Assembly: GCA_947179485.1 (NCBI GenBank)
Contig: OX359245.1
Coordinates: 24,415,067-24,479,066, forward strand
From: Allacma fusca
Taxonomy: Eukaryota; Arthropoda; Collembola; Symphypleona; Sminthuridae
Length of the DNA stretch: 64,000 bases
Direction: 5' to 3'
Below, one piece after another: positions 1-64,000 of this stretch. Numbering within the stretch: position 1 is the stretch's first letter; each line of letters starts with the position of its first letter. Under the pieces are notes generated by a model. It saw only the letters and a program-made list of their open reading frames with translations, did not search any database and had not been told where the DNA came from. The translations under genes were made by a program, and so were the position numbers.

Positions 1-600
1 ACCTCCTAAATCAGAATAATTTATCCACAAGAAATGAGCAGTCTCAAATCATTACCGACTCTCAACTTGAGATTAGGATAGAAAAACTATAGAAGAACCC
101 TAAGAAAATACCAGGTGGGTTCCTATTCCATTTCTGGCCAATTGATCCAATAGAATTAGCGGATTATTAAAAAGAAAATTTCAGTGGAAAATAACTTCCT
201 CACCCGGTAAGAAAATCAAAATTATGATAACCGTACCAAGGAAAAAAATGAAAATCATGTCATATATAAGATTCCGTGTAATTCCTGTGACAAAATTTAT
301 TACGGTGAAACTTATGGTGCGTTTATTACGGTGTGTCCGTTACACATACGACTAAAAGAACATGTGAACCATGTTTGTTTTAGACCCGTGAGAAATCAGC
401 AGTTGCTCGACATACATACAACAATAGAAATCATTCCATTTATTTATCAATTTTTGAGGAGAATTAAGGAGTCTAATAATCCAACAATCCGAAAGAAAAT
501 TGATGAACATCAATGATGGTTTTTTATTAGATGTTGCATGGAAGCCATTAATTCAGAAAGAGATGTCGAAATCTTGCATATAATTTAGCATGTTTAATAA
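1..600 (+). pseudogene. Penelope-like retroelement remnant, GIY-YIG endonuclease end
   Basis: Reading around 250-515 in two frames gives VIYKIPC, then IYYGET, then a basic stretch (LKEHVNH) and an Asn/His-rich tail. This is the usual layout of the C-terminal GIY-YIG nuclease domain of Penelope-like elements. Stops and a frameshift near 325 break the frame. The stretch at 1-180 resembles the linker between reverse transcriptase and endonuclease seen in the second copy on the minus strand at 18540-19560. Most of the element would lie left of the window. The family call rests on motif recognition by eye. Confidence 0.62.
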
Positions 601-1575
601 AGATTAACCACGTAAACCAAAGATATGGATTCTATGGATGGAAGTTTGTTGTCTGTACATCTGATCCACCATTACTCAACAACCCGTCTCTGCATTTTGT
701 TCAAACTTGTTACACATAGTCTCCAGTCGTAAACGTTGGATGCGCTCATAGATTAATCGATGATACCGTTTTGGAGTTACCCGGGTTTTTACAAGCAGTG
801 CTACGATAACTCAAGAGAATACATTATTCTTATTAGCTGAATTTGTAGATAAGCTCAACGCGTCAAGCTGTTTCTGACTAACCCCGGTTTATAGGCCACA
901 CTAGGATAACTAAAGAATCCTATATCCGATTTTATTTAAATTGAGGACCATCTTTGCCTTTGAATTTTGATGCATACATTTTTGAGCTAACGTGGCCACC
1001 GGTGTAGGGATAACTCGATATACACAGGGCGCTGCGCTGCCCTAAAAAGTACGAAACCTTGTTTTGTAGGAGTTCGGGTCGTCCTTTCGACCTTTAAAAA
1101 TTAAACAGGTCACACGTAAATACACAAATAAGCCAGAGGGAGTACCATCTATCGTACGATTTCGTATTTGAAATATCTAAATTTTGATCATATGTTAGCC
1201 TCATCAGCCACTAGATGAATGAGCGAGTTTATTGAGGAAGCGAAAGGGAATTTCCGGAATTATTCTGTCACAAAATCTATTCGTTTGCTTGTCCATAATC
1301 ACGGTAACTGCAAGACAAATATCATCCGATATTAACACTTTTAGGGGCGAAGCAAAGCAGGAGTCCCTATTGTGAAGATCGGGCTGTCTTGTCCGCACGA
1401 TATCTGCAGAACCATTGCTACTACACACTACATTTTTTATCGCTACAGATCATGCGAAAGGGAAGAAACCTATTGTTTTCGAAGGACATCGTGTCATCCG
1501 TTTGACCTCAGAAAAATAAATGATGTCACGTATAAACTCATGGAAATACATATGTGTGCACATTGGGGAGTACAG
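601..1575. other. No gene seen; dispersed repeat segments
   Basis: No coding pattern is visible. Segments at about 1043-1125 and 1340-1560 share words with each other and with 3143-3375: a GCAAAGC...AGTCCCTATT block, then a CCGTTTGACCTCA block and a TCACxTATAAAC block. They look like diverged copies of one dispersed repeat of unknown class. Confidence 0.4.
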
Positions 1576-1583
1576 CTTCCAAC

Positions 1584-2832
1584 CAGTGCTGCGGACAAGT
1601 TCAAGTAATACTTGAGTTTTCAAGTCAAGTTCAAGTTCGGGTCAAGTTCAAGTAGGCCAATTTTTTTACTTGAATCTTTCGGGTCAAGTTCAAGTACGTA
1701 CTCGGCTTGACCATGACATTCTAAGACAAGTCAGGTTCAAGTACAAGTAAGACAAATTTACTGAATCTCAAGTCAAGTTCAGGGTCAAGTAATGGAAAGA
1801 ATAAACTTGACCATAAACTTGAGATTTCACGGTCAAGTTCAAGTAATTTTAGATTGCGCATGCCATAAAGGACGGAAGCAATTTCAAAATCAATCCAATT
1901 TCATGTCGTGTCCAGGGTATATTGTTTGCACACGCCATCAATCAAAGGACAAAATTCAAAAACAGAGTCCGTTTTATGAAGGTCATGTTTATCAGACGTT
2001 GCTCATTGTTAGTTGTTTCAGCGGCCTCTCCATGAAATGAAAGAATTATCTTGATAATTCATATTGTTGCTTAGAATTATTAGTTTCAACTTGTGTAAAT
2101 AAATCCCAGTATAAAATGAGCTTGGATGGCTCTCTACAAAAAGCGTTTAATAAATAAGTAAATACTAGTTTATTAAATTTTAAATTAAGAGTACTCGTAA
2201 TGCTCAAATAGGTATATGTATATATGCAAATATGAACATTAAATAAAACTTGACACTACGTAAAACTCGTCAGGTATACATACAGTGAAAGTCCGTTATA
2301 AGGGCTCAGCTTATAAGGAAATATCGATATTATTTGTTTGACCATCGCTTCCATTTGCGCAATGCTTTAGACGTTTTGTATACGGGAATTCCTTTATAAA
2401 TTGTATAGTCCCTTATATCGAACTTTTACTGTATTCTGTACACGCTCAAAGTTGTCCTCGAATGATTTTAAATAAAAAGTTGTAGTAAAATTGTTTTCTG
2501 AATGCGTTTTGGTTTTCAGTCTGAAGGAAATAATTTGCTAATGTAAGTTCGACTTATTGTGGCCATTTTTTGTGATACTTAACTTGAATCGTCAATTTCA
2601 AGTCGCGTTCAAGTCATGGTCAAGTCAAGTTCAAGTAAAGTTTGGAACTTTAATTACTTGATCAAGTTCGGGTCTTACAAAAGTTACTTGATTACTTGAA
2701 CTTGACAAGTCAAGTAATTACACGAACGCGAGTTATCAAGTTCAAGTTGTGTCTTGAAAATTACTTGAAGTTTCGTGGTCAAGTCAAGTTCATGGTCAAG
2801 TTTTGAAATTACTTGACCCGATCGCAGCACTG
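1584..2832. mobile_element. hAT-type non-autonomous element, TSD CTTCCAAC
   Basis: The ends are inverted (CAGTGCTGCG left, CGCAGCACTG right) and are flanked by a perfect 8-bp direct repeat CTTCCAAC at 1576-1583 and 2833-2840. An 8-bp duplication with a CAGTG-type terminus is typical of hAT transposons. The 1249-bp body carries no transposase reading frame. Both ends are filled with the word CAAGTTCAAGT in direct and inverted copies (about 1597-1850 and 2580-2815), which may be subterminal transposase-binding repeats. Confidence 0.88.
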
Positions 2833-3142
2833 CTTCCAACATCTATTGGCGGATTGTTGTAACACTGAATTGTCTGTAGTAACGACCGCTAGAGGTCGGG
2901 AGTACTTGTACATGGTGTTTTAAAAACGAATATGAAACGTTTTGCACAATTTGCAATATGCGTACTGAATATAATGCCACATATAAGGAAGCACACGTAT
3001 AAACCATTTAATGCGCAATATATACAAACGCTTTAACGCCACATTTAGCCAGCGGTTCGCCCTCTGGTGACTTAGCACGTAGTGCTGATCACATGATTTT
3101 TACACACTTATTACATACACATAATCAACCCAACATTGTGTT

Positions 3143-3375
3143 TTGGGGAAAAGCAAAGCTGAAAGTCCCTATTACGAATGTCGAGGAGTCTGGTTGTCTG
3201 TATTTACGAAAGCAGCCGAACCAAGCTTAACAGGTAACTCAAATTTTTTGTAGGTGCAAATTAAAGATAAAGTAAGAAATCTATTCTTTTTGAAGAAGAT
3301 CGGGTTATCCGTTTGACCTCATAAAATTAAAACAAGTCACTTATAAACCCGCATCTATACGCATGTACAGGTCAC
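3143..3375. repeat. Dispersed repeat copy
   Basis: This segment shares the ordered words AAAGC, AGTCCCTATT, CCGTTTGACCTCA and AGTCACTTATAAAC with 1340-1560. Neither terminal repeats nor coding frames were found. The flanking stretches 2841-3142 and 3376-3800 show nothing recognisable. Confidence 0.4.
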
Positions 3376-3825
3376 GGTTAGGCAATTATCGTGGCTTTTA
3401 ATGCACATATCTATTTATGTATGTGCTTACATTGTTAGGTATGATTACATAGTTCTAAGAAATGACGTACGTAAGTAGGTCTTAAGCAATGAATTTATTA
3501 CTTGTAATAATCTTTTAATGAGTGTTAAAGGTCAAATAAGGTTTTAAGTTATTTCTGTTATAGTGATCTTAAGTCCTTTACGTTTCCGTTCATGAATAAA
3601 TAATCTGCCGTGGGGTTATTGTATTCAATTGCTGTGTGTGACAAGTGTTCATTTAATAATTGATTTCCATTCAATGATTACATAAGCACGATAAATAAAT
3701 AATAAAGTTTGATGTTTAGAAGTCAAAGTTAGTGATCCCAAAATATACCTTTACGATATGTCACCTGGTTTGGTTTCCTTAACTCAAAGGGATGACCCGA
3801 TCTCCTCCAAGCCAGTGCTCGGACT

Positions 3826-3930
3826 GGATACAGAAACCGTGTACCCGTACCCATACCCGAGTACCCGAGTATCGGGTACGACAAAATGCTGTACCTATAC
3901 CCGTACCTATACCCGAGTACCCGACATTTG
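3826..3930. repeat. Short TACCCG-word cluster
   Basis: About ten copies of the word TACCCG, direct and inverted, are packed into 100 bp. This is the density seen at the ends of the hAT-type elements elsewhere in the window. A CAGTGCTCGGA string lies just upstream near 3812, but no matching right end or target duplication was found. It may be the remnant of one element end. Confidence 0.3.
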
Positions 3931-4219
3931 CCTGTTCAACTGAAACTGTTTAATTTGTTCATTTTTCGATATCCATTAAAAATGCCCGGGATTTTGGGAA
4001 TTTTCCGTAGGCGTTTAGGGTATCAAATAGTTTCAAAAATCATTTAAGGTCATGATTTATTTTTAATAACCACTAATGAAATTCAAGTGCTACTACGCCA
4101 AAATAATAATTTACTAAATGAAATGTGTTCTCTCGAATTGTTTATTGAACAGTTTTTGCAAGGTGTAAGGATAACCAATCGGTACGAATTCTTTAATTTC
4201 AACCAAATTAAAAAAGAAT

Positions 4220-5504
4220 TTACAAAATGGTTAAGTAGCAACGTACCACTGGACATGGATTGGATGGAGCACTTTCCAAATACGTATCCAGAAGCTTAAC
4301 TGATTCAACAGTTTCTAAAGGCAGATTTTGTAGGTCATTAGGTGCTTCATCTGGGCCATGACTTGGAACTGCCTTCAAGCTTCCAACATAAAGGGACAGA
4401 TAATCCACTTTTTGCGATTAGTATTTTGACCTTCCTAAGTATTTCGGTTTGAATACCTGCAATAACGTTAAAATTTGCATAATATGTGTAATGAATTAGC
4501 TTTCAAATTTATTTAAACTTGGATACATATTTTTAATTTTATACTTATGCCTAAAAATATTTTAGATACAGCCCGACTCCTCAACCAAATCTAAAAATGC
4601 GGTAGAAATTATTCACTGTCCGATTATATTTCAGCCCAAATTTGGAAACAAATGTAAATACTGTTCGCAAAAATGAAATAAAATATTTTTCAGGATTAGT
4701 ATATAATATTGAAACAAATATATTAAAAGTCCAAAATAGCTAATCAACTTTGCAAGGAAATAATGGTTTCCCCACTGTCTATGCAAGTAGTTAAACATAT
4801 AAAAGTTTCGTGTACACTCAACACCTAATACCAATGGAAACATTGTTAACATGCTCCAACGACGGTGGTTGCGTTGCCCTCATGACTTGAAACACTTTCC
4901 TGATCAAGGTATCCGAATGTTCCTGACGGAACTGCATAACTAGTTGACGGAACTGCAACATTTGGAGCTGTTGGAAGTGCAACAGATTTTGTTGTCTTTT
5001 TTTGAACTGCAGAAGGAGACTCGTGAACTGAACTACTTGATCCTTCGGATGATGAACTTCACAAGTAGTCTTTATAAGTCTTTCGTACTTCTTCATCCAT
5101 AGAGGTTTCAATTTCTGAATTGTTAATAAATTTGTCACGCTTCAGTCTCACAAGATCAAGTTGGTCTAAAGAATGTAACAAGGGAATTTTAAATTCAATC
5201 CTAGCTTAAAATGTACGGATAATAGTGCAAACTACAGCATATATATATATAGCACATTTATAATTATACACGCGTAAAATTAGACATCAAAAACGGACTT
5301 ACCGAACACAAACTTTACTATGACGCGCTCAGCTTTCCAATTCCGACGGGGTGGTGACGAATTTTTGAATGCTGTAAAATATCCTGTACTACCAGGCCAG
5401 GAGCTAGCTAACTGATCGGACATGAACCAGCTATAGTGAATAATTTCACACGGAACTGTTCCACCTTTGTGTTCGTCTGCCAGAAACGCCACGAGTGCAA
5501 ACAT
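4220..5504 (-). pseudogene. DUF4806-like accessory gene of EnSpm/CACTA-type transposon, decayed
   Basis: Three minus-strand pieces run in order. 5504-5280 reads FALVAFLADE...SWFM with a Trp-Pro pair, like the N-terminal domain of transposon accessory proteins that pair with DUF4806. 5138-4818 is a Gln-rich low-complexity linker. 4408-4220 contains LPLETVESVKLLDTYLE, which resembles the start of DUF4806. The pieces lie in different frames and no clean splice model was drawn. It sits directly downstream, on the same strand, of a transposase remnant. The family call is from pattern memory and is moderate only. Confidence 0.4.
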
Positions 5505-5866
5505 CTGGCAACAAGTAATTTTCAGTCAATTATGAGTGTTTTATCTCATTCACTTTAAATTGCAAAATGGCACATAGGAAGTAAGCAAAGGGTTTTTTCC
5601 GGGAACGACCATCAAATGTTTACTATTAGATTCAAGTTCAAAACTCTCTTAGCAAGAACTGAATGATTTTACTTTATAATTCCTACTTGAGAGGATGGTA
5701 GTGGGTAATTAAATACATTAACACTTTGACACACATGGCCTAACTATAAATATTTTTTCATTTAATCGCAATATTTTTTAACTTGTACACTTTCTCGCGG
5801 TTACTGCAATAACAGTATCTCCGATTAAGAGAAAACGTTGCAGTTGTAATTAGATGCCTAAATTGA

Positions 5867-6745
5867 TCAGCATGCGAGAGCCTTTTTGGAAAAGGTCCAA
5901 ACGTGTGTTGAATCTTCAATTGGAGTGTCACTGTGGTGATCATATTGACGTTCGGATTCCTTGTCTTCGATTCTGCGATGCAGTTGCTGGAGTGGGTGAT
6001 GGTTTGCTCGGATTGTTCGTTTCAGGTAGCCCAAATACGACTCAAATGGAAACGAGCTGAAATTTTCCAAAGGACCGTGTAATTTTACATCATGTGCCAA
6101 ATGGTAAGCTTTGTGTACATTAAATGCAATTTCGTTCTCCCCATAAAGCTGCAACAAATGTTGTGTCCATAATTGCAATAATTCTTCGGCATTGTTGTAT
6201 AAATGTTCGCTGAATCCAGCTAATAATCAGGATACGACGCTTAGGAGCAAAAAATTGTCTTTAATTTGTTTTGCTAATATACCCTGAAAAATAATAGGTC
6301 ATGTATAAAACAGAAACTGCCGGCACTCCGAAGCTTTCCATTTTCCAAACATTTCTACATATCTTGGAGACCGTTGAAATTCACTTGGAACAAATGGGAC
6401 ACACTTTAAAAGTCTCTCTGAGATTAGCTTTACCTGATTTGATGACAATCGTGTCTTTCAAGGCCCTTTTAGCCAAATACGAATCAGCCTCGTCACAATA
6501 CAGATGTAAAGAAGGTGCATCGGATCAATTGGAATTTGTGTGATCATTCCAATTCCCAGTTATTTCAATGGCGATTCAATGGAATCAAACGGAAACAAAT
6601 GATGGGTTTCAAATGTGCGACTAACAAAATTTTGATCAGTTCGTATTTCGGCATCGAATTGTGAGAATGGTACTTTTCCGTTCCTTTTTCCTTTCAAAGC
6701 ATCGTTCGCACGTGTAATAGCCTGTGTTGAGAAATGAAATGGCAA
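5867..6745 (-). pseudogene. EnSpm/CACTA-like transposase remnant
   Basis: The minus strand reads KVPFSQFDAEIRTDQNF (about 6680-6600), then MHLL and PSEFQRSPRYVEM with WKASECRQFLFYT (about 6530-6300), then a 103-residue ORF (6178-5867) containing NVHKAYHLAHDV, GPLENFSSFPFESYL and NHHPLQQLHRR. The ordered blocks match the C-terminal half of a transposase family common in arthropod genomes and grouped with EnSpm/CACTA. Several stops and frame changes make it inactive. No terminal repeats were located. Confidence 0.55.
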
Positions 6746-8580
6746 AGTTTTGCTACTGTGTAGCAGTAGTAATTGTTACTGCTATTAGTTTTAATTGAAG
6801 AAAGTGAAATTAGTCTATTTAGCTATTTTTGTCATTTCAGTTATTTGACAATAGCAAAAGTATTGAATATTACTTTTATAGTAATAATTGTAATGCAAGT
6901 ATTATGAAATGTAGCAAAGCAAGCTTATGAAATATTTTAGTACATTGAACTGGTTAAGATGCAATGATGACTAACGCTTGTAACAGAGTGCATTAAGACA
7001 TGGAACTGTTAACATCACAATAAATACACTTTAGAATAGTAATTCTTGTATTCGGGCAAGTCAATTACTTAAATACATGTGCAATCAGTAACTTTCATAG
7101 TAAATCAAACTATATCAGGATTTTACTATTTATCAGTCACACACACCTCAACATTTGGTCCTTCGAGCCGGATAGTGTCTGAATCATATTTTTACTGAGG
7201 AGTTATTGTGGTGGCTGACACAAGTCACAAGTTCTACTCGCAAGAAGAAAGTTGCTGAAGTCAAAGTTAACAAGAGTAAAGGCAAAGGTTGATCATGAGG
7301 GGGCACAACTGTGTATTGCAGTGCAGTTCAGTTCGATTCGGTTACACCGAATGAAATCAATCGAATCGAAAACCGTTTGCCTTTTGCGGTTATTTAAATC
7401 AGCAACAATTCATCGATTTCGATGAAAATGCGACGACCTTTAACTTAACCACTCAAGTTACATGAACTTAGAACGTTCGTCAAATCTTATTTCAAATTAC
7501 TAAATTTAAATCCCACTTGTGTCTGCACCGACTTCCACTCTCCGATTTTCATTCTCTCTCTGACTGCTGGGCAAAGCAGAGTAAAAACGCTAGCTGTCTT
7601 ACAGCAAGGTGCCTGGCTACCTTGAAAGTCACGGGAGTTTTTTAACCTCTCCAGCTGTAAGCTATCCTGACACTCTCGGAAGTCACTTGACCTAGGACCA
7701 TGACCTGACCTGTACATTTACTCAGTGATTACTGCGTATTTTTCTGCTGCTTATTATTATTTGAACTCTGCCTTAATTTAATCTAGTTATTTATTGTCTC
7801 AACATGCATGCTAACTCCTGTTTGTGCGCTGTGTAAGCGGAAGTTTCGTAAATGTGTACAAAGTGTTACCTGCAACTCGATTCGCCACTGAACTGTTCGG
7901 ACGTCTCTCTCTCACCTCTCTGTAGGTAGAATTTATTTTTGCGTATTCTCACACGAAACTCTAAGGGTCAAAAGGATTTGCAGCTTGCCAGGATCATGGA
8001 AAACCAGAACATTCAAGGTGACCATTCCCAAGGTAAGTGCAGATCTCTTGACCCTTCATTCCATTTATTGTTTCTCTATTGTTGAGAAACAAGTATGTGT
8101 GCGTGAGGACAGGATCATGACATGGTTTTTCCTGTGTTGCTGCATGGGTGTCGCGGCTCACTGGACATCTTGGCCCCATCTATTAGGAGGTACCTTGAAC
8201 AGCCAGAGTGCTCTGACTCACGGCAGTAACACAGGTCCAAACAGTCCCACACACATTAGCCAAATGGCCATGTGCTGTAATGCAACTCATTGCATTACCC
8301 TACCCCTGTATGCAACTCTGCAACACTCCTTACAGGTGTATGCAGAGTATGTACTTCCCATATATATTAGACTAGTACACTCCTTGTACATGTCTCATCT
8401 ATATACTTAGCAAGGATACTCTCTTTACACAGCAAAGCTGTGTACTCCTTACGATTAGTGAGAGTGATGGTGGATCTTACTCGGAAGATCTCCCATCACA
8501 TGAGGCATAGATGGGCAAACAGTTTAGCAGTGCACTCTTTGCTCAGTCTCTTTTAACTGCACCATAAATAACTGCAAACG
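6746..8580. other. No gene seen
   Basis: Only short chance ORFs are present, the longest being the 141-codon plus-strand ORF at 7985-8410, which has biased cysteine/leucine content and no recognisable domain. Part of this stretch (about 7900-8580) may be the untranslated leader of the decayed non-LTR element that begins with the ORF at 8597, but no boundary is visible. Confidence 0.35.
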
Positions 8581-8596
8581 TTTACTTATTGCAGAC

Positions 8597-9086
8597 ATGG
8601 ATTCCATCGATCCCCTCTCGCCTCTGACCACAGACGAACTGGAGGTGACTGTTCCTGATGAGGCGGCAGCCTCACTTCTAGCCGATACTGGTGCCCCAGC
8701 TTCGGCCACTACTACCAACGAGCAGGAAACGGTTTCGGAAGCTACCGGCCAGGTAGTGGAAACTCCCGGCACTAGCTTGCCCAGTTCAGCAGAAACTGAA
8801 CAGCAAGGAAAGGAAGAGATATTTGAAAGATCTCAGTATCGAGAAGAAAACGTCAGCTCCCCCCTCAACCCCATCCACTAGTGACAGCAAGCGGCGGTAT
8901 CCTAGTGAATCTGGATCCAGCGATTACGAAAATGGAAGGAAGAGCATGAAGTTCGGGAGCACCGATCTTCCCACTCCCCCAACTGTTAAATGCTTTGGAA
9001 CTGGCTGCAAATCACCTCCTCTGGACGCGGCAATGACAGAAGAGGGTAATGTTGAGACGGGGTTGAAAATATTTGACAGAAAATGA
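8597..9086 (+). pseudogene. Probable ORF1 fragment of a non-LTR retrotransposon
   Basis: Two overlapping plus-strand ORFs (8597-8881 and 8823-9086) form one acidic, Ser/Thr/Pro-rich protein interrupted by a frameshift near 8830. It starts MDSIDPLSPLTTDELEV and later carries a SKRRYPSES block. Composition and position about 600 bp upstream of a reverse transcriptase suggest ORF1 of the same element. No zinc knuckle or RRM is visible, so the assignment is by context only. Confidence 0.35.
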
Positions 9087-9519
9087 TGATGGGGAATGGG
9101 GGGTTGACGAAAACATGCTGTCAGCAACAATTGCTTGCTGGAAGTGAGAATTTCGTAAAAATTTTGGAAAATTGAGTAGTTTTCTTAAGAAGATAATTTT
9201 AACAATGACACCCTTCGATTCGAAATAAAATGAAGACTATTCGACGACAAAATTAGCCTGATATTTCAGGTACGGGCCGGGTTCATGTGCGTATCTTCAT
9301 TTTTTGCTACCTGAAAGCAGCTGTGGTAACCAGTTACCACGTATATACACACCTATGATGACTTCCGCGACAAACGACGTTATGATGGAGGGGGGTTGTC
9401 AAATTTGATTGTATGTGATTTAGAGGGAGGGGGTCAGAAATCTTCAAAATTTGAATGATGTAATTTATGAACGCTCCCTAAAGCATGTCCTCTAAAACCG
9501 GTTTCTTGGAGGAAACAAA

Positions 9520-10597
9520 CAGTACCCTGGTGGACTGCTGAATTGACTGCACTACGGATTTCCTGGGCTCTTTAAATCAGCTGGAGCTCCACCTGTTCGT
9601 GATCCGTCTGCCTGTTAATGCTATAAAAGTTGCCGGAATAAATTCAAGAAGGTTCTCAGAGCTGAAAAGCGTACGTCATGGCAAAACTACTGTGGGAGCA
9701 TCTCAAGCTACTCGGACTTCACCTACTACTAGCATCTGAAAATCACAAGCTTCCCTCACGGCTAAAGCTTACTAATGATACCTTCACTAGTGACGATAAG
9801 GAGGTACTGGATGTACTACTAGCTCACCACTTTCCGAGCAGCTCTCACCCAGCTATAACGGCTTGGGAGCATAATAGGCTGGATGTGAAGGAGCTGGACA
9901 CCATAGTAAATCCTAGTAGACTAAAGTGGGCTATTAACTCCTTTAGCCCTGGTGCTGACAACATCGCCCCAATTGTATTAAAAAAGGGAATGGATGTTTT
10001 TAGCCCATATCTTTGCGCCATATATAAGGGGTGTCTATCTCTCGGATATGTTCCTCTTGATTGGAGGAAAGCCAGGGTGATTTTCATTCCTAAACCAGGG
10101 AACGACAGCTACGAAAATGCGGCTGCTTTGAGACCAATCTCACTGTCTTCATTCTTACTTAGAACTCTTGCGAGGCTGGTTGATCGTCACATTCGGACTT
10201 TGAGAAGCTCGCATAGCGAAAGGAAAGTAGAGAGGGGTACTCCTCAGGGAGGTGTGCTGTCTCCTCTAATCTGGAACCTCGTCATGGATATGCTTCTCTA
10301 CCTGTTACAATTCAGAATGTCCTCTGTCCTGTTGCAAGGATTTGCAGATGATGTAGTTCTTGACCAGGCAGGGAAAGACTTTGGCATATGTACGGAAAGG
10401 ACCATGAAGGGTTTTGACATCATCGACAAATGGTGCATCCTCACTGGCCTGAATTAAAATCCCAACAAAACGGATGCGATTATCTTCACTAGAAGCACAC
10501 GCTTGAGGATAAGAAATCAATTCTACCGTGGAAATCAAATCACCATACACTCTAGCATTAGATATCTAGGAGTGATGTTAGATAGTCATCTCACATG
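9520..10597 (+). pseudogene. Decayed Jockey/R1-type reverse transcriptase with internal deletion
   Basis: Reading begins with VPWWTAELTALR near 9530 in another frame. It continues as a 259-residue ORF (9678-10457) with KARVIFIPKPG, LRPISLSSFLLR, GTPQGGVLSPL and the catalytic FADD box (GFADDVVL), and ends with YLGVMLDSHLTW near 10595. The region between the LRPIS block and GTPQGG is missing about 70 residues, including the usual first catalytic aspartate block, which indicates an internal deletion. A stop follows at 10455 before the thumb region. The sequence changes abruptly to BEL/Pao integrase at about 10598. Confidence 0.72.
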
Positions 10598-11514
10598 GAG
10601 AACTCCGTAATCCTCCGAGACTCATACAGTCGCAGCCCCAAAACCCACAAGGCGTACATTGCTGTGTACGTATGTATGTGCACGAAGGCAGTCCACTTGG
10701 AACTTGTCAGCAACATAACCTCCGAGGCCTTCCTGGCATCCCTACGAAGACTAGTGTCGACCAGATGTTCACCAGTCACCATTAGAAGCGACAACGGTTC
10801 CAATTTCATTGGCGCTAATAGAGAGCTCCAGGAGATCCTCAAGGAGGTAAAATCAAAAAAAATCAATAAGCAAATCTCTAATGCCCTAGTTGCAGATGGA
10901 ATCTCGTGGATTTTCAACACACCTGCAGCTCCTCACATGGGTGGCCTGTGGGAAGCTTCAGTCAAGTCAGCAAAGTTTCACCTTCACCGAGTCCTAAAAA
11001 ATGCGCCATTAAATTTTGAAGAATACGCAACGGTCCTCAAAGAAATTGAAGCGTGTTTGAATTCTCGTCCACTATGTCCTCAATCATCCGACCCCGATGA
11101 CCTGGAAGCCTTGACTCCTGGACATTTTATCATTGGTGGCCCATTAAAAAGCATCCCAGAGCCCGACCTAACAACCGTGAAAGTAAACCGCCTTAATAGA
11201 TGGCAACACCAGCAGCAAATGAAGCAACACTTCTGGCGTAGGTGGCATCTGGAGTATCTTCAGCACTTACAAAAAAGGACGAAGTGGAAACTACCTCAAG
11301 CCAACGAAAGGTTGGAGATCTAGTTGTCCTCCGAGAAGATCATTCTCCACCTCAACATTGGAAGCTCGGGAAAATAGAAGAGGTGCATCCCAACGACAAG
11401 GACGACAAGAAGCTCATCCGCACAGTGACGGTAAGAACTGCTGATGGTAACTTCAAGCGACCTATCACTCGTCTAGTGCTACTTCCCTCCCTAAGTGAAA
11501 ATGATAGTGAGTGA
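10598..11514 (+). pseudogene. BEL/Pao integrase C-terminal fragment
   Basis: The 10595-11323 ORF has RSPKTHKAYIAVYVCM, TKAVHLELVS, the second catalytic aspartate (IRSDNGSNFIGA) and the glutamate box PHMGGLWEASVK, followed by LTPGHFIIGGPL, all classic for BEL/Pao integrase. The first catalytic aspartate and everything upstream are missing. A frameshift near 11310 moves the C-terminal domain (KVGDLVVLREDHSPPQHW, then RPITRLVLLP) into the ORF at 11242-11514. It is therefore a truncated, frameshifted remnant joined on its left to an unrelated non-LTR reverse transcriptase. Confidence 0.85.
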
Positions 11515-11623
11515 AAGTGCCCTATAAATTACCGTTTGCAATTGTATTTTTTTTCTCTTCAAATGTTTTTGACCAGTTTCCTAAATTTTTAAAATAATGT
11601 CACTATTATTTTGGTGGGCGGTC

Positions 11624-11914
11624 TGTTAATGCCCCATTAACATTATCATAGTTGACCTATTCATATGTATAATGCTCTCTTATTTACTGTATTCAGTGCT
11701 CCAGCACTTGACCTTATTCTAGGTTACCTGCCTGATTCTATTTATAAATAATCTTAAACATGATAAGAACCAAGCCTCAACTTCCACCTTTTTCCTAACA
11801 AAAAACCAAGACTTCTTCTCTAGCTGTAAAGCAGTACACAGCTCCTTTTCCCATCTTTTGACAAACATTAAAGTTGAGTTATATTAATCACAATTCCGTT
11901 CTCAATCTGTTACA
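11624..11914 (+). repeat. Candidate 3' LTR of the BEL/Pao remnant
   Basis: About 110 bp after the integrase stop, a purine-rich GGTGGGCGG is followed by TGTTAATG at 11624. A matching TTACA end occurs at 11914, giving a 291-bp unit with TG...CA ends in the right place for a 3' LTR. No second LTR is in the window, so the limits rest on end motifs alone. Confidence 0.38.
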
Positions 11915-12330
11915 TTCTGCATCACATCACCCCATCATACTTTGGCAATTCACATTTAGTTACACACAATTGTTTATCTACTAGCTCATAACACCGAGCT
12001 AACAATGATACTTATAGCATTGAGTTTGTGTAAAATGTAATTTCTACTACGATGAGAGTGCTACTCGATGAGTTCGCTGAAACTCGACGAAACAAAAACC
12101 TTAAGAAACTTGCATGTATGCATGGGTGCTTAGATATGTGGGCTAACAATGCTACGTATTTGCTGACTACTTTCGATTTGTATCGAATTTGGTATGGAAT
12201 TGAAGAATTTCGCCTTCTGAATCCAGATAGACCCTCACTGGGCTGCTTGGCCAATAGGAAGCGTAGAAACTCACCTGGAAAATTATCATAGTAGACCATC
12301 TACGATTTAATAGTGTACACCAACCAGTAA
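11915..12330. other. No gene seen
   Basis: There are overlapping chance ORFs on both strands (12052-12291 plus, 12012-12299 minus) with no recognisable domain. No terminal repeats were noticed. Confidence 0.35.
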
Positions 12331-12500
12331 GCCGTGGTGGTCTAGTGGTAAACGCACCATGCGATACGGAGTGAGGTTTGGGGTTCGAATCCAAGGTTTT
12401 GAGGTTAATTTTTTGAAGTTTTTGTCTCACTTTTGGCGATGTGACAACTCACCAATACACAGGGCATTAGTTCGGGGACAACCGGGTTAAAAATAAACAA
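12331..12500 (+). mobile_element. tRNA-derived SINE
   Basis: The 5' part carries both internal RNA polymerase III promoter boxes: an A box within TGGTCTAGTGG (about 12338-12348) and a perfect B box GGTTCGAATCC (12382-12392), at tRNA-like spacing. The T stem does not pair fully and no 3' acceptor strand follows, so this is not an intact tRNA gene. A non-tRNA body and an A-rich end (AAAAATAAACAAT) follow, as in a SINE. The 3' boundary is approximate. Confidence 0.55.
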
Positions 12501-12607
12501 TATTGTTTCATCCGATGAATGGATGAACGATAAATTCATAATTGTTTTCATATTTTTTCCAGCGTAAAATAATATTCATAACCCAGAAAAATCAATCCTC
12601 TAATTCT

Positions 12608-12725
12608 AGTATTTGTTGAGTGCAGAGGGAAATTGGCCTAGACAATATAATCTATAACAATAATAATAATAAAATAATCTATATTATCCAGGCTAATTTC
12701 CCTTTGCACTCATTAAATATATTTA
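12608..12725. repeat. Fold-back inverted repeat (about 118 bp)
   Basis: Left arm GAGTGCAGAGGGAAATT...CC and right arm GG...AATTTCCCTTTGCACTC are reverse complements with few mismatches over roughly 45 bp. They enclose an AT-rich TAA-repeat loop. It looks like a small MITE or foldback element and no clear target duplication was seen. Confidence 0.6.
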
Positions 12726-12746
12726 TTGCATAAGATTTGTATATAT

Positions 12747-14155
12747 CTAGGATTACCCTTAGTCAAGGTACTTGCCGTTTTTATAGACGTGAAGAAGGCT
12801 TTTAACCCAGTTCTCCGCTACTCCTACTACGTAAAATTCAAAAGAACTTTTGATGCAATGTAACGCTTTTGGGAATCCTATCTGACTATCTACATAAACG
12901 CAGATTTAAAATAGTTTTCAGATTCAGATTCAGATTTAGATTCAGATTTATTTAGGATTTTTTTCGGGCGGCGCCCATATCATCCATATAAGGCAAAATG
13001 AGTAGATGATTAAATTTAAAATAGTTTTAAACAGTAGACTATCTAATGAATTTGATGACTTGAATGGAGTTCCTCAGGGATCTATACTTGGTCCTTACTT
13101 GTTTCTTCTGTTCTTCTCTGATATAAGTAATGTTATAACAATCGATTATGTAGCCTATGCTGAAGACCAGGTTATGTTTGTTTATGACTCATGTGTAAAT
13201 CAACTATTCGCTAATATGCAGCAATGGTTGGACAAAGTGCAAGTTTGGATGACTCAAAATTCACTTGTTAACAATACTTCTAAGACTATGTATGTCATCT
13301 TTAACAAAATCAAATCGTGGGATTAATACGGATTTTAGGCTTTATGTTAACAATGAGGAAATCCAAAGGGCCTGGTCGTTTAAATATCTGGGAGTAATTA
13401 TGGACGACAGGTTGAGCTTTTGGGAGCATTTTGACTACGTATTGAAGAAGGTTTCAAATTCCATGGGGGTTGTGCTCAGAATACGCCATTGCTTAAACGA
13501 GATTACTAAATATCTGCTAATTAATGCATTCGTTCTCTCGCATGTTGACTATTGTATCCTTGTATGGTCTAATACATGCAAATCCAAAATTGATATCCTC
13601 TAACATAAATTCGATAGATTTATTGTAACTTTGTATACTAACAAGCATAAATTCAAGAAACCACAATGCCTCGCTAACATATACGAACATTTTAGCTTGC
13701 TAACTATACATGAACGTATTGTCTACTACGGTTCTAAGTTTACATACTCGTTGCTACATCTAGGACACTGTGTAAACTGCATAAATGGGTTATTACTTGT
13801 TAATATTACTGCTTCTCGTCTTCGATCCTCTACACATATTGAACTTTCTCAACCAACAACTAAATTAGTAATTTCTCAAAAGAATGTGGTTTATGTGTGT
13901 GTGAATACTTGGAATAATCTGCCATGTACACTTAGGGTACGTAAGTTTCTTGATAGTGTCTTCAACAAAATGCTTGTAAAACATATACTGACACTACGAC
14001 ATGATGAAAATACTGTATGACTTAATGTTCTCTGTTTGCGATGCGGTACTTATTTAATGATTGTGTACTGTTTTGTGATATTGACCTTGATCTGTGTCTA
14101 GGGTGAAAACCGATATTTATATTGACTCCTTTGACGCTCAACTTCTGCTTGAAAT
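12747..14155 (+). pseudogene. 5'-truncated CR1/L2-like reverse transcriptase copy
   Basis: The sequence runs from a VLAVFID block near 12770 to HDENTV at 14020 plus a short 3' UTR ending in an AATAAATAAAG tail. It is colinear with the fuller element at 39267-42530, sharing GVPQGSILGP, SFKYLGV, HVDYCILVW and ERIVYYGSKF in order, so both belong to one family. The catalytic YADD box is changed to YAED. There is a frameshift near 13315, a stop at 13602 and a 95-bp insertion at 12919. It is a dead-on-arrival, 5'-truncated insertion. Confidence 0.85.
12919..13013. mobile_element. Short insertion flanked by a 15-bp target duplication
   Basis: A 95-bp foreign block splits the CR1/L2-like reading frame exactly between two copies of ATTTAAAATAGTTTT (12904-12918 and 13014-13028). 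Its left end is a run of CAGATT repeats and its body holds TTTTTTTCGGGCGGCGCCC. A microsatellite end plus a long target duplication suggests a short retroposed element lying on the minus strand. Confidence 0.75.
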
Positions 14156-14306
14156 AAATAAAGATTACCCAAGTCGGTGAATAGCAGGTAAAATCTATTT
14201 AAGCCAAATTTAAAGCATATAGGAGCAAGATTATGCAAATTCCGAATGTTTTATTAAATATAAATAAAAAACTGAGCAATGGTCTCCCTTTAATTATTAT
14301 GACAGC

Positions 14307-16549
14307 CAGGGATGGAAAACCGAAAAATAAGGTTTTGGTTAATACCTTAAAGTTTCTGTCAGAATTATTACGTTAACGTTTTAGTTTACGTTATCTGAAG
14401 AAATTGTTATTGGTAAAAACTGTGACGGCATCCGTGCTATTCAGTTAAAGGGTTAAAAACAGTTTTTCAAAATTACGGTTACAGCTTCCATGACATACAG
14501 TTATACGGTTAAAACGGTTATAAGTATTTTTGATCCTGAATTTTTGCAATCATTGATATTTTAAATATTATTATACAGCACACAATAATAAAATAGTAGT
14601 GGTGGCTCATTTTTTAAATCACAATTGACAACAATTGAAATTGTAGTAAACAGGTGGTGCATAAGGCTCACCCGTGTTATTGAATCACAGCCTTCCACTA
14701 AACACCGGGAATTTTTTCTTTTTTCGTCCCATTTCGGTATTTGATTTTGTGTGTTACATCAATTGAGCACTAACAATGATGGCCGTTAGTTGCTTACGTT
14801 TAAACAATTACCTAATGTAAATGGCTAAGCACTGACTTTCTGTAGTTTCTATGCATTTCTGTGTCATAAGGAGAGCACCCGTTGAAAGCAGTGATGGTAA
14901 CGTTATTGGTTACCGTTAATGAATAACGTTATTATCGATAAAATCCTAGTAACGGTTAATTAGAAATAACGTTTAACATATTCCCCTTGACTAACAAAAA
15001 CTTAACGAAAACCGAAAGCCCTGAACAGCAAATAACATAAACCGAATCACAATAACGTTATTATCCGTTATTGAAAATCTTTGTCACTCTTACAATTTAC
15101 TACCATCTCTTATAATTGGTTTTACGTTACATAAATTTAAAAATCGTTTCATGCAATCGTAAATCATTTATACTGATTTGTTTTAGAAGTTTGCATTTAT
15201 TTCAGCATGTGCATAATACACAAACATGTTAAAAAACTACTATATTTTACCAATTGTACGCATCAAAATATATTACAGTGACCTGAGAGTGCTTTGTAAA
15301 GTTACTGCAGTGGGGGGGCCAGAAAATAAATAATAATCGGCCATGTTCACTATCGACGGATGTGAAACACCTTATAAGATATCACAACTGTTCAATGCAG
15401 GGCATTACAACATTCGCGAAAACATAAATGATCTAATTGTATTTCTGATATTGATACATAAGTATACACTTGCAAACATATACAAACTGTTCCATATTTC
15501 CAAGTTAGATTTAATTTTACTTTTTAAAAATTCCGTGCGATTAATTTGATATGAAATTTTCAGTCACAAATTGTAAACAACAATAATTACTTCATTTTGA
15601 TTTTGGAACAAGGAATTTTACGTTGGTTGAAAATGGGTGTATACCATTTTTACTGGTTACCGACAATGTATTTATTCTGAAACTATTTGCATTAAGTCCT
15701 TATTGTTTGCTGAAAACAAACGTTACGAAGACTTCGAAAATTAATAAAAGCAATACTAGTGTATGTATAACCATTAAGCATGCTTACAAGTAACCTTCGC
15801 TCCATGACCACTCAGGATCGGGATGAAATTTTGTGGTAGCTTAGGTACATGGCCCAAGGTCCCAGCGAGACCAAACGTTTGTGCCATCTCGCCCTGGTTT
15901 GCACGGGAAACCGCGCAGAAGTTTTAAAATCTAATTCATGGGCAAGGGGCCTGTCCAACATGAATTTTACAATGTTAAATCCCATAAGAAATTTTCATTT
16001 TCGAAAGTCGATGCTCTTTTAAAAGAATGATACATTGATGACATGCATTCATCATACGTGGTTCTAGCTACCTGTTTTACCATAGATTGGTCAATAATAG
16101 TCACAATTAGGTTTTTGGCCTCATATTGGTCAATGTTGGTCGCAACTATTTCTGGTTTCTTTGCTCACGAATTAGATTTTAAAACTTCTGCGCGATTACC
16201 CGCGCAACCAAGAAGAGTTGGGACAAACTTTTGGTCTCGCTGGGACCTTGGGCCAGGTACCTAAGCTCCCACAAAATTTCAATCCGATGCCGAGTGAGCA
16301 TGGAGCGAAGGTTACTTGTTAGAAGTTTTATATTCCTTTAAATCTAGAAAAATACTTTTCATAAACCGTATTCACTGTTGTTAGTACTAATCGTTATTAA
16401 CCGATTAACGCTATTGAATCCAACTGCTAACCGTTTACAACCATACCGGAATTCCTAAAATACCAATAACGAAAACGAAAACCGAATTTAGACTGTCACT
16501 AACTTTTGAGTATTTAACGTAAACCCAAATTTTCGGTTACCCATCACTG
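14307..16549. repeat. Cluster of hAT-like TIR remnants rich in AACG/CCGTTA words
   Basis: Left-type ends CAGGGATGG (14307) and CAGTGATGG (14893) face one right-type end CCATCACTG (16541-16549). Around each, words such as GGTTACCG, AACGTTATT and CGTTATTATC are repeated in both orientations. The 14893-16549 pair is flanked by GTTGAAAG and GTTTAAAT, a 6/8 match that could be a worn 8-bp target duplication. A separate MITE lies inside at 15787. No transposase is visible. Limits are uncertain. Confidence 0.5.
15787..16318. mobile_element. Harbinger-like MITE with about 170-bp TIRs, TSD TTA
   Basis: The left arm starting CAAGTAACCTTCGCTCCATG is repeated in inverse at the right end (CATGGAGCGAAGGTTACTTG). 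The similarity continues inward for about 170 bp, past GCGCAGAAGTTTTAAAATCT. A TTA trinucleotide flanks both sides (15784-15786 and 16319-16321). A 3-bp TWA target duplication is typical of PIF/Harbinger. There is no coding potential. Confidence 0.75.
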
Positions 16550-18539
16550 GTTTAAATATCGTTAATATCGTTATCGTTGATCCTAAAGATGACGGTAACG
16601 ATATCAAAGAACGATATTTATTTCAATTTGAAACGTAACGTTTAATATCAGAAAATGCAAAAAATGTAGTAATACTAAAAGGTATTGATGATTAGTTAAA
16701 TACTCACTTCATTACTACTGTATATGACATAAAGTACCACAAAAATGCATTGTTCGAAAAAAATTCAAAGAACTTTGATTTTTACTGGTCCCGTTCTGAA
16801 GAGACTATAGTTGCTGTTGCAGCCACAATTCGAATGTAATAATAATTCTGGAACTTGACTTATGTTTTGTTTGTAGTGCTCCTGGAGCACACACACGTAA
16901 CTTTTATCGAAGAATGTTAATTTTGCTTCACCTTCTCATGAAGTGACCAGTGTAAATTGGGTGAGAAGGACTTTATAAAATTACTTAAATTTCCTTTGAA
17001 ATTGCTTAACTTTATTAACGCGGTCTTTCCCATTCACACTCAAAATTCAATCTGACTTCCTTATTTTCCCATTCCTAGTCATCCATATAATATCATACAT
17101 TCATTACACAAATCCAATCATTTTAGCTTATATCTATTGTTTCTTCAATTTACAGTATTAACTCTTCATTTTACAACTAAACAAATGAGTTAAAATGCCT
17201 ATGGTAACATTGTGTAATATTCCCTATCTAAATACATAGTAAGTACATATATGTGCTAATATCACTCAAAATGTTCCTAATTTAGCTTAAAAACTAACAC
17301 ATTTTCATTCAAGTATTTTAAAATCAATTACTATCCATAAGAAGACATTTTAGTGGTATTCACATGGTTGGACATTAGGTCTATTACCTGGGTATCCTAG
17401 TTACAAATTAGATGAACTTACACTTATATGTTAAATGCTTGTAATTATTTCCAATTTTCACACTTAGATCATAACCAAAGTATTTCCCCTTCAAGGGTCC
17501 TATAATGAGGTACATATTCCATATATATTCATACTTGGACATTAGGTCTAACTACCCGGGTATCTAACATTACCATATTCGGATACTTAACCTACATTAT
17601 GTTATGTGCATGATATACATGCGCCATCTATGAGGCTCTCGCACACTAATACTATATATGTATTCCTATGTAACATAAAACCATAAGCTTATCTATGGTT
17701 GCTTTCTATAGTTTAATTTAAGCTTCAACAGTTGCTATTAATTGAATCAAAACTTATGCTGGCAATGATTATTTAGGTAAGGCAAACCAAGTATATAACC
17801 CCACCAACAACATAATTGGTACTCATTTTTCTGAAACTGGGGAGGACAATAAGGAATCACGGATGTTCAAAAACTGGTTCCGACAATGAGTAATTCCTTA
17901 AGCTACACCTAGTATGTTTTACTAGAAACCAGGAATTTATGTGATATTATTATGAGCTGACTGACTGTTTTGAATTAGTGAACATTAAAATGTTGAGGGT
18001 GAATCAGTATTTGGACAGCTATAGTGTACGGATTTTGGAAACTGACCGATGGATCGCTCAAAGTTTACGATTATTGTCGTTCAATATTGTTTCCAAAAAT
18101 GTGATGTCTGACGAAAATATTTATTTCGTGGCTGGTTTGGACAAATTTAAGCATTAGGAACATACGCTAATCTGAGTTCCGTAATATGTACTCTCACATT
18201 CAGTTAAATTCAGATCTCTCAATCATAGACATTCACATTCATTCACATTCGTTGCATTTGCCAAAAAGTTCAATTCAAGCTCATTCACTGCATAAATTGA
18301 AATGCTTTCAGTTCGCTCAAGTTGACTGAAATCCTGAAATATTTCAGTAACGTTCAATTAACATACTAGTTTATTGAATGAATGTTGCATGCTAAATAAT
18401 GATCAATGCTTCCCTCTCAGTATAATAATTCAACTCAGGTGCCGTCAAGCTTCTACTAGAAAACATCATCTTTTCCTTATTAAACAAGTTAAATTATATG
18501 TAAGCTGTCGACATCTAAGAGATTCGTCATCAGGCACTA
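16550..18539. other. No gene seen
   Basis: AT-rich sequence. A short GGACATTAGGTCTA...CC(T/C)GGGTATC motif occurs at about 17369 and 17537. Cytosine-rich CATTCACATT words cluster near 18200-18300. No coding frame, RNA gene or complete TIR pair was recognised. Confidence 0.35.
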
Positions 18540-19560
18540 ACAAGTAAGCTTTAGATAATTTGCACAATTGAGAAAAAATGCAATTATTTTAAAATCAATC
18601 TTCTAGGAATGAACTTTTTTAAAAATTAGTTATAATATTATGCATTAAAGTCTCCCATGCAACGTTTAATAAAAAACCACATCGTTGACGCTCGTCAAAT
18701 TCTTATCCGATTGTTGAATTAACTAACCTTCCTAAATTTTGCTTAATAACTGATTTGGTTCTTTTATAATTGATTTGGTACTATCCCAAAAGATGGAGCG
18801 TTTCTTGTTGTTGCAAATGTGTCGAGCAACTGCTGATTTTTCACGGTTCTTCAATCGAACATGGTCCATGTGTTCTTTCAGTAGTGTTTTTAAAGGATGA
18901 TACGTCTCACCGTAATAAATTTTGCAGCAGGAATCGCAATCTTATATATTACAAATGTCGTTCTCTTCTTTGTCCTTGATTCGGTTAATTCATTTTGTAG
19001 TTGAATTTTCGCCGTCATAATCCGGCAATTTTATTGGATAAATTACCAAGAAATGGAATGGGAACCTATTTAATGTCTTCCTCGATTTCTCCTCGCATTT
19101 TCATTCTAATTTCAGTTTGAGTCAGTAATTATTGGATTATCATTTCTTACTAATAAATTACACTGGCTGACTAGATTGGGTATGCTCTGTAGGTTCGATG
19201 TGGTGAATTTTGGACGCATTCTATTCAATGGTTTTGAAATGAGGCTAGTAGGATATCCGTTCCGCTTTAGAATATCCTTTACTTTTACATGTTGACTTTC
19301 TTCATCTAAATAATCTTTGCGGCAAACAGAAAAAGCCCTGAATAGTAAAATATCAATGATTGAGATTTTGTTTTATTGATGATGATACGAATTGTAATTT
19401 AAATATCTGTCTGTATGCCTTCTTCGGGAATACTTTCGTTTTAATTGTATTGTCCTCTTGCCTGTGTATAGAAACACCTAAAAATGGCCTTTGTTCATTC
19501 ATTTCCACTTCTACTGTAAATAGGATGTTAGGATGGAACTAGTCCTTTGACGTAATTCAA
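18540..19560 (-). pseudogene. Penelope-like retroelement remnant (RT end plus GIY-YIG)
   Basis: The minus strand reads VEVEMNEQRPFLGVSIHRQE and TKVFPKKAYRQIF near 19500-19400, the C-terminal part of Penelope reverse transcriptase. It continues through VCRKDYLDEE...LKRNGYPTSLISKPLNRM to a GIY-YIG domain with KIYYGETYHPLKTLLKEH and AVARHICNNKKRSIFW (about 18940-18790). Stops and frame changes are scattered throughout. DNA similarity to 1-600 shows both are copies of one family, here in the opposite orientation. Confidence 0.72.
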
Positions 19561-20220
19561 TTATACACTATCCACTATCCCTGCAAAAGGTATACTTTCC
19601 TATTAAGTGTTTATATTCTCTATATAAATGGTACCTTTCCTCTTTCCTGTTCCAATCCTTCCAGATTGTAAAGTCAAAACTTAAATCTTGTTTCTTGTAT
19701 TGTAATTAAGTAAATTATTAGAATCGCTGCACTTTCATTTACTAACAATTTCAAGTTTTTACTTACAAGCTTCCAACGAAAAGACAAGCTGTCGAAGTAG
19801 CCAAATAATTGTAGATTAAGAATGTACACTCAGAGTTACTCTATACAGAGGCTATCAAAAAATAACTAAAACTAGTCTTTTAAGTGCATATTCAAATTCG
19901 CGTGATGTAGTTTTATTGCAATCTATTGAGTCTGACCAGTAAACAGTAAAGCAACCATTCGATATGTTTGTTTATATACTCAAAATCCTTTATCAGCTGT
20001 TTGCAGAATAAAATGCTGGAAAAAATTTGATAAAAACTTAGATAGTATATATACAATGTAGTGGCGAATGATTTGACCGATGGAATGTTTCAATTTGGTA
20101 CTTTTTCATGTAAGATGAATTCTAATATTCGAACAGTATCCTGTACACGTAGTTAACGATTAAGGTACTGGATTTATGGATAATCAAGACAGTAATCATG
20201 TTGAGCAATCAAGTTATGTT
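19561..20220. other. Opsin 3' flank
   Basis: No coding frame was recognised. This lies downstream of the opsin stop codon on the minus strand and should include its 3' UTR. Confidence 0.35.
19912..19917 (-). promoter_or_regulatory. Candidate poly(A) signal of the opsin gene
   Basis: AATAAA on the minus strand, about 300 bp downstream of the opsin stop codon. It is a single hexamer in AT-rich sequence, so support is weak. Confidence 0.3.
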
Positions 20221-20568
20221 TCAAACTGCAGTAATGACTTGTGAATTGGAAGGTAGAGCGGCAGTCATCTGCAAATCATTGTGCTCAAGCTTTAAGTCTC
20301 CCAAAGTTCCATCTGGTTGACTTACTGTCAGTTCTGGAAGCGATAAAATCTTCAGAACGTCAACTCCTCTTCCTGGAGCTGACCCTGTTGACAGAGTAGC
20401 TCGTTCTGTATTATCTCGAACTGACATCTGAATATTCAAACTAGCAGATCTTGTAACGAATCCACTATTTGGAACGTGTAGATTTAGTGACGTCGGCCGA
20501 CTGCTGCTCATCGTTTTCTTTGCCTCTTCCGCATCTTTCTCACGCTGCTGACGAATGTATAAGTCGAT
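20221..20568 (-). CDS. Opsin, last coding exon (C-terminal cytoplasmic tail)
   Basis: An open frame of 115 codons plus stop starts after an AG acceptor at 20570-20569 and begins IDLYIRQQREKDAEEAKK. The tail is hydrophilic and rich in Ser/Thr (for example MSSSRPTSLN), as expected for a receptor tail that is phosphorylated. It joins in phase 0 to the 39-bp exon at 20649. No domain is recognised in it; the link to the opsin rests on splice sites, phase and strand. Confidence 0.68.
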   Translation of the reverse strand: MDLYIRQQREKDAEEAKKTMSSSRPTSLNLHVPNSGFVTRSASLNIQMSVRDNTERATLSTGSAPGRGVDVLKILSLPELTVSQPDGTLGDLKLEHNDLQMTAALPSNSQVITAV

Positions 20569-20648
20569 CTATCAGATCACAACAAATATTTTGTCAATGT
20601 TTCTGCTCCTAAACATTTTTATAAATTACATCAGTAAAATGTTTTTAC

Positions 20649-20687
20649 CAATGCTCTTTGAGACACTGCATCAGAACTAGGAAATAT
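20649..20687 (-). CDS. Opsin, 39-bp tail exon
   Basis: A micro-exon of 13 codons (IFPSSDAVSQRAL) with acceptor TTTTTGCAG and donor GTAAAA, phase 0 on both sides. It keeps the frame open between the exon at 20773 and the last exon. Its short length means it could be missed or alternatively used. Confidence 0.6.
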
Positions 20688-20772
20688 CTGCAAAAATTAG
20701 TTTGATGTATATTTCTAAAAATATAATTTATAATTAGATGTTAGATGATCCATGATCTCTGTGATAACTCAC

Positions 20773-20869
20773 TAAACGTCTAGAAGCAGCGCATCTGTCG
20801 CACGTACACAAGCAGTGGTTTCTTCCTGTGTAGACCCCCTCCTTGTTGTACAATCCTTCCTGTTGTCGT
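20773..20869 (-). CDS. Opsin, cysteine-rich tail exon
   Basis: Acceptor CTGTTACAG and donor GTGAGT. One base completes the split codon from the TM7 exon, followed by 32 codons. The peptide contains HCLCTCDRCAASRR, a cluster of four cysteines shortly after TM7 that could be palmitoylated or bind metal; this is inference. Phase agrees with both neighbours. Confidence 0.68.
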
Positions 20870-21167
20870 CTGTAACAGGGATTGTTTTCAGCCACATTAA
20901 ATAGTAACATGAAATCACTTATGTCACTTATGAAACTTATAGAACGTAAAAATGCAAAATGACGTCAGTTTCCATAGTTGCGCGTATGTGACGTCACTTC
21001 CTGGTACGTATAGAACTTATAGCGCGAATCTATACGTTTGACAATTTTCGACTCACGTATCTTACGGTTCCAAGTGTTCAGCAAAACGAATCAGAGTTTC
21101 GCTCCATTATTTAATTATAATTAATGCTTTTTAAAGTTATTAAAGTTTAAGAGTACTTTGCATCGTT

Positions 21168-22225
21168 ATGGGCGACTCGGAAATCACTTTGGAGGGCACA
21201 TCTGTGTCAATGGTAAGATTTACCTTACAGAAGATAGAAATAAGATGTTCACGTGTGTAATTTGCATGATAAATTCCAATTAAGTACAAAATTAATCACT
21301 AAATATAGCGCAAGAAGCGTTTTACATTCAATGTGACAAGGAACATTTTGCTACTAAAGACACTTGCAAATATAAATCCTTGGCAGTACGGCGAAAGTCA
21401 ATGGGATGAAGCTGTAAAAGTGTTCCAGACCAGGAGATTTACTGTGACTGCTAGGATACTTAAGTATCGACTAGCCACTATCCAGAAAGCCTATAAATCG
21501 CAAACATTACCCAAGTAAATGGAATTCATGGAATTTTGGTTCGAGGAAATTTTAAGTTTCATTTTATAATTGATTCATGACTATTTTTTAAAAGAACTGG
21601 ATCGGAAGAAGAACGATCAGAAAGAGCGGATCTTGTTGAAGACATAGAGAGAATGATCGATTCTGCAAGGGGGTTAATACAATAGTAGAGATTCATGATG
21701 GTAGTTCACATGGCTTAGAGCTAGACGACGAAGGGAATCCTTACTTATTAATTCCGAGTGAAAAAACGGGCAACAATAGAGAAGCAGAATCGGACAAGCC
21801 GGTCTCCAAAAAAAGCTCGCCTGGAAGGAAAGCATGACGCTGCAAAGGCTCGTGAATCCGCTCTACAAAAAATGATCGCAGGTAAATTCTTTTGCATCTA
21901 ATAATACTAAAAAAGTTATAATAGCATTTTGGGTCCAGTTAACTGCTTATTTTAAATAGAAAATTTTCCTCCTGAGCCGAATGGAAGTCGCAGAAAGCGT
22001 ACTCGTTTAACTGAAGAAGATTTGATTGAAAGAAGGCAAGCTCATGACATGGAAATAGAGAAAAGGCGGGCTGCATTAGAAGAAAAGGAAAAAAGGATAT
22101 ATGAAGAAGGCAAAAGACGTGACGAATTATCTGCTACACAACTGGATCTTCGGAAAGACCAGATACAATTACAACAACAGCTGCTGGAGCAGCAAAAACT
22201 TCCTGGAAATACTGGCTCCAATTAA
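21168..22225 (+). pseudogene. Multi-exon Myb/trihelix-like coiled-coil protein of the transposon
   Basis: Exons 21168-21212, 21309-21514, 21595-about 21881 and 21960-22225 have GT/AG borders and compatible phases. They give MGDSEITLEG..., then RKKRFTFNVTRNILLLKTL with NPWQYGESQWDEAV (a Myb/SANT- or trihelix-like DNA-binding part). Next comes TGSEEERSERADLVEDIE, then a long charged coiled coil (EIEKRRAALEEKEKRIYEEG) ending LPGNTGSN. The third exon has frame changes near 21680 and 21800, so this copy is probably broken. Similar uncharacterised proteins with a Myb-like start and a GTEEE-type linker are common in invertebrate genomes. A DNA-binding role in transposition is inferred. Confidence 0.6.
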
Positions 22226-22336
22226 AAATCAAAACTAAACTAATGTTAAGTATTTAACAATATATACTCTACTTCATTTTACTTAAGTCATTTTAATTTG
22301 TTAATTTTAAAGTACACGTATTTCATTATTGTGCCT

Positions 22337-22579
22337 TGTTCAGGTAATCCTCCACGTTTGGAGGCTGAACACTAAACTACATTGATATTTGACTCCCTCG
22401 CCACGCTAGAGTTAACTCATATTTATAAAGAATAAAAAGTTGCTGCTCCAGTGCCTTAAAAAGCAGTACTTACATAGTAACGGCAATATTAGCAAATGGT
22501 TATAATTATACGAGTACGAGAGTCAAGTTTCACGTAATTTAGATTGAGGCTCGAAACCTGGAGGATTACCTGAACAATG
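22337..22579. repeat. Small fold-back element inside the transposon
   Basis: TTGTTCAGGTAATCCTCCA at the left is inverted at the right (GGAGGATTACCTGAACAA), with weaker pairing continuing about 20 bp inward. The unit of about 243 bp has no coding capacity. No target duplication was found. Confidence 0.6.
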
Positions 22580-23046
22580 CGTAATCATAGAATACATGAA
22601 CTTTAAAATTTAACAAATAAGAATTAAGAAACTTTTATTTATATGGAAAAATAAAGTAATTATTGCTCTTAAGCATTAATAACTTATTTTAATTATAATT
22701 TAAAACTTTGATTACTTTTACTGAAAACTGGGAACCGTAAGATGGTGAGACACGTGAGTCGATACGTTAAGCGTATAGATTCGCGCCATAAGTTCTATAC
22801 GTAGCGGAAATTGACGTTACGTACGTGCAACTATGGAAACTGGCGTCATTTTGAATTTTTACGTTCTATAAGTTTCATAAGTGTCATAAGTGATTTCCAA
22901 CGCAGTCTCCCAAATGTTTCAAAACCTTCAATTTATTTGAATTATTATTGGTTTAAATAAAGTATGGAGTGGTACTATATGAAATAATAATATTTCAAGC
23001 GTATTCAATTTTTAAAGAGTTTTATATGCACTGAGATAGTACTTAC

Positions 23047-23202
23047 AATCTCATAATTTGAAAGTCCTCCATCGGTGTGGTAAGCCCGAACCATTTCTTT
23101 AACACTGACAATAATTCTTTCCTGAGGAATCGGTTAGTAAATCCGTACAAGATGGGGTTCATCATACATGACGTTTTGGCAAAAATCGTCGGGAATATAT
23201 AC
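23047..23202 (-). CDS. Opsin, TM7 exon with the retinal-binding lysine
   Basis: Opsins are seven-helix G-protein-coupled receptors that bind retinal covalently through a lysine in TM7. This exon reads YIFPTIFAKTSCMMNPILYG: the lysine (codon 23177-23175) lies six residues before the Asn of the NPxxY motif, exactly the opsin spacing. The helix-8 start FTNRFLRKELL follows. Acceptor TTTTTTGCAG and donor GATT|GTAAGT are strong. The first base completes a Trp codon split with the TM6 exon 38.75 kb away at 61956. The motif after NPxxY is NRF, nearer in layout to the ciliary-type NxQ than to the HPK of rhabdomeric opsins; the subfamily is not settled. TM1-TM4 lie outside the window. Confidence 0.85.
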
Positions 23203-23930
23203 CTGCAAAAAACATTTTGCATAAGAGATAAAGGGAGAAGTGCAAGCCGACTAATTAAATTTATCGTCCTTTATGTAATAAGGTAGGGCACGTTTCCCAT
23301 ATTTAATTTTACCCAACTAAAAAATGCCAATTGCTAATTAATAAAAAATACATAGTGAAATTTTATAACTGCATAGGTATGTATTATGGGTAAAAAATAA
23401 ATACTCGACGATATCTGCTCTACACATTTCTACGAAAATGAAAACTTCTTTTAGCTCTAGAAGTAGTGAACATAGAACCATAAAATATTATTAATTATAG
23501 TTAGTATGTCAGATTATTTATTGCCATTAAAACTCGTCCGAATCGCAAAATATGGGTGTACAAGTGTACAGGAATGTCAAGGAACTAAACATTCCAACCT
23601 ATATTTTACCATCTCGGTCAAGTGCTTGCTGGGTTTACACAGAGGTATCTAGATACATTTTGTCGATTTAAATAATCTCTACCAGGATTTTTTTTTATTT
23701 TTCAAAATAAAGTGCATTTGGGTTTGAAATGTTTAATAACTGATTTTGGCACAACGTACTTAGCTATTATCTCAAAAAATCAGAACAACTTTTTATACGC
23801 GAGTCACATCCTAAGTCAATTTTAAATTCAAAAATAAAGCGATCTATGTATATGCACTACAGTGTAATCAGTGAAGTATTACATAATTCTCTTCGCACAC
23901 GATTCAACTACAAACAAGTAAATTTTGACA
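23203..23930. other. Opsin intron, nothing recognised
   Basis: AT-rich sequence with no coding frame, RNA gene or complete inverted repeat noticed. It is the 3' end of the 38.75-kb intron. Confidence 0.4.
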
Positions 23931-23939
23931 ATTCATGTG

Positions 23940-24720
23940 CAACTGGACAAGCTTGAATTTGGTGTTCCACTTGAAACGCTAACAGTACAAGTAACTTGAT
24001 TGCCTTTACTTCAAGTGCAACTTGACACAATTCGAGGGCAGGTAGGACTTAAAAAGTTTCAAGTTCAAGTAGAATTTGGTAAGATTCATGTTACACTGTC
24101 ACCTGAAAAGTTTCAAGTTCAAGTTCCACATGAAAGTTTCAAGTTCAAGTTCCACATGAAAGTTTCAAGTTCAAGTTCCACATGAAAGTTTCAAGTTCAA
24201 GTTCCACATGAAAGTTTCAAGTTCAAGTTCCACATGAAAGTTTCAAGTTCAAGTTCCACATGAAAGTTTCAAGTTCAAGTTCCACATGAAAGTTTCAAGT
24301 TCAAGTTCCACATGAAAGTTTCAAGTTCAAGTTCCACATGAAAGTTTCAAGTTCAAGTTCCACATGAAAGTTTCAAGTAGAATTTAGCAAGATTCAAGTT
24401 CAAGTAGCACATGAAAGTTTCAAGTAGGATTTTGCAACATTCAAGTTCAAGTAGCATTTTACAAGATTCAAGTTCAAGTAGCATTTTGCAAGATTCAAGT
24501 TCAAGTAGCATTTTGCAAGATTCAAGTTCAAGTAGCATTTTGCAAGATTCAAGTTCAAGTAGCATTTTACAAAATTCAAGTTCAAGTAGCAGTTTACAAG
24601 ATTCAAGTTCAAGTAGCAGTTTACAAGATTGAAGTTCAAGTAGCATTTGGAAAGTTCAAATAGAATTTGGCAAGATTCAAGTTCAAGTAACACTTTAAAA
24701 CCTTCAAGTTCTGCCACCCG
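23940..24720. repeat. Two adjoining tandem repeats of 26 and 27 bp sharing the core TTCAAGTTCAAGT
   Basis: From about 24110 to 24376 a 26-bp unit (CACATGAAAGTTTCAAGTTC plus six bases) is repeated about ten times almost perfectly. From about 24400 to 24630 a 27-bp unit (AAGTAGCATTTTGCAAGATT plus seven bases) is repeated about eight times. Both share TCAAGTTCAAGT, the same word that fills the ends of the hAT element at 1584-2832. The phantom Ser- and Leu-rich ORFs here come from the repeat, not from a gene. Confidence 0.85.
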
Positions 24721-26260
24721 AACAGTTGAATTTAGTTAAGTGCTATTTAGTGCCCAAGCATTTCAATTGCTACGTGAACATGAAATACACCCAGGCATAG
24801 TTGAACTTAAAACGTGCCAAGTGGCTTTTGAACTGGAAAATTTTGATTCCTGAAGATTATCATAAAAGCAACTTGAAAACAAACCATGTTAAACGAAACT
24901 TACACTTGAAGGTGTCAACTACTGCCAAATTCTAATTGAACCTGAAACAGGCAAAATACATTTGTTACTTTACACCTGAAACTTCTTAGAAGTGGACTAA
25001 AGTAACTGCTATGTTTTGTTTTCATCACGCTTACAATTAGACATGTATTAGTTCCCTTGTCCGAGGCATTTTTGAGCAGATTGAAGATTGAATTGGAGAC
25101 ATGCCCAGCTGTGTGCGCATACAGTAAATCGAGGGTGAAGAGGTGAAATGATCTGAGTGCATTTTCAACCAAAAATAAAATGATCTTTATCCTCTGTATA
25201 CTCTAATCAATCAGGAATTACCCTTTGCTTACGTATCTCTTCGCTTTTAATGAAAGCAAATCTATAACTTTTTTATATTAATGATTAGTTTGTCTACATC
25301 ACTTTGGGTCTTCACCGCTCCGGATTTGTTATCACGTGGACATATGAAAGTGGGAAGGTTCAAAACCGTAGAGTTGACTTTACAGTCTCGAAGTCTCGAA
25401 GAGGTTGGTGTTGGTGGTTGTGTTGAGTTTAGTGTGTTAGTTGTGTTTAGATGTTGAGAAGTTGTGAAATATAAAATTCAAAGTATGCTTGTGTAAAAGT
25501 AATAAGCTGTGTGCGTCTACATTACTTACACACAACCTTCAAGCCTTCAATCCGTCTCGCAACTTGATCTCGCCATACCATCCTTTTAGATCATCACCCT
25601 AAAGTCAACTAGATCAAAATTTCCAATTCTTTGTCAAAATTTTGGCGGGATAATCAAAAATGTTTATTTTGCTACCAAAATGTCAACAATTGTTTTCTTC
25701 AACAACGAATCACCTGGGACCTTTTCTCCCCTCAGGAGAAATAGTCCTTTGATGGAGTTTTTAAATTCATTAAAATTGTTTTAATTAATGCTAGCCCGGA
25801 TACGAAATTACGGAATAATTGAATGTGGGAACCGTCGTGAGTTTCGAAAAACCACAATAACTTTAGACTGTGGATCTCTGCCGTAAATACTTGATTTGAA
25901 AGCAATTTAATCGTTCTAAGATAAATTCGAATTTCAGAATCCCAGTCAAAATGTTAGTAGGATCATGGGAGTTACCAAAATTTTAATAACCTAAAAGTTG
26001 GACTAGAGCTGCAAACAGGCCACAAAGTGGCTTGTTTTTAGCGAAATAATTTTGGTACAAAAGGTGGGCCATGAAACATTTTGGCTAATTGTTAGAGGAA
26101 TGTTACAGGAAATCCCTGGTTGATCGCTAGTTCAGTTTAAGTACTATATCTAATTTGAAAAACTTGAACTATGAACAGCTTGCTAATTCTTTTGATTTAT
26201 TCTATGTATAGATATAAGCACGCATGTAGATACTTCAAACAGTATTTTTATTTGATTTAG
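24721..26260. other. Upstream of SPT20; possible 5' UTR and promoter
   Basis: No coding exon was recognised. A less AT-rich GTGTTG-containing stretch at about 25370-25600 could hold the SPT20 promoter or a 5' exon, since the first visible coding exon begins right after a TTTGATTTAG acceptor at 26260. The N-terminal helical segment of SPT20 known from other animals was not found. Confidence 0.3.
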
Positions 26261-27768
26261 GGATCCAAATGCAGATTCTGTATTGGCATTTAACTCGTCC
26301 CCAATCGAGCACAAGCAGCGGCTCGGCCTCACCACCTCTGTTGGATCGTCAACGTGACATAATCCCTCCGAGTACCGTCATTCCGCGAAGTCGTGATTCC
26401 AATTTTCTACTTAGCTCCTCCTCCCCTCTACTAGTTAGTTCGCAATTGATTGCTACACCAGGACTGGAGCGTCCGGCTGAATTTACCTCATCAATGTCTG
26501 TGCAGTACAACTTCCTGCAACAAGCCCTCCTTGAAGATGGCCCTCCTTCCACCAACTCCACTTCCCTCAATCAGTCTGAGTACCAGGGTGAGAACCTACC
26601 GAATTACTTCGTCCTGCATGAAAATGGAGCTACATACGTTCAGAGTGATGACATGGAGGACATGTGCACAACAGCTGCACCAATTGTCATCAATGGAAAC
26701 AGCGGTCAAGAGCCCTCTGATGACTCGGATGATGACCGACCACCTGGTCAACACCGGAATAATCGGAAAAGAAAGAATCCCCCAAGCTCCGACAGTGAAG
26801 AGGAGGTATCTTCATCCTCGACCAGTGATTCAGAAAATAATTCCGAAGAAGATCCCAACAATTTTGAACAGGATTCTTTCGGTTATGATAAGCCTCTGCT
26901 AAGCAGCGGACGTGACCCAGTGTTAATTGTGAATTTGTATGAGTCTAAAATTGGGTATACTTTCTGTGCTTATGTTCCTGGAGAAGGTATTCACCCCCCA
27001 TCACACCTCATTCCCTTTAGTGAACGTTATCTTCTAGATTGTATTGACAGGGGTGTCATTCCTATGAAAATATTGTCAAAATTCGAAGAACGTGATGGGA
27101 TTTACTTGATTAAGAATGGAAATCAAGTAATCGTGGAGATTAGGGATTACCGCAGATTTCCTGGACTGACATTTGGAAATAAGCCGGTAACCAACCAGGT
27201 TATCCTGCATCAAACAACTCAAACTATACTCTCGGATGTGGATATTATTGTTAGCAAAGGTTTTACTGATCGGAGAGGCTGGAAAAGATTACGAAAATTA
27301 AGAAACAGCAGTGAAGATTATGATCGGTCAGATTCGGAAACGGATGAGGAGGAAGAAAGACTGTATTCAATGGAGCACGATACGCTTTCGTACGACCAGA
27401 AAATGGAAATAGAGAAACTTGTAGTTAATTCTATTGGCGGTCCACTCTGCTTAGATCCATCTCCAATGGTAGGTTTCATTCACAATAGAATACAGTTTTC
27501 TAGGCTTAAGTGGAACACTAGGGAGATTCAACGGAAGGCTCAGTTAGCATGGGCTGCAGTGGAAGAAGAAAGTATTCAAGAGGAGCCGGAGAAGGAAGAA
27601 GATCAGGTGGACGAATTTTTTAAGCCAACCAAAGAACCCATTCTTAGTTTGCAGAATGGAAGGACAGACTTCATACCTTTTTTTAACTTCGTCATGGATG
27701 GAAGATCGAAACTTAACAAGACTTTGGAGAAGGAGAACCAAGATGAAGTGCTAAGATTACCACCAGGA
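26261..27768 (+). CDS. SUPT20H: SPT20 homolog (SAGA complex subunit), 5' coding exon
   Basis: SPT20 is a scaffold subunit of the SAGA histone acetyltransferase co-activator in the nucleus. The ORF from ATG 26269 has a Ser/Pro- and acidic-rich start (residues 1-210, with SDSEEE and SSSSTSDSENNSEED). The SPT20 domain follows from about residue 214: VLIVNLYESKIGY, then VIVEIRDYRRFPG, then GGPLCLDPSPMVGFIHNR and LKWNTREIQRKAQ. The order and the LCLDPS and EIRDYR blocks match metazoan SPT20. The exon starts after an acceptor at 26259-26260, so more N-terminal sequence may be upstream. It ends CCAGGA|GTAAGT in phase 0. It is on the plus strand inside the opsin intron. Confidence 0.85.
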
Positions 27769-28041
27769 GTAAGTTAATACATATTATGCATTAACTAATT
27801 TTTTTACAAATGCTATTCCTGGAAGTATTTGTATATTATTTATGAATGACGCAGTAGGTAGTCCACTAACTATAGTTTTAATTTAAACACATATTGTATT
27901 TATTATGTTAGTATTAAATTGCAAGCCTATTTGTGTTAATTATTGCTAAGAACAAAATTAATGTTTCATTGTATCTATAGATAATTATTTAAACTTGGAT
28001 AACGCTGTTCAGTACAGGTAAATTTCCATTTATATTTTCAG

Positions 28042-30780
28042 TGTAATATTGAAGAGCCTAATCATCACTTCACCGTCAATCCTGAAGACATAGCAAAACT
28101 GGGCGCAACCCCTGAGCCGTCAGTCCTTCGCCCATTACCGAACGAAAATTTCATCAAAAAAGTTGAAGAGTACACATTAGAAACAGAACGTCGAAAGCGA
28201 CCTCACACAACCAAGCTCTCCATCTACCAACGCAATGGGATCGAGTGTTACTTCGGAGAATTGGAAATGGAGTCCTTCGGTGACCCGGCTACAATTAAAG
28301 GCAAGCAGAACCCGGCTTTGTCGGATCATAACCTCCCCAGTACAAAATGTCAGTTTGAGTTGGGCTGTAGCCGGAGTGTCACCTTATATGTGAAACAGTT
28401 TTCTGATATCTTCACGGAAGATGGTCGACGTCCGTGCAAGATCACATATCAAAAAATGGGTCAGCCCCCACATATTGTCTTTGTAAATTCTTACAAAAGT
28501 CAGCCCTCTTCAACTGTGACAGCGGTGACACCTACGACCTCTGCTGTTACGAACTCGTGCACGACCACCACAACAACGACAAATATAGTGACTCCAAGTT
28601 CAACCCTGGCTACCATACGTGCTGCAGTTGTTTCAGCAACACCCATTCCAGTCACAGTTTCCAACTCGACTCCTATGTCTGTGCAGAAGATAGCTCCAAC
28701 TGTTGGTCCTGTTATAGCAACAGTTGTTCCTGCATCTCCAGTTACCACTGCAAATACCCCTGCACCTGTAGTAACTTCCCAGTCACAACCCCCAGTGCAG
28801 ATAGTTCACCCGCAACCACGGCCAGTACAACAACCCACTTCCACCGCCACAGTTCAGGTTCAGATCCAGCCACAAACCCAGCAAATATCTCAGATCTACA
28901 CGGTTGCTGCACCCAACAGTGTTACTATCCCGACATCTACCAATCCCTCCGCAAATGTTAACTTCAACCTAAACCTTAATTCGGGAATAGTGGGCATATC
29001 CCCTCAACAAGTTCTCACTCGGCCTCATATATTCAATGTAAATCTTCAGCAACCTCAAACTCAGTCTTCCAGCCCAAGATTAGCAATTCAACAACAGCAG
29101 CAGAGGTTCACAATTCAGCAACAACAACAAAGGCTTACTATTCAGCAACAGCAGCAACGTCTTACTGTTCAGCAACAACAACAGAATAGTATTCGAATTA
29201 AACAGCCGACCTTAGCCACATTACTACTCACTAACATTCACCCTAACTCTGGGTCTAAGCCTATAACTGTTGCAATCCAACCTCAACCCCAGAATGTTAA
29301 TTTGGCAGGTAACAATAATATGGGTTCTCCTATTCTGACGTCACCCCTGGATCAGAATATGACCTCTCCAATTATGATAACTTCTCCCAGTCCATCCGCG
29401 TCAACCACTGTAAATCACCCGAACAGTGTTAGCGTAAATTTGAATGCAATTAGTCTCGATGGCCAGATTATTGCTGTGAGCTCACATGGAACAACCCTGC
29501 AACCTGGCGCTACCTACCATGTAGCTCATCCTAATACTATGGGAACAGGGACTGTAAACTCAGTGACTCCCCTCAGCTTCTTCAGACTGAATACCCCTCA
29601 GCTTCAGAGGCAAGGAAATACTCTCAGTATTATGAACCCTCAAGGAATCATCATTTCCAATGGGGGTTCCACAAATACTGTTGCTGGTATTCCACAAACC
29701 AAATCAGCCAGTGACTTGCATCCGGTCGATGAGATCTCAGTCCCAGATTTGAATGCTCTACTGAACTCGCAACAGCAGCAGAAGAATTTGGATGGGTTAA
29801 ACCTCAACCTAAATTTGAATCTTAATTTGAACCTACATGGCGCTGGAAATTCTGAAGTTGTATTTGATCAAAGTAATACCGGGCAAAAACAAGCACAGCA
29901 ATCATCATCGTCTAAACAAAATGTTGTGACGCTGGATGCTGCCACTAGAGCGTCTTTGGAAGAGTCTGGAATGAGTGTGGTAGGAGTGGAATCATTCTAC
30001 AACTTTCAAGAGGTCAGTCAGGATTTAAACCAGAAACTTGATGGTCCTAGCAATGTCAACATTGCTACATCCAGTCTTTCCCCGACGAAGAACTATGTGG
30101 CCAGCACTACTGGAATGACATCCAGCTCCATGATAACCCTCAATGACCTCCTAGGGTCACCACCCATTGCCGTAGTGAGTTCCTCTACACAGTCCCCGAA
30201 TATGAATTTGCTCAGCCCTGTATCATCGTCAATAGCTTCCTCCACCCCAAGACTTTCTGCTTTGTTAGCAGGCACACCCTCTGCTGATACTGTGACTGTA
30301 ACCCCTGATGGGGGAATTTCAATAGTAGATTCGTCAACGGCTCCCTCAAACTACGGTAACCTTCTGGACCGGCTTGCAGCGAGTTTGTCCCAACAGCAAA
30401 GTGGGAGTATAGCTCGAGTGGCGGGAAGTAGACTGAATCCAATTGCAACTGCAACTCCTAATGTAGTTTTGGAACATCCGATGTTAGCAGCAACTCTGAC
30501 CCAACAAGGGAACATCGTGGTGAATACTGGGGTTTCCACTGGTGGTGTAAGCATTGCGAATCGACCGACGGCATACAGACAAATAGCTCCTGCACCTCCT
30601 CCGGGTACTCAAACTCATCAAACACAGTCTCACCAACTAATCAATCTATTGGGCATGGGATTGGTGAATACTTCCGGAGCTAACAACACACCCCCGACTA
30701 TTAGAATCAGTGCGTCACCTTCGAATACAGCCAACAGTTCCAGTAATGCTGCCACTAATGTTAATTTAGGTAGTCGGTGA
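28042..30780 (+). CDS. SUPT20H: SPT20 homolog, 3' coding exon (Gln/Ser/Thr-rich C-terminus)
   Basis: Acceptor TATATTTTCAG at 28041, phase 0, open for 912 codons to TGA. It starts CNIEEPNHHFTVNPEDIAKL and contains KLSIYQRNGIECYFGELEM, the block that in SPT20 reads as a KLTILQ...YYGK segment closing the conserved region. The rest is low-complexity: Thr-rich (28500-28620), four blocks of IQQQQQR type (29080-29190) and LNLNLNLNL (29797-29850). Such Gln-rich tails are typical of SPT20. With the first exon the protein would be about 1412 residues, nearly twice the human protein. Only a 273-bp intron separates the two exons. Confidence 0.87.
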   Translation, partial: CNIEEPNHHFTVNPEDIAKLGATPEPSVLRPLPNENFIKKVEEYTLETERRKRPHTTKLSIYQRNGIECYFGELEMESFGDPATIKGKQNPALSDHNLPSTKCQFELGCSRSVTLYVKQFSDIFTEDGRRPCKITYQKMGQPPHIVFVNSYKSQPSSTVTAVTPTTSAVTNSCTTTTTTTNIVTPSSTLATIRAAVVSATPIPVTVSNSTPMSVQKIAPTVGPVIATVVPASPVTTANTPAPVVTSQSQPPVQIVHPQPRPVQQPTSTATVQVQIQPQTQQISQIYTVAAPNSVTIPTSTNPSANVNFNLNLNSGIVGISPQQVLTRPHIFNVNLQQPQTQSSSPRLAIQQQQQRFTIQQQQQRLTIQQQQQRLTVQQQQQNSIRIKQPTLATLLLTNIHPNSGSKPITVAIQPQPQNVNLAGNNNMGSPILTSPLDQNMTSPIMITSPSPSASTTVNHPNSVSVNLNAISLDGQIIAVSSHGTTLQPGATYHVAHPNTMGTGTVNSVTPLSFFRLNTPQLQRQGNTLSIMNPQGIIISNGGSTNTVAGIPQTKSASDLHPVDEISVPDLNALLNSQQQQKNLDGLNLNLNLNLNLNLHGAGNSEVVFDQSNTGQKQAQQSSSSKQNVVTLDAATRASLEESGMSVVGVESFYNFQEVSQDLNQKLDGPSNVNIATSSLSPTKNYVASTTGMTSSSMITLNDLLGSPPIAVVSSSTQSPNMNLLSPVSSSIASSTPRLSALLAGTPSADTVTVTPDGGISIVDSSTAPSNYGNLLDRLAASLSQQQSGSIARVAGSRLNPIATATPNVVLEHPMLAATLTQQGNIVVNTGVSTGGVSIANRPTAYRQIAPAPPPGTQTHQTQSHQLINLLGMGLVNTSGANNTPPTIRISASPSNTANSSSNAATNVNLGSR

Positions 30781-32370
30781 AAATAGTGTTTTTTAATTTC
30801 GTAAAACCATTGGTTTTCAGTTCAACTTTCATTCGCATTATGGAATAAGACTTTTCTGAAATAATACTTATGAGCACAGGATAAATTCAAATGACAACTT
30901 TATTGAGGGATTCGTTTTTATTTGTGTAATAATTTAATCAGTTCGTTGTATATCTTATAAATTTGTTGTTTTTGTTAGTGTCATTTTGCCTAATAATTTG
31001 GGTTGTGAATATTTATTCGTGCCATTATATTTAATTAGCTCATTATGTATTTGTGAGCCAAATGTTAGTATCAACGACTTTATAATGTAATGAATACCTC
31101 AAAAGTATTAAAATAAGCATACTCAAATACGCTGGTGAAATATTATGTCACGCTTCAACCTCGCCACCACCATTTTTGTAGAAATATATGTAATAATATT
31201 AATTATTAGATATTATATAGCACACCAACGAAAGCAGTTTCTCCCCGCATAAGTATCAACAAGTAGGCTTTATTGACCTAACTATTGCGATTTTGCTTGG
31301 TAATAAATCGTATCTATCCTAAAACATGATGGGAAAAATCGGTCGTAATACCATTTGTGTTGGTAATTATGCGTAGTAACAATGATATGCTTTCACCCCC
31401 GAAATCCTATACCGTATTGTGAGTCCAAACCAATATATAATGTCAGGCAAAACTTTAATTCAATCCATATTGTGTGGAAAAGTTAACTAACAATAAGTTC
31501 TTTTTAAGATACTGTTAATTGTTATTGCAGGCGATTTTATTCTTACGTGTAATGATTTTAAAAGCACTGAACTACTTTAATTTGTCCTATTGTCTAAATT
31601 ATATAAAAAGATTAAAATATGAAATATATAAGTTAATGGGAGCACAAAAGAACCGACTTTTGCATTCTCTTCCAACGCACCAGTTTCAACTGTGCTTGAG
31701 CCCCCCTGTATAATTTACTTGTTGTGCACAAATTATATCTCTCTATCCTGTAATCCTGATAAGCCAAAAATACGAAGATTTTTACTAGTTACATAAGCAA
31801 AATTGAATTATCGAATTTGTTTGTATTATTCATACTAAATTGTGTTCCGGTCCTTTACAAATATCTATGATTAGGTTTTCATGTGTAAAATAATAGTACA
31901 GAAATAAATTCAACTGCTATGTCATGTCAGCAAGAATTAATTGGCATGCGAACCATAACTACATGATGCAGATCCGTAATTCGGTCTACCCTGAATTATG
32001 CTAAAAAACAAGTCGTAAAGCATCTGGCCCACAGCTCTATGTAAGTTTAATTAGCATTAGCATGCCATTTCTGATCAGATCATGGGGCATAACATCATCT
32101 GTAATGAGTTTCTATAGGTATTATTGATAAAGGATTAGAATTTTCAGCACGCGTTTTATGTTGAATATTGTCAGAATTTCGTATGTGGTAATAGCATGTT
32201 AAGTCCTCTTTTATTAATTGCATTCGTCTTCAACCCCACGAAAACATTATCAGGGGTATTATAATTTCATAATCCTCACTACTTTCCAATGAGAATAATC
32301 TTCACCCACATGCCACGTATATGTATTTAGGAAAACTCCAACTGCGGGTGTATTAGGTTCTGGCGTACGT
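30781..32370. other. SPT20 3' UTR and intron sequence
   Basis: AT-rich with no coding pattern. Candidate plus-strand poly(A) signals are ATTAAA at about 31108 and AATAAA at 31302 and 31903; which one SPT20 uses cannot be told. Confidence 0.4.
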
Positions 32371-32378
32371 ATTCTGCC

Positions 32379-33264
32379 CAAAGATGGGCCTTTTAATTCA
32401 CCTAGCCTATTTCCTTCCTATAATTAAACTAACATAAAGCGCCTCCCTATTTGCCTATAATTATAATTCTCGTCAAGTTATCTCCCCCTTTTAAGGAAAT
32501 GTTCAACCAAACGCCTTCCTTAAATCCTATATAGACTAAAGTAACACGAAGTTCCTTCCTATAATATAGAAAACAGGGAGATGCCTACCTATATATATCC
32601 CTATAAATGTTCTTATAATATTCCTTTTGGGAGTATCATGCAACTATACCCTATTAGGAAGTTCAAAACTACTGCTTCCCTAAATAAGTACACCCTTAAA
32701 GTCCCTACAGAAACCCGAAAACCCCGCATAGGTGTATGTCGAAATATCCTGTACTTAATAATATTATATTTATTTATTTCTACGTTGGTATGTTGGTTTG
32801 TCGATCTGTTGGTCTGTTTCACGCTGAAAATCTGCTACATAATTGTCGACCAGATGTCTTAACAATCGTGCTATAACATGCTTTACTTCTCCACTTTTTA
32901 CAACCAATGCTAATTTGTTGTAGTGTAAAAAGTAGGGATTTCCCAATGCATACTTTTACAATACTCTTCGAAATTATATGCATACGTTTTATTGTTCAGT
33001 GCATCAGTTGCATGACTATACCCCTTCTCGGCATGTCGGCATCAGTAGCCTACCTACTCCCTTAATATTATATTTATTTATGAAGACCCTAGCCTAAATT
33101 TCCTAGGTGCCTATATTTATTCCCAAACTTCCTATAATATTTTATTTGCATATAAATCCCGTTGAACCTTGCCTATATCCTAGCCTAGATTCTTGTTTTT
33201 TTTCTTCCTCCCTAGAATTTTTGCCTATAAAAGGGCCTAGATATAGGCAAGGGGCCCATCTTTG
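32379..33264. mobile_element. hAT-type non-autonomous element, TSD ATTCTGCC
   Basis: Ends CAAAGATGGGCC and GGCCCATCTTTG are perfectly inverted and flanked by an exact 8-bp direct repeat ATTCTGCC (32371-32378 and 33265-33272). The 886-bp body repeats words such as TTCCTATAAT and GCCTATA at both ends and has no transposase. Confidence 0.88.
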
Positions 33265-33683
33265 ATTCTGCCTTGAATGGTAAAAAGGTGATAGTCTGAT
33301 CCTGAGCATCGAAAGAGATATTAATTAAAACACCAGCGATCCTCTATATACTATACCTCATTCTGCCTAACACTTATTGTTAGGGTGTCCATATTATTTG
33401 AATCCCAAATCAGGACTCAGGACTTATACCTTAAATAAAAAAGAGCTCTATCTAACAGAGGAAGTTAGTTTGCAAGAATAGAAGAGAACGTATTTTCTAC
33501 CAGTTTCGCTGGGAAGTTCATGTCAGTTGCCTTAAGGACTTCAGAAGAGTAACTTCAGAAGCTTTGAGCTCTTGGCGTCAATATTTGTGAAATATTTCGT
33601 ATATTTTTCCCCAATATTCAATGATTGTTTTTCTGAATCAATTAATAATATATCATAATAATAATTAATGATTAGCTAATTTT

Positions 33684-34670
33684 AGACGGCCTAACGTTTG
33701 TGTAGATACACTCTTCGAATTTGGTAAAAGTTGTTGTACTAACAATAAGCCAGAAGTACAGTCATAACAATTTAAAGAATTCAGAGACAGCAACATTCGC
33801 CTGATTAATATATTTGGCATCCTTATTATAATTGTCCTATTAAAATGTGCTTCCTTAAATCCGTTATTCCACCATTTGCCCAACTTCAATCGAATTGTAT
33901 AGATACTTCACCAATGACTCACTTTTCGTTGTAGACATAATAAAATTATTCTTTTTTCCGCATCAAATTGTATATGCAGGCATTTTTAACATTTAGTATA
34001 ATACAAGCAATGTTAGATTTTTACATTATAATTCACTGGCAATTATAACCGGTATTTACAAAGATTCGAAACTGCTGCCAATATTATGTGCACATAATTT
34101 CTACTGAAAGTCGCATCTTTCACTACTTCAATATGAAAACGTTTCGCAAAACTCTTCTGAAAATTCCACATTTTTTAACCAAGAGTATTACTTTTGTGTA
34201 GCCTAAAGTTAGCGAAGATACAATCTTCGAATTTGCACAAAGTTGTCGCACTAAGCCAGAAGTACAACCAAAACAATTTAAAGAGTTCAGAAACAGCAAC
34301 ATTTACCTGATTAATAGATTTGACATGATTGTAATATTAAAATGTTATTCCTTAAATCCGTTATTCTACCATTTGCCCACTTCAATCGAGTTTTGTAGAT
34401 ACTGCACCAATAGTGACTCACTTTTCCTGGTAGATATATTAAAGCTACTCTTTTTCCCGCAGAAAATTGTATGTGCAGTTATTCTTTGACGTTTTAAATA
34501 TTTAGTATAATACGAGCACTGTTAGATTTTTTAAATATAAATTCACTGATACATATAATTATAACCAGTGTTTACAAATATACCAAACTGTTACCAATTT
34601 TATGTACGCATAATTTCCCCCGAAATTCACATCTTTCAAAACTTCAGCATGAAAATGATTGCAATTTATA
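33684..34670. repeat. Diverged direct duplication, about 520-bp period
   Basis: The block around GATACACTCTTCGAATTTG...AAGCCAGAAGTACA...CAATTTAAAGAATTCAGA (33705-33785) recurs at 34218-34300, and colinear similarity continues to about 34670 (TTCAATCGA, GACTCACTTTTC, TAGTATAATAC). The two copies differ at many sites, so the duplication is old. A minus-strand ORF at 33665-33889 is incidental. Confidence 0.7.
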
Positions 34671-34705
34671 TAGATACATTATACAAGATTGCGAGTATAG
34701 GACAG

Positions 34706-35669
34706 TAAGGTTCTCAACGGATAGGATAATTCCCTCATCCTATCCGTATCCTATCCGATCCGAATTTTGACCGACAAAACTGAAGCATATCCGATCCTAT
34801 CCGGTTCCATCGGATTAAAAATAATCTTATCCGAAGCTTATCCGTAATTTTTCGGATGAGATGTTTATCCTATCCGAAGCCGTCGGATACAAAAAAGGAG
34901 CTATCCGATCTTATCCGCGGATATCCGGTCTTCTCTGCGGATATCCGAATCAATTGTAGAAACTGAAATTACTCCTAGAGTTTGGGTTTTAGTTATTTTT
35001 TATTTTTATTTTAGTTTAGAGTTATTTTAGTTTTTATATATAATATACTGTTAGCTTATAACGAATTGTAAGGACAGAAGAAACGACAAGAATGTTTTTT
35101 TGGCAAAACATTTAATATAAACAATTTAAGAATTAATAGTTCTTTTGTTTCGCATATCAGATATCCTCAAAAATAAACTTACTGGAAAGTATTAGCAATT
35201 TAAAGCCCATAAGAACAGGTAACTAGAATAAGCAGCTGAATTTCTAAATGTGTCTGAATTTCGGGTCAAAACATAAATACTTGAAGACATGTTTATATTC
35301 GTGAGGTTCGGTTCTAGCTTTGGCACAAAAGCTGCATGAACAGAAAAAAGCATAAAAGATTTTTCCAAATCACCAAACTAATATCCTGTCGGTGATTGCA
35401 GCAGATAGCATTTGTTTGATTGGTCGTCATGCTTTCAAAAATTCGTTTATCCGCGGATATCCGTCGGATTATCCGTAAAACAAAAAGTCGCCATCCGATC
35501 CGTTCGGCTAGTTTATGTAGTAGTATCCGATCCTATCCGTGATTTTTTTCGGATGGGAATGGCATAGCCGATCCGTTCGGATAATTATCGGATCGGATAA
35601 TCCTCAGTTTTATCGTATCCGTATCCGATCCGTATCCGTTCGGATATATCCGATCCGTTGAGAACCTTA
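34706..35669. mobile_element. hAT-like element rich in ATCCGATCC words
   Basis: TAAGGTTCTCAACGGAT at the left is inverted as ATCCGTTGAGAACCTTA at the right. The 250 bp inside each end are crowded with TATCCGATCC and CGGATATCCG words in both orientations. No coding frame is present and no matching 8-bp flanks were found, so the superfamily is inferred from its likeness to the other elements here. Confidence 0.65.
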
Positions 35670-35691
35670 ATAACCAGTAATTGGGCCAATA

Positions 35692-36687
35692 GGTGGTCTC
35701 AGCAGTTTTCGGTTAGTATTTGTACTATGTACTGGAGAACTTACAGGATATTTATGTACAAATGCCGACAATGGCAGGGCATGTTCAGACAATATTGTAT
35801 TTTTATTGTTTCTGGGGCAACACTGTAACAACAGATTGCATCAGATCAACTTAAAAACAATATTAGTTTTTGCATTCCAGAAATCAGGACTTTACGTCTA
35901 CTCATCAGGTCATCAGGTGTGCCTATCTCAAATCAGGACAATCCTGATGAAATCAGGACTGATGGACACCCTAGTGTAACATCGTGTAGGATTCCCATAA
36001 GTGACGTCCCGTGATGAGGACAAACGTGTCCCCTCAGGCTATTTCCGAAATACTGTATTTAAGTCAAAACCGACAACGCAACTGTGTTCAACACCATACC
36101 AGAAGTTTAAATAAATTGTTTGGGCCCATTCGGGTAACAGGACACCCGGTTTAGGTTAGCATGGTTACATCACGATAACAGCCGTTTGTGTTGGCCAATT
36201 AAGACCAAACGAAATGTAAATCCGCTTATGGATTATAGTCTGTTGCTTTACTGCTAACACAAATATCCGGCGGGTACCGGACCCGGTAATACAATACCCA
36301 GTATCCAAAAATATTCAAAAATTTGTGACTTCTGCTGCAGCAATATGTTTTTATGATTGCTAGGCGACAGACTATTTTCGTGCTAATGACATCGGACATT
36401 TTACCCGGGTTTTATAATACCCAGCCGAATATCGGGTATTGAAGTACCCGATATTCACTAGCACCACTAGTCTCAGCAGTTATCTGTCAGTATTTGTGCT
36501 ATTTGCTGGAGATCTAATAGGATAATTACGTAAAACCACCAACAATGGCATGGCACGTTCAAACAATATTTTACTTTTGTTTCTGGGGCAACACTACAAT
36601 AACAGATTGCATCAAATCAACTTAAAAACAATATCGTATTTTCATCCGAGAAATCAGGACTTTACGTCTACGCATCAGGTCATCAGG
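35692..36687. repeat. Two diverged copies of a 220-280-bp segment
   Basis: 35692-35973 (GGTCTCAGCAGTT...TTCTGGGGCAACACT...AGATTGCATCA...GGACTTTACGTCTAC) recurs at 36468-36687. The second copy continues at 38603-38655 after being split by a hAT insertion. Between the copies, at 36265-36465, is a cluster of GGGTA/TACCC words that may be another element end. Confidence 0.7.
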
Positions 36688-37059
36688 TAGGGTTCCCAGA
36701 TGTCCCGGAATGACAGTCATTGTCCCGTGTCCCGGAAGGGTGTATTCCGGGACACGTAAATGTCCCGGAAACGTCGAGCTCAAAAAGTTACCATAATTAT
36801 CAGAGGTTTTAAGATAAAAATAAAATATTTCAATCTAGAGGAGCTCGATTCAAACGAGAGCATCATGTGCCATCTACATAAAGCTAATAAAATCATTAAA
36901 ATGTGATTTCAAGCGTAACAAAAACGCTTAAGCATCAGGTAATAATTGAAAAGGTCTAGGTATTACAATTCTATATGGGAAGAGGTTGTCAATTCCAAAT
37001 ATTGGTTACGTCGAAATGGCAAAGATAACCAGACCCCTGCTAAGCTTTAGAAATTCCAG

Positions 37060-38210
37060 AAAGAAAATCCATCAATTGTTGCTGCTAATTGCAAATATCA
37101 CATTATACACAACGCTGTGAAAAATGCATGCAATAAATTACCAATGGATGTTGAAGGCTTAGTTTTAAAGGTTTCTGGCGAATCTAGCTCGTCTGTGCAG
37201 AGACTAACTCTTTAAAACAGTTCTGTGAAATGGTGAATATGGCTTTCCTTACTTCCAGCACTGGACAGGTTCCTTTCTAATAGGTGAGCATTGAAGTCAT
37301 ATTTTCTTTTGAAGGAACAAAGTGACTGCCCTGCAGTTATTCGCAAGTTTGTATGTCATAACAGCAATGAAGTTGATGCGAAAGTAGAATGCCTACCCGA
37401 ATGTTACCTATATTAGGGATGCCAATGGTCTGGTCCGGACCATTTATAATGGTTTGGACTTTTTGGACCATGGTCCTTGTGGTCTGGTCCGGTCTGATCC
37501 AACACTTGGACCAGACCAGATACAATTGGTCCAGCTTCAGGACCAGACCAGACCAGACCACAAGGACCATGGTCCAAAAAGTATGAAAATAAAAAAATAT
37601 GAGTTAACGAAATCCCATGGAACGAATTAAAAATGTCATTTCTGGGGATAAAACAAGAATTTCACTGGATAAAATGTGATTGTTTGATTGCACTCTATGG
37701 TTTTCTGGACCATGGTCCGGGCCATGGTCTGAGCTTCGGACCAGACCAGTTTCATAAAAACTGGATCAGACCAGACCATTGGCATCACTAGCCTATATAT
37801 TGTGCACATTATTTTACAAAAAATGAATTCGCCCATTTTAATGTTGGAGTGTAATGATTGTACTTCTACGGAAGTTTACGCCATAATGAAATCTCTTCTG
37901 GAAAGTTGTGTAAACCGATATAACGATAAATTTTACGGAAGTAGCTCTAATGCAATTCTAAAGAATTTACCCCCGCAACAAAACAAAAGCGCTTTGAACA
38001 GGAAGCTTAGGATTTTTTTGAAATCACTGCAGACATATTTAAGCAGACATTTTGATTTCAGTGATACTAATTTTTTTTGAAAATGGATCTACTAAATTTG
38101 AAATCGGAGGAATTAGCATCCATGGCTTATTTACTAAATATTGCCGTTGCACTCGTTATTAAATTAAACGAGGACCAACTGTACAATGAATTTTGCTTAC
38201 TTCGTCAAAC
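37060..38210 (+). pseudogene. hAT transposase remnant
   Basis: Reading in broken frames gives HIIHNAVKNACNKLPMDVEG (37095-37155), WLSLLPALDRFL with LKSYFLL near 37250-37310, and then after the nested element KMNSPILMLE...AIMKSLLESCVNRYNDKFYG...FLKSLQTYLSRHFDFSD (37819-38060) and EDQLYNEFCLLRQ (38170-38210). The order matches the C-terminal half of hAT transposases of the type that also gave rise to host ZNF862-like proteins. Stops, frameshifts and the nested insertion show it is dead. Confidence 0.6.
37414..37790. mobile_element. 377-bp hAT MITE nested in the hAT transposase, TSD (A/G)CCTATAT
   Basis: Ends TAGGGATGCCAATGGTCTGG and CCAGACCATTGGCATCACTA are inverted with one mismatch. Flanks ACCTATAT (37406-37413) and GCCTATAT (37791-37798) match at seven of eight bases. 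The body is built from GGTCTGGTCC and GGACCATGGTCC words in both orientations. Confidence 0.88.
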
Positions 38211-38655
38211 TTGAGTTTTTTTTATTGTCGGTCGGTGCAAAGTGGGCTGTGTTTTTAAGAAAGATCAGTGTACTGAACTATCCAGCCATTCGAGCTGATC
38301 TCGTTCGTGGTATTAATTCCTGTTAGCAACGATTTTGCAGAAACTTATTTCAGCCTAATGAAGACAGTTTGGTCAGCCGAGAGAAAACAAAACTTGTGAA
38401 GGCAGATCTTCAAGTCAGGCTTAATGTGCTCTTTTCATGTTGTGAATTGGTTTCTTTTTTGAACAAACCGGAAAACAAGAAAATGTTATTATATGCCAAA
38501 AAGGCTTGAAAAATACAATTAGGAATCGTGTATACGCAAACAAAATTTAAAATTATTTTGTCCGGGATTACGTTTGAAAAAAGTGGGAACCCTGTCATCA
38601 GGTTTGCCCATCTCAAATCATGACAGTCCTGATGAACTAAGGATTGATGCATACC

Positions 38656-39266
38656 CTACTCACATCGTACTCCCAATCCAATCATTCTTGTGGACGAAAC
38701 GAGAGCTCGCAGACAGAACAGAACCGCGGGCAAACTCCACATACATACATAGTTTTGTATTTCAATTTTAGAAGCTAACTAGCAGTAACGCCATCCGCTT
38801 ACGCGGATGGTAACACGACTGATGAAGTTATTCATAGTGACAGTAACTTTAAACAAAGTACAACATTTCTGGTTAAACACAGTTACGTGTGTAAGTGCCA
38901 TTTCCTTCACCTAGCAATTTCCCTTGTCGTCTTCCGCATCACTAAACTGTAAAACTTGTGTGATGAGGCGACAATTTCAAAACTTCCCTCTCTATCCTAC
39001 ACACGCTTTATAGGTTCGCGACTTCGCTAGTACAAATTACCATAAAGCTAAATGGCTTACTGGTATACACTTCCACTCTGAATGCAGAGCAGAGCGGTCA
39101 TACTGTTAGCTGCTCAGCAGCATTGGTGACCTGACTACCAATACAAAAACATCACGAAAAACTGCTAGTTTTTCCAACTGTATAGGAGCTGGGTTTTGTG
39201 ACTCCCTTGGAAAAGTTACGGTCATCCCTTCAAGCCTTCCTGGACATTAACTTATAGGTCTCTCAA
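38656..39266. other. No gene seen; may include the leader of the CR1/L2-like element
   Basis: No coding frame. A short hairpin GCCATCCGCTTACGCGGATGG lies at about 38790. The less AT-rich stretch from about 39060 to the first ATG of the next element may be its 5' UTR, but no left boundary can be seen. Confidence 0.35.
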
Positions 39267-42200
39267 AATGGTGAAGAATACCTGTAGCTGCTCTCTCTGT
39301 GATAAGAAGATCCAAAAAAAATGTGCTTTATCTGTGTTGCTTTTTGTGCAAGGAAACGTTCCATAGAAAATGCCATGATATTGGCTTAGCTCTATATCGT
39401 AGCACAGATCATGATCTATGGTCTTGTAAAACGTGTGTATGTGTTGGTTCGGATTTAAATACGAGTTTATTGAATATTGATTGCAAAGTTTCTGCTGTGA
39501 TCCCTGAACCTATTACGCTACATGCTCATACGCTTCCACGTAAAGTTGCTAAATTTTTGTATTTGAACATCAATAATTTTTCATTACATAAGTTTGAGGA
39601 ATTGAAATACTTTATTCTTGACAAAACTTTTGATGTAGTCGCCCTCGTTGAAACATTTTTTGACACAAAGACAAACATTTTCCTATATGACATACCTGGG
39701 TACAACCTACTGACACATAATAGAAAGACAAACAAAAAAGGTAGTGGATTGCTTCTATACCTTCACAAACGTATACGATACAAGTTTCTTGACTTCCCCA
39801 TTGAAACTCATAATTCAAATGTTGAATACTCAGCGTATAAGATTGGATTATCTGAGTATCAGTCTGTTATAATTATTCTAATTTATCGACCTCCGTCCAG
39901 CTCAATAGAAAAATTCCTACTTTTCATGGACAGTCCGTTCAAATATCTAGCCACACTCTCTACACACTGCATGATATTTGGTGATATCAATATTGACCTC
40001 TCTAAACCTAACCTGGAAACAATTAAGCTGGTCTCCTGTCTCAATATGTATAACTATAAGCAGATAATTGATATACAGACTCGTAGTGTTAGGTAAAAGG
40101 CCTGCCAGCTCACTAATTGACCATCTCTATATTCCGACACATAAACACATACAATGGAAAACTTCTACAACTGGACTCTCTGACCATGACATGATCTTAT
40201 TTGAGTATTCATTTAAAAATATTACTTCTAATAACACTACAGTGATTCAGTTTAGGGACTTCTCGAACTGTGACTGGAATACTTTAAATACTGCGATATG
40301 CAAAATTCATTGGAACTTTCTTTGTAATGACAACTACTCCATTGACTTTATCTACAATATTATAAGTACGACCTTAAGGGTTTTACTAGATGAGGTTTTA
40401 CCAATGAAAAGTATGAGGGTAAAAGCACGTTCCAAAACTTGGGTTACTAAGTACATATGTGAATGTACAACGAATAGGGATGCAAGTAAACAGAACACTA
40501 GACTAAACTATGTCCAACGACCCCTCCAAATGGGCTGAGTACCGTTGTTTGCGAGCAAAAGTAAAGCATGAAATATACAATGCTAAGCGTAATTTTTTCC
40601 AGGCAGAGTTGACTAAAAATGAACATCATCCTAAACGGTTGTGGAGTGTAATAGATTTGGTTCTTGGGAGACAGCGTAAATCCCCTTTAAATATTCAAAA
40701 ACTCTATATTGACTCTAGTCATAAGTCTAGTGTATGTAATACTACTGATATCTGTGATGTACTAGCTGAATCGTTTACTGTCCCATGCTCTTATGTTGAT
40801 AATGACTTACTTTTGTTTAAGCCTGTAGATACTATATGTGAGGAAATTAACGCTAAGGAGATATGGAGTGCTTTCAGTGGATTGAAACCTAAAGGCACTG
40901 CACACGATACAGTGAACTATAAAGTATTTGGTAAGGCTTCCATTGTCACACCTGTGCTGATACTCTTCAACCTAATACTTATGCATGGTTCTTTTCCATC
41001 TTACTTTAAAACTGCTATTGTCACCCCTGTATACAAAGGAAAGGGAAGCGTAAACAGTGCTGATTCATATCGCCCTATTCATTCGTTACCTTTTCTAAAC
41101 AAGTTATTTGAAAAGATAATCTACAAAAGGCTAATAAGGCAGTGTAATAGTCTCATTGATGAAAATCAGCACGGGTTTCGACGTGGAAGGTCTTGCTTTA
41201 CAGCAGTCTTTGTGTTTATACATAAATTATGTACATTCCTTGGAAACCCATTAGTTAAAGTCCTTGCCGTGTTTATAGACCTTCGTAAAGCATTTAACTC
41301 TGTATCTCGCATGCTATTACTTCAGAAAATTCAGAAAAACTTTAAATGTGATGTATATATACTAAGGTTGTTGGCTGACTATCTACATGACAGGAAATTT
41401 AAAATTGTTGTAAATAACACTACCTCTAAGTTATACATTGACGTCAATGGTGTCCCACAGGGATCTATACTTGGTCCTTTACTATTCATTTTGTTTTTCT
41501 CTGATATAAGCACTTGCTTAACATTGGATTATGTTGCGTATGCTGATGATCTGGTTTTATTTATGTACGACACTTGTCTAGATAAACTATTCTGTGGGAT
41601 GCAGCATTGGTTAAATAAGTTATGTACATGGATGAGTGACAATTCACTCACTATCAACGTTGACAAAACTATGTATGTTATTTACAATAAGTCTAGGTCC
41701 AATCCTGAAACCGAACATCGCCTCTTTATTCACAACACCGAGATAAGTCGTGTATGGAGTTTTAAGTATTTGGGAGTTCATATTGACGATAAACTCAACT
41801 TCAATGAGCATTTTAGCTATGTCATCAATAAGGTTTCCAAGTCTATGGGTGCTATTTTGAGAGCAAAACTTAGTCTATGTGAAAGGTCTTTGCGTCAACT
41901 TATCAATTCGTTTGTCTTTTCTCATATAGATTACTGCATTCTTGTATGGTGCAGCGTATGTAAATCTAAATTGAGCTTACTCCAAAACAAAATTGACAAG
42001 TGCCTTATTTTACTGTATTCTCCGAAATCTAAACTAAAGTGTATCTGTCCACTATCGTACATTTATGAGACATTCAACATTCTTACTGTCTCCGAAAGGG
42101 TTATGTACTATGGCTGCAAACTTGTTTTCAGTATATCTCATCTTGGTCACCCCATTAATTACATAAATGGTGTCTTCTTGTTCAAGTTTACCCCGACTCG

Positions 42201-42405
42201 TCTTCGCTGCTCCACTAATATAATACTTTTTCATCCCTTGGTCAAAACAAGTGTATCTACAAAGAATATTTTATATTTTTGTGTAAAATTTTTTAATGAA
42301 TTGCCCTCTGCTCTGCGGCTTCGTGAATCTGTTTTCAGAGTGTTTGAGAAAATGCTGATTAAGCATATTCTTGTTAGACGTAATGACTCTTTAATTTCAA
42401 ACTGA
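39267..42405 (+). pseudogene. CR1/L2-like non-LTR retrotransposon ORF (PHD finger, endonuclease, reverse transcriptase)
   Basis: From ATG 39267 the frame gives a Cys-rich start (NTCSCSLCDKK), shifts at an A-run near 39300, and continues CCFLCKETFHRKC...WSCKTC, together a PHD-type C4HC3 pattern. An apurinic-type endonuclease follows (LYLNINN, VALVETF, IYRPPSSS, FGDINIDL, then GLSDHDM). The reverse transcriptase is intact from 40510 to the stop (631 codons), with HGFRRGRSC, VFIDLRKAF, GVPQGSILGP and the catalytic YADD box. Frameshifts at about 39300, 40090 and 40509 break the single long ORF. The 3' UTR ends in a TAA-repeat tail at 42511-42534, interrupted by a DNA element. The copy at 12747-14155 belongs to the same family. 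Clade assignment within the CR1/L2 group is tentative. Confidence 0.85.
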
Positions 42406-42534
42406 TTTATGTTGTATGATCATGTATGTATTTATTGATTTGTCTTTGTCCCTGACTTTGAACCATCGGTGTCCTGAGTGAAAACCAACATTCATGTTGA
42501 CTTCTTTGACACGTTAATAAAGTTAATAATAATA

Positions 42535-43359
42535 CAGTAAAACCTGTATATAGTGACCACCTATACAGTGGTCTCCTGTTCACAGTGGCCAATATCGTGT
42601 GTCCCCGTCATGCGCCCTATGTTTTAACATTACGTTAACCCTGTATACAGTGGTTTTCTCTATAGTGGTCCCCTGTCAATAATGGTCCCTGGTTTATGTC
42701 CATTCATGACGAAATGCATGCTTCGAGCTCTGAATACAGTGGTCAGCATTAAAAACCATGTGCACACGAAATCGTTGCTCATAATTTCTATAGATTTCTA
42801 AGATTATTCTAGATTACGGTTTCTTAAATAAAGCATATTCCCGGTACCATACCTCCATACCACGCACAGTTCAAAAACACTTTGATTTCCATTTCGAAAA
42901 ATAGAGAATATTAGAATTATTGGAAAATCTCAAATTGAAATTCGTGTAGGCAGGATTGCCAGCAAGCAATGTTTGTATTGAATCTTGGAAGAAGAAATAT
43001 TATATTTTTGTTTAAATTACATTTGCGGAGAATCTGCCGGCGTCAATAATAAAGTAATTTTACGATAGTTGGAAACTATTTCACCTAGTATTCAAAAACC
43101 ATATTTAGAATTACTATATAGAATTATCGTTATACAGCATATCTTGCTCAACACAAGTTGAAAACTTTTAAACGGTCAAAAATTAATGATTATGTACAAA
43201 AAATGCGACCAGATGTCTTCTTAAACGCGTTAAAATATTCATTTAATATACATATATACCCTATATTGTGGTCCATGACCACTATACGGATAGTGGTCAC
43301 TGTACATAGTGGTCAAATATTAGGTTCCCTAGAGAAACCACTATATACAGGTTTTACTG
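42535..43359. mobile_element. pogo/Tigger-like MITE, TSD TA
   Basis: The 21-bp ends (CAGTAAAACCTGTATATAGT and one further base) are perfectly inverted and flanked by TA on both sides (42533-42534, 43360-43361). A CAGTNNAACC terminus with TA duplication is typical of pogo/Tigger members of Tc1/mariner. The 825-bp body has no transposase. ATACAGTGGTC and ATAGTGGTC words recur inside both ends. The flanks on both sides are TAA repeats, so it landed in the microsatellite tail of the upstream retrotransposon. Confidence 0.9.
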
Positions 43360-43361
43360 TA

Positions 43362-43662
43362 ATAATAATAATAATAATAATACCAAAGCATTATACAGTA
43401 GAAAGGATGGTAATATTGTCACTGGCTACATTTATAAGAAAATAAGCAGTGATTATCCGTTTATATTAAAGAGAAAACAGTTACATATTAGAGTGCTTTG
43501 CAAAGACAGTTAAAAATGTCAGGGACAAAGTTAGGATTATGTTGGCATTTATTTTCACATGGACAACTGTATGTTGTTTTTTTCGAGGGGTGTGTGAATA
43601 AAATATCAAGGTCGTTGTAACTGATACTGCCTAACAAAGTAAAATAATGGGCAAAGGTGAAG
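43362..43662. other. TAA tail and spacer
   Basis: Starts with the remaining TAA repeat of the interrupted retrotransposon tail, then AT-rich spacer without recognisable features. Confidence 0.4.
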
Positions 43663-43670
43663 GTACATAC

Positions 43671-45477
43671 CAGAGCTCCGCACGGGTCGGGTAATTTTTG
43701 ATACCGAACTTGAACCGGAACCGTACTTGAATTTTCGGGTAAAAGCAGAGTCAGATCCGGACTTGCCGGTTAAGCACGAGTACAAAATCCAGTACTCTGA
43801 GTGCGGGTAAAAGTACTATGTAGGCGCACTCGTACTCGGACCGAATTATCAAGTATTTTTTTAAAAACCGGACCGACCCGTACTTGAACTCGTACTTGGA
43901 CCGTACTCGAGGTTCAATTACTTTTTTAATTACTTTTGTAAATTTTAGCTTACATAAGTTAGCTTTACGCAATTAGTTTAAAAAAATTTAATTTAATAAA
44001 ATTATTCACTGATTTTGCTATTATTTCTAGCCTTTATAGAGTACGCGTATCTTAAACGAGCAAAAGGATTTGTTTTGCGGATAAATTTTCAAATAATTCA
44101 TCGTCTGACACCATCGATGCAGCTGCTGTGGTGGCAATTCATCACTTAAGCTAATGATAAATAACTAATTGAGTTTTACCCATGCAATTTTTGCAACAAC
44201 TAGTCTATAGTGACGTAGTTTCAGAACTGCGAGCTGTGATATTAAAAAAGTTGGTATTAAAATCTTTCTTATCCGCAATATTTTTAACTATTACCATTAA
44301 TACGTTATTGAAGAGAATTTCTTAAACCTCGTTTTCTGTGTTTTCTGTACATGTTCTCAACTAGCCACTATCGCTTATATAAAAATACACAATGGCTCTC
44401 TGAAAAGCTTGCACAATTTTCGACCATTTAGCGTTAAAAATTATTATTTGTATGCGCTTCAAACACTGAATAATCTAAAAAACATGTCAAATTTTAAAAA
44501 GCCGGCATTGCTTTACTTTTTGAAAGACCTCAGGTAAATGAGTAAATTTCGTGTATCACGTAGATCAACCTCGCAAATATCCATGGCAATGAAGTAGTGT
44601 TTCTTTGCGGTATCGCGAATTCCCGAGGTTTCGGCTCGGTTTCGGGTCAACGGTTTAAAGAACCGTTATATTTCGGTACGGTTTCTGGTCAACGGTTTAA
44701 AGAACTGTTATATTTCGGTCCGGTTTCTGGTCAACAGTTTAAAGAACCGTTAAATAAGGGAACACAATTTTGACTTCCATAAAAATTAATCGTATACATT
44801 TTTCACCAAAGGAATTGGAACCGGTTCGTGAAACGATTTTATTTTCGGGATCAGTTGCCGGGAAGGCAAAAATGTCCCTGACTCTAACATAACGGTTCCG
44901 GTTTCGGGAACAGAAATGTATTTTTTTCGGTTCGGGAAAACGAGTCGGGTCGAGTCCATGATTTGGTGCCGTTCAGAAACACTACAATAAAGTCTGCTCC
45001 TTAAACTGATTGTGAAAATGTGAACTAAAGTTTCAATACTTTAGCGGTTAGAGTTCTATGTACCATACAATGCTTTCATTGTATTTTCAGTAGTTTCATT
45101 GAAGTATAACATTCCATATGTAGATATGTTGTACAAGGCGGCTCTCGACTCACGTCAAAATAACAGCCAATGATGCCGGATTTAAGGCATGACTTTTCTA
45201 CACATGATCAGGTGGAAGTACTCGAGTATTTTTTGCATTTCAAGTACGAGTACCAAGTAATTTCAAATTCAATACTTGTACTCATATCTTGCTTCGAGTA
45301 CTTTTTGAGAACTCGTACTTGTTACGATACTCGGTTCAAAATTACTCAAATACAAGTACGCATAGAGTTACTTGACGCGAGAGTACGAGTACATAATTTG
45401 TTGTGACTCCGTACTCGACCCGTACTTGTACTCGTACTTGAAACTCGAGTAGGTACTCGAACCCATGCGGAGCTCTG
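43671..45477. mobile_element. hAT-type non-autonomous element, TSD GTACATAC
   Basis: Ends CAGAGCTCCGCA and TGCGGAGCTCTG are perfectly inverted and flanked by an exact 8-bp repeat GTACATAC (43663-43670 and 45478-45485). Words of the type ACTCGTACTTG and GAGTACGAGT fill both ends (43680-43910 and 45210-45460). No transposase is visible. A second hAT-type element sits inside at 44595-44984. Confidence 0.9.
44595..44984. mobile_element. Nested 390-bp hAT-type element, TSD CAAT(G/A)AAG
   Basis: Ends TAGTGTTTCT and AGAAACACTA are inverted. The flanks CAATGAAG (44587-44594) and CAATAAAG (44985-44992) match at seven of eight bases. The interior holds three tandem copies of a 42-bp unit containing GGTCAACGGTTTAAAGAACC (about 44640-44760) and further CGGTTTCGGG words. 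Confidence 0.75.
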
Positions 45478-47037
45478 GTACATACAAAAGTAACTGTGTT
45501 TTTAAAGTTTCGTAATTTGTTGGATTTTTAATTATTATAATATATAGTCAGTGGTGGAATTACGGGGTGGGTAAAAAATATAATAACGACGGTCCTCAGA
45601 TTACATACATAATTATCCAACAAATCTATTTTGAGGGTTAGTGCCATTAGTGCTGTAATTTGTCCTTTTAGTATTGTATTGTACTTTGGCGAAAAGTACA
45701 AAAGTAGTACAACTAAGATATTGTTTTGTACTCCGAGTTTTGTTTTTGTTTTGTACTTCTATCAAATTGTTTTTGTTTTTGTACAATCTGTATTGTATTG
45801 TTCTAAGGTTCTAGAAGACGCTAGAAATTTGCTAAAGTGATAGTTGTATCTGAGTTCAAGAGCACGTAGGAATTGATTTGTGCAACTTTAGTTGTTTAAA
45901 AATTACGTGAAAGAACAAAAAACCAGTCATTGACTAATCTCCCATAAGAGATGCATTGAATCTGTTGACGGTCGAATTTTGAAGGGTGCAATTCTGTGGC
46001 ACCAACCTATTTGTGAATAATCCCTGTAATAACCACATCGTAATTTCCAGAACAACATAATTTCATAAACAATATTCACTACCATTGCTTAAAATTAGAA
46101 TGGATAGAGTAGACGCTTGGGCTTTGATATCTATATTTTCAATTTGCTCAGCCGTTGGCTTTTACCACCTATTTCATCGATGTAGAAATGTCCCCTATGC
46201 GTGGACAACATTTACAAATCGCATAGTTCGTTTGTTAGACTAGGTCTTTTGTCTTTGTTAGACACAGACTAGATTTATCCAAGTCAACATTTAAACTATA
46301 CGGTTAGCCAATTTTAATGATCAGTACCGATTCATTGGTATCATCAGAGCTATGCAAAATACTTGGTCTTCGTTGACAAAATACAAAATAAAATACTTGA
46401 AATAAAATATGGAAAATACAAAATACGAAGTAAAGTACTTCAGGTTATATTGCTAAAATACAAATGAAAATACAATACATGGTAGGTATTTGAAAATACT
46501 CAAATACAAAATACTGTATTTTAAATACAATACTTTCCTTAAAATACCCACATAATGCTCACTCTTGCGGTTTCTATAACACAAACCTTTTAAAACAGCC
46601 ACTTCAAAGACAAGGAATATAAGATAATTATATGTAGTAACAAATGGTTCAACGTTTGCCGAATAGGTCAGTTTATTAAAATTAATTATATTATAAGTCG
46701 TTTTGACTGTTAATAAAGTAATAAAGTAGATTAATATGAAAGTTTTATTTATTAGTAATTAAATATATTTTTGAAATGATTATTATAAAAAATAGTTATT
46801 ATCTGATAATTAAATTGAGTCGGTCTTTAGCGTACCTATATTAAATATTGTTGTTGCAGAGGCAAAATGGTCTGTGCTGTACAAAAGCATGCGCGCGTAG
46901 ACCATTTCGCCTCTTCAACGACTTAATGCAGTATCGAGAACCTGAAAATGTTAGATGTAGTAAAGGGATTCATTCCAACGTATGTCATTCCAATGGAATT
47001 TGCACACATATTTCACATCATACAAGCTACATACAAC

Positions 47038-48864
47038 GTCATGTGACTACTAGTGACACAGTAGGTCAATCTGAGGTCATGTGACTACTAGTGACACAGT
47101 AGGTCAATCTGAGGTCATGTGACTACTAGTGACACAGTAGGTCAATCTGAGGTCATGTGACTACTAGTGACACAGTAGGTCAATCTGAGGTCATGTGACT
47201 ACTAGTGACACAGTAGGTCAATCTGAGGTCATGTGACTACTAGTGACACAGTAGGTCAATCTGAGGTCATGTGACTACTAGTGACACAGTAGGTCAATCT
47301 GAGGTCATGTGACTACTAGTGACACAGTAGGTCAATCTGAGGTCATGTGACTACTAGTGACACAGTAGGTCAATCTGAGGTCATGTGACTACTAGTGACA
47401 CAGTAGGTCAATCTGAGGTCATGCGACTATTAGTGACACAGTAAGGTCAATCTGAGGTCATGTGACTACTAGTGACACAGTATGGTCAATCTGAGGTCAT
47501 GTGACTACTAGTGACACAGTATGGTCAATCTGAGGTCATGTGACTACTAGTGACACAGTAAGGTCAATCTGAGGTCATGTGACTACTAGTGACACAGTAA
47601 GGTCAATCTGAGGTCATGTGACTACTAGTGACACAGTAAGGTCAATCTGAGGTCATGTGACTACTAGTGACACAGTAAGGTCAATCTGAGGTCATGTGAC
47701 TACTAGTGACACAGTATGGTCAATCTGAGGTCATGTGACTACTAGTGACACAGTATGGTCAATCTGAGGTCATGTGACTACTAGTGACACAGTATGGTCA
47801 ATCTGAGGTCATGTGACTACTAGTGACACAGTATGGTCAATCTGAGGTCATGTGACTACTAGTGACACAGTATGGTCAATCTGAGGTCATGTGACTACTA
47901 GTGACACAGTATGGTCAATCTGAGGTCATGTGACTACTAGTGACACAGTAAGGTCAATCTGAGGTCATGTGACTACTAGTGACACAGTAAGGTCAATCTG
48001 AGGTCACGTGACTACTAGTGACACAGTATGGTCAATCTGAGGTCATGTGACTACTAGTGACACAGTATGGTCAATCTGAGGTCATGTGACTACTAGTGAC
48101 ACAGTATGGTCAATCTGAGGTCATGTGACTACTAGTGACACAGTATGGTCAATCTGAGGTCATGTGACTACTAGTGACACAGTATGGTCAATCTGAGGTC
48201 ATGTGACTACTAGTGACACAGTATGGTCAATCTGAGGTCATGTGACTACTAGTGACACAGTATGGTCAATCTGAGGTCATGTGACTACTAGTGACACAGT
48301 ATGGTCAATCTGAGGTCATGTGACTACTAGTGACACAGTAGGTCAATCTGAGGTCATGTGACTACTAGTGACACAGTAGGTCAATCTGAGGTCATGTGAC
48401 TACTAGTGACACAGTAGGTCAATCTGAGGTCATGTGACTACTAGTGACACAGTAGGTCAATCTGAGGTCATGTGACTACTAGTGACACAGTAGGTCAATC
48501 TGAGGTCATGTGACTACTAGTGACACAGTAGGTCAATCTGAGGTCATGTGACTACTAGTGACACAGTAGGTCAATCTGAGGTCATGTGACTACTAGTGAC
48601 ACAGTATGGTCAATCTGAGGTCATGTGACTACTAGTGACACAGTAGGTCAATCTGAGGTCATGTGACTACTAGTGACACAGTAGGTCAATCTGAGGTCAT
48701 GTGACTACTAGTGACACAGTAGGTCAATCTGAGGTCATGTGACTACTAGTGACACAGTAGGTCAATCTGAGGTCATATGACTACTAGTGACACAGTAGGT
48801 CAATCTGAGGTCATGTGACTACTAGTGACACAGTAGGTCAATCTGAGGTCATGTGACTACTAGT
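47038..48864. repeat. 38/39-bp minisatellite, about 47 copies
   Basis: The unit GTGACTACTAGTGACACAGT plus AGGTCAATCTGAGGTCAT repeats head to tail with very few substitutions. A 38-bp form (CAGTAGG) occupies about 47040-47430 and 48330-48864. A 39-bp form (CAGTATGG or CAGTAAGG) occupies about 47430-48330, with a single 39-bp unit near 48608. It is interrupted on the right by the LTR retrotransposon and resumes at 57797. Confidence 0.97.
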
Positions 48865-49395
48865 TGTGGGAAATGTAGAGTTGAGTTCAAGCCAGCTATG
48901 TACTCTGGACCGCGAATCTGGGGAAGGAGTATTGTACAAATATAATGTATTACTCACACCCAAGCTCTCATTCCGCACAAGTGCATGTGATGCTGGATTT
49001 GTGAAATAATGCTCAGTATGATTAGATTTTTATAGAGATGATTAATAGTTAAGATCGAACTCAAAACCAAGGTATGTCTCTGCCGGGAGCTTCGGTGAAA
49101 ACTATGCCCAATAAATAAGGAGCCGGACCGACTTGAGTCTAAATAATACACTACGTTTAATCCTCTAAACAACAGTATTCAATTTGTGGTTACAAATAAT
49201 ATCGGTCTCAAGCCTTGTTCGCAGTTTGGTCGCTCGGTCCGAACTGACGGGCGACTTGCAAAACACCACCATATATATATATATGAATAAGTACATGTAA
49301 CTAATTGTAAGTTGGAGCCTTGCCGGCTTAAGGGAATGCATTGGGACTATGGAGGTAGGGATCGCTCCGAAGGTGAGAGGGCACAGCTCCTCACA
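48865..49395 (-). repeat. 3' LTR of the Ty3/Gypsy element
   Basis: 531 bp with TGTG...CACA ends. It is identical to the other LTR apart from a TA run at about 49271-49283 that is two bases shorter. On the minus strand it is preceded by the purine-rich GGGAGTG, a weak polypurine tract. Confidence 0.95.
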
Positions 49396-49429
49396 CACTC
49401 CCGGGTGAAATTTTGAAATTGTTAAAATT

Positions 49430-50995
49430 TCACAGGCGCTGTCTACGGGTTCCCAGGGACAGGAAATCTCTTCGGGCTTTCTTCTCTCTGACTTTAACCC
49501 CGCTTCGGTGACGGTTGGCCTGAGTCAACTGCTCTCGGGTCATCTTGAGTCTGTTTGGGACCTTCTGAAATTGACAATCCCGTCTCAGGTGACCTACTCG
49601 GCCACATCTCCCGCATTTTCTAAGATCGGGTCCACTGAATCTACTAGGTCCGGGTTGACTGATAGTAACAGAACGTTCCTCATCTACAACTAGGACAGTG
49701 AGATTGGGGTTTTCTGGATAACTTTCAGAATTATTGGAAGTTCCTGCATGTAAGACAACGGTGTCGTTGTTGTTGACTACCATGGTTGAGATGGACGCGG
49801 CGTCGTCCAAGACGGCGCTTACGCTCATAGTATGTGTAGTAGCTTCGTCCAGATTGATAGTCGGATCCTCTATAATTTCGACGTCGTCGTCGTCCCTCCC
49901 CGCATTTGGAATGGGTTGTAGGGGGCCATTGAGGATTTCGGACAAGCAGTGGACATTAGCGAAAGCTGGGCTTGCGAACCGTACGCTTGCGCTAATTGAA
50001 ATGACAGAAATGGGTCTTGGTAAAGATAAAAGCATGTGAAATTCTTCTTCCTTAAGAACGTCTTGCGTAGGCAGATCTTCATCTTTTGCAGTCTGGGTGC
50101 GCCAAGCTGAGATTAGCATGGAGATTCGGACTTCGTCTTTGGCCAGGGTCCGTTTAAGATGTGTCTGGAGTTTTTTGATGACTTGAACTGGTTGGTGTTC
50201 GTCTAAAAATGCTGAATAAAAACCGACGTTGGTGGAATGTTCTTTCACTTCCCAAGATTTTAAGTATTGGGTCATTTTCCTAACTTCCTCCGGGCCTTTC
50301 TCAAATATTTTTGATCTGATTTTTGACCAAATCAAAAGCGTTTGGCGGGCATAAAATGACGCCCATTGTTGGCTCTGGAGTGAGGAGTGGTTTTTGAACC
50401 AGTTATTTACGTCCGGGAATTTCTCGAGAGCTGTGAAGCAATATAAATTTGAAAGCTCCACGAAACTTATTGGTTTGGAGAATGCTTTTACATTATACAA
50501 AAACCAGTGAGATAATTTAATATCCACGAACGGATATAGAACCGAATCGAAATCTCTGAACAAATATTTACAGATACGTGGGATATTGTAAATGACTTTA
50601 ACAATGTTGGGATTTTCGAAAATATGCTTAAGTTTCGTCATTGCGAAGTCTCTTTCGGAAAACATTGGTACTACAAAATTGTGAGTATCACAAGCAATAG
50701 CGACAACAACAGTAAATCCAATTCCGAATGTGTTATTAACTTGTGAATATAGAAAAATACCAATCTCCGGTTTCTGCATCACAGTATCAAACATGGATGT
50801 TAACAGGGCTCGTTTGTTACAAAACATTAAGGGGACATGCTGATCGTACGAATAACATAATGATTGGGAAGCTGGAAAATTCCATTCTTCTACAACGCTT
50901 TTCTGTTGGACGCTCAGCTTAAATTCCCCGTGGTTGTTGATCTTTCGCATGTGGTCTCGTAACCATGGGTGGCCATCGTGTGGTCTAAAATCCAT
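49430..50995 (-). CDS. ORF3 of the Ty3/Gypsy element: degenerate RNase D/EXD1-like exonuclease domain plus CCHC knuckle
   Basis: An intact 521-residue ORF stands where env would be, 447 bp after pol and 34 bp before the 3' LTR. It has no signal peptide, membrane segment or furin site. Residues about 74-225 follow the layout of DEDD 3'-5' exonucleases of the RNase D/EXD1/Egalitarian type: PEIGIFLYS at strand one, LKHIFENPNIVKVIYNIPR, then FVDIKLSHWFL, SFVELSNLYCF, and a closing WASFYARQTLLIW. The acidic residues expected in DxE, the second Asp and the YxxxD box are absent, so it is predicted inactive. An acidic linker follows, then a CCHC zinc knuckle CGRCGRVGHLRRDC (461-474) and a basic tail. 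RNA binding is likely; a role in packaging or in interfering with host small-RNA pathways is speculation. The domain call is by eye. Confidence 0.6.
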   Translation of the reverse strand: MDFRPHDGHPWLRDHMRKINNHGEFKLSVQQKSVVEEWNFPASQSLCYSYDQHVPLMFCNKRALLTSMFDTVMQKPEIGIFLYSQVNNTFGIGFTVVVAIACDTHNFVVPMFSERDFAMTKLKHIFENPNIVKVIYNIPRICKYLFRDFDSVLYPFVDIKLSHWFLYNVKAFSKPISFVELSNLYCFTALEKFPDVNNWFKNHSSLQSQQWASFYARQTLLIWSKIRSKIFEKGPEEVRKMTQYLKSWEVKEHSTNVGFYSAFLDEHQPVQVIKKLQTHLKRTLAKDEVRISMLISAWRTQTAKDEDLPTQDVLKEEEFHMLLSLPRPISVISISASVRFASPAFANVHCLSEILNGPLQPIPNAGRDDDDVEIIEDPTINLDEATTHTMSVSAVLDDAASISTMVVNNNDTVVLHAGTSNNSESYPENPNLTVLVVDEERSVTISQPGPSRFSGPDLRKCGRCGRVGHLRRDCQFQKVPNRLKMTREQLTQANRHRSGVKVREKKARRDFLSLGTRRQRL

Positions 50996-51442
50996 AATTT
51001 ACTTTTTTCAAAGCACAAGATAGCCTTATGCTGAAGTTCCGGCGCAAGTGTCCCTTGCGCCTATACTAAACTAATAAGCAGCAAAATTTAAAGGCAGCGA
51101 GGGTAATTAAAGGGGTTAATCCGCTCCGCTCCTAAGAAGCAAAAGAAATAAAAGAAAATTAACACTGGTATACTTTCTCGATAGTTAAAAAAAACGATTA
51201 GTACGATTGTGCGATCGACTTCTTATATTAGTTAAGTACACTACCATCTACGCGAAGGATTAAAATATATTTAAAAAAAAATTAAAAATTCTGCCCATAT
51301 ACATGCGTTACTGAAAAAAAAATGTACATCAGCGGGTTCAATGCTTACATGACACCAAGGGTGTGCCTGTTAAGCTTATTCTATGGAGCATGTTTGTAAA
51401 AAAAATAGACTACAATTGCAATTACTATTGGCCAAAAAAAAA

Positions 51443-54400
51443 CTAATCGAAATACTCGAGTGAATTCATACAAAGTGACAATGCATCATCTTCCCTGACC
51501 AAACGAGCGAAAGTAACTTTCTTCCTTGGTCTCAAATTATATTTAGCTTTCTCTTTGCTCTTTATTGTTTCTGTTGCAACTGGGCTGTTACTAGTATGTT
51601 TTTTTGAAGCCAAGATTTCCACATTTGGGAAATCTCTGTTATCTCCGGCCTTATCGTGCCTGCTTTTAAAAACATTAGCTCTAGTAGATTTATTCGGATC
51701 TTCGTGATATGGTCTAAAATGGTAAACGTGGTGAACTCCAAATGGGTTGCCAGTTTCCTCCTGCTTTAATTCGAAAGTTAAACCTGGAACTATTTCTCGC
51801 ACAAGTGTGAATGGACCACACCATTTTTTGCTAAGTTTCTTAGAAATTTTTTCATCCGCGCTGGATAACGTATGTGTTCTTAGTAGAACTCTGTCTCCTA
51901 CTCTGAATTTGCTAGCCTTCCTATGTTTATCGTAAATTTTTTTCTGGGCTAAATAAGCGTCTTCCATGTTTTTTAGAACCCATAACCGCAGTTCTCGTAG
52001 CTCAATGGGTAGCCATCGGGCCACATTCAAAGGATCTGTTTTCTCTTTAATTTGAGATTGCATTTCTCTATCAATGGGCAATTTAATTTGCCTGCCGAGA
52101 TTCAGTATGTCCGACCCGCAGCCAAGTGAATCTCTAACCATTGACCTTAAGGTTAGTGCGAATTTTTGTAAATGCTTATCCCAATCAAATTGTCTCTTCG
52201 AACAGAATGCAGTTATCATAGTTTTGAGATCTCGATTTGATCTTTCAACCTGATTGCCTTGGGGATGGTAATAAGCAATGCGTTTATGGATAACGCCCCA
52301 TCGATCACATAGTTGTTCGAAAATACCTGACTCAAAGTTCGTGCCATGGTCGGTAATTATCTTTGAAGGGAAACCAAATCGACAAAATACGTTATCCTCT
52401 AAGAAGTCTACTATGTTTTTTGCCTTAGCATTTCTTAGTGGATGAACTTCTATCCATTTTGAAAATTCATCTTGTGCGACTAAAATATATTCGTTTTGTT
52501 TTTGTGTTCTAGGTAAGGGGCCAATGATATCAACAAAGATAGTATCCATTACATCTGCTAGCTTATGGTTATGTCCCATTAAACCGGAAGGTGCCTGGTT
52601 CGAGGCCTTCGTTATCTGGCATACCTCACAAGATTTCACAAAATTTCGAATGTCAGCAGTCATACCTTTCCAATAGAATCTACTCATAATTATTCTTCTA
52701 GTCTTTTTGTAGCCGAGGTGCGCACATTCCGGCACATCATGAAAGCACGATATAATTTTTGAAACCATACTCTTTGGTACAATGGGTACGAGAATTGTTT
52801 TCTCCTCAATATCTCGTATTTTATTTTGGGACAACGCCCGTCTAGACCAACTTTCTTTATCGACGTCGTTGAGGTTTACGATATTCATTGTATCTAACCT
52901 CTTCTCTAAGATAGCTATCCTCGCGCAACTCTCTGTTGCGCGAGACCCTTTGCAAGAAGGAGGATCACTTTTTAACCTCTCTAACCTATCTTTAAGCACA
53001 CCTAGTGCCTGGCTATTCTTGCTGTCTGTATCGAGGGTTTGACTTATACATTGTGTTGACATGGAATTTCTAATTTTCCTCACCTCGAACATGCTATATT
53101 TTGGTACTCTTTTGCATAACAAATCGCCGACCATTTGATATCTCATATCCTTTAATGATTTATGTTGGTTACCTGCGTCTAATGCAGTTGGTTTCTCAAT
53201 AATTACCAACAGTTCTGGATCTGATTTTTGGGCAGTCACTAAATTCTCACGTTTGATGTCGGAAGCTAAGTAATTAATACATGGAATGTGTTCACCATCT
53301 GCTATGTCATCCAGGAGTTGATCAATCTCCTGGGTGTCCATAGGTGCTCTGCTGAGCATATCTGCAAGAATATTGTCCTTGCCTTTAATGTGAACCAAAT
53401 TGTAATTGTGTTCTTCTAACTCTAAGCTCCACCTTTCAACCTTAGCCTTCCTGCTAGGATTAGTTCTCATCCAAGTGACAGCCTGATTATCAGTTTGGAC
53501 TATGATCTTATGGCCTGCAATTAGGTCTCTAAACTTCCGTAGAGCCCACACTATAGCGTAACATTCTTTTTCGTAAATTCCCCATTTCCTTTGACCTGGG
53601 TTTAGTAAAGCGCTACGACACTCGATAATTCTTTCCTTTCCATCAATATCTTGTTTTAAAACTGCACCAATTCCTAAATCGCTGGAATCGGTCTGGACAA
53701 TAACTGGGTAATCGTAGTCGATCCCTTGCAAGAAAACTTCTGTTTCCATTTCCTGCTGAATCTTACGAAATGCCGATTCCTCCTTATTGTCCCATCGCCA
53801 CCTTATGCCCTTTTTTGTTAAATCGTATAGGGGCGCGGCGATGGTGGAAAAATTCTTCACGAAAGTTGAGTACCAACCTGACTTTCCTAAAAATCTCTGC
53901 ACATCTTTAGCGTTCTTAGGTACTCGAAAGTCCCTAATACCCTGTATTTTGTCTGAGCTGCGCTTAAGACCTTGTGGAGTGATTATGTGTCATAGGAACT
54001 CTGTTTCCTGTACGCAAAATTCGCTTTTTTCTACATTTAGGGTAACACCGGCTTGCCGTAATATTGAAAATACAATGTGAAGGTGTTTCAAGTGCTCTTT
54101 GTAGGTTTTTGAGTATATTAAACCATCGTCTAAATAGCACATAATAAACTTATATAGATGTTCGCTAAACGCATAATTTATGAACTGTTGGAACGTGTGA
54201 CCTGCATTACACAGTCCAAAAGGCATTTTCACAAATTCCCAATGTGCGCCGCCAGGCACACTGAAAGCTGTTTTTGGAATTGACTCCTCATCTAATCTGA
54301 TCTGGAAGTAACCGTTCTTTAAATCGAATTTTGAAAACCATTTGTAAAGTGGGATCATTCGTAGCATCCATTGTAAATTTGGCATTGCTGCTGCATTCTT

Positions 54401-55222
54401 TTTCGTAATGCGATTTATTGGTTTAAAGTTCAAACACAGTCTAACCTTTCCGTTTTTCTTCTTAGCTAAGACTATATTCGAATTGTAAGGTGACCTAGAT
54501 CTACGAACTGTCCTGGCTTCGACTAATTTGGCCACTTCTTCGTTGATGAGTCTTAATTTAGCTGGGGGAAAGCCATATATTTTTGCCTTTGGGATGGGAT
54601 CATTTGGTGCATCAATGTGGTGATAAACCCAATCGGTACAACCGTAACTGTCGTCTGTTGGGCAAACGTCCCTAAATTCTTCTAATAATCTTTCTACGTC
54701 TCGTTTAATCTGCTCTTTAGAAGGGTTGTCCTCAAATTCAACTGCAACCTTTAAACTGAAAATGCCTTTAGCATTAGTATTTATTTCGAAAGGATCGTTC
54801 GGTGGTATTAGACCATACCAGAAATATCCTTGATTTAAATTAAAACTTAAGTCGTTCTGTGAAATAAAATCTTTCCCGAGTATTAAGTCGGTTCCGCATT
54901 CCAACTTTGACATTATGTGAAAATTCCATTCAATCTCTCTGTCACCAAATCTAAAAGGTAAAATTATCGTTCCTTTGAATTTGATTGTATCACCGGAGGC
55001 AGTAACAAATTTGCCAGAAGGGCTTGTACGAATATTGAAAGGTAATTGAGATGCTAATCGTTTCGTAATACAGCACCTAGAACAAGCAGTGTCTATCAAT
55101 GCTCGGATATTCTTCTTATCTATATTCAAACTAGTTGTTGGAGGACTATCATTGTTAGTAAGTGGAACAAGTAACAAATTTGGAGTAATCTGACTATCCT
55201 GCAAAGGTGTTTTAAAGTCTAG
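51443..55222 (-). pseudogene. Ty3/Gypsy pol (protease, RT, RNase H, integrase), interrupted by one stop
   Basis: In the same frame as gag and directly after its stop. The protease box is LIDTACS (about residue 37-42 from 55204). Reverse transcriptase motifs run through KVRLCLNFKPINR and the catalytic YLDD (about 357-360). A TGA at 53992-53990 then stops the frame, which reopens in the same frame and stays open to 51443. RNase H (VQTDSSDLGIG), the integrase zinc region (HLGYKK...CEVC) and the D, D, E core residues (FVDIIGPL, ITDHGTNF, VERSNRD) follow, then a GPF-type C-terminal domain. About 100 Ser/Lys-rich residues are inserted between the RNase H tether and the integrase. No Met precedes the protease, which fits expression as a Gag-Pol fusion. 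Confidence 0.93.
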
Positions 55223-55225
55223 TCA
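55219..55225 (-). promoter_or_regulatory. Gag-pol readthrough stop context TGACTAG
   Basis: The gag stop codon UGA is followed by CUAG. UGA-CUA is an established readthrough-promoting context in alphavirus and some cellular genes. Pol is in the same frame and has no AUG before the protease, so readthrough is the simplest way to make it. Confidence 0.65.
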
Positions 55226-56623
55226 ATCTGACTCCGAGGTATCGACAATAGCTGATGGGCATTGAAATTTGACATGGCCTTCGCCGCCGCACTGCCAACA
55301 GTTTACTTCCGTATGTTGGAATGACATTGCAACGCCTTTGACCTTGCTAGAGCAGTTCTTTTCCTCGTGTCCAAACCCTCGACAGTGTTTGCATTTCTGA
55401 CCTAAGTTAACCTTGGCCTTATTCCTATCGAAAGTGAACTTTTTAGAATCGGATTTCTGCCCTTTATCGTTCAACTTGTCTTGCTTATTTCCATCATTTC
55501 CATTCTTATGAAAATTGCTCTTGCCCTTGTTTCTCTGGAATCTGTTCTTATGCCAACCTCCCTTCTGGCCATTGCCTTGGCTAGAAGTAGCTTGGCTATC
55601 CGCAGCCTTTGAACCTTTATCGTCTTTGGCATCTTTGTCCGGCATTTCATGCAAAGGAGGTAACTTGATTTTTCCCTGATTGGTAAACTTTTGTCCTTTA
55701 TGCAAGCTTCGGAGTGCATCCTCAGCTGCTGCTATGAGTTTCCCTGGAGTTGGGTCTGCCATATCAGGGTCCCATCTGATTACCTGATAAATGGAATTAT
55801 GCAAGCCATAATATGCTCTACGTAATGTTTCAGTAATATTTTCCGTAGGGCACACTTGATTAGCCAAAAATACCATCTCGTAAACATAAGATGAGACAGA
55901 TTCATCAAATCTCTGGGTTTTTGTGTAAAGTAATTTGTTCCTTTCTCTCTGATCGAATGGAGTATCGAATTCCTCTTTGAATTTCTTTTTTAGGTCGTCC
56001 CAACCTGTAGCTCTAGTAACGATGTTATGGTACCATTTCAAAGTTTCGCCTGTCATAACCGTACCAGCTAGATATAGAAATTTGTCCTGCTTATGATGTT
56101 GAGCCTCGAAAAACTTTTCTAACTGGGTTAAATAATGCTCAGAAGTCATTCGTTTCTTGTCGTAACTAGGAACAGGTAGTGAGGATGTTGAAACTACAAC
56201 ATTAGCTGAAGCCGTTGACATTGCTTTCGCTACCGTTTGGCAAGCTTCGGCAGCTTTTGTTACTGCATCTAACTTCGCCTGTTCAGCATAGTCTTGGACA
56301 TACTTCTTTTGGGCATCACTGAGACTATTGAAAAATGCTTGAGCCATCTCTACAGGGTCTAGATTAGAACTCGAATCGGAATCTGAATCTGAATAGTAAA
56401 TACTGTTTGGACTATCGGGGGAATTCAAATTTTCCGAACTATTTGTTCGATTAAGATTACCAGAGTTAGGTAATTTATCTGGCTCTGGGGATGTGGCCTG
56501 ATTTTTGTATGTACCTTGATCCCTTAAACATTTACGAATATACCTATCACTTGACTTATCAAAATTCTCTGAGCTTTGCTCAATAATTTGTTTATCAGCA
56601 GTGACCTTCTTTCCGCTCGACAT
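55223..56623 (-). CDS. Ty3/Gypsy gag (capsid and two CCHC zinc knuckles)
   Basis: 466 residues from ATG 56623. It forms the virus-like particle and binds the element RNA. An acidic Ser-rich start is followed by a retrotransposon capsid domain (about 150-290: LTQLEKFFEAQ, GETLKWYHNIV, LKKKFKEEFDTPFDQ). After a Lys/Gly/Asn-rich linker come the zinc knuckles CKHCRGFGHEEKNC (411-424) and CWQCGGEGHVKFQC (442-455). It ends at TGA (55225-55223), which is followed by CTAG, a known leaky stop context, and pol continues in the same frame. Confidence 0.95.
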   Translation of the reverse strand: MSSGKKVTADKQIIEQSSENFDKSSDRYIRKCLRDQGTYKNQATSPEPDKLPNSGNLNRTNSSENLNSPDSPNSIYYSDSDSDSSSNLDPVEMAQAFFNSLSDAQKKYVQDYAEQAKLDAVTKAAEACQTVAKAMSTASANVVVSTSSLPVPSYDKKRMTSEHYLTQLEKFFEAQHHKQDKFLYLAGTVMTGETLKWYHNIVTRATGWDDLKKKFKEEFDTPFDQRERNKLLYTKTQRFDESVSSYVYEMVFLANQVCPTENITETLRRAYYGLHNSIYQVIRWDPDMADPTPGKLIAAAEDALRSLHKGQKFTNQGKIKLPPLHEMPDKDAKDDKGSKAADSQATSSQGNGQKGGWHKNRFQRNKGKSNFHKNGNDGNKQDKLNDKGQKSDSKKFTFDRNKAKVNLGQKCKHCRGFGHEEKNCSSKVKGVAMSFQHTEVNCWQCGGEGHVKFQCPSAIVDTSESD

Positions 56624-57244
56624 AAAGGAAAAAAATTCGTTGCAAATGCTGACTAATTTCCTTAACAGAACTGAACTTGATTGTTTAAAATGGAGTTGTT
56701 TGAATTTTTTTGTCTAGAAATATACAAAACCGTGGCCTGGAAATGTGAATCTTTCACGCGTGGCGACCTTAATGTACTTATTTCTAGGACTGCTATGCTA
56801 ATGCTTCTCGTTGTACAATTCAAGCACTAGCAAACACTAATTTTCATCCGTAAATACTCCAAAAAAAATTTTTTCGCAGCGACTGTTCGTTTTTACTGGG
56901 TTGAACATTACCTTAATTGATTGACTATGAAATTAACCATCTATTCATCTTAAAACATTGTTATAAAATAACGTCTTATCGGACCTCTGTAACCTGCAGT
57001 AATAAATACCTCTGATTTTCGAAACTAGCTGACCTGAATAAGTACAGATTTGTCTAGTTTAAATGCCTTCTACGTCCAGTTAAATAAAATTATGGCTCAA
57101 GTTTCCCTTAGGCCAAGTAGCTAAGATTGGCCTCTTAGCTTTATAAAACTTACGGGGATGTACAATCTGTAGATGGGTACTGCTTACTGTTGGGGTCAAC
57201 TGGGGTCACGCTCGCTGGTCATGACAACTTAATTCCGAAAGTCC

Positions 57245-57261
57245 GTTAGTCACGGTCGCCA
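57245..57261 (-). promoter_or_regulatory. Primer-binding site, probably tRNA-Arg
   Basis: Two bases inside the 5' LTR the minus strand reads TGGCGACCGTGACTA. It starts with the TGG that pairs with a tRNA CCA end. The same TGGCGACCGTGAC string is used by the Drosophila 412/mdg1 group with tRNA-Arg; that match is from memory. Confidence 0.65.
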
Positions 57262-57263
57262 GT

Positions 57264-57796
57264 TGTGGGAAATGTAGAGTTGAGTTCAAGCCAGCTATGT
57301 ACTCTGGACCGCGAATCTGGGGAAGGAGTATTGTACAAATATAATGTATTACTCACACCCAAGCTCTCATTCCGCACAAGTGCATGTGATGCTGGATTTG
57401 TGAAATAATGCTCAGTATGATTAGATTTTTATAGAGATGATTAATAGTTAAGATCGAACTCAAAACCAAGGTATGTCTCTGCCGGGAGCTTCGGTGAAAA
57501 CTATGCCCAATAAATAAGGAGCCGGACCGACTTGAGTCTAAATAATACACTACGTTTAATCCTCTAAACAACAGTATTCAATTTGTGGTTACAAATAATA
57601 TCGGTCTCAAGCCTTGTTCGCAGTTTGGTCGCTCGGTCCGAACTGACGGGCGACTTGCAAAACACCACCATATATATATATATATGAATAAGTACATGTA
57701 ACTAATTGTAAGTTGGAGCCTTGCCGGCTTAAGGGAATGCATTGGGACTATGGAGGTAGGGATCGCTCCGAAGGTGAGAGGGCACAGCTCCTCACA
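57264..57796 (-). repeat. 5' LTR of the Ty3/Gypsy element
   Basis: 533 bp, otherwise identical to 48865-49395 with one additional TA in the TA run near 57670. It carries the element promoter by family expectation; no TATA box was assigned. Confidence 0.95.
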
Positions 57797-57934
57797 TAGT
57801 GACACAGTAGGTCAATCTAAGGTCATGTGACTACTAGTGACACAGTAGGTCAATCTAAGGTCATGTGACTACTAGTGACACAGTAGGTCAATCTAAGGTC
57901 ATGTGACTACTAGTGACACAGTAAGGTCATGTGA
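57797..57934. repeat. Minisatellite, right-hand continuation
   Basis: Three and a half 38-bp units continue directly after the LTR element. All three full units read CTAAGG where nearly all of the left-hand units read CTGAGG. The block ends in degenerate GGTCATGTGACCTC and CACATGACA sequence to about 58100. Confidence 0.92.
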
Positions 57935-58442
57935 CCTCAAATTGACCTTATTGGGTCACCAATAGTCTCATGACAGATTACGGTTTTAAGGGGCGCATGA
58001 CCTATAATGAAACTTGGTGAGTAACTAGTAGTAAATCACCTATGATTGACTTTATTGGCGCATTAATAGTCACATGACACTAGAATGACATACTCAATGT
58101 AAGTGTATATTTTATATGGGCGATAGTAGGCGAATCTACCATTAATTAGTCAATGCCCAGTTTTTGTGCTTTGACGTGTTTTTTCACGATTCCAATTACA
58201 CAAATCAATTCCTATGTGCTCTAGAAATCTATTACAACAATCACTTTAGTAAATTTCTAGCGTCTCTAGAACCTTGGAACAATACAATTTGGATTGTATT
58301 GTTTTTTTTCAATTCCTGTTTTGTTTTTGTTTTAGTTTTGTATCTCGAAAATGGATATTGTTTGTTTAGTTTTGTACCAAAGACAAAAACAATACAAAAG
58401 TACAAAACTAAACGAGTACAATATTACAGCACTAAGTGCCAT

Positions 58443-61400
58443 GGTAAAAATTATTAATGTCTTTACAAATTCTTTCTTAATACTAGAATTTGACGATGAG
58501 AGGATATTTTTAGATCTTCACTCTCTCCTTAACGCGCTTTCTAGGTTAATAGCAAATTATGTATTTAAAGAAGTTCTGTAATGTTAGATTATAACCACAC
58601 GAAATTGTATTTTAGAATCAAATGTCAATTAAATAATATTCTATAAGAAAACAAATTATTTCGGCATTATAATTTTAATACTGGCGTATCAAACCACTAG
58701 ACTGCGTCGGTGATGTTAATTGGGAATTGGGGTTCCACCATTTCGGCTGTGGTTTGATCCTCTATCTAATAGCATAATTTTACGATAACGAAATTTAAAT
58801 CTTCGCTCTCCCTCTTAAAGGATAAAAACCCTTATTGGTTTACAATTGAGAGTACCAGACACCTTAAAGGCTAACTATCCGGTTTATTTGTGGTATGTTA
58901 TATGCATGTATTTACAATTGGCGTACGTATTTTTCATTGGTGAAGCCGAAGTTTGTTTATACATCTCATTATCCGCATCCTTTTGTCTAGAATATTTTAA
59001 TACTAGCCGATTAAACCGTTAGCTCCTTCTCTGTATCGTACGTTAATGTTTATATGTATCTATTACTCCTGCACAATCAGCTATTTCTGAATCATGTGCT
59101 ATGCGAATGAACCAAAAAATTATGAAGCCTTTCGAAGTCAGCAATAGCTGGCTGTGCAGTGCTAGTTACTAACTACTTTAAAAATAATTTTTTCCTTTCG
59201 AAGTTGCCCGGGAAAAAAGAGACATCGGCTTTGCCAATGGAAAGCACATATATACTGCAAATAAGCCCGTTAGTTAGATATTGTGGTACTAGATAGAGTG
59301 TACTCTTGCCACTCTTCTGCACAGGTCATTGGTGCCCGAGTGTCTCATGTAATGGAACGGCGCGAAATTTCAATCTAGACGACAGCCTTCTTTGAATTAG
59401 TAGTATTGATATATGGAAATACAACTGATCAAGACAGTATGATATGATCCCACATGAGAAATACACAATTATATACATAAAGGGTAGCCGTAATCGTTTG
59501 TCCCCCTCTTGTCCCGCCACGTTAGGGGATGACTCATGAAATGCTCCATTCCACCAGTTTGTAGCAAATTTAATTCCAGATTCACTAAAATTTACTTTAT
59601 TGATTGTATGGTTCAAAAACGTGAAGCAAAGTTGGGTATTTTGCTTTCTTTTTTTTATTCTCGCACGAAAGTTGTTTTCGAAGATAATGTTCATTTGTAG
59701 GAAATTTTATGGATTTTCCTGGGAACAATTTTATAGGTTTCTATGTACAGAACTACTCTACTATCTCGCTGACACCACCGGACAAGACAGGGAGTAAGGT
59801 CGGAGAAACGTTGACTGAATAGCTCAGTTGAAGAAAATGTGGAAGAGGAATTTCTGGTGTTGTCATATTATCATGAAAGACCGAGCCGTAATAAAACTAA
59901 CTGAATGCACTGGGCTTGTAGACATTTTCTTTGGGAATCATTTTTATCACATATCAACACGAATTATTTCACGAAGGTTATGAATTATTTCAAAAGGTTT
60001 GACATCAGAAACAAAAGGTTTTGCTGTATTGACCTTTACTTACATTTTTTAATGTTGTAGCCCTAATTATTGAGATGGAATACTTGATGGAAATGAATCC
60101 CAATTAAAGCTACAATCCCAGTTCTTTAAAATATTTTTAAAATACCGGTCTTCCATGATAACATGACATCCGAAATTTCTTCAGATACATAATATCTTCA
60201 AAATTGCTCCTGCCTCGACCGGTCATGTCCACAATTCTGTCAATAGTAACCTAGCTCCCCGGATAACCCATAGAAGTTCCTATAAATGAGCATCAAAACA
60301 TTTTCTCGAAAACTTTTCGTAATGATAAAATGCATACTTTATCATTCTAAAAGAAACCAGAGTTTTACATTTTTAAACGCTTTGAGCTCAAGTATTGGCA
60401 CGTCACAGGTGAATGATATAAATTGAATGAAATAAATGAGGGGGCAAATGATTGTGGTCACATTGTATGTACTATGTTATTAATACAGGAAGTTACAAGG
60501 TTATTGCATATTGTAACCCTGAAGAATCCTTTTGAAAGATAACACATATTTCAGTTTCGGGCAGCAGCGGTAAAATCAAGGAAAGGAGAAAGTCCTGTAT
60601 CTACATCATACACTTCTTGGAAGATCCATTGTCTTCTGAATTGATGTTGTGGAAATCATCCATACTTGTCATACATATAACTCCCGATCCAATATGAACA
60701 AGAAAAACCTTTCATTTCTCTTCTTTGCCAAAGTGTCAACGTCTATCTAAATATAAACATACATAAAGAGATCCTAGTATACTTCTCTTTATAACCACAT
60801 ATATCTGTAATTACATATATACATATATGATTACTTCTTCTGCGTGCGAAATACAAGTAATTACCTATACTCAGAATGATCAGCCTTTAGCTCCGATCAA
60901 AACTAAGTATCGGAAATCGTAACTATATTTCTCCCTGAATCTCCAGTATAAAATATCTGTATTTCACTTTTCATCTTCTCTTATCTCACCAAACTCAAAT
61001 AGGATCACTCCACAAAATCTTCTATGTAAAAGTTGCCACATTTTACCTCCTGTGAAATATATCTCTCATACCTCATTTCTCCGAAATTTGATTCCTTCCC
61101 CTGACAATTAGATAGATATTCCGATCTCGTGTTTGCTGTTTTATAAATGAAAAATCAACCAAATGTAGGTTACATTCAAATAACATTTAGGTTGCTCCTG
61201 GGATGAATTTCCCATGTGCCCGAAGGCTCTGGAAGCATTGCAATATTGTTTGTCGTATTAGGGGTAAATTGAGTATACCTATATTTACTGTGTAACCAGA
61301 AATTAACTGCAGCATAAAGTCTCCATTACACAACTTAATCCCCCAATTACTAGCGCACAAACCAAGAAAGGAGTGAACACAGATTCGGGCTGATTGCTTT

Positions 61401-61955
61401 AGTTGATCTCATTCGGCGGACCCAGGGCAAAATGAAACATTGAGGTTGCGTCAATAATAATTCCTATAACTTTATTTCGTCACGGTATAGGGAGAGACAT
61501 ACTCAGAACTTAAAATACTTTCTGATGTACCACTTCATATATGATTATTTATAACCAACCATTAGTCTAAGGTTAGATAACACAGTAAGCTGAAACTTAT
61601 TTAAGTAACCAGTGATGGATGCATTTACTACATATCCCCAATAAAAGCAAAGTGAAAAATTCGTGGTCAATTTCTAGTCCACTTTCAAATATTTACCCTA
61701 CATTAACTAATTGTAAGTAGATGATCAAAAGGATAAAAGTAAATTCTATGGAAGTTCAAAAGCAATGTAATGATGTTTACTTGCTTTAATATTGGTAGAA
61801 GTTTTCTGGAAATAAGTAAACATTTGACGTACCCACCATAAGTTCTAGTTGGATTAGTCCGTAAAATATTACCTGCGCACCAGTAACTATGCAACTAAAA
61901 AAACATAATTACATGTAACAGTATAAGTCACCTTGACATGGTTACGTAAACTTAC
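58443..61955. other. Opsin intron, no gene seen
   Basis: AT-rich sequence at the 5' end of the 38.75-kb intron. ORFs at 59326-59694 (minus) and 59600-59797 (plus) overlap each other and show no domain. No repeat ends or RNA genes were recognised. Confidence 0.4.
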
Positions 61956-62053
61956 CACACTGGATGCAGATTATCGTTGAAAATTGAAATTACAGACACA
62001 ATCGCATATGGAGACCAGCATATGAGAAAACTCAGGACCATAATGACGTTCAT
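61956..62053 (-). CDS. Opsin, TM6 exon
   Basis: Between acceptor CCTTCCAG and donor GTAAGT. It reads MNVIMVLSFLICWSPYAIVS and continues into the third extracellular loop, NDNLHPVW. CWxPY is the class A receptor toggle-switch motif of TM6. The last two bases (TG) need one G to complete Trp, which is exactly what the TM7 exon at 23202 provides. It joins in phase 0 to the TM5 exon at 63539. Confidence 0.83.
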
Positions 62054-63538
62054 CTGGAAGGAAAGAATTAATTACTAAATAATATTATGGATGTACTTTA
62101 TCAATAAGCACAGAAAAACGTATAGCTGCAAATAATGTGAAATTAAGTAAGGGGCTTCATCGACAATCCAATACTCATGCGGTACCTACATATGTTACAT
62201 TAGAACCAACTTTTACATTTAGTTTGAATTTTCAGTCTACTGATTTGGAAAACTTGCGTTTGAGATTCCATTTACAATTAATTGAACAACAAGTTTTGCC
62301 TCTAAGTATGCATAGCTTATTTATTGTGAAGAAAGGGAAATGCATGCAAGCTGGAAAAAATATTTGCACAAAAATATATCTGCCATGAAGTTCAAGGAGA
62401 GAGGGAATTAAGTAAAAAGACTACCCGCAACACATGAATTTCCAATGGACTCAAGTTTTCTGTAATGAATGAGAAAACCACCACACTCTCACATCTGGCA
62501 AGTGGGCTTGGCGAAGGAATTTCGTTCTCAATCTGTAACAAAAATATCCAAACTAGAAACTAGCTATAACCCTTTTTCACTTCTCATCTTTGCCCAAAGA
62601 ATATTTTATATTCACTCCAAAACTCCTAAAACTTCCGTCCAAATCTTTGTGAGGAACGGTAGTAAAGAGTTTCTCTAACGAGATTTAATTCAATATCAAT
62701 CGTTTGTCATATTTCGTCCCGGTTTTACGTATGGACGCCTGTATACGAGTACAGTTAGAATTTATTACCTACTTTGATGTGAATATGTTACTATACTGAA
62801 TCTAGAGGAATCAAAGGTTTCTTAGAAGATGAAAGAATCAGTACTTTGTTTTGAAATTCATAAGTGCATTTGCAGGTGCAAATATGAGAAATGAAGGTGT
62901 AATCGTATTACGATTGTCAGTCTTAACCAAAAGAAGAGAGAGCTAGAAGGATCAAAGTAGTAAATAGTTTATGTGCTGCTTTTAAGTTTTCTGTTTTTGC
63001 ATTCCTTGAGAAGTTACTTGTCTGCCAATAAAATTCTGACAGGAGTAGTTGAGTCGGTTAAGCAAAGGTAATTGCCTAAAACCGACATGAATAGGCTTCT
63101 AAACAGTATTTCACAAATCGTCAACTACAGAAGTATAAGTATCTATTATTTCCCCAACCAATTTTTTAAATTACATTTCAGATTTCTTCATGCTTACATA
63201 TAATGCACATATGAACATGTATGGTAAGGCTTCGATAAGTACTGATATACAAATAATACTCTCAAACTAGAAAGTCCTCCTTATTTTTAAAGAGTATTGG
63301 CAAATATTTAAGTACGCTTTAAAAAATAGAATCACTGTAATGAGCTTGGTTTTCTCAAAGAATGTAAGTGCTCACAATTATACATAATTACTCAAGTTAT
63401 CACGTAGTAAGTGCGATTTTCCCAGTTCAGTTCCCAGAGATCGGGTCTTGCAGCCAGCATAGTAAAACGTCAATATTCTTTATAATTAAGAAAATTATTA
63501 AGAATTTCCAGCACGAAACATATTTCCGCAGAACTCAC
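62054..63538. other. Opsin intron between the TM5 and TM6 exons
   Basis: No second exon is required by phase. A possible small minus-strand exon near 62547-62504 (after GTTACAG) reads IENEIPSPSPLA, but its donor is poor and its phase does not fit, so it was left out. Nothing else was recognised. Confidence 0.4.
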
Positions 63539-63660
63539 AATCTGTTGTTGCCTATCTCTCCAGTTCCTAGAAAATCCCAAGTTGTGGACTTTGGCAAAGA
63601 TCTCTCGGTAGAACCAAAGTAGCGCCATTACATGAGTCACATAGCAGAAGATGGTACAAG
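63539..63660 (-). CDS. Opsin, TM5 to third intracellular loop exon
   Basis: Between acceptor ACTTTCAG and donor GTGAGT. It has two bases of a split codon, then 40 codons reading CTIFCYVTHVMALLWFYREI and ending FAKVHNLGFSRNWRDRQQQI. A hydrophobic segment ending in Tyr-Arg-x-Ile-Phe followed by a basic loop is the expected end of TM5 and start of the third loop. The usual TM5 proline (eight residues before the Tyr) is His here. The preceding exons lie to the right of the window. Confidence 0.72.
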
Positions 63661-64000
63661 CTGAAAGTGTAAAAAGAAAAATACGTTAAATCAAATGCTG
63701 CGACCTGCACCGGTAATACCATCCCTGGGAAATTTCAAGTTTGGAAAAATACTTAAGGTTTACAAATTCATTACCCTTGGGAAAAAAATTACACTGAGAT
63801 CGTTCTCAGTAATTAATTTGCTGCTAAGGTGATTTTCATTAACCAGTTTTGAAGTCAATGAAATAAAATCTCACTTCAGTTCTTTCACCGTATTCAATAA
63901 AGGTAATTATGACTATGGCATGAAAACTTTAAAGAGACTGCAAACATTACTCCAACAGAAATATACTTATATTGGTACCCTATCTGCAACACTTTATGTG
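63661..64000. other. Opsin intron, nothing recognised
   Basis: AT-rich sequence upstream (minus strand) of the TM5 exon, running to the end of the window. Confidence 0.4.

Follow-up and report, generated by a model that had tools for sequence, protein, structure and literature searches.

Our analysis indicates that the third open reading frame (ORF3) of a recently inserted Ty3/Gypsy-type LTR retrotransposon encodes what is in all likelihood an RNase D-type DEDD exonuclease domain, that this domain is very probably catalytically dead, and that it is followed in the same protein by a CCHC zinc knuckle and a strongly basic tail. The element lies on the minus strand at positions 48865-57796 of the window, by which we mean the whole stretch of 64,000 nucleotides analysed here. 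The explanation that we favor as a whole, in which a young element carries a captured and dead DEDD domain together with a knuckle and a tail as an RNA-binding pseudonuclease, is one that we hold tentatively, a little short of an even chance. The features to which the argument refers are as follows, with positions counted within the window.

47038..48864, no strand: satellite array with a 38/39-bp unit, left flank of the element (TRF)
48865..49395, minus strand: 3' LTR (TG...CA), 531 bp
49396..49405, minus strand: putative polypurine tract adjoining the 3' LTR, sense ...CCCGGGAGTG
49430..50995, minus strand: ORF3, 521 aa, ATG to TGA, in the env position
49433..49573, minus strand: basic C-terminal tail of ORF3, residues 475-521 (47 residues)
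49574..49615, minus strand: CCHC zinc knuckle of ORF3, CGRCGRVGHLRRDC, residues 461-474 (pattern match CX2CX4HX4C)
49631..50005, minus strand: acidic linker of ORF3, residues 331-455, pI 4.1
50309..50713, minus strand: exonuclease-like domain of ORF3, very probably without catalytic acids, residues 95-229 (Pfam, our own HMM and a check for acidic residues)
50996..51442, minus strand: spacer between pol and ORF3, 447 nt, GC 0.34, with stops in all three frames
51443..53902, minus strand: downstream piece of pol, with RNase H and the zinc-binding and core domains of integrase (Pfam RT_RNaseH, Integrase_H2C2 and rve, all above cut-off)
53990..55204, minus strand: upstream piece of pol, with protease and reverse transcriptase (Pfam gag-asp_proteas and RVT_1)
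55223..56623, minus strand: gag, 466 aa, with two CCHC knuckles, in the same frame as pol (Pfam Retrotrans_gag, E 9.1e-7)
57243..57261, minus strand: putative primer-binding site TGGCGACCGTGACTAACGG, 2 nt after the 5' LTR (from sequence)
57264..57796, minus strand: 5' LTR, 533 bp
57797..57929, no strand: right continuation of the satellite (TRF)

The assignment of the element to the Ty3/Gypsy type is based on an LTR pair that begins with TG and ends with CA, a target duplication, a gag gene and a pol gene with the order protease, reverse transcriptase, RNase H and integrase, and the relatives of its pol include proteins named as Gypsy/opus elements. A preliminary description of this DNA had called the element recent, and we agree, judging from the two LTRs, between which a blastn comparison shows 0 mismatches and a single gap, 2 bp long and inside a TA microsatellite (99.6% over 534 columns, 3 bases of which lie outside the LTR). 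The element interrupts the satellite array, leaving about 47 copies of the 38/39-bp unit to its left and 3.5 to its right. The last 4 bp of the left satellite flank and the first 4 bp of the right flank both read TAGT, and the satellite register becomes continuous across the insertion when one TAGT is removed, so TAGT represents a 4-bp target duplication. Other repeats in the window include pieces of a non-LTR retrotransposon in separate open reading frames at 39299-42405 on the plus strand (a PHD finger and an endonuclease, both just under the Pfam cut-off, and a reverse transcriptase), pieces of a reverse transcriptase and of an integrase/DUF5641 region at 9678-11323 on the plus strand, which we take to be probably a BEL/Pao element, and tandem arrays at 24053-24711 with a unit near 26 bp of the AAAGTTTCAAGTTCAAGT type.

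The pol gene of the element is broken, as had been claimed, by a single in-frame TGA at 53992-53990, after which 29 codons are open, and it stands beside an intact ORF3. This stop sits in a copy whose LTRs carry no substitution. The stop of gag at 55225-55219 on the minus strand is a TGA followed by CTAG, with gag and pol in one frame, and passages of PMC12233894 name UGA CUA G as a high-readthrough motif, so that gag-pol may be made through stop readthrough. An RNA structure in the 101 nt after the gag stop is unsupported, with a z of 0.48 and 130 of 200 shuffles folding at least as well. The CCHC match that Pfam reports in gag scores 19.1, under the cut-off of 20.8. No dUTPase is listed between the protease and the reverse transcriptase in a Pfam scan of 53993-55204; this and our other Pfam scans were run to E 10, with filters that discard most matches above about 0.1.

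ORF3 is present exactly as had been reported, as an intact frame of 521 aa running from 50995 to 49430. Its length is not due to chance, since in 500 dinucleotide-shuffled versions of this DNA the longest stop-free stretch over six frames reached at most 208 aa, with a median of 104. On its upstream side 447 nt separate it from pol, whose stop is at 51443, and on its downstream side 34 nt separate it from the 3' LTR. The protein reads as a basic exonuclease-like region (residues 61-262, pI 9.3, charge about +7), the acidic linker, and a C-terminal part made up of the knuckle and the tail (residues 456-521) with a pI of 11.8 and a net charge of about +16. The CCHC knuckle of the preliminary description is there as a CX2CX4HX4C pattern at residues 461-474, which Pfam places below its cut-off (zf-CCHC, E 0.0056, 17.2 versus 20.8), and the 47-residue basic tail comes after it. 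A search of 49390-51470 for repeats that would mark ORF3 as a nested insertion returned nothing but short pairs, several of which are A-rich. ORF3 occurs once in the window; a second tblastn match at 31503-31333 (26% over 57 residues, E 0.047) was taken as chance. Two further matches were disregarded, one to the Pfam family REC104 at residues 389-447 (E 0.011, under the cut-off) and one to PHROGs at residues 360-415 (E 0.022, outside the domain).

The preliminary description had also proposed that ORF3 contains a DEDD exonuclease-like domain, and sequence comparisons bear this out. Residues 95-229 match PF01612 (DNA_pol_A_exo1, 3'-5' exonuclease) at E 2.3e-6 and 28.0 bits, above the cut-off of 23.6, and at E 1e-6 in a scan restricted to residues 1-300. 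The NCBIfam RNase D model TIGR01388 gives E 9.6e-4 and 18.5 bits, far under its equivalog cut-off of 299. A phmmer search of solved structures to E 10 listed 15 sequences, the best being Rrp6 4nlb (E 0.0072), which we take to be the trypanosome protein; most of the remaining ones match the knuckle. Scored with a profile of our making, based on 16 RNase D/PolA-type domains from bacteria, ORF3 reaches 18.7 bits versus 6.9 for the best of 2000 shuffles, and a single BLASTP comparison with E. coli RNase D gives E 0.002 with 21% identity over 84 columns. One comparison was not significant: hhalign with an RNase D profile scored ORF3 at 20.97 and residues 1-300 at 17.94, and the maximum among 60 shuffles of residues 1-300 was 26.71. 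We attribute this result to the narrowness of that profile, which is built on 81 enterobacterial sequences with a template Neff of 1.76, but it still counts against homology. With all of these comparisons considered together, there is little doubt in our minds that ORF3 carries an RNase D-type DEDD domain.

The fold search that had been suggested as a check on this identity yielded models of low confidence. AlphaFold without an alignment gave a mean pLDDT of 34 for ORF3, and with an alignment of 15 rows, 14 of them RNase D, a pLDDT of 50 and a pTM of 0.44; the N-terminal part of this guide alignment looks misaligned, and its RNase D rows bias the model toward their fold. For the guided model, which is of low confidence, Foldseek returned 96 PDB matches. 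The nine at the top (apPol three times, WRN, RICE1, At5g06450, EXD2 twice, and 5zo3, listed as 'apo form of the nuclease') presumably all represent DEDD-type exonuclease domains or proteins closely related to them, but none of the nine is significant, the best E being 0.02. For the alignment-free model, likewise of low confidence, no DEDD exonuclease is found among the best 50 of 193 matches. The exonuclease homology of ORF3 is thus established at the level of sequence comparison and not at that of structure.

The claim that the catalytic acids are missing is also borne out. Residues 78-101, 134-146 and 203-231 of ORF3, the segments in which ExoI, ExoII and ExoIII fall under every register that we considered, hold zero Asp or Glu residues, versus a background of 9.3% in residues 1-300. 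In the Rrp6 alignment, which is the sole basis for the ExoI reading because the Pfam match starts after ExoI and the MAFFT alignment is unreliable there, the places of the ExoI acids are taken by Phe81 and Tyr83. The place of the ExoII Asp is Ile141 in the same alignment, and the alignments with E. coli RNase D agree. The register of ExoIII is ambiguous, being Tyr215 in the profile alignments or Thr219 when YAxxD is placed by eye, and neither is acidic. Since none of the three segments contains an Asp or a Glu, the domain is very probably dead. The codons of Phe81, Tyr83 and Ile141 are each at least 2 base changes away from Asp or Glu. Given these distances and LTRs that carry no substitution, the loss of the acids very probably predates this insertion, so that the element would have moved with the domain already dead.

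These observations suggest a history in which an RNase D-type DEDD exonuclease domain was captured as ORF3, lost its catalysis and became linked to a zinc knuckle with a basic tail behind it. The element's own RNA would then be held by residues 61-262, which resemble an exonuclease, together with the knuckle and the tail, and ORF3 would assist the packaging, protection or localisation of the element's RNP. The protein would be expressed from a separate, probably spliced message, or started in another way, and the pyrimidine-AG sites in the spacer at 50996..51442 could serve as splice acceptors. The exonuclease-homology domain of Egalitarian is described in passages of PMC13186709 as contacting RNA via basic clusters that lie about 15 A from its putative catalytic residues. 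The parts left in ORF3, namely the basic and acid-free region, the knuckle and the basic tail, are suited to holding nucleic acid, and with Egalitarian as a precedent this suggests that ORF3 is likely to bind the RNA of the element. By this analogy an RNA-binding helper role is possible, and we would propose it with some reserve.

A serious rival, which we nevertheless consider somewhat unlikely, is that ORF3 is a functionless passenger, an exonuclease gene transduced from the host or from a retroelement, whose active site is degenerating and whose frame is open by chance or recency. This possibility gains from the codon usage of ORF3, which is unlike that of gag-pol: the RSCU correlation between the two is 0.49, compared with a minimum of 0.64 and a median of 0.75 for 500 blocks of 521 codons from gag-pol, and with 0.79 for gag and 0.77 and 0.86 for the two pol pieces when each was left out in turn. 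The GC3 of ORF3 is 0.45 versus 0.34-0.38 for gag-pol. This departure points to ORF3 having been acquired later than the gag-pol core or being differently constrained, and it counts against the helper reading because a recent passenger gene would fit it too. Codon usage gives no sign of an origin in the host, since ORF3 is no closer to the open reading frame at 28261-30777 (correlation 0.26, versus 0.54 for gag-pol), which is a poor yardstick, being rich in a few residues. That frame lies next to a probable exon of an Spt20 host gene at 26269-27777 on the plus strand (Spt20_SEP, E 6.7e-9); for the ORF at 28261-30780, which could be part of this probable gene as well, Pfam gives no match at E 0.001.

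The idea of a passenger is also favored by our search for relatives, since none was found for ORF3 in the protein collection: the whole protein gave 4602 candidates with none at E <= 1, and residues 55-262 gave 102 candidates with none at E <= 10, under a prefilter that requires shared 5-residue words and could miss distant relatives. Viral contigs yielded one pattern match and no relative for ORF3, and no relative when scanned with the pol piece and with E. coli RNase D; phage records yielded no match to residues 1-300 at E <= 1. As a control, pol gave 152 matches at E <= 1e-10 among 5733 candidates in the same protein collection, the best of the 120 listed having 54% identity across 69% of the query, so the silence of ORF3 is not due to a lack of retroelements there. 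A further point in favor of a passenger is that variation in the sequenced env-like and GDSL ORF3s of rotifers appeared mostly neutral, according to passages of PMC5408684. Against it stand the 521 stop-free codons, kept although the codons at ExoI and ExoII are at least 6 base changes away from coding for Asp or Glu, the fact that the domain is still recognisable by HMM, and its neat placement ahead of the 3' LTR. A stronger form of the helper reading would be that selection in this lineage preserves a dead DEDD domain fused to a knuckle, which would supplement gag in binding RNA, either to escort the genomic RNA or to blunt the piRNA processing of the host, and would be a transposon-borne counterpart of EXD1 or Maelstrom; in this strong form we think it unlikely.

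EXD1 and Maelstrom belong to the piRNA pathway, and ORF3 could be an antagonist of silencing that mimics such inactive DEDD proteins and disturbs piRNA biogenesis. The fold class would be the same, catalysis appears to be lost in both cases, and the carrier is a transposon in a probably animal genome, to which the Spt20 SEP domain of the ORF at 26269-27777 is a weak pointer; passages of PMC5408684 draw the analogy with EXD1 and Maelstrom for the rotifer proteins. However, OST-HTH/LOTUS, Maelstrom and Tudor domains are all absent from the Pfam matches of ORF3 up to E 10, also when residues 1-300 are scanned by themselves, and nothing that we have seen ties ORF3 to the piRNA pathway, so that we consider such an antagonist quite improbable. 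It is very improbable that ORF3 is a still active nuclease using other metal ligands: some DEDD relatives have changed active sites, Maelstrom being the example according to PMC2628886, but neither the three motif segments, with no D/E, nor the Pfam results, with no Maelstrom domain listed, speak for it. That ORF3 substitutes for an envelope in entry, exit or intercellular transfer is hardly credible, for while it has the position between pol and the 3' LTR and weak generic signals (five N-x-S/T sequons and RRQR at residue 517), it is strongly basic at the C-terminus and, in line with the preliminary description's statement that envelope features are lacking, shows no transmembrane-like stretch by hydropathy (maximum 19-residue mean 1.54) and no envelope family listed by Pfam.

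The helper reading can be set against several known systems, of which the closest are the LTR elements Juno1/2 and Vesta2/5 of bdelloid rotifers. Passages of Rodriguez, Kenefick and Arkhipova (2017, PMC5408684) describe in them, following pol, an ORF3 of the RNase D-like DEDDy type that was acquired at least twice and is shared with Athena elements, has its catalytic residues intact (DEDD changed to DEED) and lacks transmembrane or coiled-coil domains; they also report that Vesta2 and Vesta5 contain a Cys-His-Cys motif and cite EXD1 and Maelstrom as inactive RNA-binding relatives. The finding is repeated in passages of PMC5718144 and PMC6431247, and those of PMC6338049 mention DnaQ-like exonuclease domains in LTR elements. 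Like Juno and Vesta, the element described here is a young LTR element with a separate RNase D-like ORF3 between pol and the 3' LTR, TG..CA ends, gag knuckles and no transmembrane segment. In contrast to their ORF3s, compared here by description, ours appears to have lost all four acids and carries a CX2CX4HX4C knuckle followed by a strongly basic tail, and their dUTPase between protease and reverse transcriptase is not listed in our element. The Athena/Terminon Penelope-like elements of bdelloids likewise carry an accessory DEDDy ORF in a retroelement, but they are not LTR elements, and their DEDDy ORFs are described as 3'-exonucleases (passages of PMC6431247 and PMC5408684).

Among cellular proteins, EXD1 and Maelstrom resemble ORF3 in having a DEDD-derived fold without catalysis and in binding RNA, as described in passages of PMC5408684; for ORF3 the likeness is one of sequence, and RNA binding would be expected rather than observed. 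They differ in being cellular proteins, and no Maelstrom or OST-HTH domain is listed for ORF3. Egalitarian also uses a DEDD-type domain for RNA binding, with catalytic residues that are dispensable, but it has LOTUS-type domains, binds BicD and still possesses its putative catalytic residues (passages of PMC13186709), whereas no LOTUS-type domain is listed for ORF3. Two points that arise from the preliminary description are not supported: Egalitarian as a clear example of a dead enzyme, since those passages speak of putative catalytic residues, and a capture of the domain from EXD1 or Egalitarian specifically, in view of the missing OST-HTH/LOTUS and Maelstrom domains and of Rrp6 4nlb as the best structure match. 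Rrp6 (4nlb) and E. coli RNase D (rnd) are the closest sequence matches found; they are enzymes with their acids, unlike ORF3.

Titles and abstract openings of the open-licence papers listed show no LTR element whose ORF3 combines a dead exonuclease with a knuckle. If other copies of the element keep ORF3 open and dead, this would show that an exonuclease ORF3 of the rotifer type can be retained in order to bind RNA and not to cut it. This would bear on the question of Rodriguez et al. whether such proteins act in 3'-end processing or in another role, and it would offer an example, open to testing, of a transposon that employs the pseudonuclease fold of host piRNA proteins. The arrangement is an unusual variant of the published rotifer exonuclease ORF3 and not a new kind of thing; what is new, as predicted from the sequence, is the dead active site together with the knuckle.
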